Source: Nocardioides luti
GTDB lineage: Bacteria; Actinomycetota; Actinomycetes; Propionibacteriales; Nocardioidaceae
DNA length: 64,000 bases
Assembly (NCBI RefSeq): GCF_014212315.1
Contig: NZ_JACKXE010000001.1
Coordinates: 2,108,001-2,172,000, forward strand
Direction of reading: 5' to 3'
A model generated the notes under the pieces. The model worked only from the letters and a program-made list of their open reading frames with translations, searched no databases and was not told the DNA's origin. Of this stretch, positions 1 through 64,000 are shown piece by piece. A program made the translations under genes and the position numbers. The first letter of the stretch is position 1. The number at the start of each line of letters is the position of its first letter.

Positions 1-1180
1 CCGCGTCCCGGGTGCGGAGCTCCCGGCAGGACGCGAGCTCCACGTCGCAGCGCGCCATCCGGGGAGCGGTCCGGCCGTCCGACGACGAGGGCACCAGGAC
101 GGCCACCAGGATGGTCTCGTCCTCCCAGGCCCACGTGTTGACGGCGAAGGCCCAGCCCGCCGGCGCCGCCAGCGTGGTCTCGTCGCCGCCGGCGACCGGC
201 CGGGCGAGGAGGGTGTCGACCGACGCCACCTCGCCGCCGAGCGTCCCCGCCGGCGAGCGGACCAGCCGGCTGCCCCCGGGGCTGACCGCGAGGGCGTCGT
301 ACGTCGGCAGGGTGCCGGTGCGGGTGAGGGCGCCGTCCGCGCTGACCGTCGCGAGGTACGGCGCGGTGCCGGTCGCGTCGGTCGCCCCGTCCGAGCCGTC
401 CACGACGACCAACCCGGCGGCCGTCCCCTGGAGGACCACCTGGTCGGCCGCGGTCGCGGAGAGGTCGACGACCGCCTGGCTCGGGTCCTGCGCGTGCCAC
501 AGGATGCTCGTGCGGGTGCCCTGGACGATGACGTCCCCGTCGTCGGTCACCGCACGGATGCTCGGGAGCACGCCGTCCTCGCTCCGGGAAATCTCGACCG
601 GCGCGGCGCCGAAGCCCTCGCCGCCGGCCCCGGTGGTGAAGCCGGTCAGCGGTGTGGGGTCGCCGTTGCGGTCCAGGAAGGCGATGTAGCGCCCGTCCGG
701 CGAGAGCACCGGCGGCTGCTCGAGCTCGGCCTCGATCCGGCTGGGCTCGACCCCGGGGCCGCCCCACCACCACGACTGGTCGAACTGCTGGGCGAGCCAG
801 ACCCCGTCGCGCGACTGGACGCCCTGCCAGGCGCCGGGCACGGCCTGCCCGTCGACGTACAGCACCTGGTCGAGCACGTAGGGCACGGTCGGCGGGGTCA
901 CCGGGATGCGCGCGTCGCTCCTCCCGGGCGACGGCGACCCGGTCGTCGGGCTGGGCCCGGACGGCGCCGGCTGCGGCTCGCCGTCTCCCTGGCGGCTCAG
1001 TGCGAGGGCCACCACACCGACGATCAGCACGACGGCCGCGGCGACCAGCAGCGGCTGCCAGACGTGGGAGGTCCGCGCCTCGCCGGCCTCGGTGACCACG
1101 CTCGGCATCGGCGGCACCTCGATGCCTCCCGCCACCGCGTCCAGCTCGCGGACCAGCATGTCCTCGATCTCGGTCGTCAT
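1..1180 (-). CDS. Membrane-anchored protein with propeller-like ectodomain (3' end cut by window)
   Basis: The ATG at 1180 follows a GAGGAGG ribosome site and lies 1 nt after the sigma-factor stop, so the two genes are a translationally linked pair. The frame stays open to base 1, giving 393 codons with the C-terminus outside the window. Residues 1-40 are cytosolic. One membrane helix spans about residues 44-64. A Ser/Pro linker follows, then a large outer domain with phrases such as LSPDGRYIAFLD that resemble TolB/WD40-type propeller blades. By position it could modulate the adjacent sigma factor or be one of its targets. No recognised anti-sigma domain is visible, so the function is unknown. 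Confidence 0.75.
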   Translation of the reverse strand, partial: MTTEIEDMLVRELDAVAGGIEVPPMPSVVTEAGEARTSHVWQPLLVAAAVVLIVGVVALALSRQGDGEPQPAPSGPSPTTGSPSPGRSDARIPVTPPTVPYVLDQVLYVDGQAVPGAWQGVQSRDGVWLAQQFDQSWWWGGPGVEPSRIEAELEQPPVLSPDGRYIAFLDRNGDPTPLTGFTTGAGGEGFGAAPVEISRSEDGVLPSIRAVTDDGDVIVQGTRTSILWHAQDPSQAVVDLSATAADQVVLQGTAAGLVVVDGSDGATDATGTAPYLATVSADGALTRTGTLPTYDALAVSPGGSRLVRSPAGTLGGEVASVDTLLARPVAGGDETTLAAPAGWAFAVNTWAWEDETILVAVLVPSSSDGRTAPRMARCDVELASCRELRTRDA

Positions 1181-1181
1181 C

Positions 1182-1712
1182 TCAGGCCTCCTCTCCGTCG
1201 TGAGCCTCGGAGCCGATGGCGGCTCGCAGGGCGGTGAGCGCTCGGTGCGCGGTGGACTTCACGGTCCCGGTGGAGCAGCCCAGCGCGTCGGCGATCTCGC
1301 GCTCGCTGAGCTGCTCGTAGTAGCGGAGGACCACGACCGCCCGCTGCCGCGGCGGCAGCGAGCCGACGTGCGCCCACAGGACCATCCGGTCCTCGGGGCC
1401 GCCGCCGGCGCCCACCGGGCGCGGCTCGGGCGGGGCGTCGGTCAGCAGCTCCAGGCGCCGGCTCTTCGGGCGACGCTGGGAGAGGAAGACGTTGGTCATC
1501 GTGCGCCGGACGTACGCCGCCGGCTGGTCGGCCCGGCTGACCCGGTCCCAGGACCGGAAGGCCTGCAGCAGCGTCTGCTGCGCGAGGTCCTCGGCGTCCG
1601 CGTGGTTGCCGGTCAGCAGGTACGACGAGCGGTACAGCCCCGGCCACGCGCTCGCGGCGTACTCCTCGAACGCAGGCCTGCCCTGCGTCTGCTTGGTGGT
1701 CGTGAACGCCAT
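1182..1712 (-). CDS. SigE-family ECF RNA polymerase sigma factor
   Basis: This 176-residue protein has the two-domain ECF layout. Region 2 contains YRSSYLLTGNHADAEDLAQQ and region 4 contains a helix-turn-helix around LSEREIADALGCSTGTVKS. The family directs core RNA polymerase to a small regulon, often for envelope or stress responses. I chose the ATG at 1712 because AGAAGGGGG sits about 7 nt before it; an in-frame ATG at 1736 would add eight residues (MGKRRGCP). The stop is 1 nt from the start of the membrane-anchored partner, which suggests joint control. The target promoter sequence cannot be read from the window. Confidence 0.88.
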   Translation of the reverse strand: MAFTTTKQTQGRPAFEEYAASAWPGLYRSSYLLTGNHADAEDLAQQTLLQAFRSWDRVSRADQPAAYVRRTMTNVFLSQRRPKSRRLELLTDAPPEPRPVGAGGGPEDRMVLWAHVGSLPPRQRAVVVLRYYEQLSEREIADALGCSTGTVKSTAHRALTALRAAIGSEAHDGEEA

Positions 1713-1786
1713 CGGGCACCCCCTTCTCTTCCCCACTTGACGCCCGCGGGGCGCCGGAGGTTGCTCCGCGGGACCGTCCGTTCTGG

Positions 1787-1792
1787 CACACT
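1787..1792 (+). promoter_or_regulatory. Putative -10 element (CACACT) of a leaderless gene
   Basis: CACACT is followed by exactly six bases (CGCGGC) and then the ATG at 1799, with no Shine-Dalgarno. Transcription would start at or next to the start codon. The same geometry occurs before several other genes in this window. Confidence 0.4.
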
Positions 1793-1798
1793 CGCGGC

Positions 1799-2806
1799 AT
1801 GGCAGATGAGGAGAACGGCAACGCCGGCCCGTCGCTGGAGCTGCCCTCGCTGGGCTTCGGCCGCAAGCGTCGCAGGAAGAACGCCGACGCCGCGAGCGAC
1901 ACCGCGACGCCCGAGCCCCCGCCGGCCCCCGAGCCGACGCCCGAGCCGGCCCCGGAGGCCGTCGCCGACCCCACTCCTGAGCCGGTCACGGAGCCCGTCC
2001 GTGAGCCGGAGCCCGTCAGCGAGCCGGAGACCCCGAGCGCCCACGAGCCCGCGGCGCTGGCCCCGGAGCTCGCGGAGACCACGGTCGTGCCGGTCGCGGA
2101 GCCCGAGCCCGTCGCCGAGCCCGTGCCGGTCGCCCACGAGACCGCCGTCCAGGACCCGCCCGCTCCTGCCGCCGCCCACGGCACGGCGCCCGACACGGCG
2201 CCGGACGACACCGTCGTCGACGCGATGGTGCCGCCGGAGCCGAGCGCCCCGCCGCTGTTCGTGGACGAGGTCTCCCCCGCACCCCGCAGCGAGCCCGCCC
2301 GGGCCGCCGCCCCGTCGGGCGGTGCCACGTCGCTCGCCGAGGCGCCGACCGGTCAGGACGCGTCCGACGACGCCGACCCGGTCGTCGCCGACGAGCCGAA
2401 GCGCAAGGCCGCCCGCTCGATGCCCAGCATCGGTGGCATGCCCGCCGCGATCCTGACCGGCGCCGTCGTGGGCCTGGCGACGGTCGGCCTGACCTTCGCC
2501 TCGCTGCGGCTCTGCGAGGCCGCCAAGGGCACGTCGTCGTGCGGCGGGCCGGGCTTCTTCCTCCTCGTCGCCATCCTGGTGGCGATGGTGCTGCTCGGCG
2601 GCGCGCTGCTGCGCGTCTTCCGCGTCTCCGACCCCGGCAGCACGAGCTTCCTCGCCGTCGGGCTGATGGCGGTCCTCGTGCTGCTCTTCCTGGTCGACGT
2701 GATCTTCAGCTGGTGGATGGTCATCGTCATCCCGGTCTTCGCGATGGCGACGTTCGCGCTCGCGCACTGGGTCACCACCGCGTTCATCGAGCCCGCCGAG
2801 CACTGA
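1799..2806 (+). CDS. Pro/Glu-rich hypothetical protein with four C-terminal membrane helices
   Basis: The 335-residue product has a charged start (KRRRKN), then about 140 residues rich in Pro, Glu and Val with repeated EPEPV-type units. The C-terminal ~120 residues hold four hydrophobic helices, beginning near PAAILTGAVVGLATVG. The N-terminal half is probably a disordered cytosolic or wall-spanning tether and the C-terminal half an integral membrane domain. I do not recognise a family. It is monocistronic, convergent with asd, and ends before a strong hairpin. The low-complexity N-terminus could be mistaken for a spurious frame, but the hydrophobic C-terminus supports a real gene. Confidence 0.7.
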   Translation: MADEENGNAGPSLELPSLGFGRKRRRKNADAASDTATPEPPPAPEPTPEPAPEAVADPTPEPVTEPVREPEPVSEPETPSAHEPAALAPELAETTVVPVAEPEPVAEPVPVAHETAVQDPPAPAAAHGTAPDTAPDDTVVDAMVPPEPSAPPLFVDEVSPAPRSEPARAAAPSGGATSLAEAPTGQDASDDADPVVADEPKRKAARSMPSIGGMPAAILTGAVVGLATVGLTFASLRLCEAAKGTSSCGGPGFFLLVAILVAMVLLGGALLRVFRVSDPGSTSFLAVGLMAVLVLLFLVDVIFSWWMVIVIPVFAMATFALAHWVTTAFIEPAEH

Positions 2807-2832
2807 GCGGCACGCCGCCGCCGCGTCGCGCA

Positions 2833-2871
2833 CGAACGGACCCTCCAGCCGACGGCTGGAGGGTCCGTTCG
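2833..2871. terminator. Bidirectional hairpin terminator
   Basis: A perfect 18-bp inverted repeat (2833-2850 with 2854-2871) with a 3-nt loop lies between the convergent membrane protein gene and asd. It should end transcripts from both sides. Confidence 0.85.
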
Positions 2872-2902
2872 CGCAGGGACGTCCGTGCGACGTCGAGGTT
2901 GA

Positions 2903-5917
<3,015 letters not shown>

Positions 5918-5925
<8 letters not shown>

Positions 5926-6517
5926 CTGCTGATCGCCTTCCTGCGAATGCTCGGCCGAGGGTGACCTCGTCGGCGTACTCGAGGTCACCACCCACCGGCA
6001 GTCCACTCGCCAATCGCGTCACGCGCAAGCCGAGCGGCTTGAGCATCCGGGTGAGGTACGTCGCGGTCGCCTCGCCCTCGAGGTTCGGGTCGGTGGCCAG
6101 GATGGTCTCGACGATCGCGCCGTCGGCCAGCCGCACCATCAGCTCGCGGATCCGCAGCTGCTCCGGACCGATGCCGTCGATCGGCGAGATCGCCCCGCCG
6201 AGCACGTGGTAGCGGCCGCGGAACTCGCGGGTCCGCTCGATCGCGACGACGTCCTTGTACTCCTCGACGACGCACAGCAGCGACGGGTCCCGCCGCGGGT
6301 CCCGGCAGATCCGGCACTGCTCGTCCTCGGAGACGTTGAAGCAGATGGTGCAGAACTTCACCTTGGCCTTGACCTCGATCAGCACGTCCGCGAGGCGGCG
6401 TACGTCGGCGGGCTCGGCCTGGAGCAGGTGGAACGCGATCCGCTGCGCGCTCTTGGGACCCACGCCCGGCAGCCGGCCGAGCTCGTCGATCAGGTCCTGG
6501 ACGACACCTTCGTACAA
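5918..6517 (-). CDS. recR: Recombination mediator RecR
   Basis: RecR works with RecO/RecF to load RecA at gaps. A TTG start at 6517 ([14 protein letters not shown]) gives the family's usual length of 199 residues and places the gene 10 nt after ybaB. Longer frames would run back through ybaB. The helix-hairpin-helix [19 protein letters not shown] is at residues 14-32, a four-Cys zinc site at C56, C59, C68 and C71, and the Toprim domain follows (VVEEYKDV). It belongs to the dnaX-ybaB-recR operon that is conserved across bacteria. Confidence 0.95.
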
Positions 6518-6527
6518 CGCGTGGTCC

Positions 6528-6905
6528 CTAGAACCCGAGGCTGCCGGGCGCGCCGCCCGGGAGACCGCCGCCACCGGCGAGCGGTCCGAGCGCCTCACCG
6601 GCGAGCGCGTCGGCCTGGGCCTTCGCGTCGCGGTAGGCGGCCACGATCATGTCGCCGAGGTCGGACAGGTCGTCGGCGCTCGCACCGTCGAAGCCGCCGG
6701 CCTTGATCTCGACGCCGACGAGCTCGCCGACCCCGTTGACGGTCGCGGTGACCGCGCCGCCCGCGACCGTGCCCTGGACCGTGGTCTCGGTCAGCTTGGC
6801 CTGGGCGTCCTGGAGCTGCTCCTGCATCTGCTGGGCCTGCTGGAGGAGGGCGTTCATGTCGAAGCCGCCTCCGCCGAGGGCCTCAAAGGGGTTGTTCTGC
6901 GTCAT
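6528..6905 (-). CDS. YbaB/EbfC nucleoid-associated protein
   Basis: The 125-residue protein has the YbaB layout: a helical N-terminal part rich in Gln ([19 protein letters not shown]), the [23 protein letters not shown] strand region, and a Gly-rich tail. Members form dimers that bind DNA and coat the nucleoid. The gene lies between dnaX and recR in the conserved replication-repair operon, 61 nt after dnaX and 10 nt before recR. Confidence 0.93.
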
Positions 6906-6966
6906 GGGTGGGTCCTCTCGGTGGTGCCGGGGTGCCGGGGTGGGGTGGTCGGTCGTCGGTGGTCGG

Positions 6967-9219
6967 TCACGGGTGCCGGATCTCGTCGATCACCTGGGCG
7001 CCGAGCTCGCGGCGCAGCAGCTCCGCGCCGTTGAGCCCCTGGGTCTCCGCGTCGAGGTCGTCGGGGTGGGCGTCGGCGTCGGCGGCCGCGAGATCCTGGC
7101 CGCGGGCGACCTCGGCCCCGGCCTGGCGGGTCTGCTGGATGGCGCCGCGGGCGGCGGCGATCGTCTCCGGGCCGGCCTTGGGAGCCGCCGGGGGCGGGGG
7201 CGTCGCGGGCTCGGCGGCGGCCGGGGTCGGCGTGGCCGCGGCCTCGGGTGCCGCCGGCTCGTCGGTCGCCCAGCTGGGGGGCTCGGACGGCGAGGTGTCC
7301 TGCGGGGCGGCGAACGGGTCCGGCGTGGCCGCGGCCGGAGCCGGTGCCACGGGCCGGTGGCCGGCGTCGGCCTTGGCCCCGGGATCCACGATCGTGTCGA
7401 TGCGCCAGTCGGCTCCGACGACGTCGATGGCGGCCTGGCGCACGATCTCGGCACTGCCGCCGTTGTCGAAGGAGTCGCGGGCGCCGGTGTTGGAGAAGCC
7501 CAGGGTGAGGGTGCGGCCCTCGAGGCCGACGACCTGGCAGTTCTGGGTGAGGTGCATCCAGGTGACGCGGCGGCGGAGCTTCGTCGCCTCGACGATGTCG
7601 GGCCACAGGCGGCGGACGTCGACGAGGGTGAGACCGCCGGCGGCGGCCGGGGGCGGGGGCGGGTCGTTCGTCGGGTGCTGCACGGGGGCGACGTCCGCCA
7701 CCGGGGCAACGCCGGCCACGGCTCCCGCAGAGCCCCCGTCCGGCGATCCAGCTCGCTCGTTCCTCGCTTCGCCGCCAGACCCAGCCACCCCGGACGGGGG
7801 CTCTGCGTCCGCCGTGGCCGTCGTCGCGGCGGTCGCGGACGTCGCCCACGTGCCCTCCCGGTCGCCGCTCGGGTCCGTGGTGGTCAGCTCGGGCTGGGCC
7901 GGGGGGGTGGTCGGGGGGAGGGGGCGGATGACGGGGTTGATGGTGAGCGGGGGCTCGACGTTGCTGGGGGCCGAGGTGGCGGCGGGGCGGTCCTGGGCCG
8001 GGGCTGCGGGGGGCGGCGGGGCGGCGGTGACGGCGGCCGACGGGGTGCCGGTGATCGCGGCGCGCTTCTCCAGGCGGTCGAGGCGGGCCATCACCCCGCC
8101 GGTGGCGTGGTCGGCGCCGGGCAGCAGCACCCGGGCGCAGATGAGCTCGAGCAGCAGGCGCGGGGCGGTGGCGCCGCGCATCTCGGTGAGCCCGGTGGCG
8201 ACCAGGTCGGCGGCGCGGCTGAGCTCGGCGGAGCCGAAGCGGGCGGCCTGGGCGACCAGGCGCTCGCCCTGGTCCTGGGAGCAGTCGATGAGACCGGTGG
8301 CGGGGGCGTCCGGGACGGCGTCGACGATGACCAGGTCGCGCAGCCGGCGCAGGAGGTCCTCGGTGAAGCGGCGCGGGTCCTGCCCGGTCTCGATCACCTT
8401 GTCGACGACGCCGAAGACCGCGGCGCCGTCCCCGACGGCGAAGGCGTCGACGACCTCGTCGAGCAGTGTGTCGGGGGTGTAGCCCAGCAGGCCGGTGGCG
8501 AGCGCGTAGGTCACGCCCTGCTCGCCGGCGCCGCCGAGGAGCTGGTCGAGCACGGAGAGGGTGTCGCGCGCGGAGCCGGCACCCGCCCGCACGACCAGCG
8601 GGACGGCGGCGGTCTCGATCGCGACGCCCTCGAGGCCGCACAGCTCGGAGAGGTACGCCGAGAGCAGCCGCGGCGGGATCAGCCGGAACGGGTAGTGGTG
8701 GGTCCGCGAGCGGATCGTCGGCAGCACCTTGTCGGGCTCGGTCGTGGCGAAGATGAAGCGCAGGTGCTCCGGCGGCTCCTCGACCAGCTTGAGCAGCGCG
8801 TTGAAGCCCTGCGTCGAGACCATGTGGGCCTCGTCGATGATGTAGACCTTGTAGCGGCTGCGGACCGGGGCGAAGAAGGCCTTCTCGCGCAGGTCGCGGG
8901 CGTCGTCGACGCCGCCGTGGGAGGCCGCATCGATCTCGATGACGTCGATCGAGCCGGGCCCGCCCCGCGCCAGGTCGCGGCAGCTGTCGCACTCGCCGCA
9001 CGGGTCGGCGATCGGGGCGCGCTCGCAGTTGAGCGCGCGGGCGAGGATCCGGGCCGAGGTGGTCTTGCCGCAGCCGCGGGGGCCGGAGAAGAGGTAGGCG
9101 TGGTTGACCCGGTTGTTGGCCAGCGCCGCCCGCAGGGGCTCGGTGACGTGCTCCTGACCGATGACCTCCTGGAAGGTCTCGGGCCGGTAGCGGCGGTACA
9201 ACGCGAGGGGTGACTCCAC
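6967..9219 (-). CDS. dnaX: DNA polymerase III gamma/tau subunit
   Basis: DnaX is the motor of the clamp loader, loading the beta clamp on primed DNA. The 750-residue protein begins at GTG 9219 (MESPLALYRRYRPETF). It has Walker A GPRGCGKT at residues 46-53, a zinc site at C65, C74, C77 and C80, Walker B with DEAH, and an SRT sensor. The AAA+ part is followed by a collar domain. A long Pro/Ala/Thr-rich linker and a C-terminal polymerase-binding region complete it. The linker includes an 82-bp inverted-repeat element in frame (7726-7807). The start follows TAGGGT by six bases with no ribosome site, which suggests a leaderless mRNA. Confidence 0.96.
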   Translation of the reverse strand: MESPLALYRRYRPETFQEVIGQEHVTEPLRAALANNRVNHAYLFSGPRGCGKTTSARILARALNCERAPIADPCGECDSCRDLARGGPGSIDVIEIDAASHGGVDDARDLREKAFFAPVRSRYKVYIIDEAHMVSTQGFNALLKLVEEPPEHLRFIFATTEPDKVLPTIRSRTHHYPFRLIPPRLLSAYLSELCGLEGVAIETAAVPLVVRAGAGSARDTLSVLDQLLGGAGEQGVTYALATGLLGYTPDTLLDEVVDAFAVGDGAAVFGVVDKVIETGQDPRRFTEDLLRRLRDLVIVDAVPDAPATGLIDCSQDQGERLVAQAARFGSAELSRAADLVATGLTEMRGATAPRLLLELICARVLLPGADHATGGVMARLDRLEKRAAITGTPSAAVTAAPPPPAAPAQDRPAATSAPSNVEPPLTINPVIRPLPPTTPPAQPELTTTDPSGDREGTWATSATAATTATADAEPPSGVAGSGGEARNERAGSPDGGSAGAVAGVAPVADVAPVQHPTNDPPPPPAAAGGLTLVDVRRLWPDIVEATKLRRRVTWMHLTQNCQVVGLEGRTLTLGFSNTGARDSFDNGGSAEIVRQAAIDVVGADWRIDTIVDPGAKADAGHRPVAPAPAAATPDPFAAPQDTSPSEPPSWATDEPAAPEAAATPTPAAAEPATPPPPAAPKAGPETIAAARGAIQQTRQAGAEVARGQDLAAADADAHPDDLDAETQGLNGAELLRRELGAQVIDEIRHP
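7726..7807. repeat. 82-bp palindromic element inserted in frame in dnaX
   Basis: Perfect 18-bp arms (7726-7743 and 7790-7807) flank a 46-bp centre that itself contains GCTCGCTCGTTCCTCGC-type sequence. It encodes about residues 471-498 of DnaX (around GGEARNERAGSPDGGSAG) in the disordered linker. The reading frame stays open. It resembles Rickettsia-style palindromic elements that tolerate insertion in coding DNA; the parallel is inference. Confidence 0.7.
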
Positions 9220-9225
9220 GCCTAG

Positions 9226-9231
9226 ACCCTA
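9226..9231 (-). promoter_or_regulatory. Putative -10 element (TAGGGT) of dnaX
   Basis: TAGGGT is followed by six bases and then the GTG start of dnaX, with no Shine-Dalgarno. This geometry predicts a leaderless dnaX transcript. Confidence 0.45.
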
Positions 9232-9290
9232 ACGACCCGTGCCGACAGCCGGTAGCGGGCCGTGCGGCGGCGGCCGTCCGGGAGACCAGG

Positions 9291-9480
9291 GGTCTCGGTT
9301 CGCGTCTCTCGCGCACTGGTCCGCTGCGCGCAAGGGGTCTCGGTTCGCGTCTCTCTCGCGCTGCTCCGCTGCGGGGAAGGGGTCTCGATACGCGTCGCGA
9401 CCGGCCTCGCTGCGCTCGGCCGTTCGCCGACGCTACTCGACCTCCCGCCCTGCTCGACGCCTTCGCAAGCTCAGGCGTCG
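9291..9480. repeat. Diverged ~45-bp direct repeats plus REP-like palindromes
   Basis: Three units begin GGTCTCGGTTCGCGTCTCTC (9291), the same 20-mer (9337) and GGTCTCGATACGCGTCGCGA (9381), spaced 46 and 44 bp. The third runs into CTACTCGACC (9433-9442), a rough inverted partner of its GGTCTCGATA start. A small hairpin CGACGCC/GGCGTCG follows at 9455-9480. I see no gene in 9220-9487; the stretch is non-coding repeat DNA between dnaX and the SRP RNA. Confidence 0.55.
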
Positions 9481-9487
9481 GGGCGTG

Positions 9488-9580
9488 AAAAGGCCCCCCG
9501 CGCACCCGACAGAGCTCGCTTACCCTTGCTGCCTTCCGGCCCTGGGGGAGTTCGGCAAGATGTCGCCACACGGGGGGTTG
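9488..9580 (-). ncRNA. ffs: Small signal recognition particle RNA (4.5S type)
   Basis: The minus strand contains the universal SRP RNA apical segment with GGCCGGAAGGCAGCAAGGG, including the GGAA tetraloop and the symmetric AGCA loop. The flanking CCCCCCGTGTGGCG and GGTGCGCGGGGGGCC arms pair to form the long hairpin. A TTTT run directly after the closing stem acts as its terminator. Length is about 93 nt. It binds Ffh to target nascent membrane proteins. The 5' end is placed from the TAGACT -10 box at 9587-9592. Confidence 0.93.
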
Positions 9581-9586
9581 GCGCAG

Positions 9587-9592
9587 AGTCTA
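9587..9592 (-). promoter_or_regulatory. -10 box (TAGACT) of the SRP RNA
   Basis: TAGACT lies six bases before the first paired bases of the SRP RNA, as expected for a vegetative promoter. Confidence 0.5.
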
Positions 9593-9685
9593 GGTGAGGG
9601 ACGCGACGGGCTCCAAGACGGGCCCCGCGCGGGTCCGCGGAGGCGGATTTCACCTCGTCGGTCCGTGACCCGTATGCTCCTCCGC

Positions 9686-9775
9686 GGAGGATTCGCCTAG
9701 TGGCCTATGGCGCTCGCTTGGAAAGCGGGTTGGGTGTGAAAGCCCTCAGGGGTTCGAATCCCCTATCCTCCGCCA
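9686..9775 (+). tRNA. tRNA-Ser (GGA)
   Basis: The acceptor arms GGAGGAT (9686-9692) and ATCCTCC (9765-9771) pair. The anticodon stem CTCGC/GCGGG encloses the loop TTGGAAA, giving anticodon GGA at 9720-9722. A long variable arm and GGTTCGAATCC T-arm fit a class II tRNA-Ser. CCA is encoded at 9773-9775. A TATGCT -10-like box lies at 9673-9678. Confidence 0.96.
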
Positions 9776-9783
9776 GTCACGCA

Positions 9784-9806
9784 GGGCGCCGACCTCGTCG
9801 GCGCCC
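9784..9806. terminator. Hairpin terminator after tRNA-Ser
   Basis: A 9-bp perfect stem (GGGCGCCGA/TCGGCGCCC) with a 5-nt loop follows the tRNA by 8 nt. It lies between the tRNA and the convergent mycP gene. Confidence 0.7.
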
Positions 9807-9851
9807 TTCGTGCTTCCCGGGCACCGCCGCGAGAGCGGTCCGGTCGCGCGG

Positions 9852-11159
9852 TCAGTCGCGGCGGCGCGCCAGCACGGGCCGCAGCAGCAGCGCCAGGACC
9901 AGCACTCCCCCGCCCAGCAGGCCCCACCAGACCGCGTCGTGGCGGGTGCCGGCGAGGACGTCCTTCTCGGCAGCGGGGGCGCTCGCCCGGATCCGCTCGG
10001 TCTGCTGCGCCGTCGTGGTCACGGCGCCGCCGCGGGTCGGGTGCAGGGGGCGGGTGAGCGCCTCGAACGGCTGGACCACGCCCTTGCCCTGCAGCGTCGT
10101 CGGCACGTCGAGGGTGCCGTCGGCGGTGCGCTCGAGGCGGGCGACCACCTGCGCCGCGGTGTCCTTCGGGAAGTGCGCGCGCAGCAGGGCGACGAGCCCG
10201 CTGACCTCGGCGGCGGAGTACGACGTGGCCGGCTCGGCCAGCCGGCAGGTGCCGCCGTTCAGCGCGACGGACACCGACATCGCGGAGGGCGCGGCGACGT
10301 CGGTCTGGGAGTTGGCCACGACGATCTGCTTGGGGTCGGGGTACTGGTCCTGGCCGGCCGTCGTCGTGCTCACCGCGAGCACGTCGGAGTAGCCCGCCGG
10401 CCAGACGAACTTCGCGGCGTCCTCCCCGGGCCCGACCTCGGTGCCGGTGTCGCTGTTGAACGCCTCCCACAGCTCGTCGGCCTCGTCGCGCGGCCGGTTG
10501 CCGGACGAGGCCACGAGCACGACGTCGGCCGCCACCACGCGGCGTACGGCGCGCTCGAGCCGACCGTCGAGGTCCGGGGTGACCGCGAGCGACACGTTCG
10601 CGACGCCGATGTCGAGGCGGCGGGCGTTGTCCGCGACCCAGTTCAGCCCGGAGATCAGCGCCGGCGTGCTGACGCCCACCTCGCCCGAGGACTGGTCCGG
10701 CTGGTCGGCGTCGAAGACCTTGACGTCGATGATCCGGGCTCCCGGTGCGATGCCCGTCGGCTTGCCGCCGGGGCGTGCGCCCGCCGCGATCAGGCCGGCG
10801 ACCTCGGTGCCGTGCGGGTCGGCGGGGTCCGTGCCGAGCGGCTTGGAGGTGAAGGACATGCCGTCGACCACCGTCATCAGGTTGCTGCGCCGCGAGACGC
10901 CGGCGTCCAGCACGGCCACGCCCACCCCAGCCCCGGGCTTCTCCCCCAGGGAGTCGAGGTAGTCGTAGACCCGGTCCATGCCGAGCAGGCCCAGCGGCAC
11001 GCTGTCGCTGTCGTCGGTGCCGGGTGGGTCGTCGAGGGTGAGGTCGTCACAGAGGAAGTAGTCGCCGTCGGCGGCGTACGTCGGCGCCGGCAGCGCGACC
11101 AGCCCCGACCCCGCGAGCACCGCGGCGAGAGCGAGCGCCGGCAGGGTGCTCAGCTGCAC
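9852..11159 (-). CDS. mycP: Type VII secretion mycosin (subtilisin-like serine protease)
   Basis: Mycosins are membrane-anchored proteases that stabilise the ESX secretion complex and cleave substrates. The GTG at 11159 has AAGGA 6 nt upstream and gives a 435-residue protein with a signal peptide (residues 1-29). The triad reads Asp85 (VAVLDAGV), His116 (DPHGTEVAG) and Ser313, with the oxyanion Asn in SSGN. A C-terminal membrane helix (WWGLLGGGVLVLALLL) ends in RRRD. The Ser motif is ATSYSAAEVSG where GTSxAxP is usual, so the Gly and Pro are changed. The start overlaps the end of eccB by 10 nt. Confidence 0.92.
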   Translation of the reverse strand: MQLSTLPALALAAVLAGSGLVALPAPTYAADGDYFLCDDLTLDDPPGTDDSDSVPLGLLGMDRVYDYLDSLGEKPGAGVGVAVLDAGVSRRSNLMTVVDGMSFTSKPLGTDPADPHGTEVAGLIAAGARPGGKPTGIAPGARIIDVKVFDADQPDQSSGEVGVSTPALISGLNWVADNARRLDIGVANVSLAVTPDLDGRLERAVRRVVAADVVLVASSGNRPRDEADELWEAFNSDTGTEVGPGEDAAKFVWPAGYSDVLAVSTTTAGQDQYPDPKQIVVANSQTDVAAPSAMSVSVALNGGTCRLAEPATSYSAAEVSGLVALLRAHFPKDTAAQVVARLERTADGTLDVPTTLQGKGVVQPFEALTRPLHPTRGGAVTTTAQQTERIRASAPAAEKDVLAGTRHDAVWWGLLGGGVLVLALLLRPVLARRRD

Positions 11160-12634
11160 GGCTGGTCCTTCGTGGCGGCGGGCGGGCAGAGCGCGTCGTC
11201 GATGGAGAGGTTCACGCCGGGCACGAACAGCTCGACCCAGCTGTCCGGGACGACCGCCACCGGGTAGCTGCCGTAGCCCAGCCGGGAGGCGGCGTCGGCC
11301 CCGACGAGCTGGTAGCTGGTGCCCTTGGCGTCGATCACGAACGGGGAGCCCTCGTCGGCGGAGTCCCAGTCGCCCGAGAGCACGTAGGCACCCCGGCCGG
11401 GGTCGACCCGGGGCGGGTTCGGGCCCGGCGGCAGGTCGGCGGCCGAGGCCTCCTCCGTGGGATCGGTGGCCAGCTGGACCGTGGGCGCCGAGCCGGACTC
11501 GGCGGTGAGCACGGCGCACTCCTGGCCGTTGACGGGCTCCAGCGTGCCCGCGGGCCAGCGGGCGGCGGCGTACTGCGGCTCCTCGCGCGTCACCGTGGGC
11601 GGCGCGTCCTGGGCGAACTCCACGGGGCCGGGCCCGCTGCGGCTGCCGTCCGAGGACGCCGTGACGAAGCCGTCCGGCGTGCGGGTGTGGCGGTAGACCC
11701 CCAGCGGGAACGGCGCGATCACGCTCGGGCCGCTGTCGGTGAGGAGCAGGGACTGGGTGGTGCCGTCGGGCAGGGGGTAGGTGACCAGGTCACCGATCCG
11801 CGCGCCGGGCGGCACGTTGCCGCTGTTGCCGTAGGAGACGGGGTCGCCGAAGCCGGTCAGCTCGAAGCTCGTGAAGTCGAGGTCGCCGCCCGCGGGGAAC
11901 AGCGCGAGCCAGTCGTCGGAGACGTGCGCGGCGCTGGCGCGGGGAGGGAGCCCGAGCTCGGCGAGCAGGTTGTCCTGGTCGCTCTGCTGGGCGTTCTTCG
12001 GCTCCTGCGGCAGCTCGTAGCGGTAGGCGCTGGCGGTCTGGCCGACGTCGGCCGTGCCGACCGCGATCACGTAGTAGGTGCCCTTGCTCTGCACCACGAA
12101 GCCGCTGCCGGTCAGGGGACGGACCACGTCGTCCTGGGTGACGTCGACGCGGATCCCGGTGCGGTCGTCGATGCAGGCGGTCCAGCCGCTGTCGATGAGC
12201 AGGGACGGCGTCGGCAGGGTGTTCGGCGCCCCGAGGATGCCGAGGTCGCCACCGATCTTCTGCTGGTCGATCGTGTCCTGGGAGACGACCTTGGGGGCGC
12301 TGTAGGAGTCCAGCATCAGCCGCGCCGAGGTGGTGTTGAGCACCGGCCGCAGGACGGGGTGCTCGCTCTCGGTGAGGATGACGTAGTTGGCGCCGGTCTC
12401 CTTGGAGACGATCAGGCCGGGCTTGTTCCAGTCGTCGGGGTCGCGCGGGGCGAAGATGCCCGCGATGGCCGCGCCGGCCACCAGCAGCACGGCGAGGGCG
12501 AGGCCGCCGACGATGGTGCGGCCGGGGCGGGTCGGCTCGACCTCGCGCCCGCCGGGGGCGCCGGAGACGAACGCGGTGACGAGACGACGACGGCTGAACG
12601 CGTAGGCCTCGACGAGGTCCTTCTTGGTGGCCAT
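11150..12634 (-). CDS. eccB: Type VII secretion membrane protein EccB
   Basis: EccB is a core component of the ESX inner-membrane complex with a large periplasmic region. The 494-residue protein has the typical N-terminus (MATKKDLVEAYAFSRRRLVTAFVSG), one membrane helix around residues 42-62 (VGGLALAVLLVAGAAIAGIF), and a long extracytoplasmic domain. It lies 5 nt after eccD and overlaps mycP, forming an eccD-eccB-mycP operon downstream of a terminator hairpin. Confidence 0.95.
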   Translation of the reverse strand: MATKKDLVEAYAFSRRRLVTAFVSGAPGGREVEPTRPGRTIVGGLALAVLLVAGAAIAGIFAPRDPDDWNKPGLIVSKETGANYVILTESEHPVLRPVLNTTSARLMLDSYSAPKVVSQDTIDQQKIGGDLGILGAPNTLPTPSLLIDSGWTACIDDRTGIRVDVTQDDVVRPLTGSGFVVQSKGTYYVIAVGTADVGQTASAYRYELPQEPKNAQQSDQDNLLAELGLPPRASAAHVSDDWLALFPAGGDLDFTSFELTGFGDPVSYGNSGNVPPGARIGDLVTYPLPDGTTQSLLLTDSGPSVIAPFPLGVYRHTRTPDGFVTASSDGSRSGPGPVEFAQDAPPTVTREEPQYAAARWPAGTLEPVNGQECAVLTAESGSAPTVQLATDPTEEASAADLPPGPNPPRVDPGRGAYVLSGDWDSADEGSPFVIDAKGTSYQLVGADAASRLGYGSYPVAVVPDSWVELFVPGVNLSIDDALCPPAATKDQPCS

Positions 12635-12639
12635 CGCGC

Positions 12640-13992
12640 TCAGCCCCGGATCGAGGAGAAGATGCCGACGGCCAGGACGAGCAGCGGCAGCAGGGCGAGC
12701 AGCGCGACCGACTCGGCCACGTCACCGAAGCGGCCCCGGCGCACCGAGGGAGTCGACGGCAGCAGCGTCGCGGCCAGGAGCACGGCACCGGTCACGGCGA
12801 GGGCGACGGCCGCCGTCGGCCGCCAGTCCGGGTGCATCCAGAGCATGGAGACGGCCACCGAGACCAGCCCGAGGATGCCGGAGACGAGCCCGACGAGCAC
12901 CTCGGACCCGGTGCGGTACTGCCGGGTGCGCAGCATGACGACCAGCGAGGCCATCACGGCGAGCAGGGTGCCGGAGACGCCGAGGGACACGGCCAGCGGC
13001 GCGATCAGCACCAGTAGCAGGCCGACGGTCGCCGACACGGCGACCAGGATCTCGTGCGCCACGCGGGCGTCCGCACGGACGCGGTGCGGGTCGATGTCGT
13101 CGGGGTCGGCGGTGATGTCCTCGGTGCCGTAGAGCTGGTCCACGGCGGTGCCGGTCGCGCCGAGCGCGAGCCACGGGAAGACGCTGCCCGCCATCACGAC
13201 GAGCACGAGCGCGATGGTCAGCACGACGGCCGGGTCGAACTCGGCGGCCCGCATGACCAGGCCGGTGGCCAGGAAGATCGCACCCACGACCACGGGCGGG
13301 ATGACCAGGGTGCGCCCCTCGCCCAGGCCCACGAGCGCGACCAGGCCGGCGATGAGCGCGCCGGCGCCCGCGCTGGCGACCGGCAGGCCGTAGAGGCCAC
13401 CGTCGGAGGCGAGCATCAGCCCGGCCACCGCGGCGTAGAACGAGCCCATCCAGGCGACGGCGACCGCGGCCTCGGGCTCGCGCTGGGCGCGGGACAGCAC
13501 CACCGCGCCGGTCACGAGGGCGGCGGCGACGACGGAGGCGGCGACGGCCGCGAGCGTCGAGCCGCGCTGGATGAGGAGGGCCACGGCGCCCAGCGCCATC
13601 AGCAGACCCGCGGCCGAGAGGGCGGTACGCCGGCCCGAGGCCGGCTCCCAGGGCTTGAGGTCGCGCTCCACGACGTCGGTCATCGCCTCGACGACGTCGT
13701 CGTACACGCGCGGCGGCTCGTCGTCGATGCCGGCGGTGACCGTGAGCAGCCCGCCGTCCTCGACGCCCTGGATGGTCAGGCCGGCGTCGGTGGCGAGCTC
13801 ACGTCCCTCGGAGGTGACGAGGTGGTAGCCCCCGAAGACGGTGGCCGCGTCGAGCAGGCCGACGCTGCGGGCGAGCTCGGGCACGAGCTCCGCGACCGGC
13901 ACGGCGCCGGGCAGCACCAGGTCGACGCGTCGGGTCCCCGACGCCACCGTGACACGCACCAGACCGGATGCGCTGACGGGCGCCTGAGTCAT
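12640..13992 (-). CDS. eccD: Type VII secretion integral membrane protein EccD
   Basis: EccD dimers form the membrane vestibule of ESX systems. The 450-residue protein has a ubiquitin-like N-terminal domain (LVRVTVASGTRRVDLVLPG, residues 10-95), then about eleven hydrophobic helices from residue ~125. The ATG follows GGGGGAGAG. It is the first gene after the 14-bp terminator hairpin at 14080-14114, so it likely has its own promoter in 13993-14079. A second, diverged protein of the same layout lies at 16770-18140. Confidence 0.93.
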   Translation of the reverse strand: MTQAPVSASGLVRVTVASGTRRVDLVLPGAVPVAELVPELARSVGLLDAATVFGGYHLVTSEGRELATDAGLTIQGVEDGGLLTVTAGIDDEPPRVYDDVVEAMTDVVERDLKPWEPASGRRTALSAAGLLMALGAVALLIQRGSTLAAVAASVVAAALVTGAVVLSRAQREPEAAVAVAWMGSFYAAVAGLMLASDGGLYGLPVASAGAGALIAGLVALVGLGEGRTLVIPPVVVGAIFLATGLVMRAAEFDPAVVLTIALVLVVMAGSVFPWLALGATGTAVDQLYGTEDITADPDDIDPHRVRADARVAHEILVAVSATVGLLLVLIAPLAVSLGVSGTLLAVMASLVVMLRTRQYRTGSEVLVGLVSGILGLVSVAVSMLWMHPDWRPTAAVALAVTGAVLLAATLLPSTPSVRRGRFGDVAESVALLALLPLLVLAVGIFSSIRG

Positions 13993-14079
13993 CGTCTCTC
14001 CCCCAAGAAGTGTGGCCCAACGTGATGTGGCCCCGCCGACCGGAGCGCAGGCGTCCGGGGCCGGACCGGTGAGATGCTA

Positions 14080-14114
14080 CCGCCCGAGACGGCTGCAGAG
14101 GCCGTCTCGGGCGG
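14080..14114. terminator. Hairpin between the PPE-like gene and eccD
   Basis: A perfect 14-bp stem (14080-14093 with 14101-14114) and 7-nt loop separates the substrate genes from eccD-eccB-mycP. It should limit read-through. Confidence 0.7.
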
Positions 14115-14136
14115 AAGCACCGGAGCAGGGTCGTGC

Positions 14137-15438
14137 TCAGTCGATGACGCCGGGGGCTGCGCCCTCGTCGTCGATCCAGTCGTGCTCCTCGTCGAAGAAC
14201 TCGTGGCCCTTCTGCTTCGGGTCCTTCTTGCCCTTGCCGCCCTGGCCGCCGCCGGCACCCATACCGCGGCCACCGGCCTTGCCGCGCGACCCGGACTTCC
14301 CGCCGCCGGCTCCTCCACCGGCGCTGCGGGCCCCACTGCCTCCGGCCTTGCCGCCGGCCGCACCACCGGCACCGCCGGTCGTCCGGCCGAGGGTGCTGGC
14401 GCCGGCGCTGCGCGCCGTGCTGCCGAGGGTGCCGCCGGCCGAGCCCGCGGACCCGGTCGGCATCGCCACGGCACCGCCACGGACGGCACCGGAGATCCCG
14501 GTCATGCCGCCGAGCGCACCGCCACCGAGGGCGCCGGCGAGGCCGCCCGCGGTCGCGCCGCTCGGCATCCCCGACGACGGGGTCGACGTGGAGCCCCCGG
14601 TCGACCCGCCGGACCCACCGATCGGCACGCTCGGTGTGGGCGAGCTGCTCTGGGTGCTGCCCGGGGGCAGGGTCTCGGTCGTCGTGGTCGTGGGGGTCGT
14701 CTGGGTCGTCGTCGTGGTGGTGGTCGTCGTGGTCGTGTTGTTCTCGGTCGGGTGGTGGTGGACCGGGTGGACCGTGGGGTTGCGGACGATGACGCCGTTG
14801 TGGGTGCCACCCCCACCGCCACCGCCGCCACCGGTGCCGCCACCGCCGGTGCCGCCGCCACCGCCGCCGGTGTTCTGCGGGTCCTTGGTCTCGTCGGTCT
14901 TCGGCTTGTCGGGCTCGCCGTGCACCTTCGCGAGCTGCTCGGCCGACTGGGTGTACTTCCCGTCGAGCTGCTTGGACGCGGCCTCGGACTTGCGCTCGCG
15001 CGCGTCGTAGAGGGCGTCGTACTGCGCCTTGTCGCTGTCGTACTTCTGCTGGGCCTTCACGTCGGCCTCGGAGCTGGAGCCCGGGGTGCTCTGGGGCTTC
15101 GTCGGCGCCGGGCCGATCGGGTCCTCCATCGAGTCGCGGATCATCTGCGCGTGCAGGATGGCGTCGCGGGCATCGAGCATCGCGGTGCTCGCCATCGTCA
15201 TCTGCTCGCTGCGGAAGCGGACCTTCTCGGCGAGCGTCGTGAACGCCTCGGACGCGGCCTTGCCGGTCTGGTCGCCGAACTGGTTGCGGATCGCGGGGGC
15301 GGCGGCGTGCAGCGCCTGGTAGACGCTCTGCAGCACCGCGGCGCCGTCCGACCAGGCGGCCTGCGCGTGCTCGACCTTGCCGTCCTGGGCCTGCGCGAGC
15401 GTGGCCCGCAGCGCGGCCTCCTTGGGTCCCATGCTCAT
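14137..15438 (-). CDS. PPE/WXG-like protein with Thr- and Gly-rich low-complexity region
   Basis: The first ~190 residues of this 433-residue protein are helical, with AW29SDGA in the position of a WXG-type turn, as in PPE-like type VII substrates. Residues about 190-405 are a Gly-rich block, an uninterrupted run of eleven threonines with more Thr nearby, then Gly/Ala/Ser repeats. The last ~20 residues are acidic (FFDEEHDWIDDE) and end in PGVID. This is similar to the C-terminal tails I recall on actinobacterial ESX-associated proteins. It overlaps the preceding gene by 4 nt. A secreted or surface role is inferred from the context. Confidence 0.7.
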   Translation of the reverse strand: MSMGPKEAALRATLAQAQDGKVEHAQAAWSDGAAVLQSVYQALHAAAPAIRNQFGDQTGKAASEAFTTLAEKVRFRSEQMTMASTAMLDARDAILHAQMIRDSMEDPIGPAPTKPQSTPGSSSEADVKAQQKYDSDKAQYDALYDARERKSEAASKQLDGKYTQSAEQLAKVHGEPDKPKTDETKDPQNTGGGGGGTGGGGTGGGGGGGGGTHNGVIVRNPTVHPVHHHPTENNTTTTTTTTTTTQTTPTTTTTETLPPGSTQSSSPTPSVPIGGSGGSTGGSTSTPSSGMPSGATAGGLAGALGGGALGGMTGISGAVRGGAVAMPTGSAGSAGGTLGSTARSAGASTLGRTTGGAGGAAGGKAGGSGARSAGGGAGGGKSGSRGKAGGRGMGAGGGQGGKGKKDPKQKGHEFFDEEHDWIDDEGAAPGVID

Positions 15439-15896
15439 GCGTCCGCACCTCCGTTCGTGGGCAGGTGCTCGTTGCGCGACTGGTGGTTCGCGCGGTCGCC
15501 CTGCGAGTGGCGGGGGATGTAGCTCAGGAGCTCGGTGGCCTGCTGCTTCTTCTTCAGGTCCGCCTCGCTGGTGGAGTCGGCGTCGGCCAGGAGCGTCTCG
15601 GCCTTGACGATGCCGTTGCGGAAGCGCTCGAGGTCGACCAGGACGCCTTGGAGGGTGTCGCTGATGACCTGGTGCGCCTTGGTGTGGTGGTAGCCGAGGC
15701 TGGCTGCGGCGGAGGTGTCTCCGAACGCCGCGGGCTCGACCTCCACGTCGCTGAAGCGGTTGGCGTCCATCTGCTGCTGGGCCTTCTGCAGCTTCTCCTT
15801 GACGTCGTCGATGACCGCCTGGTCGATGATCGTCTCGCCGGCGTCGAGCAGGCCGGTGATCATGTCGCTGATGTTGGTGAACACCGTTGGTGGCAT
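15435..15896 (-). CDS. Helical type VII secretion-associated protein
   Basis: The 153-residue product is almost wholly helical and charged, with no signal peptide or membrane segment. There is no clear WXG motif. The ATG at 15896 follows AGGA by about 9 nt, and the stop overlaps the start of the PPE-like gene by 4 nt, so the two are co-translated and may form a heterodimer like PE-PPE or EspC-type pairs. The family is not recognised. The assignment rests on position between the WXG100 pair and the PPE-like gene. Confidence 0.65.
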   Translation of the reverse strand: MPPTVFTNISDMITGLLDAGETIIDQAVIDDVKEKLQKAQQQMDANRFSDVEVEPAAFGDTSAAASLGYHHTKAHQVISDTLQGVLVDLERFRNGIVKAETLLADADSTSEADLKKKQQATELLSYIPRHSQGDRANHQSRNEHLPTNGGADA

Positions 15897-15937
15897 GGTG
15901 TTTTTCCTACCCCGTGTGTGATGGACAGAAACGTCCG

Positions 15938-15974
15938 CGACGGGGCCGACGCCCAGTGGCCGTCGACCCCGTCG
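15938..15974 (-). terminator. Attenuator-like hairpin after the WXG100 pair
   Basis: Arms of 14 nt (15938-15951 and 15961-15974, one mismatch) form a stem 15 nt after the second WXG100 stop. It probably cuts down read-through so that the two small substrates are made in excess over the downstream genes. Confidence 0.55.
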
Positions 15975-15988
15975 AGGTCATCGCTGGA

Positions 15989-16285
15989 TCAGATGTCGAA
16001 CGATGCGGCGCCGCGCTGGTCGGCGGCCTTGTACTCGGCGTTCGACTGGTAGACCGTCTTGCTGGTCTCGTCGAGCAGGTCGCGCATCTCCTGGATGGCG
16101 CCGTCCCACTTGGCCTTGGCCTGGGTGTAGGCCGTCTGCGCCGAACCCGTCCAGTCGCTGCGCAGCGGCGCGAGCTCCTGCTCGAGGCGGTTCAGGCGGT
16201 CGTCGATGTCCTTGACCGTGCGGTACATGTCCTCCGCAGCGGTGTCGAGACCGGCGTGGTTGACGCGAAGTCCGTCGAGGCTCAT
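15989..16285 (-). CDS. WXG100-family secreted protein (EsxA-like)
   Basis: A 98-residue helical hairpin with W45-T-G47 at the turn and Y85KAAD89, a YxxxD/E type VII export signal, near the C-terminus. It is the expected substrate or partner of the EccC ATPase. I chose the ATG at 16285 because AGGAG lies 8 nt upstream; a GTG at 16294 is too close to that site. It is 29 nt after the other WXG100 gene, forming the usual bicistronic heterodimer pair. Confidence 0.92.
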   Translation of the reverse strand: MSLDGLRVNHAGLDTAAEDMYRTVKDIDDRLNRLEQELAPLRSDWTGSAQTAYTQAKAKWDGAIQEMRDLLDETSKTVYQSNAEYKAADQRGAASFDI

Positions 16286-16314
16286 TTCAGTCACTCCTGT
16301 TCCTGGGTCGTCGG

Positions 16315-16638
16315 TCAGCCGCCGAGGCGGCCGGCCGTCCGGTTGTAGTTGGCCGACTGGGCCTCGTCGGTGTTGATGTTGTCCTTCTCGGTGGACGTGA
16401 GCGACGCCTCGAACTCGTTGAGCGCGTTCGTGATGACGTTCTGCTTCTCCGTCCACGCCTGGTGGAGCGTGAAGAAGGCGGTGCCGCCGGCGCCGGCCCA
16501 CTTGCCCTTCAGGCCCGAGATCTGGCCGTCGAGCTTGCGGCTGAAGCCGTCGAAGTCCTTCTTCGCGTCGACCACCATGCCGGCGGCCTTGGTGAGTGTC
16601 TTTTCACCCTGTCCCATTTCGGGAGCGTTGTTCGACAT
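16315..16638 (-). CDS. WXG100-family secreted protein (EsxB-like)
   Basis: A 107-residue protein with two long helices and W47-A-G49 at the turn (LKGKWAGAGG). It lacks an obvious YxxxD/E signal, which its partner supplies. The ATG follows GGAAGGA. It is the first gene of the substrate operon, preceded by a 131-bp gap with an AT-rich stretch (GATATTTCT on the minus strand) that probably contains its promoter. Confidence 0.92.
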   Translation of the reverse strand: MSNNAPEMGQGEKTLTKAAGMVVDAKKDFDGFSRKLDGQISGLKGKWAGAGGTAFFTLHQAWTEKQNVITNALNEFEASLTSTEKDNINTDEAQSANYNRTAGRLGG

Positions 16639-16769
16639 GTCGCCATTCCTTCCCCCGTGACGGCCAAGTCCGCCGCTCGAGAAATATCGGTAGAGGTGTC
16701 ACTTGTTGGTCCGTGTGGCCGGGTCGTTCACCAACCCGACACCCAGCGATCTACCCGACCGAGGAATCG

Positions 16770-18140
16770 CTAAACCTGGATGTGGATCGATTCCCACAAA
16801 CTGCGGAAAACCCCGGAGGCGACGAGCACGGAGGCCACCGCGGCGGACCCGCAGAGGGCCTCGCCGACCTCCGCGCGGCGCGACCACCACGCCGAGCGCC
16901 ACCCGCGACCGGTCGCCACGGCCACCACGACGAGCACCAGCGCGAGGCCGATGGCGACCCCCGCGAGGATGCTCGTGGTGCCCGGCTCGAGCGTGGACAG
17001 CAGCGAGACCAGCAGGGCGACGAGGCACACCAGGCCGGCGGCGCGCAGCAGCGCACGGGCCGCGGCGTGGCGGTAGGACCGGCCTGCGAACAGCAGGCCG
17101 CAGCCGCAGAAGAAGACCAGGCAGCGGGCGCCGATCCGGTCGATCGTGAGCGGGGTGGAGGCGAGGAGCAGCGGTGCGGACACAGCGCTGACCACGAGGA
17201 TCGCGACGCTGTACGCCGTCACGACGCGGGTGCCCCGTGCGGCGACGGCGGCCACGGCGGTTCGCGGCACGATCGAGCGGCCACGCCGCCCGGGTGCCCG
17301 GTCGCGTGCCGACCACGCGGTGACCGCGAGCCGCTCGAGGTCGATGAGGTAGGTGTCCGGCACGTCGACGGCGAAGCTCGGGACGAAGCGCGCGGCCAGC
17401 ATCGCCGCGACGAGGAGGACCGCCCACGGGACGCGGGGCGGGAAGTCGAGCAGCGCGGCGAGGCCGGTGACGAGGAAGAGGGCCGCGCCGACGGTGATCC
17501 AGACCCGCAGGGCCTCCTCGTTGCGGCGGTCGAGGGTGCGCCCGATCGCCGCGGCCACCCCGGCCACCAGGGCCGAGACGCCCACGACGGTGGGGATCCG
17601 CGCGGGGTCCGGGTCCCACGCGAGCGCGAAGGCGGCGGCACCGGCGAAGGTCGGCGCGACGAGCGCGCGGTGCGCGGCGAACCGGCCGACCGGGAGCACG
17701 CCGATGAGGGCGGAGGCGCCGAGGACGTAGACGGCCGTGTCGCGCAGCGGCTCCGAGTCGGTCCGCGCCGCGAACCACGCGGCCAGGAGGGCGACGGCCG
17801 CGGCCAGGCAGAACCACAGGACCGAGAGCGGGCCCGGCGCGGTGGTCGACTCCTGCCAGGACGGCTCGGCCCGGTCGTCGGACCCGGGACCGGGCTGCGA
17901 CGTCGTCGCCACCAGCACGTCCCCGGTGCCGACGCCGGCGTCGGCGAGGGCCAGGTCGGGGCTCAGCAGGGAGCCCAGGCGCGTGTAGAGGAAGGGGATC
18001 GAGGTCAGTCCGGACTGCTCGGCGTACTCGCGGGCGACGTCCGTCGCGGCGGCACCGGCAGGGACGAGGAGGTCCAGCACGCCGACCGGTCCGTGGACGG
18101 TCACGGCGAGTCCGTCGCCGCTCCCCTTGCCTGCCGTCAC
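16770..18140 (-). CDS. Second EccD-like membrane protein
   Basis: The 456-residue protein repeats the EccD plan: an N-terminal ubiquitin-like region (LAVTVHGPVGVLDLLVPAG) of about 85 residues and some eleven hydrophobic helices. Its sequence is clearly diverged from EccD at 12640-13992. GTG at 18140 is favoured because GGGGGGAG lies about 7 nt upstream; GTG at 18146 is the alternative. It lies between the WXG100 operon and the divergent lipoprotein/eccC genes. It may pair with EccD to make a heterodimeric vestibule, or stand in for EccE, which I could not find. Both ideas are inference. Confidence 0.72.
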   Translation of the reverse strand: MTAGKGSGDGLAVTVHGPVGVLDLLVPAGAAATDVAREYAEQSGLTSIPFLYTRLGSLLSPDLALADAGVGTGDVLVATTSQPGPGSDDRAEPSWQESTTAPGPLSVLWFCLAAAVALLAAWFAARTDSEPLRDTAVYVLGASALIGVLPVGRFAAHRALVAPTFAGAAAFALAWDPDPARIPTVVGVSALVAGVAAAIGRTLDRRNEEALRVWITVGAALFLVTGLAALLDFPPRVPWAVLLVAAMLAARFVPSFAVDVPDTYLIDLERLAVTAWSARDRAPGRRGRSIVPRTAVAAVAARGTRVVTAYSVAILVVSAVSAPLLLASTPLTIDRIGARCLVFFCGCGLLFAGRSYRHAAARALLRAAGLVCLVALLVSLLSTLEPGTTSILAGVAIGLALVLVVVAVATGRGWRSAWWSRRAEVGEALCGSAAVASVLVASGVFRSLWESIHIQV

Positions 18141-18190
18141 GGCCACTCCCCCCGGACCCGTGGGCGCCCGCCGCCCGACGAGAGGCAGGG

Positions 18191-18219
18191 TAGTCGCTCC
18201 TGGGAGCCGCGCCTATCAT
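18191..18219 (+). promoter_or_regulatory. Promoter of the lipoprotein gene
   Basis: TAGTCG (18191-18196), a 17-bp spacer and TATCAT (18214-18219) lie 44 nt before the start codon. The pair closely matches the elements before eccC (18873-18901), including the preceding GCGCC...CC context. Confidence 0.5.
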
Positions 18220-18263
18220 CGCCCGGACGGCCCATCGCCTCGGCCCACCTCTCGGGGAGAACC

Positions 18264-18860
18264 ATGCACACGACGCACCGCGCCCGCGCCGCCCTCGGCA
18301 CCCTCGCCCTCGCCGGCCTGCTCCTCAGCGGCTGCGGCGGCGGTGACGGCGAGCCGACCGGCAAGGGCTCCACGTCCGCCACCGCGTCGGGCTCGCCCTC
18401 GGCGTCCGAGAGCTCGTCGACGGCCGCCACGCCGTCCGTCGAGCCGGCCAGCGGGGACGCCATCGAGTCGAGCTTCTTCTCGCTCAAGGCCCCGCAGGAC
18501 TGGGAGGTGAAGTCGCTCGGCGACGACTTCCTCTACCGGGCACGGATCTCCGACGGATCCACCATCGCGGTCGGCATCACCGACACCTACGGCCAGGCCA
18601 GGTTCCAGACCCTGGACGGCGCCGCCGGGCTCACCGACAAGTCCCAGCTCACCCGGCCCAAGCCCCGTCGCGTCGACGACACCGAGCTCGGCGGCGAGCC
18701 GGCGTACCGCTTCGAGGGCAAGTCCGGCCGCTACCAGGTGGTGGTGGTCGGGGCGCCGTACCAGGGCCAGAACATCTCGATCACGTTCCAGGTGGTCGGG
18801 TCGGCCGACGCGACCGAGGAGGTCGTCGACTCGGTGCTGGCCACCTGGCAGTGGAAGTAG
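18264..18860 (+). CDS. Secreted lipoprotein next to eccC
   Basis: The 198-residue product has a lipoprotein signal with lipobox LLSG-C near residue 24, then a Ser/Thr/Ala-rich linker of ~45 residues. A compact beta-rich domain starts at SSFFSLKAPQDWEVKS, reminiscent of PsbP/LpqN-like folds. A GGGGAGA ribosome site precedes the ATG. It shares promoter elements with eccC, so it may be a co-regulated outer component or accessory factor of the type VII system. No specific function is recognised. Confidence 0.78.
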   Translation: MHTTHRARAALGTLALAGLLLSGCGGGDGEPTGKGSTSATASGSPSASESSSTAATPSVEPASGDAIESSFFSLKAPQDWEVKSLGDDFLYRARISDGSTIAVGITDTYGQARFQTLDGAAGLTDKSQLTRPKPRRVDDTELGGEPAYRFEGKSGRYQVVVVGAPYQGQNISITFQVVGSADATEEVVDSVLATWQWK

Positions 18861-18872
18861 CCGTCCGACTGC

Positions 18873-18901
18873 TGGTCGCACGTCCCCGCGCCGCCTATCA
18901 T
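18873..18901 (+). promoter_or_regulatory. Promoter of eccC
   Basis: TGGTCG (18873-18878), a 17-bp spacer and TATCAT (18896-18901) lie 53 nt before the eccC GTG. The design is nearly the same as at 18191-18219. Confidence 0.5.
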
Positions 18902-18954
18902 CGAGCCGCCGCCTGACGGGAGGGCGACGCACGGCGGGACACCAGGGGGAATGT

Positions 18955-21900
18955 GTGAGTACGACGCTTCGCGGGGCACGGGTCGATGCGCCCGAGATGC
19001 CCTCCGGCAAGATCGTGCTCCAGCCGCCACCGGAGATCGAGCCCAACGAGGGCGCCGCGGGCGTGCTCATGAACGCCATCCCGATGCTGGGCAGCCTGGG
19101 CTCCATCGTCCTGGTCGCCTCGATGGGCGGCGGGTCCGGCGGTCGCGGCTACATCGCGGCCGGCATGTTCCTCTTCGCCACGCTCGGCTTCATCATCGTC
19201 CAGCTGGACCGGCAGAAGAAGCAGCGCACCCAGCAGGTGACCGGGTCGCGCACGGAGTACCTCCGCTACCTCGGCAACGTCCGCAAGGTGGCCCGCGAGG
19301 CCGCCGACCAGCAGCGCAAGGCGCTGACCTGGCACCACCCCGAGCCCTCCTCCCTCCCCGCCCTGGCCGAGGAGCGCTCGCGGCTGTGGGAGCACGCGTC
19401 GTCCGACCCGAACTTCCTGCACGTGCGGTACGGCGTGTGCGCGCAGCCGCTCTCGCTCGAGCTCGTCCCGCCGGAGAGCGCGCCGATCGACCAGGTCGAC
19501 CCGGCCGCCGCCTCCGCCCTGCACCGCCTGCTCGTCGTGCACCGGCTCCAGCCCGACCTGCCGGCCTCGATCGACCTGCGGGCCTTCGACCGCGTCGAGC
19601 TGTGCGGCGACGAGGACCCGGCCCGCTCGCTGGCCCGCGCGATGATCTGCTCGGCCGCCACCTTCCACTCCCCCGAGCACCTCGCGATCGCGGTGCTCTC
19701 CTCGGAGCAGAACCTCGCCCACTGGGACTGGATGAAGTGGCTGCCCCACGCGCTGAGCCAGCGGCAGTCCGACGCGGTCGGCCCGATGCGGATGGTCTCG
19801 ACCAACCTCGCCGACCTGGCCGCGCTGCTGCCGCCGGACCTGAGCGACCGGCCCCGCTTCGGCGCCGACGAGCGCCCCGCGACGCCGCACATCCTGCTGG
19901 TGATCGACGGCGGCACGCTGCCGCCCGGCAACCACGTCGTCCCCCCCGACGGCCTGCACGGCGTCACCCTCCTCGACCTCCCGGCGCGCTGGGACGAGCT
20001 CGAGGACGCCTCGCGGCTGCGGCTGCAGCTCGACGCCGAGCCGGCCCGCGACGGCCGCTACCCGCTCAGCGCGCTGCGGCTGCGCGAGGACACCGTCCGC
20101 GGTCGCGCCGACCAGTGCGACCTCGCGACGGCCGAGGCCTTCGCCCGGCGGCTGACGCCGCTGCACACCATCGCGTCCGGCGCCGCCGAGAACACCACCG
20201 GCGAGATCACCGGCCCGACCGACTTCATGGAGCTGCTCGCCCTCGGCGACGTGCGCACCTTCGAGCCCAGCGCCGCCTGGCGCCAGCGGCCCGCCCGCGA
20301 CCGGCTGCGGGTGCCGATCGGGCTCGGCGAGGGCGGCCAGATGATCCACCTCGACATCAAGGAGTCCGCCCAGCAGGGCATGGGCCCGCACGGCCTGGTG
20401 ATCGGCGCGACCGGCTCCGGCAAGTCGGAGTTCCTCCGCACGCTGGTCCTCGGCCTCGCGATGACGCACTCCCCCGAGCAGCTCAACATGGTGCTCGTCG
20501 ACTTCAAGGGTGGTGCGACCTTCGCCGGCATGTCCGAGATGCCGCACGTCTCGGCCGTCATCACCAACCTGTCGCAGGAGCTCACGCTCGTCGACCGCAT
20601 GCAGGACGCCCTGTCCGGCGAGATGGTGCGCCGCCAGGAGCTGCTGCGCGAGGCCGGCAACTTCGCCTCGATCCGCGACTACGAGAAGGCCCGCGCCGCC
20701 GGCGAGGACCTCGAGCCGATGCCGTCGCTGTTCGTCGTCGTCGACGAGTTCTCCGAGATGCTCTCGGCCAAGCCCGAGTTCATCGACCTCTTCGTCGCCA
20801 TCGGCCGCCTGGGCCGCTCGCTGGGCCTGCACCTGCTGCTCGCCTCGCAGCGCCTCGAGGAGGGTCGCCTGCGCGGCCTCGAGTCGCACCTGTCCTACCG
20901 GGTCGGCCTGCGCACCTTCAGCGCCGGCGAGTCGCGCTCGGTGCTCGGCGTGCCGGACGCCTACGAGCTGCCCGCCGTGCCCGGCCTCGGCTACCTCAAG
21001 CCCGACCAGTCCACGCTGCTGCGGTTCAAGGCGGCGTACGTCTCCGGGCCGCCGTCGGGCCGCTCGCCCGTACGCCGTGACGAGGGCGGCCACCTGCGCG
21101 GGATCCTGCCGTTCACGATCTCCGAGGTGCACACGCTCGAGGTGGCCGAGCCGGAGCCCGAGCCGACCCCGACGCCCCAGCAGGGCGACCAGGAGACGCT
21201 GCTCGACATCGCGGTCGACCACATGATCGGCCACGGCCCCGAGGCCCACCAGGTCTGGCTGCCGCCGCTGGACGTCCCCGACACGCTCGACGAGCTGATG
21301 GGCGACCTCGTCGAGGACCCCGAGCTCGGTCTGGTCTCGCCGCAGTGGCGCAACCTCGGCGGGCTCGTGGTGCCGCTCGGCACGGTCGACCGGCCGCGCG
21401 AGCAGCGCCGCGACACCCTCACCGTCAACCTCAGCGGCGCCAGCGGGCACGTGGCCGTCATCGGCGGCCCGCGCAGCGGCAAGAGCACCCTGCTCCGCAC
21501 GATCGTCGCGAGCATGTCGCTGACGACCACGCCCAAGGAGACGCAGTTCTTCGTCCTCGACTTCGGCGGCGGCACCTTCTCGCCGCTGGCGCGGCTGCCG
21601 CACGTCGCCGGCGTGGGGTCGCGCTCGGAGCCCGACGTCGTACGACGCATCCTCGCCGAGGTGCAGGGCATCGTGGACCGCCGCGAGGCGTACTTCCGCG
21701 CCAACGGCATCGACTCGATCGAGACCTACCGCTCCCGCCGGGCCGCCGGCCGTGCCGACGACGGCTACGGCGACGTGTTCCTCATCGTCGACGGCTGGAG
21801 CACGCTGCGCGCGGACTTCGACGACATCGAGATGGAGCTCCAGCAGCTCGCCACGCGGGGCCTGACCTTCGGCCTGCACATCGTGGCCGGCGCCGCGCGC

Positions 21901-22935
21901 TGGGCGGACTTCCGCGCCGCGATGCGCGACATGTTCGGCACCCGGCTCGAGCTGCGGCTCGGCGACCCGATGGACTCCGAGATCGACCGCAAGATCGCCG
22001 CACTCGTCCCGACCGGTCGCCCCGGTCGCGGTCTGGTGCACGGCAAGCTGCACTTCCTCGCCGGCCTGCCGCGCATCGACGGCGCGCCGGACGCCGACAC
22101 CCTCGGCGAGGGCGTGGACGACCTGATCAAGCGGGTCTCCGCCGCCTGGCACGGCCCGGCCGGCCCCAAGCTGCGGCTGCTGCCCGAGCGGATCGACCTC
22201 GACGCCGTACGCGCCCAGGCGCAGCCGGCCGACGACGACACCAAGCTGCTCCTCGGCATCAACGAGAAGGAGCTCGCCCCGATCGCGCTCGACGTCGACG
22301 CCGAGCCGCACCTGCTCGTCTTCGGCGACGGGCAGTCCGGCAAGAGCGGGGTGCTGCGGACCTACCTGCAGGAGATCATGCGGACGCGCACGCCGGCCGA
22401 GGCGCAGATCGTGGTCGTCGACTACCGGCGCTCGCTGCTCGGCGAGGTGCCCGACGAGTACCTCCTCAACTACCTCACCAACGCCACCCAGGCGCAGCCG
22501 GCGATCCGCGACCTCGCGACGTACCTCGAGAACCGGATCCCCGGGCCCGACGTCACGCCCGACGAGCTGCGGAACCGGTCGTGGTGGTCGGGGGCAGAAG
22601 TCTTCGTCGTCGTCGACGACTACGACCTGGTCGCGACCCAGCAGAGCTCGCCGGTCCAGACGCTGCAGCCGCTGATGGCCCAGGCGCGCGACACCGGCCT
22701 GCACATCGCGATCGCGCGCCGCTCGGGTGGTGCGTCGCGTGCGCTCTACGAGCCGGTGCTGCAGTCGATGCGCGACCTGGCGATGCCGGGCCTGCTGCTG
22801 TCCGGCTCCCCGGACGAGGGCCCGCTCATCGGCAACCAGAAGCCGCAGCCGGCGCCGCCCGGCCGGGGCCGCCTGATCACCCGCGACCGGGGCATCGAGG
22901 TCGTGCAGATGGCCTGGACCGACTCCACGCTCTGA
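18955..22935 (+). CDS. eccC: Type VII secretion ATPase EccCa/EccCb fusion
   Basis: EccC is the motor that recognises WXG substrates and drives export. The 1326-residue protein starts at a GTG after AGGGGG. It has two membrane helices near residues 35-85, then three FtsK/SpoIIIE ATPase domains. Walker A motifs are at 484-491 (GATGSGKS), 837-844 (GGPRSGKS) and 1124-1131 (GDGQSGKS). Only the first domain has a full Walker B with catalytic acid (VVVDE, E598). The second reads IVDGW and the third VVDDY. This fits the family, where domain 1 hydrolyses ATP and domains 2-3 regulate and bind substrate. EccCa and EccCb are one chain here. Confidence 0.97.
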   Translation: MSTTLRGARVDAPEMPSGKIVLQPPPEIEPNEGAAGVLMNAIPMLGSLGSIVLVASMGGGSGGRGYIAAGMFLFATLGFIIVQLDRQKKQRTQQVTGSRTEYLRYLGNVRKVAREAADQQRKALTWHHPEPSSLPALAEERSRLWEHASSDPNFLHVRYGVCAQPLSLELVPPESAPIDQVDPAAASALHRLLVVHRLQPDLPASIDLRAFDRVELCGDEDPARSLARAMICSAATFHSPEHLAIAVLSSEQNLAHWDWMKWLPHALSQRQSDAVGPMRMVSTNLADLAALLPPDLSDRPRFGADERPATPHILLVIDGGTLPPGNHVVPPDGLHGVTLLDLPARWDELEDASRLRLQLDAEPARDGRYPLSALRLREDTVRGRADQCDLATAEAFARRLTPLHTIASGAAENTTGEITGPTDFMELLALGDVRTFEPSAAWRQRPARDRLRVPIGLGEGGQMIHLDIKESAQQGMGPHGLVIGATGSGKSEFLRTLVLGLAMTHSPEQLNMVLVDFKGGATFAGMSEMPHVSAVITNLSQELTLVDRMQDALSGEMVRRQELLREAGNFASIRDYEKARAAGEDLEPMPSLFVVVDEFSEMLSAKPEFIDLFVAIGRLGRSLGLHLLLASQRLEEGRLRGLESHLSYRVGLRTFSAGESRSVLGVPDAYELPAVPGLGYLKPDQSTLLRFKAAYVSGPPSGRSPVRRDEGGHLRGILPFTISEVHTLEVAEPEPEPTPTPQQGDQETLLDIAVDHMIGHGPEAHQVWLPPLDVPDTLDELMGDLVEDPELGLVSPQWRNLGGLVVPLGTVDRPREQRRDTLTVNLSGASGHVAVIGGPRSGKSTLLRTIVASMSLTTTPKETQFFVLDFGGGTFSPLARLPHVAGVGSRSEPDVVRRILAEVQGIVDRREAYFRANGIDSIETYRSRRAAGRADDGYGDVFLIVDGWSTLRADFDDIEMELQQLATRGLTFGLHIVAGAARWADFRAAMRDMFGTRLELRLGDPMDSEIDRKIAALVPTGRPGRGLVHGKLHFLAGLPRIDGAPDADTLGEGVDDLIKRVSAAWHGPAGPKLRLLPERIDLDAVRAQAQPADDDTKLLLGINEKELAPIALDVDAEPHLLVFGDGQSGKSGVLRTYLQEIMRTRTPAEAQIVVVDYRRSLLGEVPDEYLLNYLTNATQAQPAIRDLATYLENRIPGPDVTPDELRNRSWWSGAEVFVVVDDYDLVATQQSSPVQTLQPLMAQARDTGLHIAIARRSGGASRALYEPVLQSMRDLAMPGLLLSGSPDEGPLIGNQKPQPAPPGRGRLITRDRGIEVVQMAWTDSTL

Positions 22936-22955
22936 CCCGCCGCCGCTGGCGCGGC

Positions 22956-23408
22956 TCAGTGCGTGTGGACGCCCGGGCCGTTGAGCTTGAAGCCGGGCAG
23001 GTCGTCGAGGGAGTACTGCGCCTCGAAGGTCCGCACGTAGCCGGTGTGGGAGACCCGCCAGCCGTCCGGGGTGCGGGTGTAGCGGTCCTCGTAGAACGCC
23101 GCCCCCTCGAGCATGAAGCGGAAGGCCTCCACGATGACCTTGTCGTGGAGGTACCACCGCGCCGTCGCGGTGCCGCCCCCCTCGTCGACCGTGATCTCCG
23201 GGTGGTGGACGTGGTGCATGGTGATCAGGCCGGGGCCGAGGTTCTCGCGCATGTACGCCACCAGCGCGGCCCGGTCGGGGAACTGCAGGCCGTTGTAGTC
23301 GGCGGTGGCCTCCGGGAGGAAGCACGCCTCGAAGTCGTCCCAGCGCTTGGTGTCCAGGGTGCGGAGGTAGCGGTACTTCAGCTGGCGGATCTGCTCGATG
23401 TCGTCCAC
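22956..23408 (-). CDS. SnoaL/NTF2-like protein
   Basis: About 150 residues with the cone-shaped NTF2 fold pattern: an initial helix (DDIEQIRQLKYRYLRTLDTKRWDDFEACF), then strands with MHHVHHPEI and a C-terminal sheet ending in GPGVHTH. Related SnoaL-like enzymes act on polyketide or steroid rings, but a substrate cannot be read here. I prefer GTG 23408 because it gives the usual family start (VDDIEQIRQL); GTG 23441 would add eleven residues. It is convergent with eccC, 20 bp away, so it is not part of the secretion locus. Confidence 0.75.
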   Translation of the reverse strand: MDDIEQIRQLKYRYLRTLDTKRWDDFEACFLPEATADYNGLQFPDRAALVAYMRENLGPGLITMHHVHHPEITVDEGGGTATARWYLHDKVIVEAFRFMLEGAAFYEDRYTRTPDGWRVSHTGYVRTFEAQYSLDDLPGFKLNGPGVHTH

Positions 23409-23550
23409 CCGTGCAAGGTAGATCACATCAGCGTGGAACACGGATGTAACCCGGGGTCAACCTCCCGGCGACGTTGCTCGCGCAGGATCTCCTGTAACGA
23501 TCCAAAAGATCTGAGCGACCCAGCCGAGATCCCGCACCCAGGAGCCGACC

Positions 23551-23727
23551 ATGGACAACAAGAAGACCCCCATCGAGCGCGACGTCGAGAAGGCCCGCCT
23601 CCAGCGCGCCGCCCTCCAGACCCGCCACTCGGCCAAGCTCACCAGCCTGATGGAGAACCGCGAGGACCTGCGCGGCGTGCACGCGCTGGCCGACTTCGTC
23701 GACGACTACGTGCGCTGGTCCGCCTGA
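23551..23727 (+). CDS. Small basic/acidic helical protein (58 residues)
   Basis: An ATG at 23551 with GGAG seven bases upstream opens a 58-codon frame ending at 23727. The product (MDNKKTPIERDVEKARLQRA... to DDYVRWSA) is highly charged and should form one or two amphipathic helices. It has no signal or membrane segment. A 142-bp intergenic region precedes it, with GTAACGATCCAAAAGATC, unusually AT-rich for this genome and probably holding the promoter. I do not recognise a family. Confidence 0.6.
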   Translation: MDNKKTPIERDVEKARLQRAALQTRHSAKLTSLMENREDLRGVHALADFVDDYVRWSA

Positions 23728-23755
23728 CCCGGGAGCCAGGCCCGCAGGGCCCGGC

Positions 23756-25360
23756 TCAGCGCCGCCCGGTCTTGAACATCCCCCGCGCGATCTCGCGGGC
23801 GGCGGTGCGCATGAAGTCCTTGAAGGCGCCCGACGTCACGACGTCGTGCACGAGCTCGCCGCCGGCGCTGCCGGTCTGCTTCGGTGCCGCCTTCGGCCTG
23901 GCCGGCTGCTTCCCCGCCGCTCCCTGACCGGCCTTCGCCTCCGCGGCGCGGTCCTCCTCGGCCTTCTTGGCGGCCCCGGCCTCCAGCCGCGCGGCGAGCT
24001 GCTCGCGCGCCGAGTCCCGGTCGACGGCCACGGCGTACGTCGCGTAGCGCGGGCTCGCCTTGACGACCGCGTCCATGGCCGCCGGGTCGGCCGGGCCCAT
24101 CAGCGACTCGGGCGCCCGCAGCCGGGTCCACGCCACGGGCGTCGGGGCGCCGCGCTCGTTCATCACCGTCACGACCGCCTCGCCGATGCCGAGGCCGGTC
24201 AGCACCTGGCCGAGGTCGGCGTACGCGCTGGTCGGGTAGGTGTTGACGGTGGCCTTGAGCGCCTTGGCGTCGTTCGGGGTGTGCGCGCGCAGCTGGTGCT
24301 GGACGCGCGAGCCGAGCTGGGCCAGCACCTCGTCGGGCACGTCGGTCGGGCTCTGGGTCACGAAGAAGACGCCGACGCCCTTGGAGCGGATCAGCCGCAC
24401 GGTCTGGGCGATCTGGTCGAGGAACGCGTCGGAGGCGTCGTGGAAGAGCAGGTGCGCCTCGTCGAAGAAGAACACCAGCTTGGGCCGGTCGACGTCGCCC
24501 ACCTCGGGCAGGTCGTGGAAGAGGTCGGCCAGCAGCCACATCAGGAAGGTCGAGAAGATCGCCGGGCGGTCCTGCAGGTTCGGCAGCTCGACGAGGCTGA
24601 TCGTGCCCCGGCCGTCGGCGGCCACCTGGACCAGCTCGGAGGCCTGGAACTCGGGCTCGCCGAAGAACGCCTCGGCGCCCTGGTCCTGCAGCGTGATCAG
24701 CTCGCGCAGGATGACGCCGGCGGTCGCCGAGGACAGGCCGCCGAGCTCCTTGAGGTCGGCCTTGCCCTCGGGGCTGGTCAGGTGCGCGACCACGGCCCGC
24801 AGGTCCGCGAGGTCGAGCAGCGGCAGCCCGGCGCGGTCGGCGTAGTGGAAGACGAGCCCGAGGCTCGACTCCTGGGTCTCGTTGAGGCCGAGCACCTTGC
24901 TCAGCAGGGTCGGCCCGAACGCCGTCATCGTGACGCGCAGGGGGATGCCGGTGCCCTCGCCGCCGAGCGCGTAGTACTCCACCGGGAACCCGGTGGCCGC
25001 CCACTGCTGGCCGACGGAGGTGGCGCGCTCGGTGATCTTCTCGGACGGGGTGCCGGCCGTGCCGATCCCGGACAGGTCGCCCTTGATGTCCGCGGCGAAG
25101 ACCGGGACGCCCTGCGCACTGAGCTGCTCGGCCATCAGCTGCAGGGTCTTGGTCTTGCCGGTGCCGGTGGCGCCGGCGACCAGGCCGTGGCGGTTCAGCA
25201 TCGACAGCGGGATCCGGATCCGGACGTCGGTCAGGGTCGTGGCGTCCACCATCAACCCCCCGAGCTCCAGCGCGGGACCCTCGAACGCGTAGCCCGGCGC
25301 GACCTGCGCGGCGATCGGGTTGCTCTCGGGCGTCGGGGCTGCTGCGGGCGTCTCCGTCAT
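23756..25360 (-). CDS. HerA-like (DUF853) ATPase
   Basis: The 534-residue protein belongs to the bacterial HerA/DUF853 group of FtsK-HerA ATPases. It has Walker A GATGTGKTKT near residue 72, a Walker B (LVFFFDEAHLLF) near residue 240, and an ITLQDQGAEAFFGEPEF segment. The C-terminal ~100 residues include an Ala/Lys-rich linker. HerA proteins form hexameric DNA pumps, but the physiological role of this stand-alone group is not settled. The ATG at 25360 has no ribosome site, and TACGCT lies seven bases before it, suggesting a leaderless mRNA. Confidence 0.85.
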   Translation of the reverse strand: MTETPAAAPTPESNPIAAQVAPGYAFEGPALELGGLMVDATTLTDVRIRIPLSMLNRHGLVAGATGTGKTKTLQLMAEQLSAQGVPVFAADIKGDLSGIGTAGTPSEKITERATSVGQQWAATGFPVEYYALGGEGTGIPLRVTMTAFGPTLLSKVLGLNETQESSLGLVFHYADRAGLPLLDLADLRAVVAHLTSPEGKADLKELGGLSSATAGVILRELITLQDQGAEAFFGEPEFQASELVQVAADGRGTISLVELPNLQDRPAIFSTFLMWLLADLFHDLPEVGDVDRPKLVFFFDEAHLLFHDASDAFLDQIAQTVRLIRSKGVGVFFVTQSPTDVPDEVLAQLGSRVQHQLRAHTPNDAKALKATVNTYPTSAYADLGQVLTGLGIGEAVVTVMNERGAPTPVAWTRLRAPESLMGPADPAAMDAVVKASPRYATYAVAVDRDSAREQLAARLEAGAAKKAEEDRAAEAKAGQGAAGKQPARPKAAPKQTGSAGGELVHDVVTSGAFKDFMRTAAREIARGMFKTGRR

Positions 25361-25451
25361 GCGAGGCAGCGTAGTGCCGACCCCGCGAAGCACCGGGGCG
25401 TACGCCGGTGGGCAGCCGCGCCGGACGCCGGTGGCGGAGCGTCGGGCTGGC

Positions 25452-25457
25452 TATAGT
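25452..25457 (+). promoter_or_regulatory. -10 element (TATAGT) of a leaderless gene
   Basis: TATAGT is followed by six bases (CGCGGC) and the GTG at 25464. Transcription would begin at the start codon. This is the clearest leaderless arrangement in the window. Confidence 0.6.
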
Positions 25458-25463
25458 CGCGGC

Positions 25464-25760
25464 GTGATCTTCAAGCGCGTGGGCGACGGTCGTCCCTACC
25501 CCGACCACGGGATGTCCTCCCGCGGCTGGGCGTCCGTCCCGCCGCGCCAGGTCCGTCTCGACCAGCTCGTCACGATCAAGGACACGCTGCAGCTGGCCGC
25601 GCTGCTCGACGAGGACTCGACGTTCTACGGCGACCTCTTCGCGCACGTCGTGGAGTGGCGCGGGGAGTACTACCTCGAGGACGGCCTGCACCGCGCGCTG
25701 CGCGCCGCCCTGCAGCAGCGCCACGTCCTGCACGCCCGCGTCCACACGATGGAGGGCTGA
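25464..25760 (+). CDS. VapB-type antitoxin-like protein
   Basis: A 98-residue protein beginning MIFKRVGDGRPYPDHGMSSR and ending in EDGLHRALRAALQQRHVLHAR. Similar actinobacterial proteins are annotated, as I recall, as VapB-family antitoxins. No PIN-domain toxin is adjacent, so a toxin-antitoxin role is doubtful here. The stop overlaps the next gene's ATG (ATGA), so the two are translationally coupled. The real function is probably tied to the downstream LytR_C protein. Confidence 0.7.
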   Translation: MIFKRVGDGRPYPDHGMSSRGWASVPPRQVRLDQLVTIKDTLQLAALLDEDSTFYGDLFAHVVEWRGEYYLEDGLHRALRAALQQRHVLHARVHTMEG

Positions 25761-26263
25761 TGAGCCAGGGACTGCGCACCGCGATCACCGTGAGCGTGCT
25801 CGGCCTGATTCTCGTCATCGGTGCCGCGTGGGGCTACTCCTCGCTGACCGAGCCGTTCCCGGGCAAGGTCGACGCACCCCTGTGCACGAACGTCTCGGTC
25901 GCGCAGGGCGACAAGGTCTACGCCGACCAGGTCGTGGTCAGCGTCTACAACGCCGGCACCCGCGAGGGCCTGGCCGGGCGGACGATGCAGCTGTTCACCG
26001 ACAAGGGCTTCACCGAGGGTGACAGCGGCAACGCGCCCGACAAGGCCGAGGTGGCCACCGCCGAGGTCTGGGCCAAGGACCCGAAGAACCCCGCCGTCCA
26101 GCTGGTCGCGGCGAAGCTCGGACCCGGCACCGAGATCCGGCGCCGGGCCACCGAGGGCGTCGGCGTGACGGTCATCGTCGGCGACGACTTCACCAAGCTG
26201 GTCAAGGGCAAGTCCTTCATCCGCTCCGCGGAGGACGCCACGATCTGCAGCCCGTCCGGCTGA
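25760..26263 (+). CDS. LytR C-terminal domain membrane protein
   Basis: The 167-residue protein has one N-terminal membrane helix (ITVSVLGLILVIGAAWGYSSL) and an extracytoplasmic LytR_C-type domain. Features include VVVSVYNAGTREGLAGRTMQLF and a C-terminal VGVTVIVGDDF. LytR_C domains occur on LytR-CpsA-Psr wall-polymer ligases and as stand-alone proteins. This one lacks the ligase domain. It is coupled to the small upstream gene by a 4-nt overlap. A cell-wall role is likely from the family, but no partner is visible. Confidence 0.8.
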   Translation: MSQGLRTAITVSVLGLILVIGAAWGYSSLTEPFPGKVDAPLCTNVSVAQGDKVYADQVVVSVYNAGTREGLAGRTMQLFTDKGFTEGDSGNAPDKAEVATAEVWAKDPKNPAVQLVAAKLGPGTEIRRRATEGVGVTVIVGDDFTKLVKGKSFIRSAEDATICSPSG

Positions 26264-26287
26264 CGTCGTACGCCGGGGGGCGCGTGC

Positions 26288-27796
26288 TCAGGGACGCCGC
26301 TCGCGGTCGCCGAGCCACTGCGCCAGCCGGCCGCCGTCGCTGACCTGGCGGAGCCTGTTCTCGGTCTGCTCGCGCAGCTTGCGCGGGGTCACGACCAGCA
26401 GGTCGTCGCCGTGGCGCAGGACGGTCCGGCGCTCGGGGACCAGCGTCTCGTCGTCGCGGATCACCATCGAGATGGACGCGCCCTTCGGCAGCCGGAGCTC
26501 ACCGACCTCGACGCCGTGCATCTTCGAGACGGGGCTGATCGTGACCTGCAGCAGGTCGGCCGCCACCCGCTCCAGCGGCGCCGCCTCGACCTCGAGGCCG
26601 CGCGGCTCGGAGCGGCGCGCGACCTTGAGGACGCGGGCGACGAGCGGCAGCGTCGGGCCGGTCAGCAGGGTGTAGAGCACGACCATCACGAAGACCAGGT
26701 CGAAGAGCCGTTGCGAGCCGGTCACCCCCTCGGCCAGCGGGATCGTGGTGAGGACGATCGGCACCGCACCGCGCAGCCCCGCCCACGACAGGAAGCCCAG
26801 CTCGCGCCACGGCATCGGCTGGACCACGGCGCTGACGAGCACCGAGAGCGGGCGCGCGACGAACGTGAGCACCAGCCCGGCGACGATCGCGAGCCCGACG
26901 ATGGACGGGGTGATCCGCGCGGGCGAGAGCAGCAGCCCGAGCATCACGAAGAGCCCGATCTGGGCCAGCCAGGCGACCCCCTCGGTGAACGAGCGGGTCG
27001 CGCCGCGGTGCGGGAGGTCCATGTTGCCGAGGACGAGCGCGGAGACGTAGACCGCCGCGAAGCCGGAGGCGTGCACGGCGGCCGCGGTGCCGTAGGCGAG
27101 GAAGGTGAGCGTGAGGACCGCGAGCGGGTAGAGGCCCGACGACGGCAGCGCCGCCCGGCGCATCACCCAGGCGCCGCCGAAGCCGACGGCCAGCCCGAAC
27201 CCGACACCGGCGACCAGCTCGTAGACGATGATCCCGAAGGCGCCGAGCACGCCGTTGTCCGCGACCGCGCCGGTGCTGATCAGGGTCACGAGGACGACCG
27301 TCGGGGCGTCGTTCAGCCCCGACTCGGCCTCGAGCGAGCCCGTCAGCCGTTTGGGCAGGGGCACCACCCGGAGCACCGAGAACACCGCCGCCGCGTCGGT
27401 CGGGGAGGTCACCGCGCCCAGCAGGACGGCGAGCTCCCACGAGAGCCCGAGCGCGTAGTGCGCGGCCAGGGCGACGACCGCGACGGACACCGCGACCCCG
27501 ATCGTGGCCAGCGACAGCCCGAGCCGCATCGCCGGCCGGGCCTCGCGCCAGCTGGTCGTCAGACCACCCTCGGCCAGGATCACCGCGAGGGCCGCGAAGC
27601 CCAGGGAGTGCGCGAGCTCGGCGTTCTCGAAGCCGATGCCGACGCCGGCCTCCCCCAGACCGACCCCCATGAGCAGGTAGATCAGCAGGCTCGGGAGCCC
27701 GGCCCGCGAGGACAGGCGCACGGCCAGGATGGCCAGGAGGGTGACGGCGGAGCCCACCAGCAGAAAGGTGTCGAGCTGGTGGACGTCGAACGTCAC
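26288..27796 (-). CDS. Potassium/proton antiporter with C-terminal TrkA-C domain
   Basis: The 502-residue protein is a CPA-family exchanger. It has about twelve helices with SPTDAAAVF and ESGLNDAPTV motifs in the ion-binding core, then a cytosolic TrkA-C region (VEVGELRLPKGASISMVIRDDE) that gates by ligand binding. It likely exports K+ in exchange for H+ and controls pH and osmolarity. I chose GTG 27796 because GAGGTG lies about 6 nt before it; GTG 27805 overlaps that site. A TAGACT -10 box lies about 40 nt upstream. Confidence 0.88.
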   Translation of the reverse strand: MTFDVHQLDTFLLVGSAVTLLAILAVRLSSRAGLPSLLIYLLMGVGLGEAGVGIGFENAELAHSLGFAALAVILAEGGLTTSWREARPAMRLGLSLATIGVAVSVAVVALAAHYALGLSWELAVLLGAVTSPTDAAAVFSVLRVVPLPKRLTGSLEAESGLNDAPTVVLVTLISTGAVADNGVLGAFGIIVYELVAGVGFGLAVGFGGAWVMRRAALPSSGLYPLAVLTLTFLAYGTAAAVHASGFAAVYVSALVLGNMDLPHRGATRSFTEGVAWLAQIGLFVMLGLLLSPARITPSIVGLAIVAGLVLTFVARPLSVLVSAVVQPMPWRELGFLSWAGLRGAVPIVLTTIPLAEGVTGSQRLFDLVFVMVVLYTLLTGPTLPLVARVLKVARRSEPRGLEVEAAPLERVAADLLQVTISPVSKMHGVEVGELRLPKGASISMVIRDDETLVPERRTVLRHGDDLLVVTPRKLREQTENRLRQVSDGGRLAQWLGDRERRP

Positions 27797-27835
27797 AGGG
27801 GTCACCTCGCGCGATCGCAGGGGCGGCGGACACGC

Positions 27836-27841
27836 AGTCTA
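27836..27841 (-). promoter_or_regulatory. -10 box (TAGACT) of the antiporter gene
   Basis: TAGACT on the minus strand gives a leader of about 33 nt with a GAGGTG ribosome site. It is the same hexamer as before lysC and the SRP RNA. Confidence 0.4.
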
Positions 27842-27921
27842 TCGGTGACCGGCCCCGGCCCCGTGCGGCTGCGACGGGGCTGGACCGGGGCCGCTCGGGG
27901 CCGTGCGTGCCGGCTCGGCGA

Positions 27922-28962
27922 TCAGGTGGTCGGGGTGTAGCCCGGGCGCCCCGAGGCGTCCCACTCCTCCCAGAACGAGGTGAACTCCTCGCCGAGGAAC
28001 GGGTCGCCGCCGGTCATCGCGATCCCGCCGCGACGCACCGTCCAGTCCCACGGCGCCAGCGCCTGCCCCGCGGCGAGGTGCCGCCGGGCCGCGTCGGTGC
28101 GGCCGGCGCGCTGGAGGTACGCCGCCACGCGGCGCTCCGCGAGGGCCCGCTGCTCGTCGTCGGTCCGCGTGGGCGGCGGCTGGGCGGCGCTCGCGGGGAG
28201 CCGGCCCTCGCGGACCCAGGCCCGCAGCAGGTCGTGGTGCTGGCGGCTGTCGATCAACGTGAAGTCGACGAACTGGTCGTCGCCCGGCGCGATCGTGGGC
28301 GGCTTCACCACGTTGTCGTCCTCGTCGACCCACACGACCGAGGGGACGTTGGTGATCCCGAACCGCTCGGCGGTCACGTGGGCGGTGTCGATGCCGACGG
28401 GGTAGGACGGCCCGGACTCCCCCACCGCCTCGATCCACGGCCGGGAGTCCTCGGGGCTGGCGTCGAGGGCGACCGAGAACAGCCGGAGGCCCTGATCCGC
28501 GAGCTCGTCCTGCACCTGCTGCCAGCCGGCCAGCTCGTGGCGGCACCCGCACCAGGACGCCCAGGTGACGAGCACCCGCTTGGAGCCCGAGAGGTCGTCG
28601 AACGAGACCGGGTTCCCGTCGACGTCCGGCAGGGTCAGCGAGGGAGCCTTGCCGTCGGCCAGCTCGCGGGAGCGCACCGCGGCGGACGGCGCCAGCGCGG
28701 CCACGCCCTCCTCCGGGTCGTGGACGAGCAGCAGCCCGAGCGCCTCGGTCCAGGCGGCGAGGTCGATCCCGCCCGGGTGGTCGGGGTCGGTGAGGGTGCG
28801 GCCCAGGAGCGGGACGCAGACGTCGCCCCGGCACAGCCCGACCGGCTTGAGGTCCCAGCCCGTGGCCGTGGCCAGGCCGGCGGCGTCGACGTACCCCTCC
28901 GGCGCGCCGTCGGGCGCGGCGAGGTCGTGCTCGCGGCCGTCGACGTCGATGAGGGTCAGCAT
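27922..28962 (-). CDS. TlpA/ResA-like thioredoxin-fold protein
   Basis: The 346-residue cytosolic protein has an N-terminal ~105-residue region (DGREHDLAAPDG, CRGDVCVPL). A redoxin domain at about 108-235 reads APSLTLPDVDGNPVSFDDLSG, then WASWCGCRHEL, with the cis-Pro loop TNVPSVVW. A helical C-terminal part follows (LAERRVAAYLQRAGRTDAARRH). The active site is C-G-C rather than CxxC, so disulfide chemistry may differ from normal TlpA. There is no signal peptide, unlike most ResA/TlpA proteins. It is divergent from a flavoprotein gene with a KstR-type site between them. Confidence 0.8.
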   Translation of the reverse strand: MLTLIDVDGREHDLAAPDGAPEGYVDAAGLATATGWDLKPVGLCRGDVCVPLLGRTLTDPDHPGGIDLAAWTEALGLLLVHDPEEGVAALAPSAAVRSRELADGKAPSLTLPDVDGNPVSFDDLSGSKRVLVTWASWCGCRHELAGWQQVQDELADQGLRLFSVALDASPEDSRPWIEAVGESGPSYPVGIDTAHVTAERFGITNVPSVVWVDEDDNVVKPPTIAPGDDQFVDFTLIDSRQHHDLLRAWVREGRLPASAAQPPPTRTDDEQRALAERRVAAYLQRAGRTDAARRHLAAGQALAPWDWTVRRGGIAMTGGDPFLGEEFTSFWEEWDASGRPGYTPTT

Positions 28963-28984
28963 GCGTCCGAGGATCGCACGAAAC

Positions 28985-28998
28985 TGAAACTTGTTCTA
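28985..28998 (+). promoter_or_regulatory. KstR-type operator
   Basis: TGAAACTTGTTCTA fits TNNAACNNGTTNNA exactly. That is the 14-bp site I recall for the steroid-catabolism repressor KstR. It overlaps the TAGATT -10 element (28997-29002) of the flavoprotein gene, so a bound repressor would block transcription. The match is seen; the identity of the regulator is inferred. Confidence 0.55.
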
Positions 28999-29008
28999 GA
29001 TTTGGCCC

Positions 29009-30520
29009 ATGACCTCCGCGACGTCCGGCACCACCGTCCCCGAGGTCCTCGACGCCTCGTCGCTGAGCGGGGCGCCGGCGTACGACGTGGTCGTCGTCGG
29101 CTTCGGGATCGCCGGCGGCTGCGCGGCGCTCGAGGCGGCGCGGGCCGGCGCGCGGGTGCTGCTGCTGGAGCGGGCCGCGGTGCACGGCGGGACGTCGAGC
29201 ATGTCCGGCGGCCACTTCTACCTCGGCGGCGGGACCGCCGTGCAGCGGGCGACCGGGCACGGGGACTCGGCCGACGCGATGTACGACTACCTCCTCGCCA
29301 CGTCGAAGGACCCCGAGCCGGACAAGATCCGCGCGTACTGCGACGGGTCCGTCGAGCACTTCGACTGGCTGGAGTCGCTGGGCTTCGCGTTCGAGCGGTC
29401 GTACTACCCGGAGAAGGCGGTGATCCAGCCCGGCACCGAGGGGCTGATGTTCACCGGCAACGAGAAGGTCTGGCCCTACCGCGACCGGGCCGTCCCGGCA
29501 CCGCGCGGCCACAAGGTGCCGGTGCCCGGCGACACCGAGGGCACCCGGCTGGTCATGGACCTGCTGCGGGCGCGGGTCGAGGAGGCCGGCGTCGAGGTGC
29601 GCTACGAGACCGGGGCGACGAACCTCGTGGTGGACGGGGGACCGGCGGACGGAGCCCCCGACGGCGGCCGGGTGGTGGGCGTCGCCTGGCGGTGCTTCCA
29701 GGAGACGGGCGTCGTGGCCGCGTCGGCCGTGGTGGTCGCGGCCGGGGGCTTCGTGATGAACGCCGACATGGTCGCCGAGCACACCCCGGCACTCGGGGCG
29801 AAGCTGTTCACCCTCGGGTCGACGTACGACGACGGGCTGGGCATCCGGCTCGGCGCCTCGGTCGGCGCGGAGCTGCGGCACATGGACGAGCCGTTCATCA
29901 CGGCGCCGTTCTACCCGCCGTCGGTGCTGGTGACCGGGGTGCTCGTGAACAAGCGCGGCGAGCGGTTCGTCGCCGAGGACAGCTACCACGCCCGCACGTC
30001 GGCGCACGTGCTCGCGCAGCCCGACCACGCGGCGTACCTCATCGTCGACAGCGAGCACGTCGAGCACCCGAAGATGCCGCTGGTGCCGTTCGTCGACGGC
30101 TACGAGACCGTCGCCGAGATGGAGTCCGGGCTCGGGCTGCCACCGGGGTCGCTCGCGGCGACGCTCGCGCGCTACGACGAGCACGCCGCCCGGGGCGAGG
30201 ACCCCGACTTCCACAAGCACCCCGACTGGCTCGCGACGCAGTCGGTCGGGCCGTGGGGGGTCTACGACCTGACGCTCGGGACCGCGCTGTACGCCGGCTT
30301 CACCCTCGGCGGCATACGCGTCACCGTCGACGGCGAGGTCCAGCGCCCCGACGGCTCCGTCGTCCCCGGGCTGTACGCCGCCGGCGCCTGCGCCTCCAAC
30401 CTCGCCCAGGACGGGGCCGGCTACTGCTCCGGCACGCAGCTCGGAGAGGGGTCGTTCTTCGGGCGGCGGGCGGGTGTGGCAGCGGCGGGGAGTCGGGAAG
30501 TTTCACCGGGTACCCGGTGA
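29009..30520 (+). CDS. FAD-dependent oxidoreductase of the fumarate reductase/3-ketosteroid dehydrogenase family
   Basis: The 503-residue protein opens with a Rossmann FAD site (VVVVGFGIAGGCAALEAARAGARVLLLER, within residues ~27-56). It has HGGTSSMSGGHFYLGGG typical of KSTD-like flavoproteins and ends with GLYAAGACASN...GYCSGTQLGEGSFFGRRAG. The family includes 3-ketosteroid delta-1-dehydrogenases and fumarate reductase flavoproteins. The upstream KstR-type site favours a steroid or related substrate, but this is inference. The ATG lies six bases after TAGATT with no ribosome site. The stop codon falls inside a perfect 26-bp palindrome. Confidence 0.85.
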   Translation: MTSATSGTTVPEVLDASSLSGAPAYDVVVVGFGIAGGCAALEAARAGARVLLLERAAVHGGTSSMSGGHFYLGGGTAVQRATGHGDSADAMYDYLLATSKDPEPDKIRAYCDGSVEHFDWLESLGFAFERSYYPEKAVIQPGTEGLMFTGNEKVWPYRDRAVPAPRGHKVPVPGDTEGTRLVMDLLRARVEEAGVEVRYETGATNLVVDGGPADGAPDGGRVVGVAWRCFQETGVVAASAVVVAAGGFVMNADMVAEHTPALGAKLFTLGSTYDDGLGIRLGASVGAELRHMDEPFITAPFYPPSVLVTGVLVNKRGERFVAEDSYHARTSAHVLAQPDHAAYLIVDSEHVEHPKMPLVPFVDGYETVAEMESGLGLPPGSLAATLARYDEHAARGEDPDFHKHPDWLATQSVGPWGVYDLTLGTALYAGFTLGGIRVTVDGEVQRPDGSVVPGLYAAGACASNLAQDGAGYCSGTQLGEGSFFGRRAGVAAAGSREVSPGTR

Positions 30521-30524
30521 AACT
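30499..30524. repeat. Perfect 26-bp palindrome at the flavoprotein stop
   Basis: Bases 30499-30524 read the same on both strands (core CACCGGGTACCCGGTG). The TGA of the flavoprotein gene is inside the right arm. It may act as a terminator, and it shares the GTTTCACCGG core with the palindromes downstream. Confidence 0.75.
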
Positions 30525-30572
30525 GGCGCTCCTGTCATGGAACTCCGTGACACAAGCGCCAGTTCCATGACA
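30521..30572. repeat. Two interlocking inverted repeats
   Basis: AACTGGCGCT (30521-30530) pairs with AGCGCCAGTT (30555-30564). TGTCATGGAACT (30533-30544) pairs with AGTTCCATGACA (30561-30572). The two stems share 30561-30564, so they are mutually exclusive. Confidence 0.65.
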
Positions 30573-30600
30573 CCAGCTCGGCGGTGGCGCGGCACGCTGC

Positions 30601-30739
30601 GGGAGTTTCATCGGTCGACCGACGAAACCCGCGCCGGGACGGCGAAGCTTCACCCGACCACCGGGAGTTCCACCGGTCGACCGACAAAACTCCCCCACCC
30701 GCCCACCGGGAGTTTCACCGGCCGACCGACGAAACTCCC
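30601..30739. repeat. Cluster of three related ~32-bp palindromes
   Basis: Near-palindromes at 30601-30630, 30663-30694 and 30708-30739 share the frame GGGAGTTTCACCGGTCGACC...GAAACTCCC with a few changes in each. A degenerate half-copy (CTTCACCCGACCACC) lies near 30648-30662. No gene is present between 30521 and 30767. The cluster looks like a REP-type array. Confidence 0.7.
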
Positions 30740-30767
30740 CCACCCCGCCCGCCCGTAGGGTCGCCCC

Positions 30768-31946
30768 ATGAACCGGCTCCAGGTCGCGACCCGCGCCAAC
30801 GTGCCGCCGTTCCACGTGATGGACCTGCTCGCCGCGGCGACCGAGCGGCAGCGCACCCACGGGGACCTGCTCAACCTGTTGGCGGGCCAGCCGAGCACGG
30901 GCGCGCCGGGGCCGGTCCGCGACGAGGCGATCCGGCTGCTGAACAGCGGCGACCCCCTCGGCTACACGCCCGCCGCCGGCATCCGGGAGCTCCGCGAGGC
31001 GATCGCGGGCCACCACCGGCGCGCGCACGGGGTCGAGGTGAGCGCGGACGAGGTGGTGGTGACGACGGGCAGCAGCGGGGGGTTCCTGCTGGCGTTCCTC
31101 GCGGCGTTCGAGGTGGGCGACCGGGTGGCGATGGCCCGCCCCGGCTACCCCTGCTACCGCAACGTGCTGACCGCGCTGGGCTGCGAGGTCGTCGAGATCC
31201 CGACCGGCCCGGAGACCCGCTTCCAGCCGACCGTCGAGCAGGTCGCGGCGCTCGGCGACATCCGGGGCCTCGTCGTCGCCAGCCCCGCGAACCCGACCGG
31301 CACGATGCTGCTGCCGAGCGAGCTGGCCGCGCTCGCGGCGTACTGCGAGGAGCACGGCATCCAGCTGATCTCCGACGAGATCTACCACGGCATCGAGTAC
31401 GCCCCCCTCGACGGCCACGCCCCCCTCGCCCGCAGCGCCTGGGAGACCAGCCGCGAGGCCGTCGTCTTCTCCAGCTTCTCGAAGTACTTCTCCATGACCG
31501 GCTGGCGGATCGGCTGGATGCTCGTCCCCGACCGGCTGCGCCGCGCCGTCGACGTCCTCACCGGCAACTTCACGATCTGCCCGCCCGTGATCGCGCAGCG
31601 GGCCTGCCTCGCGGCGTTCGACGACGCGTCATACGCCGAGCTCGACGGCCACGTCGAGCGGTACGCCGCCAACCGCCGCCTCCTGCTCGACGGGCTGCCC
31701 CGCCTCGGGATCACCGAGCTGGCGCCGGCCGACGGCGCGTTCTACGTCTACGCCGACGTCGGGCACCTCACGGACGACACGATGGCCTTCTCCCACGACC
31801 TGCTCGCCCGCACCGGCGTCGGCGTCGCGCCGGGCATCGACTTCGACACCGCGCACGGCGGTCGCTCGATCCGGCTCAGCTTCGCCGGCCCGGGCGCCGA
31901 CATCGAGCGCGCCCTGGACCGTCTGTCCACAGCCCTCACGCCCTGA
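30768..31946 (+). CDS. PLP-dependent class I/II aminotransferase
   Basis: The 392-residue protein is an AspC-type fold I aminotransferase. It has YTPAAGIRELREAIA near residue 65, SPANPTG near residue 168, SDEIYHGIEY near 203, and the PLP-lysine in SSFSKYFSMTGWRIGW near residue 237. The C-terminal Arg motif is RSIRLSFAG. Substrate specificity (aspartate, alanine or aromatic) cannot be read with certainty. The ATG follows TAGGGT by six bases without a ribosome site, predicting a leaderless transcript. It is followed by the first type VII module but probably is not part of it. Confidence 0.9.
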   Translation: MNRLQVATRANVPPFHVMDLLAAATERQRTHGDLLNLLAGQPSTGAPGPVRDEAIRLLNSGDPLGYTPAAGIRELREAIAGHHRRAHGVEVSADEVVVTTGSSGGFLLAFLAAFEVGDRVAMARPGYPCYRNVLTALGCEVVEIPTGPETRFQPTVEQVAALGDIRGLVVASPANPTGTMLLPSELAALAAYCEEHGIQLISDEIYHGIEYAPLDGHAPLARSAWETSREAVVFSSFSKYFSMTGWRIGWMLVPDRLRRAVDVLTGNFTICPPVIAQRACLAAFDDASYAELDGHVERYAANRRLLLDGLPRLGITELAPADGAFYVYADVGHLTDDTMAFSHDLLARTGVGVAPGIDFDTAHGGRSIRLSFAGPGADIERALDRLSTALTP

Positions 31947-32001
31947 CGTTTCGCGTCCCCCGGTCCGGGCAGGGTTCCTGCAGACGACCCGAGGAGGAGC
32001 G

Positions 32002-32451
32002 ATGTACGGCGACACCAGCGTCATCCGCGCCCTCGCCCGCGACCTGCGCGAGCAGGCCGCCGACATCCGCACCGAGGCCGACCGGCTGGTCGGCCAGGCG
32101 GACGCCGTCCACTGGAAGGGCCTGGCCGCCGACGCGATGCGGCACCGCACCCGCGAGCGGGCCGCGGCCCTGCGCCGCTCGGCCGGCCTGCACGAGGACG
32201 CTGCCGACGCGCTCGACCACCACGCGCACGAGGTCGACCGCCTCAAGGACCTGATCGCCGCCATCGAGCGCAAGGTGCACGGGCTGATCGAGGGCGCGCG
32301 CGACCGGCTGGCCGACCTCGGCCACGGCCTCGTCGACGGGCTCCGCAAGGTCCTGCCCGACGCCGGCGACCAGCTGCTGGACCGCTTCGTGCCCCCGCCG
32401 CCCGGCAACAAGGCCTGGCTCGACGTCGACGTCCCGGGGCTCGGCCGGTGA
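32002..32451 (+). CDS. WXG-type helical protein, module A
   Basis: The 149-residue protein starts MYGDTSVIRALARDLREQ and has W38-K-G40 at the turn between two helices, like WXG100/EspC-type secretion targets. A second helical half and a Pro-rich tail (FVPPPPGNKAWLDVDVPG) follow. The paralogue at 36423 keeps MYGDT, the W-x-G at the same residue number, and the same PPPxxxxxxWLxVxxPG tail. An AGGAGGAG ribosome site precedes the ATG. The next gene starts in GTGA overlap. It is probably a type VII substrate or partner protein. Confidence 0.75.
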   Translation: MYGDTSVIRALARDLREQAADIRTEADRLVGQADAVHWKGLAADAMRHRTRERAAALRRSAGLHEDAADALDHHAHEVDRLKDLIAAIERKVHGLIEGARDRLADLGHGLVDGLRKVLPDAGDQLLDRFVPPPPGNKAWLDVDVPGLGR

Positions 32452-33446
32452 CCCGGGTCTCGATCCGGCTCGACGGCACGCCGGCGCCGTCCCCCGGGCT
32501 GCTCGCGCGCGTGCCGCGGCGGGTCCGGCTGTCCCGGCAGGCGGTCGAGGCGCTCGCCGACCGCACCGGCACCCCCCTGCCGTGGTCGGCGTCGGCCACC
32601 GCGGAGCCGTCGCGCACCGAGCGGAGCCTGGGCCCGCAGGTGCCCACGCCCCGCGGCGGCGACGCCGCCACCTCCGACCCCGATCCCCAGCCCGACGCCG
32701 CCACCTCCGACCCCGATCCCCAGCCCGGCGACGGCACCGACCCCGAGGCCGAGCTCCGTGAGGCACGGCTGCTCACCGCCGACGGCCAGCCGCACCCGGA
32801 GGTCGCCGGCGCGCTCGCCGTCTTCGGCGCCCCCGAGGCGCTCGTCGACGTCGACCTCTCCGTGCGCCGCAACCAGGCCGCGAGCGGCTTCGCCCAGGTC
32901 CGCTCGTGGCAGCGGCTGCGCGCCGGGCGGGTCACCACGATGGCCACCGCGGGTGGTGCCGTCGAGCTCGGCTGGTTCGACGACGACCTCTGGCAGGTCG
33001 ACCTGGCGCGCACCGTGACCGTCACCCGGCCGCGCACCACCGCCCGCGCCCCCGAGCAGGTGCTCGACCTGCCGCACGAGCTGCTCCTCGGCTCCGGGGA
33101 GGCGCTCCGGCTGCACCGCGGCGACGTCCTCGCCGAGCTCGTCGCCCGGCACGCGGGCAGCGTCTTCGCCGACGACGGCGACCTGCCCCTGGGCCTCGCC
33201 GGCACCGACGAGCAGGTGCGGCTGCTCAACACCAGCGCGCTGGGCCGCCTGCGCACGGTCGTCTCGGGCCTGGGCCCGACCGGCGCGCGGAAGGTCGGCT
33301 GGGTCAGCTGGCTGCTGTTCCCCGACGGGTGGCGTGCGCTCACGCCGTACTCCTCCGGCGGCGTGGCCCGGGTCCGCATCCACCCCGTCGAGCCGCTGCG
33401 GCTGGGCGTCGACGTGGCCGCCCTCGTGACGGGGGTGCGCGCATGA
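32448..33446 (+). CDS. EspG-like putative type VII chaperone, module A
   Basis: The 332-residue protein has the EspG order of features. The N-terminus has VRLSRQAVEALADRTGTPLPW. A middle ALAVFGAPEALVDVDLSVRR...SWQRLRAGRVTTMA segment is followed by ELGWFDDDLWQVDLAR. The end has VGWVSWLLFPDGWRALTPY. EspG proteins bind cognate PE-PPE substrates in the cytosol and hand them to EccC. Residues ~72-94 contain DAATSDPDPQP twice, from a 33-bp direct duplication at 32661-32726. It overlaps both neighbours by 4 nt. The EspG link is a pattern judgment, not a measured homology. Confidence 0.6.
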   Translation: MTRVSIRLDGTPAPSPGLLARVPRRVRLSRQAVEALADRTGTPLPWSASATAEPSRTERSLGPQVPTPRGGDAATSDPDPQPDAATSDPDPQPGDGTDPEAELREARLLTADGQPHPEVAGALAVFGAPEALVDVDLSVRRNQAASGFAQVRSWQRLRAGRVTTMATAGGAVELGWFDDDLWQVDLARTVTVTRPRTTARAPEQVLDLPHELLLGSGEALRLHRGDVLAELVARHAGSVFADDGDLPLGLAGTDEQVRLLNTSALGRLRTVVSGLGPTGARKVGWVSWLLFPDGWRALTPYSSGGVARVRIHPVEPLRLGVDVAALVTGVRA

Positions 33447-34900
33447 GCACCGAGCCGCACCCGGTCCCGATCACGGGCGTCACCGGCGGGTCCGAGGGCG
33501 TCGAGGCGACGTACGACGCCGTGCTGGCCCTCGCCGCGACGTACGACACCGCCGGCAACCAGATGCGCGACTGGGCCGGGCGCGGCGGCCGGACGCTGAC
33601 CAACGGCGACCTCGTCGAGTCCGCGATCCTCTCCCCGATCAGCTTCGCCGAGGCCGAGGCCTCGGTGATCGCCGCGACGACCGGCCCCGACGGCGTCCTG
33701 GTCGAGTCCCTCGGCTGGGAGACCGACGCGATCCTGATCCGCGTCGTCGTCCGCGTCTTCCGGGAGACCGACGACCTGGCGCACGGCACCTTCGAGGTCG
33801 TCGACTACCTCGTCGGCCGGATGATCGGCTTCACCCTCGTCGTCTCCGCGCCGGCGCTGCTGGCGACGGCCCTGACCGCCGGCCCCGTGGCGTACGTCGT
33901 GTGGCAGCACCTCCCCCCGGCCCTCCAGCAGCAGCTCGAGCGCGACGCGGCCGGCGCCGGCGCGGCCCTCGAGGACTGGCTGGCCGAGCACCCCGAGGTG
34001 CTGCAGCACCTCATCAACGGCGGCGGTGGGCTGCTCGACGGCCTCTGGGACGGCACCACCCCGCTGGTGCCCGGGGGTCCGTTCGGCCTGCCGTCCTTCA
34101 CCCCCGACACGGAGTCGGCGGCCGGCCTGCTCGCGGCGCTCTTCGGCCCGGACGGCGACCCCGTCGTCTCGACGACCGACCTCACGACGCCCAGCGGCGG
34201 CACCCAGCCGGGCAGCCTCGCCGACGTCGTCACCCACCTCGGCGAGACCAACGACCTCGACAACGGCACCATCGAGATCCAGACCATCGACGACGGCCAG
34301 GGGCACGTGCGGCACATCGTCTACCTCCCCGGCACCGACGACCTCACCACGATGCCGTGGACGCAGGACGGCGACGTGCGCGACATGGCCACCAACTACC
34401 TCCTCATCAGTGGCCAGGACAACGCCTACCTCGAGGGCATCCGGCTGGCGATGCAGGAGGCCGGCATCCAGCCCGACGACCCGGTGCTGCTCGCCGGGCA
34501 CTCCCAGGGCGGGATGGAGGCCGCCGCGCTGCTGAGCAACGACAGCGGCTTCCACGTCACCAACGTCGTGACGGCCGGCGCCCCGACCGCGCAGGTCGAC
34601 GGCTTCCCGCCCGGCACGCACGTGCTCTCCCTGGAGAACCAGGGCGACGTCGTGCCGCTGCTCGACGGCGAGGAGAACCCGGACTCGCCCCAGCAGGTGA
34701 CCGTGCACTTCGACGACCAGGGCTCGAGCATCGGCGACAGCCACGGGCTCGACCACTACGCCAACGGCGCCGCCGCGGTCGACGCGTCGACGGACCCCTC
34801 GATCGTCGAGCAGCTGCAGAGCCTGCAGGACAACGGCTACCTCGGCGCGGGCGACGGCAGCGTCTCGAGCCAGGTCTTCGAGATCACCCGCGGCCCCTGA
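33443..34900 (+). CDS. Lipase-fold alpha/beta hydrolase, module A
   Basis: The 485-residue product has a helical N-terminal region (residues ~20-200, with a hydrophobic patch near 125-150) and a C-terminal alpha/beta hydrolase domain. The nucleophile elbow is G352-H-S354-Q-G-G357. The likely acid is D402 (NQGDVVPLL) and the base H434 or H438 (GDSHGLDHY). No classical signal peptide is present, so export would need the type VII route. ATGA overlap couples it to the EspG-like gene. Likely an esterase or lipase acting outside the cell; the substrate is unknown. Confidence 0.75.
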   Translation: MSTEPHPVPITGVTGGSEGVEATYDAVLALAATYDTAGNQMRDWAGRGGRTLTNGDLVESAILSPISFAEAEASVIAATTGPDGVLVESLGWETDAILIRVVVRVFRETDDLAHGTFEVVDYLVGRMIGFTLVVSAPALLATALTAGPVAYVVWQHLPPALQQQLERDAAGAGAALEDWLAEHPEVLQHLINGGGGLLDGLWDGTTPLVPGGPFGLPSFTPDTESAAGLLAALFGPDGDPVVSTTDLTTPSGGTQPGSLADVVTHLGETNDLDNGTIEIQTIDDGQGHVRHIVYLPGTDDLTTMPWTQDGDVRDMATNYLLISGQDNAYLEGIRLAMQEAGIQPDDPVLLAGHSQGGMEAAALLSNDSGFHVTNVVTAGAPTAQVDGFPPGTHVLSLENQGDVVPLLDGEENPDSPQQVTVHFDDQGSSIGDSHGLDHYANGAAAVDASTDPSIVEQLQSLQDNGYLGAGDGSVSSQVFEITRGP

Positions 34901-34942
34901 GCGCCGTACGCCGTCGGCACACCCCGCCGCAGCGGCGTTGCC

Positions 34943-36229
34943 TCAGAGCCCCGCGACGAGGCTCCGCGCGACGAACCCGTTGCGCACCCGCTGGGGGTGG
35001 TCGCCCACCGAGACGGTCCGGGTGACCCGGCCGGTCCGGTAGGAGATCTTCGAGACCTGGTCGGTCCCGCTCCAGGAGATGTAGCAGGTGCGGCCGTTCG
35101 CGCTGGGGGTCACCCAGTACGGCTTGCCGCCCTCCTTCTTCAGCAGCTTGCCGCGCTTGAACGTCCGTGCGTCGACGACCGTGGCGTAGTCCGACATGGT
35201 GCCGGCGACGCAGATCTTCGTGCCGCGCGGGTTCATGGCGATGCCGTGGTGGGCGGAGTCGAGGAGGTACTGCTCGCGCGGGGTGTCCTTGACGAGGTTC
35301 GGCAGGTGCTTGACCCGGACGATCTTCCCGCTGGCGCGGTCCAGCGCCACGAAGCCGTGGAAGAACGACAGCTGGAAGTAGAACGTCTTCTCGTCGGGCG
35401 ACAGCGTCATCGGCCGCACGGCCGTGCTGACCTGTTCCATGCCCCGGTCGTCGAGCGCCTTGCGCAGGTCGTAGCGCCGCTCGATCTTGAACGTCCTGGC
35501 GTTGACGATCTGCAGCACCCGCTCCTGCTTGGTGTCGTCGCCCTCGGGCTGGTCGACGGGGCTGTAGACCATGCCGATGCTCGCGTGCAGGATCCGCCGC
35601 CCGCCGTCGATGAAGACGTTCTCGTGCGGGGAGCCGCCGGAGGGGAACTGGCCGACCTCGCTGCCGTCGCGCACCCGCAGCACGTGCACGACGTTCGCGG
35701 TCGAGGCGCTGACGACCACGCGCTTGCCGTTGGGCGAGATCGCCATGTGGTCGGAGCGGTAGCCCGCGACCGGGAAGCGCCAGAGGATCTTCTTGGTCTC
35801 CAGGCTGATCGCGACCACGTCGGCGAAGGACGGGCGGGACACGATCAGCCGGGTGCCGTCGTTGGAGGAGTACATGTCGTCCACGAACTGGTCGTGGCCC
35901 TCGCCGATCGCCTCGCGGACGGCCAGGAAGTAGGCCAGCCGGTCGGGGTTCGTCGAGATCTCCATCATCCGCTCGTCGTAGTCGGGGATGACGTTGATCC
36001 GGCCGAGGCGCTTGAAGGTGCCGGGGGCGAGCACGTCGGCGGTCCCGTCCCAGTTGTTGCCGACGAAGACCGCGCGACGCACGTCGCCGTCGGGCGTCTG
36101 CCCCTCGACCGCCGTGGCCGGGCCGCCGGTCAGCAGGATCCCGAGCAGCAGGGGCACCAGGCCGGCCAGCACGGCGAGGCCGGCGGTCGGTCGTGCGGCA
36201 CCCCGGCAGGGGGTCGGGACTTGCGACAT
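34943..36229 (-). CDS. Secreted YncE-like beta-propeller protein
   Basis: The 428-residue protein has a signal peptide (residues 1-~40, ending near GGPATAVEG). Repeated blades follow with SPNGKRVVVSAS, SPDEKTFYFQ, NPRGTKICVAG and TPSANGRTCYIS, typical of YVTN/YncE-type propellers. The ATG at 36229 has GAGAGGTGG seven bases upstream. It lies on the opposite strand between the two type VII modules, convergent with module A and divergent from module B. A binding role at the cell surface is plausible. No catalytic signature is seen. Confidence 0.8.
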   Translation of the reverse strand: MSQVPTPCRGAARPTAGLAVLAGLVPLLLGILLTGGPATAVEGQTPDGDVRRAVFVGNNWDGTADVLAPGTFKRLGRINVIPDYDERMMEISTNPDRLAYFLAVREAIGEGHDQFVDDMYSSNDGTRLIVSRPSFADVVAISLETKKILWRFPVAGYRSDHMAISPNGKRVVVSASTANVVHVLRVRDGSEVGQFPSGGSPHENVFIDGGRRILHASIGMVYSPVDQPEGDDTKQERVLQIVNARTFKIERRYDLRKALDDRGMEQVSTAVRPMTLSPDEKTFYFQLSFFHGFVALDRASGKIVRVKHLPNLVKDTPREQYLLDSAHHGIAMNPRGTKICVAGTMSDYATVVDARTFKRGKLLKKEGGKPYWVTPSANGRTCYISWSGTDQVSKISYRTGRVTRTVSVGDHPQRVRNGFVARSLVAGL

Positions 36230-36422
36230 GGGTCCACCTCTCGACGGGCGGCACGGCGCCGCTCCCCCGGGCAACGACCGGGACCACGGCGCGGTTACGG
36301 CGTGTGCCGCCCCGCTCCGGCTCCGGTCGGACCCGGTCTGGTGGGCCCGATTGTGCACCCCCCGGCGTTTCGCGGCACCCGATTGCGGGAAGGGGCCGAG
36401 GACCCCCCGAAGGACGTGAGGC

Positions 36423-36866
36423 ATGTACGGCGACACCGACGTGATGCGGAAGCGAGCCGCCCAGCTGCGCGAGCAGGGCGTCGACATCCGCGCGATGGCC
36501 GACCACCTGGTCGCCCAGACCGAGGGCATCGGGTGGTCCGGACGCGCCGCGGAGTCGATGCGCGAGCGGGTCCGCGACCGCGCCGCCCACCTGCGGGAGG
36601 TGGCGGCCGGGCACGAGACGGCCGCCGAGTCGCTCGAGAAGCACCTCCTGGAGGTCGACCTGCTCAAGGAGTCGATCGCCAGCACCGAGCGCCGGGCGGG
36701 CTCGATCGTCGCCGACGCCCGCACCCGGGTGGCCCGCGTCGACGCGCACGACGACCCCGACGGCGTCCGCCGCGAGGCCGACCCCGGCGACCGCGCCCTC
36801 GCCGCCTTCACCCCGCCGCCGAGCGGCCACCGCGACTGGCTCGCGGTCGAGATCCCGGGACTCTGA
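36423..36866 (+). CDS. WXG-type helical protein, module B
   Basis: The 147-residue paralogue of the module A protein starts MYGDTDVMRKRAAQLREQ, has W38-S-G40, and ends FTPPPSGHRDWLAVEIPGL. The helices carry regular charged heptads, consistent with a dimer. Conservation is highest in the first 45 residues and in the tail, suggesting those parts contact the secretion machine or the EspG-like partner. The stop is 1 nt before the next ATG. Confidence 0.75.
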   Translation: MYGDTDVMRKRAAQLREQGVDIRAMADHLVAQTEGIGWSGRAAESMRERVRDRAAHLREVAAGHETAAESLEKHLLEVDLLKESIASTERRAGSIVADARTRVARVDAHDDPDGVRREADPGDRALAAFTPPPSGHRDWLAVEIPGL

Positions 36867-36867
36867 C

Positions 36868-37803
36868 ATGCCGACCATCGACCTCAGCACGCCTCCGCCC
36901 CCGCCGGCGGGACTGCTCGACGCGCTGCCGCGCCGGGTGTCCCTGACGCTGCCCGAGCTCCGTCTCGTCGCCGAGCGCGCCGGCGGCGCCCCCCTGCCGT
37001 TCGACCTCGTCGACGGCGGCGCGCGACCGGGTGGGAGCGCCCTGGACGGCCGCCTCGGCCAGAGCCGCGGCACGGCCGAGACCACGGCGTACGCCGCCGC
37101 GCTGGACGCCCTGCACGACCCCGAGACCTCGCTGACGCGTCGTGGCCTGCTCACCGGCCGGACCGTCGACGACGGCCTGCTCGGCGCGGTCGGCCTGCTG
37201 GCCACCCCCAGCGTGGCGCTCGACCTCGACGTGACGGTCGGAGGCGTGCAGGCCAAGGCCTGGCACCGCCAGGACGGGGCCGCGGTGGCCACGCTCGCCA
37301 CCGTCGACGGCATCGTCTTCGAGCTGGCCTGGCTGCCGACCGCACTGTGGCCCGGCGAGCTGGCCCGCACCACGGTCGTGCCCGAGGACGTCACCCTGCA
37401 CGAGTCCGCCGTCCCCTCGCTGGTGACGCTGCCCTTCGAGCTCGCCGACGCCGCGGGCGAGGCGCTGCGCACGGGGCGCTCCGACCTGGTCCCCGTGCTC
37501 GCCGCCCAGCACCACGGCCAGGTCGTCGACGGCACCGGCACGCTGCTCGGCGACGCCGACGTCGTGGGCCTGCTGACCGCGGTCGCCCACGAGTCCCGCG
37601 GCCGGCTGCGCGCGCTCGTCGCCGACGTGTCCGGCAGCGAGACCACCGTCGTCGGCGTCGTGTCGTGGGTGTTGCTGGCCGACGGCTGGCGCTCCCTGCG
37701 GCCGCACGAGGTGGACGGCGTGCAGCGCGTCGAGCTCCGACGGGTCCAGCCCAACGACCTCGCCGCCGACCTGGCGCCCGTGCTCGCGGAGGTCGTCGGA
37801 TGA
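36868..37803 (+). CDS. EspG-like putative type VII chaperone, module B
   Basis: The 311-residue protein matches the module A copy in order and length. It has RRVSLTLPELRLVAERAGGAPLPFDL at the start, RRGLLTGRTVD, LLATPSVALDLDVTVGG, TVDGIVFELAWLPTALWPGELART, and VVSWVLLADGWRSLRPHE near the end. These follow the EspG pattern better than the module A protein does. It overlaps the hydrolase-like gene by 4 nt. Expected role: cytosolic chaperone for the WXG-type or hydrolase-like partner. Confidence 0.62.
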   Translation: MPTIDLSTPPPPPAGLLDALPRRVSLTLPELRLVAERAGGAPLPFDLVDGGARPGGSALDGRLGQSRGTAETTAYAAALDALHDPETSLTRRGLLTGRTVDDGLLGAVGLLATPSVALDLDVTVGGVQAKAWHRQDGAAVATLATVDGIVFELAWLPTALWPGELARTTVVPEDVTLHESAVPSLVTLPFELADAAGEALRTGRSDLVPVLAAQHHGQVVDGTGTLLGDADVVGLLTAVAHESRGRLRALVADVSGSETTVVGVVSWVLLADGWRSLRPHEVDGVQRVELRRVQPNDLAADLAPVLAEVVG

Positions 37804-39269
37804 CCGAGACCTCCCGCACCCCCGACGACGCGCGCACCGACCTGCTGGGCGAGCCCAGCGACGCCACCGGCGACCACCGGGCCGACCACCGGGCCGACCA
37901 CCGGGCCGACGGCCCGGCCGAGGGCACGCCGCGGCCGCCGCTCACCGCGGTCGAGGCCGCGGACCTCGCCGACAAGTACGACCGGATGCTCCGCCTCGCC
38001 GACCTCTTCGACTCCTCGGGGGCCGAGATGCGCTCGCGCGCCCGCCTCGGCGCCGAGGTGCTGGGCGACCCGGACGTCGCGGACTCCGCGGAGCTGTCGC
38101 GGCCGACGTACACCCGTGCCGACGAGGACATCCGCTCCGCCACGACCGGCAAGCACGGCCTGCTGACCCGCTCCATCGAGCTCGACGCCGACGCGCTCAT
38201 CGTGCGGGCGACGGTGCTGACCTACCGCTGGATCGACGAGCTCCAGGACGCGGCGTACAAGACCCTCGGCTCGATCGCGGGCCGCGCCATCGGCTACCTC
38301 GCCCCCGAGGTCGCGCTGGGCGGCGCGATCGTCTCCGCGGGGCTGATCGAGACCGACGCGCTCGACCGCGACGGGGTGGCGTCGTACCTCAGCGACCTCG
38401 CCGAGAACAACCCGCAGCTGATGGACCACGTCGCCTCCGGTGGCGGTGGCCTGCTCGACGGGCTGCAGATGCGCTCGCTGCTGACGGTGGGCGTGCTCAA
38501 CGGCGAGACCGGCCGGCTGGCCGCGCGCGGGGGCCTGCGGTCCACGGGCGTCGCCGACTTCGCGCCCGACCCGGGCTTCGCGCTGCGCGACATCGCCGGC
38601 TCGGTCGTCACGGCGCCGCCGGTGTCCGCGACGGACGAGGACGCCCCCGCCGCTCCCGGCGGCGGTCGCGCTCCCGCCGCTCCCGGCACGGCCCCCCGCA
38701 GCATCGAGGAGTTGATGACGACGCTGGGCGAGACCACCCGCAGCGTCACCGTGCAGCGGGTCGCCCCGGGCCGCTTCATCGCCTACCTCCCGGGCCCCGA
38801 CGGCGGCGGCAGCCGCCGGCTGCGGCTGGTCGGCGGCGACGCCTCCGGCTACGCCGCCCAGGTCGTCCGCACGCTCGAGAAGGCCGTCGCCGACGAGGCC
38901 GGCGCCCGCGTCATGCTCGTCGGCTCCGCCCGCGGCGGCGTCACCGCGGCCGAGCTCGCGGCGGTGCCGGCGTCCTCGTCCTTCAGCATCGAGCACGTCG
39001 TCATCGCCGGTGCCCCGTCCGCCCAGGTCCCGCGGATCCCCGCGGCCACCCGGGTGCTCTCGCTCGAGGACCGCGCCGACCCCGTCGCCCTGCTCGGCTC
39101 CCTCATCAACGCCGGCACCGACAACCGGCTCACGGTCGTCTTCGACAGCGCGGGCGAGCGCGGCGACGCCGCGTACGTCGTGGGCGGCCGTGCCGCCGAC
39201 CGCGCGGAGCACCCCGAGCTGCGGGCGGAGATCGCGCGGATCCAGGAGCTGGGCTACCTCGCGGGGTGA
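37800..39269 (+). CDS. Degenerate lipase-fold protein, module B
   Basis: The 489-residue paralogue of the module A hydrolase keeps the helical N-terminal region, the GGGGLLDGL segment, the strand before the elbow and the HVVIAGAPSAQV region. The elbow reads G375-S-A377-R-G-G380, so the nucleophile Ser is Ala. The acid position (D427) remains, but the HGLDHY segment with the catalytic His is absent. It is likely a non-enzymatic homologue. The N-terminus carries a DHRA repeat from a 12-bp triplication near 37874-37909. ATGA overlap couples it to the EspG-like gene. Confidence 0.75.
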   Translation: MTETSRTPDDARTDLLGEPSDATGDHRADHRADHRADGPAEGTPRPPLTAVEAADLADKYDRMLRLADLFDSSGAEMRSRARLGAEVLGDPDVADSAELSRPTYTRADEDIRSATTGKHGLLTRSIELDADALIVRATVLTYRWIDELQDAAYKTLGSIAGRAIGYLAPEVALGGAIVSAGLIETDALDRDGVASYLSDLAENNPQLMDHVASGGGGLLDGLQMRSLLTVGVLNGETGRLAARGGLRSTGVADFAPDPGFALRDIAGSVVTAPPVSATDEDAPAAPGGGRAPAAPGTAPRSIEELMTTLGETTRSVTVQRVAPGRFIAYLPGPDGGGSRRLRLVGGDASGYAAQVVRTLEKAVADEAGARVMLVGSARGGVTAAELAAVPASSSFSIEHVVIAGAPSAQVPRIPAATRVLSLEDRADPVALLGSLINAGTDNRLTVVFDSAGERGDAAYVVGGRAADRAEHPELRAEIARIQELGYLAG

Positions 39270-39305
39270 CCCGGTAGCCCGCGACGCCGGGGCAGGGGCA
39301 GGGGC

Positions 39306-39375
39306 TGTGACGCGGTGTCCACGTCACTGGTGCGGTGCTCCAGCAGCCTCGGGGCCACGTGGACACCGCGTTACA
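39306..39375. repeat. 70-bp hairpin repeat, copy 1
   Basis: Terminal 19-nt arms (39306-39324 and 39357-39375, one G-T mismatch) enclose a 32-bp loop. It lies between the convergent module B and VWA genes. The second copy is at 52742-52811. Confidence 0.8.
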
Positions 39376-39391
39376 TGACGCGCGCTGCGGC

Positions 39392-40780
39392 CTAGAGGAT
39401 GTCGTGCACGAACTCCCCGAGCTGGGTGAGGTTGCGGCACTCGACCATGGGGACGACGTCGCCGTACGCCGTGGCCGCGGAGTCACCGGTGTCCCAGTGG
39501 CGGGTGTGCTCGGGGTTGAGCCACCAGCTGTGGCGCGCCGCGCCGGCCAGGTCCCGCAGGACGTCGAGGGCGAGGTCGCTGTAGTTCGACCGGGCGTCGC
39601 CGAGGATCAGTAGCGAGGACTTCGGGCCGACCGCGTCGGCGTGGTTCTCCTGGAACTTCGTGAACGCGCGCCCGTAGTTCGTCCGGCCCCACAGCGCCGC
39701 GTGCGAGGTGCTGGCAGCGAGGTCGGCCATCACGTCCGCGACGTCGGCGCCCGGCCGGAAGTGCTCGGTCACCTCGTGGACATGGTCGATGAAGGTGAAG
39801 GCGCGGACCTTCTGGAACTGGTCGCGCAGCGCGAAGACGAGCAGCAGCGTGAACTGCGCAAAGTTCGCGACCGAGCCGCTGACGTCGCACAGCACGACGA
39901 GCTCGGTGCGGTGCGGCCGCTTCGGCTTGTGGTGGGTGACGAGGGGGACGCCGCCGGTGGAGATCGAGGCGCGGACGGTACGCCGGAAGTCGAGCGGGCC
40001 GCGACGGCGGGCATGGTGCTCCTGCGTCAGCCGGGTCGCGAGGCGGCGGGCCAGCGGGTAGATCTCGCGCCGCATCTCCTCCACGTCGGAGCGCCGCGCG
40101 GCCATGAAGTCGAGCCGGTCGATGGTCGGGCGGACCGCGACGTTCGCGACGTGGTCGGGCCCCTTCTCCTCGGCGATCCGGCGGCGCGCGTCGTCCTCGA
40201 CGCGGCGGGTGAAGCCGCCGACGCGACGACCCGCGGAGCGCTGCGCCTCGCCGTCGACGCGACCCTCGGCGAGCAGGGCGGCCACGATCTGCTCGGTGAG
40301 GTCGGCGGGCGAGACCCGCTGGAGGGCGGTGTACGCCGACCAGCTGGACAGACCCGGCCCACGACCCGGCATCGCGCCGAAGCGGGCGACCGCCTCGACG
40401 GCCAGCCGCGCCAGCGTCTCCTCGTCGCCCGCGACCATCGCCTCGAGCAGCTCGGCCCGGAAGTCGGCGAGGGCCTGGGCGTTGTCGCGGACGGTCTCGT
40501 CGTCGGCGTCCTCGCCGGCCTCGTCCCCGAGCGAGGTCGCCCCCTCGCCGACCAGGCGCGGGAAGTAGAGGTCGAACAGCGTGTCGAAGGTCGGTCGCTG
40601 GGCGTGCTTCTTGACCAGCGTGGCGGCGTACGCGTCGTGGATGGTGCCGCGCTCGCTCCAGTCGACCGCCGTCAGCGCGGCGATCGCGTCGAGGTCCTCG
40701 GCCAGCGAGACCGACAGCCCGGCGCCGCGCAGCGCCTCCAGGAAGGCGATGTGGCGGTCGAGCAGCCCGGAGCGCACCAC
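39392..40780 (-). CDS. VWA-domain protein of the MoxR-linked type
   Basis: The protein of about 462 residues has a helical N-terminal region and a C-terminal von Willebrand A domain. The domain has an intact metal site (LCDVSGSV), a second motif near GRTNYGRAFTKF, and an RSNYSD segment. Such proteins work as partners of MoxR AAA+ ATPases in metal insertion or complex maturation. GTG 40780 lies 1 nt after the MoxR stop (GTG 40777 is also possible). The order MoxR-VWA is conserved. The client protein is not evident. Confidence 0.85.
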   Translation of the reverse strand: MVRSGLLDRHIAFLEALRGAGLSVSLAEDLDAIAALTAVDWSERGTIHDAYAATLVKKHAQRPTFDTLFDLYFPRLVGEGATSLGDEAGEDADDETVRDNAQALADFRAELLEAMVAGDEETLARLAVEAVARFGAMPGRGPGLSSWSAYTALQRVSPADLTEQIVAALLAEGRVDGEAQRSAGRRVGGFTRRVEDDARRRIAEEKGPDHVANVAVRPTIDRLDFMAARRSDVEEMRREIYPLARRLATRLTQEHHARRRGPLDFRRTVRASISTGGVPLVTHHKPKRPHRTELVVLCDVSGSVANFAQFTLLLVFALRDQFQKVRAFTFIDHVHEVTEHFRPGADVADVMADLAASTSHAALWGRTNYGRAFTKFQENHADAVGPKSSLLILGDARSNYSDLALDVLRDLAGAARHSWWLNPEHTRHWDTGDSAATAYGDVVPMVECRNLTQLGEFVHDIL

Positions 40781-40781
40781 G

Positions 40782-41648
<867 letters not shown>

Positions 41649-41748
41649 CCTCGCGATCCTAGGGCGCGCGGCTGGTGGGCCGGTGGGGCGCCTCGGTGGG
41701 GCGGCCGGGGCGTTGCTCCATCACGGGATGCCGCAGGGCCGGGCCCGC

Positions 41749-42507
41749 TCAGAACACCCCGTGCCGCCCCTCGCCGGACGCGAACCGGGCCGCACCGTCC
41801 AGGGCGCCGGCGGCGAGCGAGGTGAGGCCGTGGTGGTACTCCCCGCGCAGGGCGTCGGCCTCGGCCAGGCCGCCCTGCTCGAGGAGGGAGAGCCGGTCCT
41901 CGCGCAGGCAGGTCTGGGGGTACGCCGCGAGCGTCCGCGCGAGCGCCTCGGCCTCGGCGCGGGCCGAGCCCGGGGCGACGACCCGGTTGACCAGGCCGAT
42001 CCGCTCGGCCTCGGCCGCGTCCACCGGGCGGCCGGTGAGGACCAGGTCCATCGCCCGGCTGGTGCCGATCAGCCGCGGCAGCCGCACCGTGCCGCCGTCG
42101 ATGAGCGGGACGCCCCAGCGCCGGCAGAACACCCCGAGGACGGCGTCCTCGGCGGCCACCCGCAGGTCGCACCACGTGGCCAGCTCGAGGCCGCCGGCGA
42201 CGGCGTGACCCTCGATCGCGGCGATCACCGGCTTGGAGAGCCGCAGCCGGGTCGGCCCCATCGGGCCGTCGCCGTCCTCGGCCACCCGGTTGCCGTCGGG
42301 TCCCCCGACCGCCTTGAGGTCGGCGCCGGCGCAGAACGTCCCGCCCTCGCCGTACAGCACGGCGACGGCCTGGCTGTCGTCCGCGTCGAAGGCCCGGAAG
42401 GCCTCGGCGAGGGCGGCCGCGGTCGGGCCGTCCACGGCGTTGCGGGCGTGCGGCCGGTCGAGCACGACGGTCGTGACCGAGCCGTCGACCTCGACCCGCA
42501 CGCTCAT
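41749..42507 (-). CDS. Enoyl-CoA hydratase/isomerase family protein
   Basis: The 252-residue crotonase-fold protein has both oxyanion-hole segments, FCAGADLKAVGG and AVAGGLELATWCDLRVA. Crotonases act on acyl-CoA in fatty-acid or amino-acid breakdown; the exact substrate cannot be set. In place of the usual second Glu region it has GVPLIDGGTVRLPRLIG, which fits hydratases lacking one acid or related lyases. It overlaps the gamma carbonic anhydrase gene by 4 nt. Confidence 0.88.
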   Translation of the reverse strand: MSVRVEVDGSVTTVVLDRPHARNAVDGPTAAALAEAFRAFDADDSQAVAVLYGEGGTFCAGADLKAVGGPDGNRVAEDGDGPMGPTRLRLSKPVIAAIEGHAVAGGLELATWCDLRVAAEDAVLGVFCRRWGVPLIDGGTVRLPRLIGTSRAMDLVLTGRPVDAAEAERIGLVNRVVAPGSARAEAEALARTLAAYPQTCLREDRLSLLEQGGLAEADALRGEYHHGLTSLAAGALDGAARFASGEGRHGVF

Positions 42508-43040
42508 GCGCCGGCCTCGACGCGCGGTGCTCCGGCGGCGTGCCGCTGCGCGAGCTCCTGGTAGTACGGCGGGTTGGTCTCGACCCAGAACTCCGACGAC
42601 GTGCCGGCGATCGGCTTGGTCGGCTTGCAGGGGATGCCGGCCGCCACGACGCCCGGCGGCAGCTCGGTGCCGGGGGTGAGGACCGAGCCGGCGGCGACCA
42701 GGGTGCCGGCGCCGACCTTCGCGTGGTCGAGCAGCGTGCTGCCGTTGCCGACCAGCGCCTTCTCCCCCACCTCGGCACAGTGGACGACGCATCCGTGGCC
42801 GACGGTGGCGTCCGGCCCGACCGTCAGGGTGTCGCCGGGACCGGCGTGCAGGACCGAGTTGTCCTGGATGTTCGAGCCCGCGCGGACCACGATCGTGCAG
42901 ATGTCCGCGCGCAGGACGGCGCCGTACCAGATGCTCGCCCCCGCCTCGACGGTCACGTCGCCGATCAGGGTCGCGGTGGGTGCGACGAAGGCGTCGGGGT
43001 GGACGACGGGGCGCTTGCCCTCGAACTCGAAGAGGTTCAC
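42504..43040 (-). CDS. Gamma carbonic anhydrase family protein
   Basis: The 178-residue left-handed beta-helix protein has hexapeptide repeats (ATLIGDVTVEAGASIWYGAVLRAD) and His residues at SVLHAGPGD, VGHGCVVHCAEVG, which fit the zinc ligands. Members interconvert CO2 and bicarbonate or act as acetyltransferase-like proteins. The GTG at 43040 follows CACAAT by six bases with no ribosome site, another likely leaderless gene. It is co-transcribed with the enoyl-CoA hydratase gene. Confidence 0.9.
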   Translation of the reverse strand: MNLFEFEGKRPVVHPDAFVAPTATLIGDVTVEAGASIWYGAVLRADICTIVVRAGSNIQDNSVLHAGPGDTLTVGPDATVGHGCVVHCAEVGEKALVGNGSTLLDHAKVGAGTLVAAGSVLTPGTELPPGVVAAGIPCKPTKPIAGTSSEFWVETNPPYYQELAQRHAAGAPRVEAGA

Positions 43041-43083
43041 GCGGCCATTGTGGCCGGGCCGGAGGGCCGTGGTGTCGGCAGGC

Positions 43084-43461
43084 TCAGCCGCCGCAGGCGC
43101 GGGAGACCTCGGCGAGCAGGAGCGCGGAGAAGTCCGGGTCGCTCGTCACCTTCTTCGAGAAGGCCGCGGCCTGGGCGTCGCTCAGCGAGGGGTAGTCGGG
43201 CGCCTCGTCGTACGCCGCCGCGAGCTCGGCCGGGTCGTCGTACACCGTGCCCTGCACCGTGCAGATGTGCGCGGCGGTGAGCCGGAGGAACTCGTCGCGG
43301 GCGGAGTCCCCACCCGCCGCCGCGGTGCCGGCGCTCGCGCTCGTGCTGGCGGAGCCGGCCGGCTTGCCCGGCTCGGCGCTGCTGTCGCTCGCGTCACCAC
43401 CGCCGCACGCCGCCAGGGACGCGAGCAGCACGGCACCCGCAACGGCGCCGGCGAGCCTCAC
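43084..43461 (-). CDS. Small secreted lipoprotein
   Basis: The 125-residue protein has a lipoprotein signal with the lipobox LAA-C near residue 19, a Ser/Ala/Gly-rich linker and a small helical domain (EFLRLTAAHICTVQGTVYDDPAEL). It ends RACGG; two mature Cys residues could form a disulfide. The GTG overlaps the stop of the upstream secreted protein gene by 4 nt, so they are coupled. The family is not recognised. Confidence 0.75.
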   Translation of the reverse strand: MRLAGAVAGAVLLASLAACGGGDASDSSAEPGKPAGSASTSASAGTAAAGGDSARDEFLRLTAAHICTVQGTVYDDPAELAAAYDEAPDYPSLSDAQAAAFSKKVTSDPDFSALLLAEVSRACGG

Positions 43462-44378
43462 GGCACGACCTTGACGGTCACGGTGCCGGTGAAGCTGCCG
43501 CCGGTCCAGGTGGCCTTCACGGGCAGCTGGTAGGTGCCGGCAGCGGCCGTGACGGCGGTGATGCGGACACCCGTGGAGTCGGTGACGCCGACGCCGAGCT
43601 TCGTCCCCTGCGCGAGACCGCTGGACGTGCCGTCGCCGGGGTAGACGACCTCGAAGCCGGCAGGCGCCGTGACCGTGACCCGGAAGTTCTCGAGCCCCGG
43701 TGCGTTGCCCTTGAAGGCCAGCGCGACCCAGCTCGGCGCGCCGGCCTTGAGCTGCAGGCTCGGCGTCTGCAGCGAGACCGCCGCGCCGCTGGCCGCGGTG
43801 ACCGGGAGGTTGATCGTCTGCTTGACCTTGCCCGAGCTGCCCGAGCAGTTGTCGACGTCCTTGTGGACGAGGTTGTCCGACTTCTTCAGCGTCGCGGAGT
43901 CCTTGAGCCGGGTGAACGTCGCCTCGAACTCGACGGGGTAGCTGCCCGCGGCCGCCGGCGCGGTGAGCTTGAACGCCGTGTAGTCGGTGTTCGTCTCGGC
44001 CAGGGCGTTGTTGATGTAGAGCGAGGAGAAGTCGCCGGTGTTCGTCGGGTAGGTGACGACCACGTCCTTGGACTTCGTCGTGACCTCGACGTCGCAGACG
44101 TCCGTGCCCGCGGACCAGATCAGGCTGACCCAGCCCTCCTGGCCGGCCTGCAGCGAGGGCAGCGAGCCCGTGACAAGGTTGAGGTCGGCCTTGGTGTTGT
44201 TCGCCGGGTCGTCACCCGGGTCGGCGTCCCCGCCCTTGTCGGCCAGGCCCACGCCGGCCGCGGTGGGGGCCGGCGCGGCGCCCGCGGTGAGCGGCGCCAG
44301 GGCGACGAGCGGCAGCACGAGCAGCGACGCGGCGACGGTGAGGACGGCCAGACGCCGGGGACGGCGGAGGTGCGGCAC
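43458..44378 (-). CDS. Secreted protein with two immunoglobulin-like domains
   Basis: The 306-residue product has a signal peptide (HLRRPRRLAVLTVAASLLVLP, cleaved near AGAAPA) and two beta-sandwich halves. Each contains GSYPVEFEATF or GTYQLPVKATWTGGSF-type strands, as in repeated Ig-like or NEW-A domains. I favour GTG 44378 because GGAG lies six bases before it and a TATTGT -10-like box overlaps the alternative GTG 44414. It is coupled to the lipoprotein gene downstream. The role is unknown; a surface or adhesion function is possible. Confidence 0.72.
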   Translation of the reverse strand: MPHLRRPRRLAVLTVAASLLVLPLVALAPLTAGAAPAPTAAGVGLADKGGDADPGDDPANNTKADLNLVTGSLPSLQAGQEGWVSLIWSAGTDVCDVEVTTKSKDVVVTYPTNTGDFSSLYINNALAETNTDYTAFKLTAPAAAGSYPVEFEATFTRLKDSATLKKSDNLVHKDVDNCSGSSGKVKQTINLPVTAASGAAVSLQTPSLQLKAGAPSWVALAFKGNAPGLENFRVTVTAPAGFEVVYPGDGTSSGLAQGTKLGVGVTDSTGVRITAVTAAAGTYQLPVKATWTGGSFTGTVTVKVVP

Positions 44379-44481
44379 GTGGGACTCCGAGACAGGAGGG
44401 GCGAGAGTGCTCACAATAGGTCCGCGCGAAGCGGACAGGGATCGTCCGATCGGTCATCCCGCGTGGCCCCGGTGAGCGGCA

Positions 44482-45126
44482 TCAGCCCGTGGCGCAGGCG
44501 ATCGCTCGCGCGCTGTCGACGGCGTCGGCGGGCCCCGCACGTTGCCAGACCAGGATCGCCCGGTCGCCGTCGACGTACGAGACCGCATAGCTGCGGGCGC
44601 CGGTCGAGTCCGGGTCCGCCCAGCTCAGGCGGCCGGTGACCGAGCCGATCCGAACCGGCACCAGCCTGCCCGGCAGGAGTCCGTCCAGGGACCGACCCGT
44701 CTCGCTGGCCGCCGCCGGAGTCACCTCGACCAGGATGCCCCCTCGGTCGAACAGCTCCGGCCGCGTCATCCCGTCCGGGTCACCGTCGACGTACATCACG
44801 GTGCCGTAGTGCGTGCCGTTCCCGTCGTCCACCGATCCGACAGCCGATGCGGGCACGTCACCGAGGTGTGCCGGCAGCCCCATCTCGGACAGACGGTCCT
44901 GGGTGACTGCCTCGGTCTCGAGCTCCGACTCCACCGGGACACTGAACATCCTCGTGGCGTACCCCGAAGGAAGGCGGAACGGGCCCGTGGCCGCCGTGCA
45001 GCCGTCGCCGGTGGCGCCAGACACCGCGGCACGAGGGGAGGCTTCGTGCTCCGACCCGCAGCCAGCCACCAGCGCGGCGGCAGAAGCCATGACGAGGCAC
45101 CAGACGAGCGTGACCGGCAGCTTCAT
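44482..45126 (-). CDS. Secreted lipoprotein of unknown function
   Basis: The 214-residue protein has a lipoprotein signal with lipobox VAG-C near residue 23, then a single domain with GDGCTAATGPFRLPSGYATRMF, YVDGDPDGMTRPELFDRGG and SYVDGDRAILVWQR. The ATG at 45126 has GAGGG about eight bases upstream. It stands alone downstream of the tRNA-Ser terminator. No family is recognised. Confidence 0.7.
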   Translation of the reverse strand: MKLPVTLVWCLVMASAAALVAGCGSEHEASPRAAVSGATGDGCTAATGPFRLPSGYATRMFSVPVESELETEAVTQDRLSEMGLPAHLGDVPASAVGSVDDGNGTHYGTVMYVDGDPDGMTRPELFDRGGILVEVTPAAASETGRSLDGLLPGRLVPVRIGSVTGRLSWADPDSTGARSYAVSYVDGDRAILVWQRAGPADAVDSARAIACATG

Positions 45127-45245
45127 GAGGTGCCCTCGGTGGAGGTCGACGGAAGACGTGGCGAACATCAAACCCGGCCACGTCGTCGTCGACAACCACC
45201 GGCACGTCCCGACCGGCAACGCCCGGTGCGGGGGACCGACGCAGA

Positions 45246-45277
45246 AACCCCCGGCAGGCTCTCGCTTGCCGGGGGTT
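45246..45277 (-). terminator. Terminator after tRNA-Ser (CGA)
   Basis: An 11-bp perfect stem (45246-45256 with 45267-45277) with a 10-nt loop is followed by T-rich sequence on the minus strand, 15 nt beyond the tRNA. Confidence 0.8.
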
Positions 45278-45292
45278 CCTGGACCTACTCAG

Positions 45293-45379
45293 CGGTGGCG
45301 GTGGGATTTGAACCCACGGTGGGTTTGACCCCACACAACATTTCGAGTGTTGCACCTTCGGCCGCTCGGACACGCCACC
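45293..45379 (-). tRNA. tRNA-Ser (CGA)
   Basis: On the minus strand the acceptor arms GGTGGCG and CGCCACC pair. The anticodon loop CTCGAAA gives anticodon CGA, reading UCG. A long variable arm and GGTTCAAATCC T-arm are typical of class II tRNA-Ser. CCA is not encoded, unlike the GGA isoacceptor at 9686. Confidence 0.96.
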
Positions 45380-45459
45380 GCGGGAGAGATTACTAGAGCC
45401 CCTCCGGCGGGTGAAATCGGCCTCTCGACGCCGCCGCCGCAGCAGCTGCTACCCGCCCC

Positions 45460-45499
45460 GTGTGCCTGAGGACGCGCCGGAACGCGTCCTCAGGCACAC
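45460..45499. terminator. 17-bp hairpin downstream of the lactate oxidase gene
   Basis: Perfect 17-nt arms (45460-45476 and 45483-45499) with a 6-nt loop. It can end the minus-strand transcript coming from the lactate oxidase-type gene. Confidence 0.75.
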
Positions 45500-45568
45500 G
45501 CCGCGTCCGACCGGCGAGCGCCGCGTCCGACCGGCGAGCGCCGCGTCCGACCGGCGAGCGCCGCGTCA
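45500..45568. repeat. Tandem 20-bp repeat abutting a stop codon
   Basis: The unit GCCGCGTCCGACCGGCGAGC occurs three times in perfect tandem (45500, 45520, 45540), and a partial fourth copy runs into the stop codon of the lactate oxidase-type gene. Directly next to it is the 17-bp hairpin. Confidence 0.85.
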
Positions 45569-46801
45569 GCCCAGCGGGCGCGGGGCCAGCCGGGCGAGCT
45601 GGGTGACGTGGGCGGGCTCGAGCTCGTCGAGGGTGGAGACGCCGAGCAGGCGCATTGTCCGCTCGACCTGGCCCTGGAGGATCTCGATCGTGCGGTCGAC
45701 ACCCTCGCGGCCGCCGGCCATCAGGCCGTAGAGGTAGGCCCGGCCGATCAGCGTGAAGTGGGCGCCGTGCGCGAGCGCGGCCACGATGTCCTGGCCGGAC
45801 ATGATGCCGGTGTCGAGGTGCACCTCGAGGTCGGAGCCGACCTCCTTCACGACCTGCGGCAGCAGGTGGAACGGCACGGGCGCGCGGTCGAGCTGGCGGC
45901 CACCGTGGTTGGACAGGATGATCGCGTCGACGCCGGCGTCGGCGAGGCGGCGGGCGTCGTCGACGCTCTGCACGCCCTTGACCGCGACCTTGCCGGGCCA
46001 CTGGTCACGGATCCAGGCGAGGTCGTCGTAGGTCACGGTCGGGTCGAACATCGTGTCCAGCAGGTCGGCGACGGTGCCGGACCAGGCGTCGAGCGAGGCG
46101 AAGGCCAGCGGCTCGGTGGTCAGGAAGTTGATCCACCAGGCCGGCCGCGGGATCGCGTTCGCGACGGTGCGCGGGGTCAGGGTGGGCGGGATCGTCATGC
46201 CGTTGCGGACGTCGCGCAGGCGCGCGCCGGCGACGGGCACGTCGACCGTGACGAGCAGCGTGTCGAAGCCGGCCTTCGCGGCGCGGTCGACCAGCGCCAT
46301 CGAGCGGTCGCGGTCCTTCCACATGTACAGCTGGAACCAGTTGCGGCCGCCCGGGGTGGCCGCGGCGACGTCCTCGATCGAGGTGGTGCCCATCGTCGAC
46401 AGGGAGAACGGGATGCCCGCGGCCTGGGCGGCGGTCGCGCCGGCGATCTCACCCTCGGCCTGCATCATCCGGGTGAAGCCCGTGGGCGCGATGCCGAACG
46501 GCAGCGCCACCCGCTTGCCGAGGACCTCGCGGCTGGTGTCCACGTGCGAGACGTCGCGCAGGATCGCGGGGTTGAACTGCACGTCGCCGAAGGCCTCGCG
46601 GGCCCGGGCGAGCGAGATCTCGCCGTCGGCGGCGCCGTCGGTGTAGTCGAAGGCCGGCTTCGGGGTCCGCCGCTTGGCGATCCGGCGCAGGTCGTCGATG
46701 GTCAGCGCGCTCGCGAGGCGCCGCTCCTTCGGGGACAGGCTGGGCTTCTTGAACTGCAGGAGGGGTGCCAGGTCGCGCCTCGTGGGCAGCTGCCGCTTCA
46801 T
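45566..46801 (-). CDS. FMN-dependent alpha-hydroxy-acid dehydrogenase (L-lactate type)
   Basis: The 411-residue TIM-barrel flavoprotein belongs to the LldD/lactate oxidase group. It has [11 protein letters not shown] near residue 50, [22 protein letters not shown], the catalytic His in SNHGGRQLD, and the FMN-phosphate segment [17 protein letters not shown]...[10 protein letters not shown]. It should oxidise L-lactate to pyruvate. The rhamnose and fucose pathways encoded next door both produce L-lactate (or L-lactaldehyde), which gives it a clear job. The ATG follows GGAG by about seven bases. Confidence 0.88.
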
Positions 46802-46861
46802 CGCTTCACTCCATCACGTCGACGGTCGGGGTCGTCCGGGGCCTTGCATGTGACCACTCTC

Positions 46862-48349
46862 TCAGATCTTGCTCAAACGTTGTACCACGTCTCGCCACAC
46901 CGACGCCTCGCCGGTGGGCTCGAAGCGGCGTAGGGGGTGGGTACGCCGCACCAGCGCCCGCATCGCGGCCAGGTCCGGCAGGTCGACGCCGAGGGTGCGG
47001 GCCTGCACCAGCACGTTGCCCAGCGTGGAGGCCTCAGCGGGACCGGCGAGCACCGGCACCCCGCAGGCGTCGGCCGTGAGCTGGCACAGGAGGTCGTTGC
47101 GCGAGCCGCCGCCGACGACGTGCAGCACGTCGACGGTGACCCCGGCGAGCCCGGCGGCCTCGTGCAGGTGGCGGCGGTAGGCCACCGCGAGGCTGTCGAG
47201 CACGCAGCGCGCGACCTGGCCGGGCGTCTCCGGCACCGGCTCGCCCGCCGCCCGCGCGAGGGCGGCCAGGCGCGCGGGCATGCCGTGCGTCGGCCCCGTC
47301 CCGGGCGGCAGCAGGGAGGCGTCGTTGATGTCGACCACCGTGCGCAGCGGCTCCGCGGCGGCCGCGGCGGCGAGCACGGCGGGCAGGTCGGTGCCCGGCA
47401 CGCCGTCGAGCGCCCAGCCGCGCAGCGCCTCCGAGAGGACCCACAAGCCCATCACGTTCTTGAGGAAGCGGACCGTGCCGTCGACGCCGCCCTCGTTGGT
47501 GAAGTCGGCCCGCCGCGCGGCCTCGGTCAGCACCGGCTCGTCGAGCTCGAGACCGACCAGCGACCACGTGCCGCTGGAGAGGTACGCCGGGTGCGCGTGC
47601 TCGGCCGGCACGGCGACGACCGCGGAGGCCGTGTCGTGTGAGCCGACCGCGACCACGGGGACGTCCTGCGGCAGGCCGACCGAGGCGGCCACGTCGGGCA
47701 GCAGGGTGCCCACCCGGTCGCCCGCCTCCCGCAGCGGCGGGAGGATCGCGGACGGGAGGCCGACCCGCTCGGCGAGCCCGGTCGCCCAGGTGCGCGAGCG
47801 GACGTCGTACAGGCCCGTCGTGGAGGCGTTGGTCGCCTCGGCGCCGATCTCGCCGGTGAGCCAGAAGCCCAGCAGGTCGGGCAGCAGCAGCATCGTCGAC
47901 GCCTGCTCGAGCGCGGGGGTGCCGGCGGCGGCGACCAGCTGGTAGATCGTGTTGAACGGCAGCTGCTGGACCCCGGTGAGGGCATACAGCTCGGCAGCGT
48001 CGACGGTGTCGAGCACCCGCGCCGCGACCCCGTCGGTGCGGGAGTCGCGGTAGGAGAACGGGTCGCCGAGCAGCCGCTCCCCTGCGTCCAGCAGGCCGTG
48101 GTCGACCGCCCAGGAGTCGATGCCGATGCCGTCGACCGGACCCCCGGCCGCGGCCCGGCGCAGCCCCTCCAGGATCTCGCGATGCAGAGCCCGCACGTCC
48201 CAGTGCAGCGAACCCTCGACCTCGACCGCGCCGTTGGGGAAGCGGTGCACCTCGGTCAGCTCGAGCGTCTCCGGGCCGACCACGGCGACCGTCACCCGGC
48301 CCGAGGTCGCCCCGAGGTCGACCGCCACCACCCGCACGGATCCGGTCAT
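46862..48349 (-). CDS. rhaB: Rhamnulokinase
   Basis: The 495-residue FGGY-type kinase phosphorylates L-rhamnulose to rhamnulose 1-phosphate. Motifs include VDLGATSGRV near the start, GIGIDSWAVDHGLLD, YLSSGTWSLVGLEL, TNEGGVDGTVRFLKNVMGLW and VVGGGSRNDLLCQLTAD. These match rhamnulokinase rather than xylulokinase or glycerol kinase. It overlaps the aldolase gene by 4 nt as the last gene of the rhaI-rhaD-rhaB operon. Confidence 0.94.
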   Translation of the reverse strand: MTGSVRVVAVDLGATSGRVTVAVVGPETLELTEVHRFPNGAVEVEGSLHWDVRALHREILEGLRRAAAGGPVDGIGIDSWAVDHGLLDAGERLLGDPFSYRDSRTDGVAARVLDTVDAAELYALTGVQQLPFNTIYQLVAAAGTPALEQASTMLLLPDLLGFWLTGEIGAEATNASTTGLYDVRSRTWATGLAERVGLPSAILPPLREAGDRVGTLLPDVAASVGLPQDVPVVAVGSHDTASAVVAVPAEHAHPAYLSSGTWSLVGLELDEPVLTEAARRADFTNEGGVDGTVRFLKNVMGLWVLSEALRGWALDGVPGTDLPAVLAAAAAAEPLRTVVDINDASLLPPGTGPTHGMPARLAALARAAGEPVPETPGQVARCVLDSLAVAYRRHLHEAAGLAGVTVDVLHVVGGGSRNDLLCQLTADACGVPVLAGPAEASTLGNVLVQARTLGVDLPDLAAMRALVRRTHPLRRFEPTGEASVWRDVVQRLSKI

Positions 48350-50388
48350 CGCAGGAACGCTGCCGCCACGCCTGCGTCGACGGGGATGTGCAGGCCGGTG
48401 GTGTGGCTCATGTCCGGGCCGCACAGGGCGAAGACAGCGTTGGCGATGTTCTCCGGCAGCACCTCGCGCTTGAGGATCGTGCGCTGGGCGTAGAACTTGC
48501 CGAGGTCCTTCTCCTCCACGCCGTACACCGCGGCGCGGTTCGCGCCCCAGCCGCTGGCGAAGATGCCGGACCCCTGGACGACGCCGTCCGGGTTCACGCC
48601 GTTGACCTTGACGCCGTGCTCGCCGAGCTCGGCCGCCAGCAGCCGGACCTGGTGGGCCTGGTCGGCCTTGGTCGCGGAGTAGGCGATGTTGTTCGGGCCC
48701 GCGAAGATCGCGTTCTTCGAGGAGATGTAGACGATGTCGCCGCCGAGCTGCTGGTCGATCAGCACCCGCGCCGCGGCCTTGGAGACGAGGAAGGAGCCCT
48801 TGGCCATCACGTTGTGCTGGAGGTCCCAGTCCGCGGCCGTGGTGTCGAGGAGCGACTTCGACAGCGACAGCCCGGCGTTGTTCACGACCAGGTCGAGACC
48901 GCCGAAGGCGAGCACGGCCGCGTCGACCATCGCCGCCACGGCAGCCTCGTCGCTGACGTCCGCGGCCACGCCGACGGCCACGTCCGGGCCGCCGATCTCG
49001 GCCGCGGCGGCCTGCGCCTTGGCGAGGTCGAGGTCCGCGACGACGACGCAGGCCCCCTCGGCCGCGAGCCGCTTGGCGGTCGCCTTGCCGATGCCGCCGG
49101 CGGCACCGGTCACGAGCGCGATCCGGGTGGCGAGCGGCTTGGGCGCCTGCATCCGCTGGAGCTTGGCCTCCTCGAGCGCCCAGTACTCGATGCGGAACTT
49201 CTCCGCCTCGTCGATGGGGGCGTACGTCGACAGCCCCTCGGCCCCGCGCATCACGTTGATCGCGTTGACGTAGAACTCGCCGGCGACGCGGGCGGTCTGC
49301 TTGTCCTTGCCGAAGCTGAACATCCCCACGCCCGGCACCAGCACGATGAGCGGGTCCGCGCCGCGGATCGCCGGCGAGTCCGCGACGGCGTGGCGGTCGT
49401 AGTAGGCCTGGTAGTCCTCGCGGTAGGCGACGGCGAGCTCCTGCAGGCGCGCCAGGGACTCCTCGACCGTCGCGGAGGCCGGCAGGTCGAGCACCATCGG
49501 CTTGACCTTCGTGCGCAGGAAGTGGTCCGGGCACGAGGTGCCGAGCGCCGCCAGCCGCGGGTGCTCGGCCGAGGCCAGGAAGTCCAGGACCACGTCGGAG
49601 TCGGTGAAGTGGCCGACCATCGGCCGGTCCTGCGAGGCGATCCCGCGGATCGTCGCGCCCAGCCGCGCGGCCCTCTCCCGGCGCTGGTCGGCCGGCAGGG
49701 CGGCGTACCCCTCCAGCGGCGGGCCGAACGGCTCGGGCCGGGAGTGCTCGGCGATGTACGCCGCAGCGGTGTCGATGATCCAGAGCGAGGCCCGCTCGGC
49801 CTCCTCGCTGGTGTCGCCCCAGGCGGTGATGCCGTGGCCGCCGAGGACGCAGCCGACCGCCTGCGGGTTCTCCGCCTTGATCGCGGCGATGTCGAGGCCG
49901 AGCTGGAAGCCGGGGCGGCGCCACGGGACCCAGACCACGCGCTCGCCGAAGATCGTGGCGGTCAGCTCGGGACCGTCCGCGGCCGTCGCGATCGCGATGC
50001 CGGAGTCGGGGTGCAGGTGGTCGACGTGCGCGGCGTCGACGAGGCCATGCATGGCCGTGTCGATCGACGGCGCGGCGCCGCCCTTGCCGTGCAGGCAGTA
50101 GTCCAATGCCGCGACCATCTCGTCCTCGCGCTCGAGGCCGGGGTAGACGTCGACGAGCGCGCGCATCCGGTCGAGGCGCAGCACGGCCAGGCCGGACTCC
50201 TGCAGCGTGCCGAGGTCGCCGCCGGAGCCCTTGACCCAGAGCAGCTCGACCGGCTGGCCGGTGACGGGGTCGGTCTCGGTGCCCTTCGCGGAGGTGTTGC
50301 CGCCGGCGTAGTTGGTGTTCTTCGGGTCCTGGCCGAGCCGGTTGGACCGGGCGATCAGCTCGGCCGCCGTGGAGTGGGGGGTGGTCAC
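48346..50388 (-). CDS. rhaD: Bifunctional rhamnulose-1-phosphate aldolase / short-chain dehydrogenase
   Basis: The 680-residue protein joins two enzymes. The N-terminal ~400 residues are a class II aldolase with metal-binding His in VDHLHPDSG and GGHGITAWG. The C-terminal ~260 residues are an SDR with TGAAGGIGKA, NNAG and a Tyr-Lys pair in AYSATKADQ. The aldolase makes DHAP and L-lactaldehyde; the SDR oxidises lactaldehyde to lactate, as in RhaEW-type fusions. I favour GTG 50388 (VTTPHSTAAELIARSNRLG), 2 nt after the rhaI stop; ATG 50400 overlaps its ribosome site. Confidence 0.93.
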   Translation of the reverse strand: MTTPHSTAAELIARSNRLGQDPKNTNYAGGNTSAKGTETDPVTGQPVELLWVKGSGGDLGTLQESGLAVLRLDRMRALVDVYPGLEREDEMVAALDYCLHGKGGAAPSIDTAMHGLVDAAHVDHLHPDSGIAIATAADGPELTATIFGERVVWVPWRRPGFQLGLDIAAIKAENPQAVGCVLGGHGITAWGDTSEEAERASLWIIDTAAAYIAEHSRPEPFGPPLEGYAALPADQRRERAARLGATIRGIASQDRPMVGHFTDSDVVLDFLASAEHPRLAALGTSCPDHFLRTKVKPMVLDLPASATVEESLARLQELAVAYREDYQAYYDRHAVADSPAIRGADPLIVLVPGVGMFSFGKDKQTARVAGEFYVNAINVMRGAEGLSTYAPIDEAEKFRIEYWALEEAKLQRMQAPKPLATRIALVTGAAGGIGKATAKRLAAEGACVVVADLDLAKAQAAAAEIGGPDVAVGVAADVSDEAAVAAMVDAAVLAFGGLDLVVNNAGLSLSKSLLDTTAADWDLQHNVMAKGSFLVSKAAARVLIDQQLGGDIVYISSKNAIFAGPNNIAYSATKADQAHQVRLLAAELGEHGVKVNGVNPDGVVQGSGIFASGWGANRAAVYGVEEKDLGKFYAQRTILKREVLPENIANAVFALCGPDMSHTTGLHIPVDAGVAAAFLR

Positions 50389-50390
50389 GA

Positions 50391-51578
50391 TCAGTTCCAT
50401 CCTGCCTGGGTCCCGCCGACGCGGTCCGCCTCGATCTGCTGCTGGTAGCCGCTCGCCAGGTAGGCGCGCAGCGGGTTGCCGGCCAGTCCGCGCTCCTCGC
50501 GCCAGGCGGCGAGGTCGGCGCGGACGTCGGTGTAGAAGGCGTCCATGAGGACCTCGTTGGCGCCGAGCACGTCGCCCGCCTCCTGGGCCGCGCGCAGGGC
50601 GTCGGTGTCGAGCAGCAGGGCCCGTGCCGTCATCTCCTGCACGTTGAGGACCGACCGGATCTGGCCGGGGATCTTGTCCTCGATGTTGTGGCACTGGTCG
50701 AGCATGAAGGCGACCTGGCTCTGCCCGTCGGGGTTGGCCGGCCCGAACCCGCCGCCGCGGATCACCTCGACCATGATCCGGAAGAGCTGGAAGGGATCGG
50801 CCGCGCCGACGATCAGGTCGTCGTCGGCGTAGAAGCGGCTGTTGAAGTCGAAGGAGCCGAGCTTCCCGAGCCGCAGCAGCTGGGCGACGATGAACTCGAT
50901 GTTCGTGCCGGGCGCGTGGTGGCCGGTGTCGAGGCAGACCATGGCGCGCTCCCCGAGGGCGGCCACCTGGACGTACGACGTGCCCCAGTCCGGGACGTCG
51001 GTGTGGTAGAACGCCGGCTCGAAGAACTTGTACTCGAGCACCAGCCGCTGGTCCTCGTCGAGGGCGTCGTAGATCGTCCGCAGGCTCTCGGCCAGCCGGT
51101 CCTGGCGGCCGCGCATGTCGCCCTGGCCGGGGTAGTTGGTGCCCTCCGCCAGCCAGATCTTGAGGTCGCGCGACCCCGTCGCCCGCATCACGTCGATGCA
51201 CGCGAGGTGGTGGTCGACCGCCTTGCGCCGGACTCGCGGGTCGGTGTGCGTCAGGGCGCCGAGCTTGTAGTCGTCGTCCTGGAAGGTGTTGCTGTTGATC
51301 GTCCCGAGGCCGACGCCGAGGTCCTCGGCGTACCTCCGCAGCGCGGCGAAGTCGTCGACGAGGTCCCACGGGATGTGAAGGGACACCAGCGGCGCCAGCC
51401 CGGTGAACCGGTGCACCGTGGCCGCGTCCGCGATCTTCTCCTCGACGGTGCGCGGCGTGCCGGCCGAGCCGAACACCTTGAAGCGGGTGCCCGAGTTGCC
51501 GTAGGCCCAGGAGGGAACCTCGATGGCCTGGCCCTCCAGGAGCGGGGCGATCTCGCCGAAGCGGGTGGTGCTGGTCAT
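50391..51578 (-). CDS. rhaI: L-rhamnose isomerase
   Basis: The 395-residue TIM-barrel isomerase converts L-rhamnose to L-rhamnulose. It has the metal-site segments KIWLAEGTNYPGQGD, VLEYKFFEPAFYHTD, CLDTGHHAPGTN and FDFNSRFYADDDL. It matches the Pseudomonas/actinobacterial RhaI group rather than E. coli RhaA. The ATG has GAGGA seven bases upstream. The palindromic operator TGAAACGTTTCA lies 22 bp before it, so the operon should be repressed by the divergent LacI protein until rhamnose or a product appears. Confidence 0.94.
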   Translation of the reverse strand: MTSTTRFGEIAPLLEGQAIEVPSWAYGNSGTRFKVFGSAGTPRTVEEKIADAATVHRFTGLAPLVSLHIPWDLVDDFAALRRYAEDLGVGLGTINSNTFQDDDYKLGALTHTDPRVRRKAVDHHLACIDVMRATGSRDLKIWLAEGTNYPGQGDMRGRQDRLAESLRTIYDALDEDQRLVLEYKFFEPAFYHTDVPDWGTSYVQVAALGERAMVCLDTGHHAPGTNIEFIVAQLLRLGKLGSFDFNSRFYADDDLIVGAADPFQLFRIMVEVIRGGGFGPANPDGQSQVAFMLDQCHNIEDKIPGQIRSVLNVQEMTARALLLDTDALRAAQEAGDVLGANEVLMDAFYTDVRADLAAWREERGLAGNPLRAYLASGYQQQIEADRVGGTQAGWN

Positions 51579-51600
51579 GACGCGTCCTCGCGGCTAGGAT

Positions 51601-51612
51601 TGAAACGTTTCA
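51601..51612. promoter_or_regulatory. LacI-family operator
   Basis: TGAAACGTTTCA is a perfect 12-bp palindrome with the central CG step typical of LacI-family sites. It lies between rhaI and the divergent lacI gene, 22 bp from rhaI and 82 bp from the regulator's start, so it can control both. I saw no second full copy in the window. Confidence 0.8.
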
Positions 51613-51694
51613 CCAGTCTCGGTCCTGCCGCGGCGCGGGTCAAGGGCGACCGACCCACGCCGCGGCTGATACCACCCATGCGTCAGGAGGAGCC

Positions 51695-52723
51695 GTGCCC
51701 GGACGACCCGCCCGGCGGCGTACGTCGGTCACGGACGTCGCCGCCGCCGCCGGCGTCTCCCTGGGCACCGTCTCGAACGTCCTGAACCGGCCCGAGCGCG
51801 TCAGCGCCGCCACCCGGGAGCGCGTCGAGCGAGCCATGGTCGAGCTCGGCTTCGTGCGCAACGAGGGCGCCCGGGCGCTGCGCGCCGGTCAGAGCCGCAC
51901 GATCGCCTACGTCATGCTCGACGCCGGCAACCCGTTCTTCACCGACGTCGCCCAGGGCATCGAGGACGCCGCCGAGGCGGCCGACCTGTCGCTGTTCCTC
52001 TGCAACAGCGACAACCGGCCCGACCGCGAGGCCAAGCACCTCGCCCACCTCCAGCAGCAGCGGGTGCAGGGCATCCTGGTCACGCCCGTCGACCCCGGGG
52101 CCGACGTGCTCGACACCATCGCCCGGCACGGCACCCCGCTGGTGATCGTGGACCGGATCCGGCACGACGGGGCCTTCTGCTCGGTCGCCGTGGACGACGT
52201 GCTGGGCGGCCGCCTCGCGGTCGAGCACCTCGTCGACCGCGGGCACCGCCGGGTGGCCTTCGTCGGCGGCCCGCTGTCGATCGGGCAGGTGCGCGACCGG
52301 TACGACGGCGCGCTGGCGGCCTGGACCGACGCCGGCCTGCCGCCCGAGGACCTGGTGGTCGTCCCCACCCGCACGCTGACCGTGGCGGAGGGTCGCTCCG
52401 CGGGCGAGCAGCTGGCCGCCCTGCCCGGACCCCGCCGCCCGACGGCGGCGTTCTGCGCGAACGACCTGCTCGCGCTCGGCCTGCTCCAGCAGTCGACCGG
52501 GTCGGGCCGCCGGGTCCCGGGCGAGCTCGCGATCGTCGGCTACGACGACATCGAGTTCGCGGCGGCCGCGGCCGTCCCGCTCACCTCGGTCCGCCAGCCC
52601 CGCCAGGAGCTCGGCGCGATGGCCGCCGACCTGGTGCTCGACGAGGCCACCAACCCGGCCCACGCGCACCGGCAGGTCACCTTCACCCCCGAGCTCGTCG
52701 CCCGGGCGTCGACGCTGGGGTGA
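51695..52723 (+). CDS. LacI-family transcriptional regulator of rhamnose genes
   Basis: The 342-residue protein has an N-terminal LacI helix-turn-helix (TSVTDVAAAAGVSLGTVSNVLN, residues ~10-31), a hinge (LRAGQSRTIAYVML) and a periplasmic-binding-protein-like sensor domain with GYDDIEFAAAA. AGGAGG sits before the GTG at 51695. It is divergent from rhaI with the operator between them, so it most likely represses the rhaIDB operon and itself. The effector is probably rhamnose or a pathway intermediate (inference). Confidence 0.9.
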   Translation: MPGRPARRRTSVTDVAAAAGVSLGTVSNVLNRPERVSAATRERVERAMVELGFVRNEGARALRAGQSRTIAYVMLDAGNPFFTDVAQGIEDAAEAADLSLFLCNSDNRPDREAKHLAHLQQQRVQGILVTPVDPGADVLDTIARHGTPLVIVDRIRHDGAFCSVAVDDVLGGRLAVEHLVDRGHRRVAFVGGPLSIGQVRDRYDGALAAWTDAGLPPEDLVVVPTRTLTVAEGRSAGEQLAALPGPRRPTAAFCANDLLALGLLQQSTGSGRRVPGELAIVGYDDIEFAAAAAVPLTSVRQPRQELGAMAADLVLDEATNPAHAHRQVTFTPELVARASTLG

Positions 52724-52741
52724 ACGGGGCCGCACGGCGCC

Positions 52742-52811
52742 TGTAACGCGGTGTCCACGTCACTGGTGCGGTGCTGCAGCACGCTCCTGGCTACGTGGAC
52801 ACCGCGTTACA
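52742..52811. repeat. 70-bp hairpin repeat, copy 2
   Basis: Perfect 19-nt arms (52742-52760 and 52793-52811) and a 32-bp loop. Nearly identical to 39306-39375 outside the loop. The right arm supplies the TAA stop of the amidohydrolase gene. Confidence 0.85.
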
Positions 52812-53685
52812 GCCGGGTCGCGGCGTCCAGCAGGCCCGCGTCGAGCCGGTAGAACGACGTGGCGGTCCCGGCGAGCACCTGCTCGCGGTCGGCGGCGTCG
52901 AGGCCGAGACCGTCGAGCACCTCCATCAGCCCGGCGAAGACGCGGTCGTAGCCACCCGCGGCGACCGAGATCGGCCAGTCCCCGCCGTACATCAGGCGGG
53001 CGGGGCCGAAGAGCTCGAGCGCCCGTTCGACGAACGGCCGGACGCCGTCGGGGGTCCAGGTGTCCATCGCGTCGCCGGGGTAGAGCCCCGAGACCTTCGC
53101 GACGACCTGCGGGCTCTCCGCGGCCGCGGCGACCAGGCTCCACCACGGCTCGCGGTCGTCCGCGGACGCCCCGACCGGCGGCTTGGCCAGGTGGTCGATC
53201 ACGATCCGCAGGTCCGGGTGCCGCTCGCAGAGCGTCGGCACGTGCTCGAGGTGGCGCGGCAGCACCGCGACGTAGTCGAAGGTGACCCCCGCGGCCGCGA
53301 GGACGCCGAGCCCCTCGTCGACCTCGGGGCGCAGGATCCAGTCCGGGTCGGGCAGGTCGTGGATCAGGTTGCGCACCCCGACGACCCGCGGGTCCGCCCG
53401 GAGCGCCGCGAGCCGCGCGGCCGCCTCGTCGGGCCGCTCGAGCGGGACGTACACCACGATCCCGACGACCTCCGGGTGCTCGTCGGCGACGGCCCGCATC
53501 AGGTCGGTGTCGGCGTCGTTGTCGGCCGACTGCACCATCACGGTCGCCCCGACGCCCGCGCGGGCCAGCTGCGGCGCCAGCTCCTCGAAGGTGAAGGTGC
53601 GGTTCCACTGCGGGACGTGCTCGCCGAGCCAGGGGTACGGCGCCCGCTCGAGGTCCCACACGTGCTGGTGGGCGTCGATGATCAT
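52807..53685 (-). CDS. L-fuconolactonase-type amidohydrolase
   Basis: The 292-residue metal-dependent TIM-barrel hydrolase has the HxH start motif (IIDAHQHVWD), VVIDHLAKPPV and the late MYGGDWPIS. These fit the amidohydrolase_2 group that opens L-fucono-lactone or related sugar lactones. In this operon it would convert L-fuconolactone to L-fuconate. It is the last gene of the operon, 11 nt after the fuconate dehydratase. Its TAA lies in the 70-bp hairpin repeat. Confidence 0.87.
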   Translation of the reverse strand: MIIDAHQHVWDLERAPYPWLGEHVPQWNRTFTFEELAPQLARAGVGATVMVQSADNDADTDLMRAVADEHPEVVGIVVYVPLERPDEAAARLAALRADPRVVGVRNLIHDLPDPDWILRPEVDEGLGVLAAAGVTFDYVAVLPRHLEHVPTLCERHPDLRIVIDHLAKPPVGASADDREPWWSLVAAAAESPQVVAKVSGLYPGDAMDTWTPDGVRPFVERALELFGPARLMYGGDWPISVAAGGYDRVFAGLMEVLDGLGLDAADREQVLAGTATSFYRLDAGLLDAATRL

Positions 53686-53696
53686 GCGTGGTCCCC

Positions 53697-55037
53697 TCAG
53701 ACGGCGGCGGGAGCGGCGGCACCGACGGGGCCGCCCGGGTGCCGGGTGGCCCAGTAGGAACCGTCGGGATAGGTGTACTCCGCCACGGACGCCGCGTGCA
53801 TCTCGGCGGAGTAGCCCGGCAGCGACGGCAGCCGGTAGGCGCCGTCCTCCACGATGCACGGGTCGGTGAAGTGCTCGTGCAGGTGGTCGACGTACTCCGT
53901 CACGCGGTTCTCCACCGTGCCCGAGACCGCCACGTAGTCGAAGACCGACAGGTGCTGCACGAGCTCGCACAGGCCGACGCCGCCGGCGTGCGGGCACACC
54001 GGGACGTCGAACTTCTTGGCCATCAGGTAGACCGCGACGATCTCGTTGATGCTCGCCAGCCGTGCGGAGTCGAGCTGGCAGAAGTCGATCGCCCCGGCCT
54101 GGAACATCTGCTTGAAGAGCACCCGGTTCATCCCGTGCTCGCCCGTCGCCACGCCGATCGGCGCGACGGCACGGCGTACGGCGGCGTGCCCGAGCACGTC
54201 GTCGGGGCTGGTCGGCTCCTCGATCCAGAGCGGGTCGAACTGGGCGAGCTCCTTGACCCAGGCGATCGCCTGCGGGACGTCCCAGACCTGGTTGGCGTCG
54301 ATCATCAGGTGCACGTCCGGGCCGATCACCTCGCGCGCGATCGAGCAGCGGCGGATGTCGTCCTCGAGGTTGGCCCCGACCTTGAGCTTGATGTGGCTGT
54401 AGCCGCTCGCGACCGCCTCGGCGCACAGCCGGCGCAGCTTGTCGTCGGAGTAGCCGAGCCAGCCGGCCGAGGTGGTGTAGCAGGGGTAGCCGGTCTCCTC
54501 GAGCGTCGCGATCCGCTCGGCGCGCGTGGGCGCGAGCTCGGTCAGCAGCGCGACCGCCTCGTCGCGGGTCAGGACGTCGGAGAGGTAGGTCAGGTCCGTG
54601 GCGTCCACAAGCTCCTCGGGCGTCATGTCGACCAGCAGCCGCCACAGCGGCTTGCCGGCGGCGCGGGCGGCGAGGTCCCACACGGCGTTCATCACGGCCG
54701 CCAGCGCGAGGTGCTCGACGCCCTTGTCCGGGCCGAGCCAGCGCATCTGCGAGTCGGACTTGAGGTCGCGGTACGTCGCCCCGAGGTCGCCCACCACGGT
54801 GGCCACGTCGCGCCCGACGAGCGGGGCGGCGCGGTGCTCGGCGGCCAGGCAGCAGACGTCGTTGCCCCGCCCGATGGTGAACGTGAAGCCGAAGCCGGAC
54901 AGCTCGGGGTCGTCGGTGCGGAGCGCGACGTAGGTCGCGGAGTAGTCCCCGTCCTTGTTCATCGCGTCCGAGCCGTCCATCGACAGCGAGGTGGGGAACC
55001 GGACGTCGCTGATCTCGACGGCGGTGATGCGGGTCAT
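53697..55037 (-). CDS. L-fuconate dehydratase (enolase superfamily)
   Basis: The 446-residue protein matches the L-fuconate dehydratase group. It has [20 protein letters not shown] near the start, the KxK acid/base ([14 protein letters not shown]), metal ligands in [20 protein letters not shown] and [14 protein letters not shown], and [14 protein letters not shown]. It removes water from L-fuconate to give 2-keto-3-deoxy-L-fuconate. ATGA-type overlap (4 nt) couples it to the aldo/keto reductase upstream. Confidence 0.93.
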
Positions 55038-56008
55038 GGGCCCTCCAGGGCTTCGGTGGCCGGCCGCGCGAGCGCGAGGTCGGTCCAGAGGTCGTCGGGG
55101 ATCGTGCGGCGGTGCCGGTCGACGGCGTCGGCGACCTGGCCGGGGGCGGCGGCGCCGACCACGACCGAGACGACCGCGGGGTGGCGGAACGGGAAGGCCA
55201 GGGCGGCCTCGGGGAGCGAGACCCCGTGCGCCTCGCAGGCGTCGGCCAGCGCGTGCACGCGGGCCAGCAGCTCGGACGGGGCCGGCGCGTAGTTGTAGTG
55301 GGCGTCGGCGGCGGGGCGCGGGCGGGCGAGCAGCCCCGAGTTGTAGACCCCGGCTGCGACCACCCCGACACCGTGCGCGAGCGCGGCGTCGAGGAGCTCG
55401 TCGGCCTGCTCGAGCAGGGTGTGGCGACCGGCGCACATCACGAGGTCGACGTCGTGCTCGCGGACCAGCTCGGTGAGCGGGGCGGCGAAGTTCATTCCCG
55501 CACCGACCGCACCGAGCACGCCCTCCTCGCGGAGCTCGACGAGCGCCGGCAGCCCCTCGGCCAGCGCCTGCTCCCAGTGGTCCTCGGGGTCGTGGAGGAA
55601 GGCCACGTCGATCCGGTCGAGCCCGAGCCGGGTCAGGCTCTCCTCGACCGAGCGGCGTACGCCGTCACGACTGAAGTCCCAGACCCGTCGGGTGCTGGCG
55701 GGCACGTCGAAGCCCTCGGCGTCGCGGCGCCCGGCGCCGGCCGGGTCGTCGACGAGCAGCCGGCCGACCTTGGTGGACAGGACGTAGTCGTCCCGCGGTC
55801 GCTCGGCGAGCGCCCGGCCCAGACGGCGCTCGGCGAGCCCGACGCCGTAGTGGGGGGCGGTGTCGAAGTAGCGGATCCCGGCGTCCCAGGCCGCGGCGAC
55901 CGTGGCGGCCGCGGTCTCGTCGCTGATCGCGCGGTAGAGGTTGCCGAGCTGCGCGCCGCCGAGACCGAGCTCGGTCAGCGCGAGCGCCCCGTGCGTCCGC
56001 GCCTTCAT
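55034..56008 (-). CDS. Aldo/keto reductase (L-fucose dehydrogenase type)
   Basis: The 324-residue (beta/alpha)8 protein has the family tetrad segments [17 protein letters not shown] (Asp-Tyr), LSTKVGRLL (Lys) and AFLHDPEDH (His). The ending [17 protein letters not shown]-like region is typical of D-threo-aldose/L-fucose dehydrogenases. It would oxidise L-fucose to the lactone with NAD(P). It overlaps both neighbours by 4 nt. Confidence 0.87.
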
Positions 56009-57201
56009 GACCGGCTCCCGCTGGCGCCGCGGGTCACCGCGTCGCCCAGCACGAGCTCGAGCTCGCGCCCGGCCCGAGCCAGGGCGGCGTCCGCGTCGGC
56101 GCCCTGCCACACGACCGCCTCGACGAGGTCGTTGAGCAGGTCGACGACGGTGGGCAGCTCGGGGATGCGGGGCAGCGGCCGGGAGTGGGCGTGGGCCGCC
56201 TCGAAGAGGGCGTACTCCGGGTGCTCGGCCAGCACCGTCGGGTCCGTCCACGTGCTCCGCCGCGCCCCGGAGGCGCCGGCGGCGGTCGTGGCGAGGTCCA
56301 TCTCCGGACCGGCCGCGTGGCGGACGTAGGACCAGGCCCGGTCCGGGTCGGCGCAGGCCGACGTCACCGCCGTGGCCCAGAAGGCGTTGACGGTGGTGGT
56401 CGGGGTGCCGTCGTCGTGGGTCGGCGCGACGCGTGTCGTGAAGCCGGACCCGGCGACGGGGCCGGCGGCCGCCAGCGCGGCGTACCCCGCCCAGTTGACG
56501 GTGACGGCGACCCGGCCCTCCGCGAAGGCCGCGCCGCTGCCGTTGCTGTCGAGCGCGTGCGCGTCGTCGGGCACCAGGCCGGTCGCCAGCCCGCGCAGGA
56601 GGGCGAGCGCCTCGCGCGCCGCGGGCGAGTCGAGGACGACGGAGCGGCCGTCGAGCAGGTCGCCGCCGCAGCGCCACAGGTGCAGGACGAAGTCGTAGAC
56701 GTTGTTGTGCCCGTCCGGCGCCCCGGCGAGCACGGTGCCGGCGCGGTCCGGGCCGTGCAGCGACACGGCCGCGGCGAGCAGGTCGGACCACGTGGCGGGC
56801 GCCGCGAGCCCGGCGTCGGCGAACGCGGCGTCGTGCGTGAACAGCAGCTGCGGGCCGTCGTGGAAGGGCACGCCCCACACCGAGCCGCCCCAGGTGACGC
56901 CCTCGCGGAACGACGCCGGCCAGGCGTCCGGCCAGTCGTGCGGGGGCCGGTCGACGAGCAGGCCGGTCAGCGGCCGGATCGTGCCGGCCGCGGCCAGGGC
57001 CGGGAGCCAGTCGGCCGGGACGACGAGCAGGTCGGCCGCCGCGGCCCCTGCTGCCACCGGCCCGAGCACGGCGGCCTGGAGCTCGGGCAGGCCGAGCCAC
57101 GTGGCCTCGACGCTCCCGTCGGCCCAGGCGTCGCCGTGGGCGGCCACGGCCCGACGGAACCCGTCGAAGTCGCGGCCGAGCAGGCGCAGGGGCTCGCTCA
57201 C
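56005..57201 (-). CDS. Solute-binding-protein-like cytosolic protein 1
   Basis: The 398-residue protein has the two-lobed layout of sugar ABC binding proteins ([74 protein letters not shown]). It has no signal peptide or lipobox: the chain starts [17 protein letters not shown] 57201 overlaps the MaoC stop by 4 nt, so an upstream signal is unlikely. Its role inside the cell is unclear. It might bind a CoA-linked or acid intermediate for the MaoC and CoA-transferase neighbours, which is speculation. Confidence 0.78.
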
Positions 57202-57650
57202 GCCGCCCGCTTGTTGACCAGGTAGAGGTGGGTCAGCACCAGCACGGTCTCGCCGCGCTGGTTGGTCACCGAGACGAGCTCGTGGACGTAGCCGTGGGTG
57301 TCGGCCATCCGGGGGTGGTCGGCCTTCTCGGTGATCGCGGCGGTGACCGTGATGGTGTCGCCGATGAAGACCGGCTTGATGAAGCGGACCTTGTCGTAGC
57401 CGTAGGACATCGACTGCGGGTTGATGTCGCCCGCGGTCATCCCTACGGCGACCGACATGATCAGCGTCCCGTGCGCGATGCGCTGCCCGAACGGCTGCGT
57501 CGCGGTCCACTCCGCGTCCATGTGGTGGGGGAAGAAGTCCCCGGTCTGGCCGGCGTGCAGCACGATGTCGGCCTCGGTGATCGTGCGGCCCACCGAGGTG
57601 CGGCTCTCGCCGATCTCGTGGTCCTCGAACCAGCGGTCCTCGGTCCTCAT
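57198..57650 (-). CDS. MaoC-family dehydratase
   Basis: The 150-residue hot-dog-fold protein has [21 protein letters not shown] and [13 protein letters not shown], covering the Asp/His hydratase-2 motif region. MaoC enzymes hydrate enoyl-CoA thioesters. It sits between two solute-binding-like proteins, with a 4-nt overlap to each. The CoA-transferase upstream in the same operon could supply its CoA substrate. Confidence 0.87.
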
Positions 57651-58807
57651 GCGGACTCCTCGCTCAGGTGGTGGGTGGGGGCCGGCACCAGCAGGCGCTC
57701 GGCCTGCTCGCTCATCCGGCGGACCAGCTCGGCGTCGGTGATCTCCCCGCGCAGCGCCGCGGTCACCCAGGGGGACGTGGTGTCCTGGAACTCGATGTAG
57801 CCGGCGTACCGCGGCCGCACCCAGGCCTGCTCGAGGGTCTGGCGGGTGCCCCGGAAGAACTCCCAGGAGTCGGCGTTGAGCCGGTCGTCGTCCCAGGCCG
57901 GCGCGTAGCCCGGCTGGCCGCCGGCGTCGTAGTAGACCCCGGCCTGCACCTCGGGCGAGGCCACCCAGAGGGCGTACGCGCGGGCCGCGTCGAGGTCCGA
58001 GGCGTGCGCCGAGACGGCCACCCCCGCTCCCCCGAGCAGCGAGCCCGCGACACCGCGCGGACCGCGCGGGATGTCGACGTACCGCAGGCGGTGCGGGCGG
58101 AAGCCGGCGCGGGAGTAGTTCGTGTAGCCGAAGGCCAGCGGCGCGTAGGACCAGGTGTCCCCGGCGCTCAGCGCCTCGGCGACCTCGATCGGGTTGGCCG
58201 CCAGGCACCAGTCCGGCACCCGCTCGGCGAGCCGGTGCATCAGGTCCAGCAGCGGGGCCGCCTGCTCGGGCGTCAGGAAGGTGCCGGGCTCCGCGTTGAC
58301 CGGGGTGCCGTGGTTGGCCGCCAGCGTCATCAGCGTCGAGAAGGCGTCGATCGGCTTCGCCGGCCAGAGCACCCGCCCCTCGTCGGCGAGGGCGAGGACC
58401 GCGTCCCAGTCCTCCGGGACGACGTCGAGCAGGTCCGGCCGGAGCACGGCGACCTGGGCGGCCGAGTCGGTGGCCAGGCCGTACTGCCGGCCCTCGTGGG
58501 CGTACGACGTGTGCGCGCTGCCGACCGCGGAGGCGGCGAGCGCCGCCAGCCGGTCGTCCAGCCCGTGGCCGTCGAGCGGGGCGAGCAGGCCCTCCGCGGC
58601 CGCGAGCGGCACGTGCGGGTGGTCGATCACGAGCAGGTCGTAGGCCGCGGCCAGCTCCTCGAGCGGGGCGTCGGCGAAGGCCTGCAGCGAGCGGAACTCC
58701 CACGTGACCTCGACGCCGGTCCGCCGGGCGTACTCCGCCGCAGCCGCCACCTGGCAGTCGTAGCCGCGGGGGTGCTCCCACGTCATGCCGCGCAGCCGGG
58801 TCGTCAC
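57647..58807 (-). CDS. Solute-binding-protein-like cytosolic protein 2
   Basis: The 386-residue protein has a binding-protein fold pattern ([80 protein letters not shown]). It begins [19 protein letters not shown] with no signal peptide. GTG 58807 overlaps the CoA-transferase stop by 4 nt. It is only distantly like the other binding-protein-like gene. Two such proteins in one operon, both cytosolic and flanking MaoC, is odd. Confidence 0.78.
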
Positions 58808-59979
58808 GAGACGCCCTCGTGCTCGCGGGCGGCCGCCACCTCGCGGCGGACGGCCTCGGTGTGCTCGCCCAGCCGCGGTGCGGCGCGGTCGCTGCGCAGG
58901 TCCCGCCCGTCGAGCCGCAGCGGGCCACGCGTCGTGGTGAGGCTGAGGTCGCCGGTGGACACCTGCTGCGTCATCGCGATCGCACGGAAGCCGTCGTGGG
59001 CGACGAGCTCCTCGAGGGTCAGCACCGGCGCGCACCACACGTCGGCGACGTCGAGCACGGCCAGCCACTCGTCGCGGGTGCCGGTCACGAGGCGCTCGGA
59101 GATGAGCCGCTCGATCTCGTCCTGCAGCTCCCACCAGGCGGTCGGGTCGGTCATCGACGCGAGCTGGTGGATGTCGAGCAGCCGCCCGATGGTGGGGACG
59201 GGGTTCATCGCGATCGCGAGATAGCCGTCGCTGCACGGGTAGATGCCGTACGGCGCGGAGAGGAACGCGTGCGCGGACCGCTCGCCCTTGCGCTGCACCG
59301 CGATGGTCGGGTCGTTGAGGCGCGTGGTGAGCAGCTCGAACTGCAGGTCGAGCAGCGCCTCGAAGAGGCTGGTCTGCACGAGCCCGCCCCGACCGGTGCG
59401 GAAGCGCCGCACGAGCAGGGCGGTGATGCCCTGGGCGAGGTGGCAGCTGGCGAGGTGGTCCGCGACCGCGACGCCCACCGGGACCGGCGGGTCGTCGCTG
59501 GAGCCGTTGAGCCACGGCAGCCCGGAGATCGCCTGGGCCAGGAGGTCCTGGCCGGGCCGGTCCTTGAACGGTCCGCTGTCGCCGTACCCGCTCACGCTGC
59601 CGTAGACGAGCGTCGGGTTGAGCGCGCGCACGGAGTCGTAGTCGAGCCCGATCCGCTCCATCACGCCGGGGCGGAAGTTCTGGATCATCACGTCGGCGGA
59701 GGCCACGAGCTCGCGGACGAAGGCGAGGTCGTCGGGGTCCTTGAGGTCCGCCGTGACGGACTCCTTGTTCCGGTTCATGGCGTGGAAGGACATGCTGTCG
59801 TCGCCGGCCATCCGGCCGGCGAAGGCCAGCGTGCGGCCGAGGTCGCCGCCGCCGGGCCGCTCGACCTTGATCACACGGGCGCCGAGGTCGGCGAGGCGCA
59901 GCGCGGCCACCGGCCCGGCGAGGAACTGGCTGAAGTCGAGGACGGTGATCCCCTCGAGCGGCAGCGGCAGCTCGCTCAC
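58804..59979 (-). CDS. CaiB/BaiF-family CoA-transferase
   Basis: The 391-residue family III CoA-transferase starts with [39 protein letters not shown]. It has the catalytic Asp region ([13 protein letters not shown]) and [10 protein letters not shown]. It moves CoA between carboxylic acids. In this operon it may activate a sugar-acid product, but the substrate is not known. GTG 59979 overlaps the SDR stop by 4 nt. Confidence 0.9.
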
Positions 59980-60782
59980 GACCCGGCTCCGCTCTCGTCG
60001 GTCTTCTGCACCGGGCGCACGCGCAGGTGCGTGACGCCGCCGTCGACCTCCAGGGCCGTGCCGGTCGTCGAGCCAGAGCGCGGGCTGGCGAGGTAGGCGA
60101 CCGCGTCGGCCACCTCGGCCGGGGAGACCATCCGGCCGGTCGCCTGGCGGGCGTCCATGGCGGCCTTCTCGCGGACGGGGTCGGGGAACTTCGCGAGCAT
60201 CCGGTCCACGAACCCGGTGTGCACGGTGCCCGGCGAGACGCAGTTGACCCGGATGCCCTCGCCGACGTGGTCGGTGGCCATCGCGTAGGTCAGCGCCAGC
60301 ACGGCGCCCTTCGAGGCGTTGTAGAGCACCCGTTGCGGCAGCCCGTTGAGCGCGCCGATCGAGCACATGTTGACGATCGCCGGGTGCTCGGAGGCGCGCA
60401 GCAGCGGCAGCGCGGCGGCGGTCGCCCGCGCGATGCCGACGACGTTGACGTCGAGCACGCGGTGCCAGTCGTCGTCGCTGAGGTCCTCGACGGTGCCGAC
60501 CGCGCTGATGCCCGCGTTGTTGACCAGCACGTCGAGCCCGCCCAGCTTCTCGGCGACCTCGTCGATCGCCGCCTGCACCGAGGCCCGGTCGGTGACGTCG
60601 CACCGCACCCCGGTCAGGTGCTCGGGCAGGGCGGAGGTGTCGAGGTCGAGCGCGGCGACCCGGGCGCCCCGGGCGGCGAGCTCCTCGGCGATGGCCAGGC
60701 CGATGCCCGCGCCACCGCCGGTCACGGCGGCGACCAGGCCGGCGTACTCGCCGGTGCCGCTCGCGGCGTCCACGGTGCTCAT
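59976..60782 (-). CDS. SDR oxidoreductase (2-keto-3-deoxy-L-fuconate dehydrogenase type)
   Basis: The 268-residue classical SDR has TGGGAGIGLAIA, a D-L-D NAD acid, NNAG, a Ser (CSIGA) and YxxxK (YNASKGA). In the pathway it would oxidise 2-keto-3-deoxy-L-fuconate to the 2,4-diketo acid. ATG 60782 shares one base with the hydrolase stop and has AGG nearby; GTG 60785 is an alternative. Confidence 0.87.
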   Translation of the reverse strand: MSTVDAASGTGEYAGLVAAVTGGGAGIGLAIAEELAARGARVAALDLDTSALPEHLTGVRCDVTDRASVQAAIDEVAEKLGGLDVLVNNAGISAVGTVEDLSDDDWHRVLDVNVVGIARATAAALPLLRASEHPAIVNMCSIGALNGLPQRVLYNASKGAVLALTYAMATDHVGEGIRVNCVSPGTVHTGFVDRMLAKFPDPVREKAAMDARQATGRMVSPAEVADAVAYLASPRSGSTTGTALEVDGGVTHLRVRPVQKTDESGAGS

Positions 60783-61657
60783 CACGCCTGCCCGAAGGTC
60801 TGGCAGGCGCGGCCGAGGCCGGTGATCTCGAGCTCGACGACGTCGCCGGCGCGGAGGTACGGCGCGTCCGGGAGGCCGAGCGCGACGCCGGCCGGCGTGC
60901 CCGTGTTGATGACGTCACCGGGCTCGAGCACCATGAACTGGCTGAGGTACCAGATGACGTGGTCGACCCCGAAGAGCATGTTCGCGGTGGTGCCGTCCTG
61001 GCGCTTGACGCCGTTCACGGACAGCGAGAGCCGCAGGTCCTGCGGGTCCGGCAGCTCGTCGGCGCTCACGAGCTCCGGGCCGAGCGGGTTGAAGGTCTCG
61101 CAGCTCTTGCCCTTGTCCCACTGGCCGCCGCGCTCGAGCTGGAACTCGCGCTCGGACACGTCGTGGCTCAGGACGTAGCCGGCCACGTGGCCGCGGGCGT
61201 CGGCGGGCGAGTCGAGGTAGCGGGCGGTGCGGCCGACGACGACGCCGAGCTCGACCTCCCAGTCGGTCTTGGTCGAGCCGCGCGGGACGAGCACCTCGTC
61301 GAAGGGGCCGACCACCGTGGAGGGGTCCTTCATGAAGACGACGGGCTCCTCGGGCAGGGTCGCCCCGGTCTCCTCGGCGTGGTCGCGGTAGTTCAGGCCG
61401 ATGCAGACGATCTTGCCCGGGCGCGCGAGCGGCGCGCCGACGCGCAGCCCCTCGGCACCGGCGAGCGGCTCCAGGGTGCCGGCCTCGAGGGCCGCGGCCA
61501 CCAGGTCGAGGCCGCCCGCGGCGAAGAACGCCGGACCGACGTCGCCGCCCGCCCCGGTGCCCGGCGTCCCGAGGACGGGGCGCAGGTCGAGGTGGGTGCC
61601 GTCGACGACGACGGTGGGGATCTCCGCACCGGCGGGGCCGAGTCGGGCGATTCTCAT
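60782..61657 (-). CDS. Fumarylacetoacetate hydrolase-family enzyme (2,4-diketo-3-deoxy-L-fuconate hydrolase type)
   Basis: The 291-residue protein has the FAH fold motifs KIVCIGLNYRDHAEETG, metal ligands in DWEVELGVVVG, and a late GDVINTGTPAGVALG. It would split 2,4-diketo-3-deoxy-L-fuconate into pyruvate and L-lactate. The ATG at 61657 has GGAAGGAA upstream. It is 43 nt after the Gfo/Idh gene, the longest gap in this operon. Confidence 0.9.
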   Translation of the reverse strand: MRIARLGPAGAEIPTVVVDGTHLDLRPVLGTPGTGAGGDVGPAFFAAGGLDLVAAALEAGTLEPLAGAEGLRVGAPLARPGKIVCIGLNYRDHAEETGATLPEEPVVFMKDPSTVVGPFDEVLVPRGSTKTDWEVELGVVVGRTARYLDSPADARGHVAGYVLSHDVSEREFQLERGGQWDKGKSCETFNPLGPELVSADELPDPQDLRLSLSVNGVKRQDGTTANMLFGVDHVIWYLSQFMVLEPGDVINTGTPAGVALGLPDAPYLRAGDVVELEITGLGRACQTFGQA

Positions 61658-61700
61658 GGTGGTTCCTTCCGGGGAGGTGCGGGGGTGCGCCGGGTGGCGC

Positions 61701-62813
61701 TCAGTGCGGGGCGGCGTCGTACGGCGGGGGCACCCCGCCGGCGGCCGTGGCGAGGTAGCCGGCCTCGACGACGGCCATCGTGCGGAACACGTCGTCCACC
61801 GAGGTCGGCAGCGAGTCGATCGAGCCCTCGAGGTAGCGCTGCAGGACGCCCATCGAGCCGATGAACGCGTCGGGGAACCACGAGCCCTCGAACGGCACCG
61901 GCTGCCAGCCGGCCTCCGGGTCGTCGGCGAGCCACGCCTCGAGGACGTCGGGGCCGCCGCGCGGGTAGTCGAGCAGAAGGCCGAGCTGGGCGCGGACGGC
62001 ACCGCGGGTGCCCTCCCACTTCACGAAGCTCTCCTCGTAGCCGTCGCCGAAGGTGTGGTCGTGGTTGGTCGAGACCACCACGCGCACCGGCCGGTCGCCG
62101 TAGTGCAGGACGAGGTTCGTGCGGCTGTTGGCGTGGCTGCGTGCCGGGTTGCGCACGGTCGTGCCCGAGACGCCGGTCGGGTCACCGAGGAACGAGCGCA
62201 CCAGGTCGAGGTAGTGGACGCTGTGCATGTTGATCTCGAGGCGGTCGAGGTCGAGGACGTAGGGGAACAGCTCCCAGGGGGTGTTCACCGAGACGCGGAC
62301 CTCGAGGTCGTAGAGCTCGCCGATCGCCTCGCTCGCCACGAGGGCACGGGCGGCCGCGACGTACGGCGCGAAGCGGAGCTGGGTGTTGACCGCGGCGACC
62401 AGGCCCTTGCGGTGGCAGACCTCCAGCGTGCGCAGGCCCTCGTCGAGGTGGTTGCCGAGCGGCTTCTGCAGCAGCACGGCGGCACCGTCGGGGAGCTGCT
62501 CGAGGACCTCGACGTGGGCCTCGGGCGGCAGCGCGACGTCGTACACCGCGTCCGCGGGAGCGGCCGCCACGGCCGCGGCGACGTCGGCGTGCACCTGGTC
62601 GACGGCGTACTCGTCCGCGAGCGCCCGGGCGCGGTCGACCTGCAGGTCGACGATCGCGGCGACCGGGAAGCCGGCCTTGGCGTACGCCGGGAGGTGGGCG
62701 TCCCGCACGATGCCGCCGGCCCCCACGACCACGATCGGCCGCGGGGCGGTCGGCAGGTCGAGGGTGTACCCGGGGTGCGGGCGCAGCTCGGGGCGGTCGT
62801 ACCCGGCGCTCAC
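61701..62813 (-). CDS. Gfo/Idh/MocA-family oxidoreductase
   Basis: The 370-residue protein has an N-terminal NAD(P) Rossmann site (PIVVVGAGGIVRDAHLPAYAKAGF), the EKP-like motif as LLQKPLGNHLDEG, and a C-terminal alpha/beta domain with NMHSVHYLDLV. It oxidises or reduces a sugar or sugar acid. It may give an alternative entry to the pathway. GTG 62813 overlaps the permease stop by 4 nt. Confidence 0.87.
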   Translation of the reverse strand: MSAGYDRPELRPHPGYTLDLPTAPRPIVVVGAGGIVRDAHLPAYAKAGFPVAAIVDLQVDRARALADEYAVDQVHADVAAAVAAAPADAVYDVALPPEAHVEVLEQLPDGAAVLLQKPLGNHLDEGLRTLEVCHRKGLVAAVNTQLRFAPYVAAARALVASEAIGELYDLEVRVSVNTPWELFPYVLDLDRLEINMHSVHYLDLVRSFLGDPTGVSGTTVRNPARSHANSRTNLVLHYGDRPVRVVVSTNHDHTFGDGYEESFVKWEGTRGAVRAQLGLLLDYPRGGPDVLEAWLADDPEAGWQPVPFEGSWFPDAFIGSMGVLQRYLEGSIDSLPTSVDDVFRTMAVVEAGYLATAAGGVPPPYDAAPH

Positions 62814-63775
62814 CCCTTCACCGCCCCCACGGTCTCGCCCCGGATGAGGTAGCGCTGGGCGAAGATGAAGACGGCGAGCAGCGGCAGCATGCTGAGGAAC
62901 GTCGCCATCGCGAGCTGGGGCATGTAGAGCTTCACGTCGAGGCCGGCCGCGACCGTCGGGTTGAAGAGCGGGCTGGCGCCGATGAGCTCCTGCAGGCCGA
63001 TGGAGACGGTCTTGTTGTCCTGGTTCGACGAGAGCAGGGCGAGCGGCAGGAAGAAGTTGGTCCAGTTCGCGACGAAGGCGAAGAAGACCACGAGGACCGT
63101 CGCCTGCTTGCTGATCGGCAGCGCGATGCGCAGGAAGATCGAGACCTCGCTGAGCCCGTCGAGCCGGGCCGCCTCGACGAGCTCGGCCGGCATCGTCGTG
63201 AGGTAGTGGATGTAGGAGAGGTAGACCCCGAACGGGAAGAACCCCATGATCACCGCGACCGGCCACAGCTCGCCCACGGCGCCGACGGCGTTGACCTCGA
63301 GGAACAGCGGGATCACGAGCACCGTGTTGGGCATGACCATCGTGATCAGCGTGACGATCAGCATCAGCCGGCGGCCGCGGTAGCGCAGCCGGGCCATCGC
63401 GTAGCCCGCGGGCAGCGCGGCGACCACCGCGATGATGGCGCCGCTGCCGGCCACGATCAGCGAGTTGGTCATCCACTGCGTGAAGAGCCCGCCGTTCGGC
63501 CCGAAGCCGTTGACCTGCGACCAGCTGAAGACGGCGTTGTCCCAGGAGACCCCGCCGAGGCCGAGGAAGCCGTCCTTGCCGGCCTGGACGTTGTCGTTGT
63601 CGCGGAAGGCCATCGCGATGAAGCCGACCATCGGGAAGACGAAGATCGCCGCGACGAACAGCATGGTGACGACCCGGGCGAGGCGTCCGACGGTCCACGC
63701 GCCGGGGCCGGGGCCCGTGCGACGGGCGGCGCCCTTCGTGGACCGGGGTGCCCGGGTGGCGGCCTGCGTGCTCAT
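62810..63775 (-). CDS. Sugar ABC transporter permease (MalG-like)
   Basis: The 321-residue protein has an N-terminal helix (VVTMLFVAAIFVFPMVGFIAMAF), a large loop, and five more helices. The EAA motif is VEAARLDGLSEVSIFLRIALPIS. It is the second permease of a carbohydrate ABC importer, downstream of the partial permease gene. The binding protein and first permease lie mostly beyond the window edge. Confidence 0.93.
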   Translation of the reverse strand: MSTQAATRAPRSTKGAARRTGPGPGAWTVGRLARVVTMLFVAAIFVFPMVGFIAMAFRDNDNVQAGKDGFLGLGGVSWDNAVFSWSQVNGFGPNGGLFTQWMTNSLIVAGSGAIIAVVAALPAGYAMARLRYRGRRLMLIVTLITMVMPNTVLVIPLFLEVNAVGAVGELWPVAVIMGFFPFGVYLSYIHYLTTMPAELVEAARLDGLSEVSIFLRIALPISKQATVLVVFFAFVANWTNFFLPLALLSSNQDNKTVSIGLQELIGASPLFNPTVAAGLDVKLYMPQLAMATFLSMLPLLAVFIFAQRYLIRGETVGAVKG

Positions 63776-64000
63776 CAGCTCTCCTCGCCGAAGAGGCCGC
63801 TGCGGAAGACGATGACCATGCCGATCCCGAGGGTGATGACCAGGAGGATCAGCGACATCGCGGCCGCGGCGGGGAAGTTGTAGTTGCTGAAGGCGAACGC
63901 GTAGCCCAGCTGGGTGGGCGTCCACTGGTCGGGCAGCGCGTTCGAGGCCACCTGGTCGAGCAGCTGCGGCTCGAGGAACAGCTGGAAGCCGTAGGCCAGG
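63775..64000 (-). CDS. Sugar ABC transporter permease, C-terminal part (MalF-like)
   Basis: The frame is open from the window edge to the TGA at 63775-63777. The visible 74 residues include FQLFLEPQLL and a final helix (AAAMSLILLVITLGIGMVIVF) ending in RSGLFGEES. This matches the end of a MalF-type sugar permease. One base of its stop is shared with the ATG of the next permease. The gene is cut at base 64000. Confidence 0.8.
   Translation of the reverse strand, partial: LAYGFQLFLEPQLLDQVASNALPDQWTPTQLGYAFAFSNYNFPAAAAMSLILLVITLGIGMVIVFRSGLFGEES

What the first reader, a model, noticed from the sequence alone, without database searches (positions are those of the whole stretch)
32002..39269. 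Two paralogous three-gene modules: WXG-type protein, EspG-like chaperone and lipase-fold protein
Genes at 32002-34900 and 36423-39269 have the same order, the same size steps (149/332/485 and 147/311/489 residues) and mostly 4-nt overlaps. Both first genes start MYGDT, have W-x-G at residue 38-40 and end in a PPP...WLxVxxPG tail. The third products lack signal peptides. I read this as substrate-chaperone-effector sets for the type VII system encoded 9-20 kb away, a lipase-bearing type VII module that I do not know as described.
Basis: partly seen in the sequence, partly recalled or inferred. Interest (0 to 1): 0.88.

Follow-up and report, generated by a model that had tools for sequence, protein, structure and literature searches.

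The report
EspG-chaperoned hydrolase pair beside type VII locus
Next to a bacterial protein-export machine (type VII) lie two copies of a three-gene set - a small export partner, a chaperone of the type known from tuberculosis bacteria, and a hydrolase - and in one copy the hydrolase has lost its active site, yet this dead form is the one kept with its chaperone in most of the related species examined.

Summary
Genes at 32002-34900 and 36423-39269 are two homologous trios (49, 33 and 30% identity). The middle proteins are EspG-fold chaperones: the predicted structure matches EspG3/1/5 at Z 14.9-19, next hit 3.2; 10 of 36 relatives match the EspG family, best E 1.3e-10. The small proteins are WXG-like. 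The third proteins carry a C-terminal alpha/beta-hydrolase domain. The hydrolase genes lie 4-22 kb downstream of eccC, on the same strand, for 76 copies in 60 genomes.

New here: the hydrolases form two classes. Class A (trio 1) keeps Ser-Asp-His. Class B (trio 2) lost the catalytic His in all 68 copies and the Ser in nearly all; it has one origin, always has an EspG (68/68), and is the commoner class. The adjacent EccC groups with mycobacterial ESX-4-type EccC, a lineage described as lacking espG outside mycolic-acid bacteria.

Best explanation: WXG protein plus hydrolase form a composite type VII cargo chaperoned by EspG; class A is an enzyme, class B a non-catalytic form. Secretion is untested. 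Lipase cargo and EspG chaperones are each known (LipY, TslA, EsaE), so this is a new variant of a known kind.

The parts
32002..32451 (+). Trio 1, WXG-like partner protein (149 aa, P0001)
   Evidence: W38-K-G40; Pfam T7SS_signal E 9.4e-6 (26.1 bits, cut-off 27), WXG100 E 0.003; family matches ESAT-6-like chain 3ogi_B E 3.7e-5
32448..33446 (+). Trio 1, EspG-family protein (332 aa, P0002)
   Evidence: 33% identical to P0005, whose model has the EspG fold; no Pfam match of its own
33443..34900 (+). Trio 1, class A hydrolase (485 aa, P0003): helical N-terminal part + C-terminal alpha/beta hydrolase with intact Ser354 (GHSQGG), Asp402, His434
36423..36866 (+). Trio 2, WXG-like partner protein (147 aa, P0004)
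   Evidence: 49% identical to P0001; W38-S-G40
36868..37803 (+). Trio 2, EspG-family protein (311 aa, P0005)
   Evidence: AlphaFold model pLDDT 77; Z 19.0 to EspG3 4w4j_B over 243 residues, Foldseek E 2.6e-11
37800..39269 (+). Trio 2, class B pseudo-hydrolase (489 aa, P0006): catalytic Ser replaced by Ala and His lost; invariant Y142-x3-D146 in the N-terminal part
18955..22935 (+). eccC of the neighbouring type VII locus (three FtsK/SpoIIIE domains, 1326 aa)
   Evidence: groups with mycobacterial EccCs that have no EspG nearby
11150..12634 (-). eccB
   Evidence: PF05108 E 6e-52
12640..13992 (-). eccD (YukD + transmembrane domain)
   Evidence: PF19053 E 6e-42, PF08817
15989..16638 (-). two WXG100 genes of the type VII locus (exact starts not fixed)
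   Evidence: PF06013 matches over cut-off

Best explanation
Each trio encodes a type VII export unit. The WXG-like protein pairs with the helical N-terminal part of the hydrolase to form the composite export signal (WxG from the small protein, Y/F/LxxxD from the hydrolase); the EspG-like protein binds and shields this pair in the cytoplasm and hands it to the ESX-4-type EccC encoded upstream; the C-terminal hydrolase domain is the cargo. Trio 1 carries a catalytically competent hydrolase, likely an ester or lipid hydrolase acting outside the cell; trio 2 carries a pseudo-hydrolase that arose once, is kept genus-wide with its EspG, and most likely acts without catalysis (surface binding, scaffold, or a partner needed for secretion). 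Shown here: homology, EspG fold, hydrolase fold, loss of the active site, module order, linkage to eccC. Inferred: complex formation, secretion, order of steps, function outside the cell.
For: EspG fold of P0005: all EspG entries at Z 14.9-19, next unrelated chain Z 3.2; EspG Pfam matches in 10/36 family members, best 1.3e-10, and in an independent genome scan at E 5e-4. WXG family: T7SS_signal in 30/39, WXG100 in 18/39, ESAT-6-like structures by profile. Hydrolase: PGAP1/Abhydrolase/Lipase_3 matches in class A, bacterial lipases in PDB. 76 hydrolase copies in 60 genomes lie 4-22 kb downstream of eccC, all on its strand; within the genus the hydrolase goes with a full-scoring EccC (72 of 75 against 1 of 11, Fisher p 8.6e-10, not corrected for phylogeny), while the syntenic VWA neighbour is kept in all 11 genomes that lack the module. 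EspG in 68/68 class B modules, WXG in 67/68. YxxxD invariant in 22/22 class B, D in 28/30 class A, about 83 residues into the helical part in most class B rows. Hydrolase and EspG trees both separate the class B modules from the rest, as duplication of the whole unit predicts.
Against: No secretion, binding or activity data. The model of the hydrolase N-terminal half is unreliable (pLDDT about 30-40), so a WXG- or PPE-like hairpin there is not shown. YxxxD sits in a generally conserved stretch, so its conservation is not specific. Linkage to eccC could partly be plain synteny. 27 of 37 class A copies have no EspG recognised by the profile; G162 and G203 have class A pairs without a full-scoring EccC and G139 has the EccC without the module. 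Neither window WXG protein passes the curated Pfam or NCBIfam cut-off.
Confidence: 0.62

Rival explanations
1. Trio 2 is the immunity or regulator of trio 1: the pseudo-hydrolase binds or competes with the active hydrolase.
For: The two modules are adjacent in 16 fetched loci, and pseudoenzymes often regulate active paralogues (general knowledge).
Against: Class B occurs without class A in 52 fetched loci, and class A alone in 21. An antidote would not be kept genus-wide without its toxin.
Confidence: 0.1
2. The trio is an intracellular or membrane-bound unit, not exported; the EspG-like protein is a chaperone for folding only, and proximity to eccC is conserved synteny.
For: The region is syntenic as a whole (VWA/MoxR neighbours in 64 of 79 loci with one or two modules). 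Hydrophobic stretch in class A N-terminal part. Some class A pairs lie far from eccC or in genomes without the usual EccC.
Against: EspG and WXG folds are, to my knowledge, only known in type VII export. The module is missing where EccC is lost or diverged, while the syntenic VWA neighbour stays; all 76 near copies share the strand of eccC.
Confidence: 0.2
3. The pseudo-hydrolase plus WXG and EspG is part of the export machinery or of its regulation (for example needed for export of other substrates, as reported for PPE68 in ESX-1), not a terminal effector.
For: Class B is close to core: found in most genomes with this EccC, always with EspG, with higher column identity than class A (53% against 33%, over a narrower set of hosts).
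Against: G139 has a full-scoring EccC without the module, so it is not strictly needed.
Confidence: 0.25

Closest known systems
Mycobacterial PE-PPE-EspG export complexes (EspG1/3/5)
   Same: EspG fold at Z 14.9-19; encoded beside a WXG-type protein and a larger protein, near eccC; WXG family shows weak PPE similarity (9/39 members, best 4e-5)
   Different: No PE or PPE protein in the trio; the cargo has an alpha/beta hydrolase domain; host is Nocardioides-like (inferred from nearest named hit), with an ESX-4-type EccC, whereas espG/pe/ppe were reported only with ESX clusters of mycolic-acid producers (PMC4791881)
LipY (PE-lipase, ESX-5)
   Same: Hydrolase exported by a type VII system; secretion lost in an espG5 mutant (PMC6402100)
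   Different: LipY is a PE-domain-lipase fusion with no dedicated EspG gene beside it; here partner, chaperone and hydrolase are an operon-like trio
TslA/TlaA1/TlaA2 (S. aureus T7SSb lipase)
   Same: Lipase with helical targeting domain and small helical partners (PMC10730906)
   Different: TslA has the lipase at the N-terminus and the helical domain at the C-terminus; here the order is helical then hydrolase; no EspG-fold chaperone described in the TslA set
EsaD/EsaE (T7SSb nuclease and EspG-fold chaperone)
   Same: Dedicated EspG-fold chaperone encoded with its substrate (PMC11217815)
   Different: Nuclease cargo, Bacillota T7SSb
WXG-hydrolase gene pairs of other Actinomycetota
   Same: Same hydrolase family with an adjacent WXG-like gene (L178-L186)
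   Different: Mostly pairs without a recognisable EspG; L178, L120, L121 and L133 have a diverged EspG-like middle gene

Membership tests
EspG family (PF14011) | EspG fold | tested here: met
   Foldseek E 2.6e-11; VIA Z 19.0, rmsd 3.8 over 243 residues to EspG3; all EspG entries at 14.9 or more, next chain 3.2; model pLDDT 77
EspG family (PF14011) | sequence match over the curated Pfam cut-off by the window proteins | tested here: not met
   P0005 E 0.18 (11.8 bits against 27), P0002 none; relatives do match, best E 1.3e-10
EspG family (PF14011) | encoded with a type VII locus | tested here: met
EspG family (PF14011) | binds the tip of a helical substrate pair | not testable with these tools
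   needs binding or structure of the complex
WXG100 / type VII small partner | W-x-G between two helices | tested here: inconclusive
   W38 invariant in 39 rows; profile matches to ESAT-6-like structures; hairpin not modelled
WXG100 / type VII small partner | over the curated cut-off of PF06013 or TIGR03930 | tested here: not met
   18.1 and 22.2 bits against 27.3 and 44.85 for P0001; lower for P0004
WXG100 / type VII small partner | C-terminal YxxxD/E signal on the small protein | tested here: not met
   no conserved YxxxD/E in alignment A8; an invariant YxxxD lies in the class B hydrolase instead
PE/PPE pair | PF00823 (PPE) or PE domain over cut-off | tested here: not met
   P0001 PPE E 0.028, P0004 0.021, no PE match
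alpha/beta hydrolase, catalytic (trio 1) | Ser-Asp-His triad | tested here: met
   Ser354, Asp402, His434; Ser and His in all 37 class A copies by definition of the class, Asp in all 30 rows of A6
alpha/beta hydrolase, catalytic (trio 2) | Ser-Asp-His triad | tested here: not met
   His lost in 68/68, Ser lost in all but 3 class B copies
TslA-type lipase | N-terminal lipase and C-terminal helical targeting domain | tested here: not met
   hydrolase domain is C-terminal (about residues 250-480)
ESX-4-type system | EccC groups with mycobacterial EccC without EspG nearby | tested here: met
   fork 94/89 in the EccC tree; support moderate

The most novel reading that the evidence does not exclude
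EspG chaperoning is not an invention of mycolic-acid bacteria with PE/PPE proteins but an older or separately acquired device that also serves ESX-4-type systems of monoderm actinobacteria, where its fixed client is a catalytically dead hydrolase acting as a structural or export-assisting subunit.
Probability: 0.3. Interest if true: 0.82.

Novelty: new variant of a known kind. Interest (0 to 1): 0.66.

Why it matters
EspG proteins are textbook partners of PE/PPE proteins in mycobacteria and their mycolic-acid relatives, and ESX-4 has few known substrates. Here an EspG sits beside an ESX-4-type EccC in a soil-type actinobacterium together with a WXG-hydrolase pair, in a form that can be deleted and assayed without a pathogen. 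The genus-wide retention of a dead hydrolase with its chaperone asks what a non-enzymatic hydrolase fold does outside the cell, and the natural pairing of active and dead paralogues gives a built-in control for it.

Tried and rejected
Toxin-immunity pairing of class A with class B: rejected as main reading because each occurs widely without the other. The beta-propeller gene between the modules as immunity gene: only 9 of 17 loci that hold a class A module beside class B, and also 4 of 62 loci without class A. Direct PDB sequence match of the middle family: none. HMM comparison with mycobacterial EspG sequences alone was weak (hhalign 38% probability); the structure decided it. The statement that the trio is confined to this genus: rejected, since a diverged EspG-like gene lies between WXG and hydrolase in L120, L121 and L133 (hhalign 97% to the middle family, 92% to EspG), and L178, from another family of the class, has the same order (E 3e-10); for genus g2 loci (L117-L119) the middle gene stays unassigned. 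No subtilase-type MycP signature in the window (one regular expression only). Structure of the hydrolase N-terminus: model too poor to use.

Full report
Observation. They are two homologous trios: 49, 33 and 30% identity between corresponding products, all with E below 1e-30. Three of four junctions overlap by 4 nt. The window lies in a 4.5-Mb genome; the nearest named hit is a Nocardioides MAG with 81% identity and the same order: trio 1, a convergent beta-propeller gene, and the start of trio 2 up to the contig end. That the host is a Nocardioides is an inference from this.

Middle protein. Pfam gives only E 0.18 for P0005 and nothing for P0002. Across 36 relatives, 10 match PF14011 (EspG) at E 0.1 or better, best 1.3e-10, and a blind genome scan with PF14011 picked the homologue in genome G014 (L045). 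An AlphaFold model of P0005 made from only four sequences has mean pLDDT 77. Its 18 Foldseek matches below E 0.001 are all EspG structures, and the realignment gives Z 14.9-19 for every EspG entry listed against 3.2 for the next chain. I take this as EspG family membership by fold, with remote but real sequence support.

First protein. W38 is invariant in 39 aligned relatives. T7SS_signal matches 30 and WXG100 18 of 39 members, mostly below curated cut-offs; the profile finds ESAT-6-like structures (3ogi_B, E 3.7e-5), among helical designs that match for composition. A conserved C-terminal tail PPPxGxxxWLxVxLPGL has no assigned role. No YxxxD/E signal is conserved in it.

Third protein. The C-terminal half is an alpha/beta hydrolase (PGAP1 25/30, Lipase_3 5/30 members; lipases in PDB at E 3e-4; top structural matches are all alpha/beta hydrolases at modest Z of about 8). 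The N-terminal half is predicted helical but with very low confidence. In 105 classified copies there are two classes. Class A, with P0003, keeps GxSxGG and the histidine (37 copies). Class B, with P0006, has no histidine at that place in 68 of 68 copies, and Ala, Gly or Cys in place of the serine in all but three plus one split gene. Class B is one clade with 100/100 support and a long stem; class A members from other genera lie outside it, so loss of activity is the likelier direction, although the tree is unrooted. The EspG tree separates the class B modules in the same way (98/98), which fits duplication of the whole module.

Module anatomy across genomes. The hydrolase is found in 75 of 86 same-genus genomes sampled. 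In the fetched loci, WXG-EspG-hydrolase order is kept in 67 of 68 class B modules, the other lacking only a recognised WXG gene; class A has the full trio in 10 of 37 and a WXG-hydrolase pair in 24. Genomes with class A alone have no further EspG of this family. EspG is therefore tied to the dead enzyme and optional for the active one. Outside the main set, the gene between WXG and hydrolase in L120, L121 and L133 is a diverged EspG (Pfam E 8e-6 for L121; hhalign 97% to the middle family), and L178 from another family of the class has the same order. More distant actinobacterial relatives are mostly WXG-hydrolase pairs.

Link to type VII secretion. For 76 copies in 60 genomes the hydrolase lies 4.4-22 kb downstream of eccC, always on its strand, median 9.75 kb. 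Within the genus, 72 of 75 genomes with the hydrolase have a full-scoring EccC against 1 of 11 without (p 8.6e-10; not corrected for shared ancestry). The syntenic VWA gene is present in all 11 genomes without the module, so loss of the module is not loss of the region. The exceptions (G139 with EccC but no module; G162 and G203 with a class A pair and no full-scoring EccC, in both cases beside the VWA gene) limit the claim. The EccC tree puts the window's EccC with mycobacterial EccCs that have no EspG nearby, i.e. ESX-4 type (94/89).

Mechanism. In known systems a small helical protein and the helical part of the larger substrate form a bundle that carries WxG on one side and YxxxD/E on the other, and EspG shields the tip of the bundle (PMC11217815, PMC10730906). 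Here WxG is on the small protein, and an invariant YxxxD (class B, 22/22) or hydrophobic-xxxD (class A, D in 28/30) lies about 83 residues into the helical part of the hydrolase in the class B rows that could be measured, a spacing like that in small type VII substrates (own knowledge). This makes a composite signal plausible; it is not shown. The hydrolase domain would be the exported cargo: an enzyme in class A; in class B a non-catalytic domain for which surface binding, scaffolding, or help in export are open.

Known or new. Lipase cargo is known from LipY (PE-lipase, needs espG5; PMC6402100) and TslA (T7SSb; PMC10730906), and dedicated EspG-fold chaperones from mycobacteria and from EsaE (PMC11217815). 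A survey of ESX clusters reported espG together with pe/ppe in clusters of mycolic-acid producers and ESX-4 without them elsewhere (PMC4791881). I found no paper in the held library that names EspG together with Nocardioides or Nocardioidaceae, which is weak evidence of absence. So: known kind, new variant, with two features I do not know as described - EspG at an ESX-4-type locus of such a host, and a conserved pseudo-hydrolase as its constant client.

Noticed in passing
34943-36226 (-): Beta-propeller-like protein with a hydrophobic N-terminus, convergent between trio 1 and trio 2; its homologue sits at the same place in L006 and in several loci with both modules, but rarely in loci with class B only.
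   Followed up: partly
39392-41648 (-): VWA_CoxE + MoxR-type AAA gene pair flanks the module in 64 of 79 loci; VWA is kept in genomes without the module. A vWA protein is also a component of the recently proposed T7SSc (PMC11217815).
   Followed up: partly
16770-18146 (-): A second EccD-like membrane protein in the same locus (PF19053, E 1.1e-10).
   Followed up: no
14137-15438 (-): 433-aa protein with a helical N-terminus and long Gly/Thr/Pro-rich tail next to the WXG100 genes; no Pfam match; perhaps a further substrate.
   Followed up: no
32400-32451 and 36815-36866 (+): C-terminal tail PPPxGxxxWLxVxLPGL of the WXG-like protein is conserved across the genus; role unknown.
   Followed up: no
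L066 (G150), 4493-6003 (-): Class B hydrolase broken into two frames in one genome.
   Followed up: no
G000:C1:1531128-1531681: Another pair of WXG100 genes about 0.6 Mb away with no full-scoring EccC nearby.
   Followed up: no
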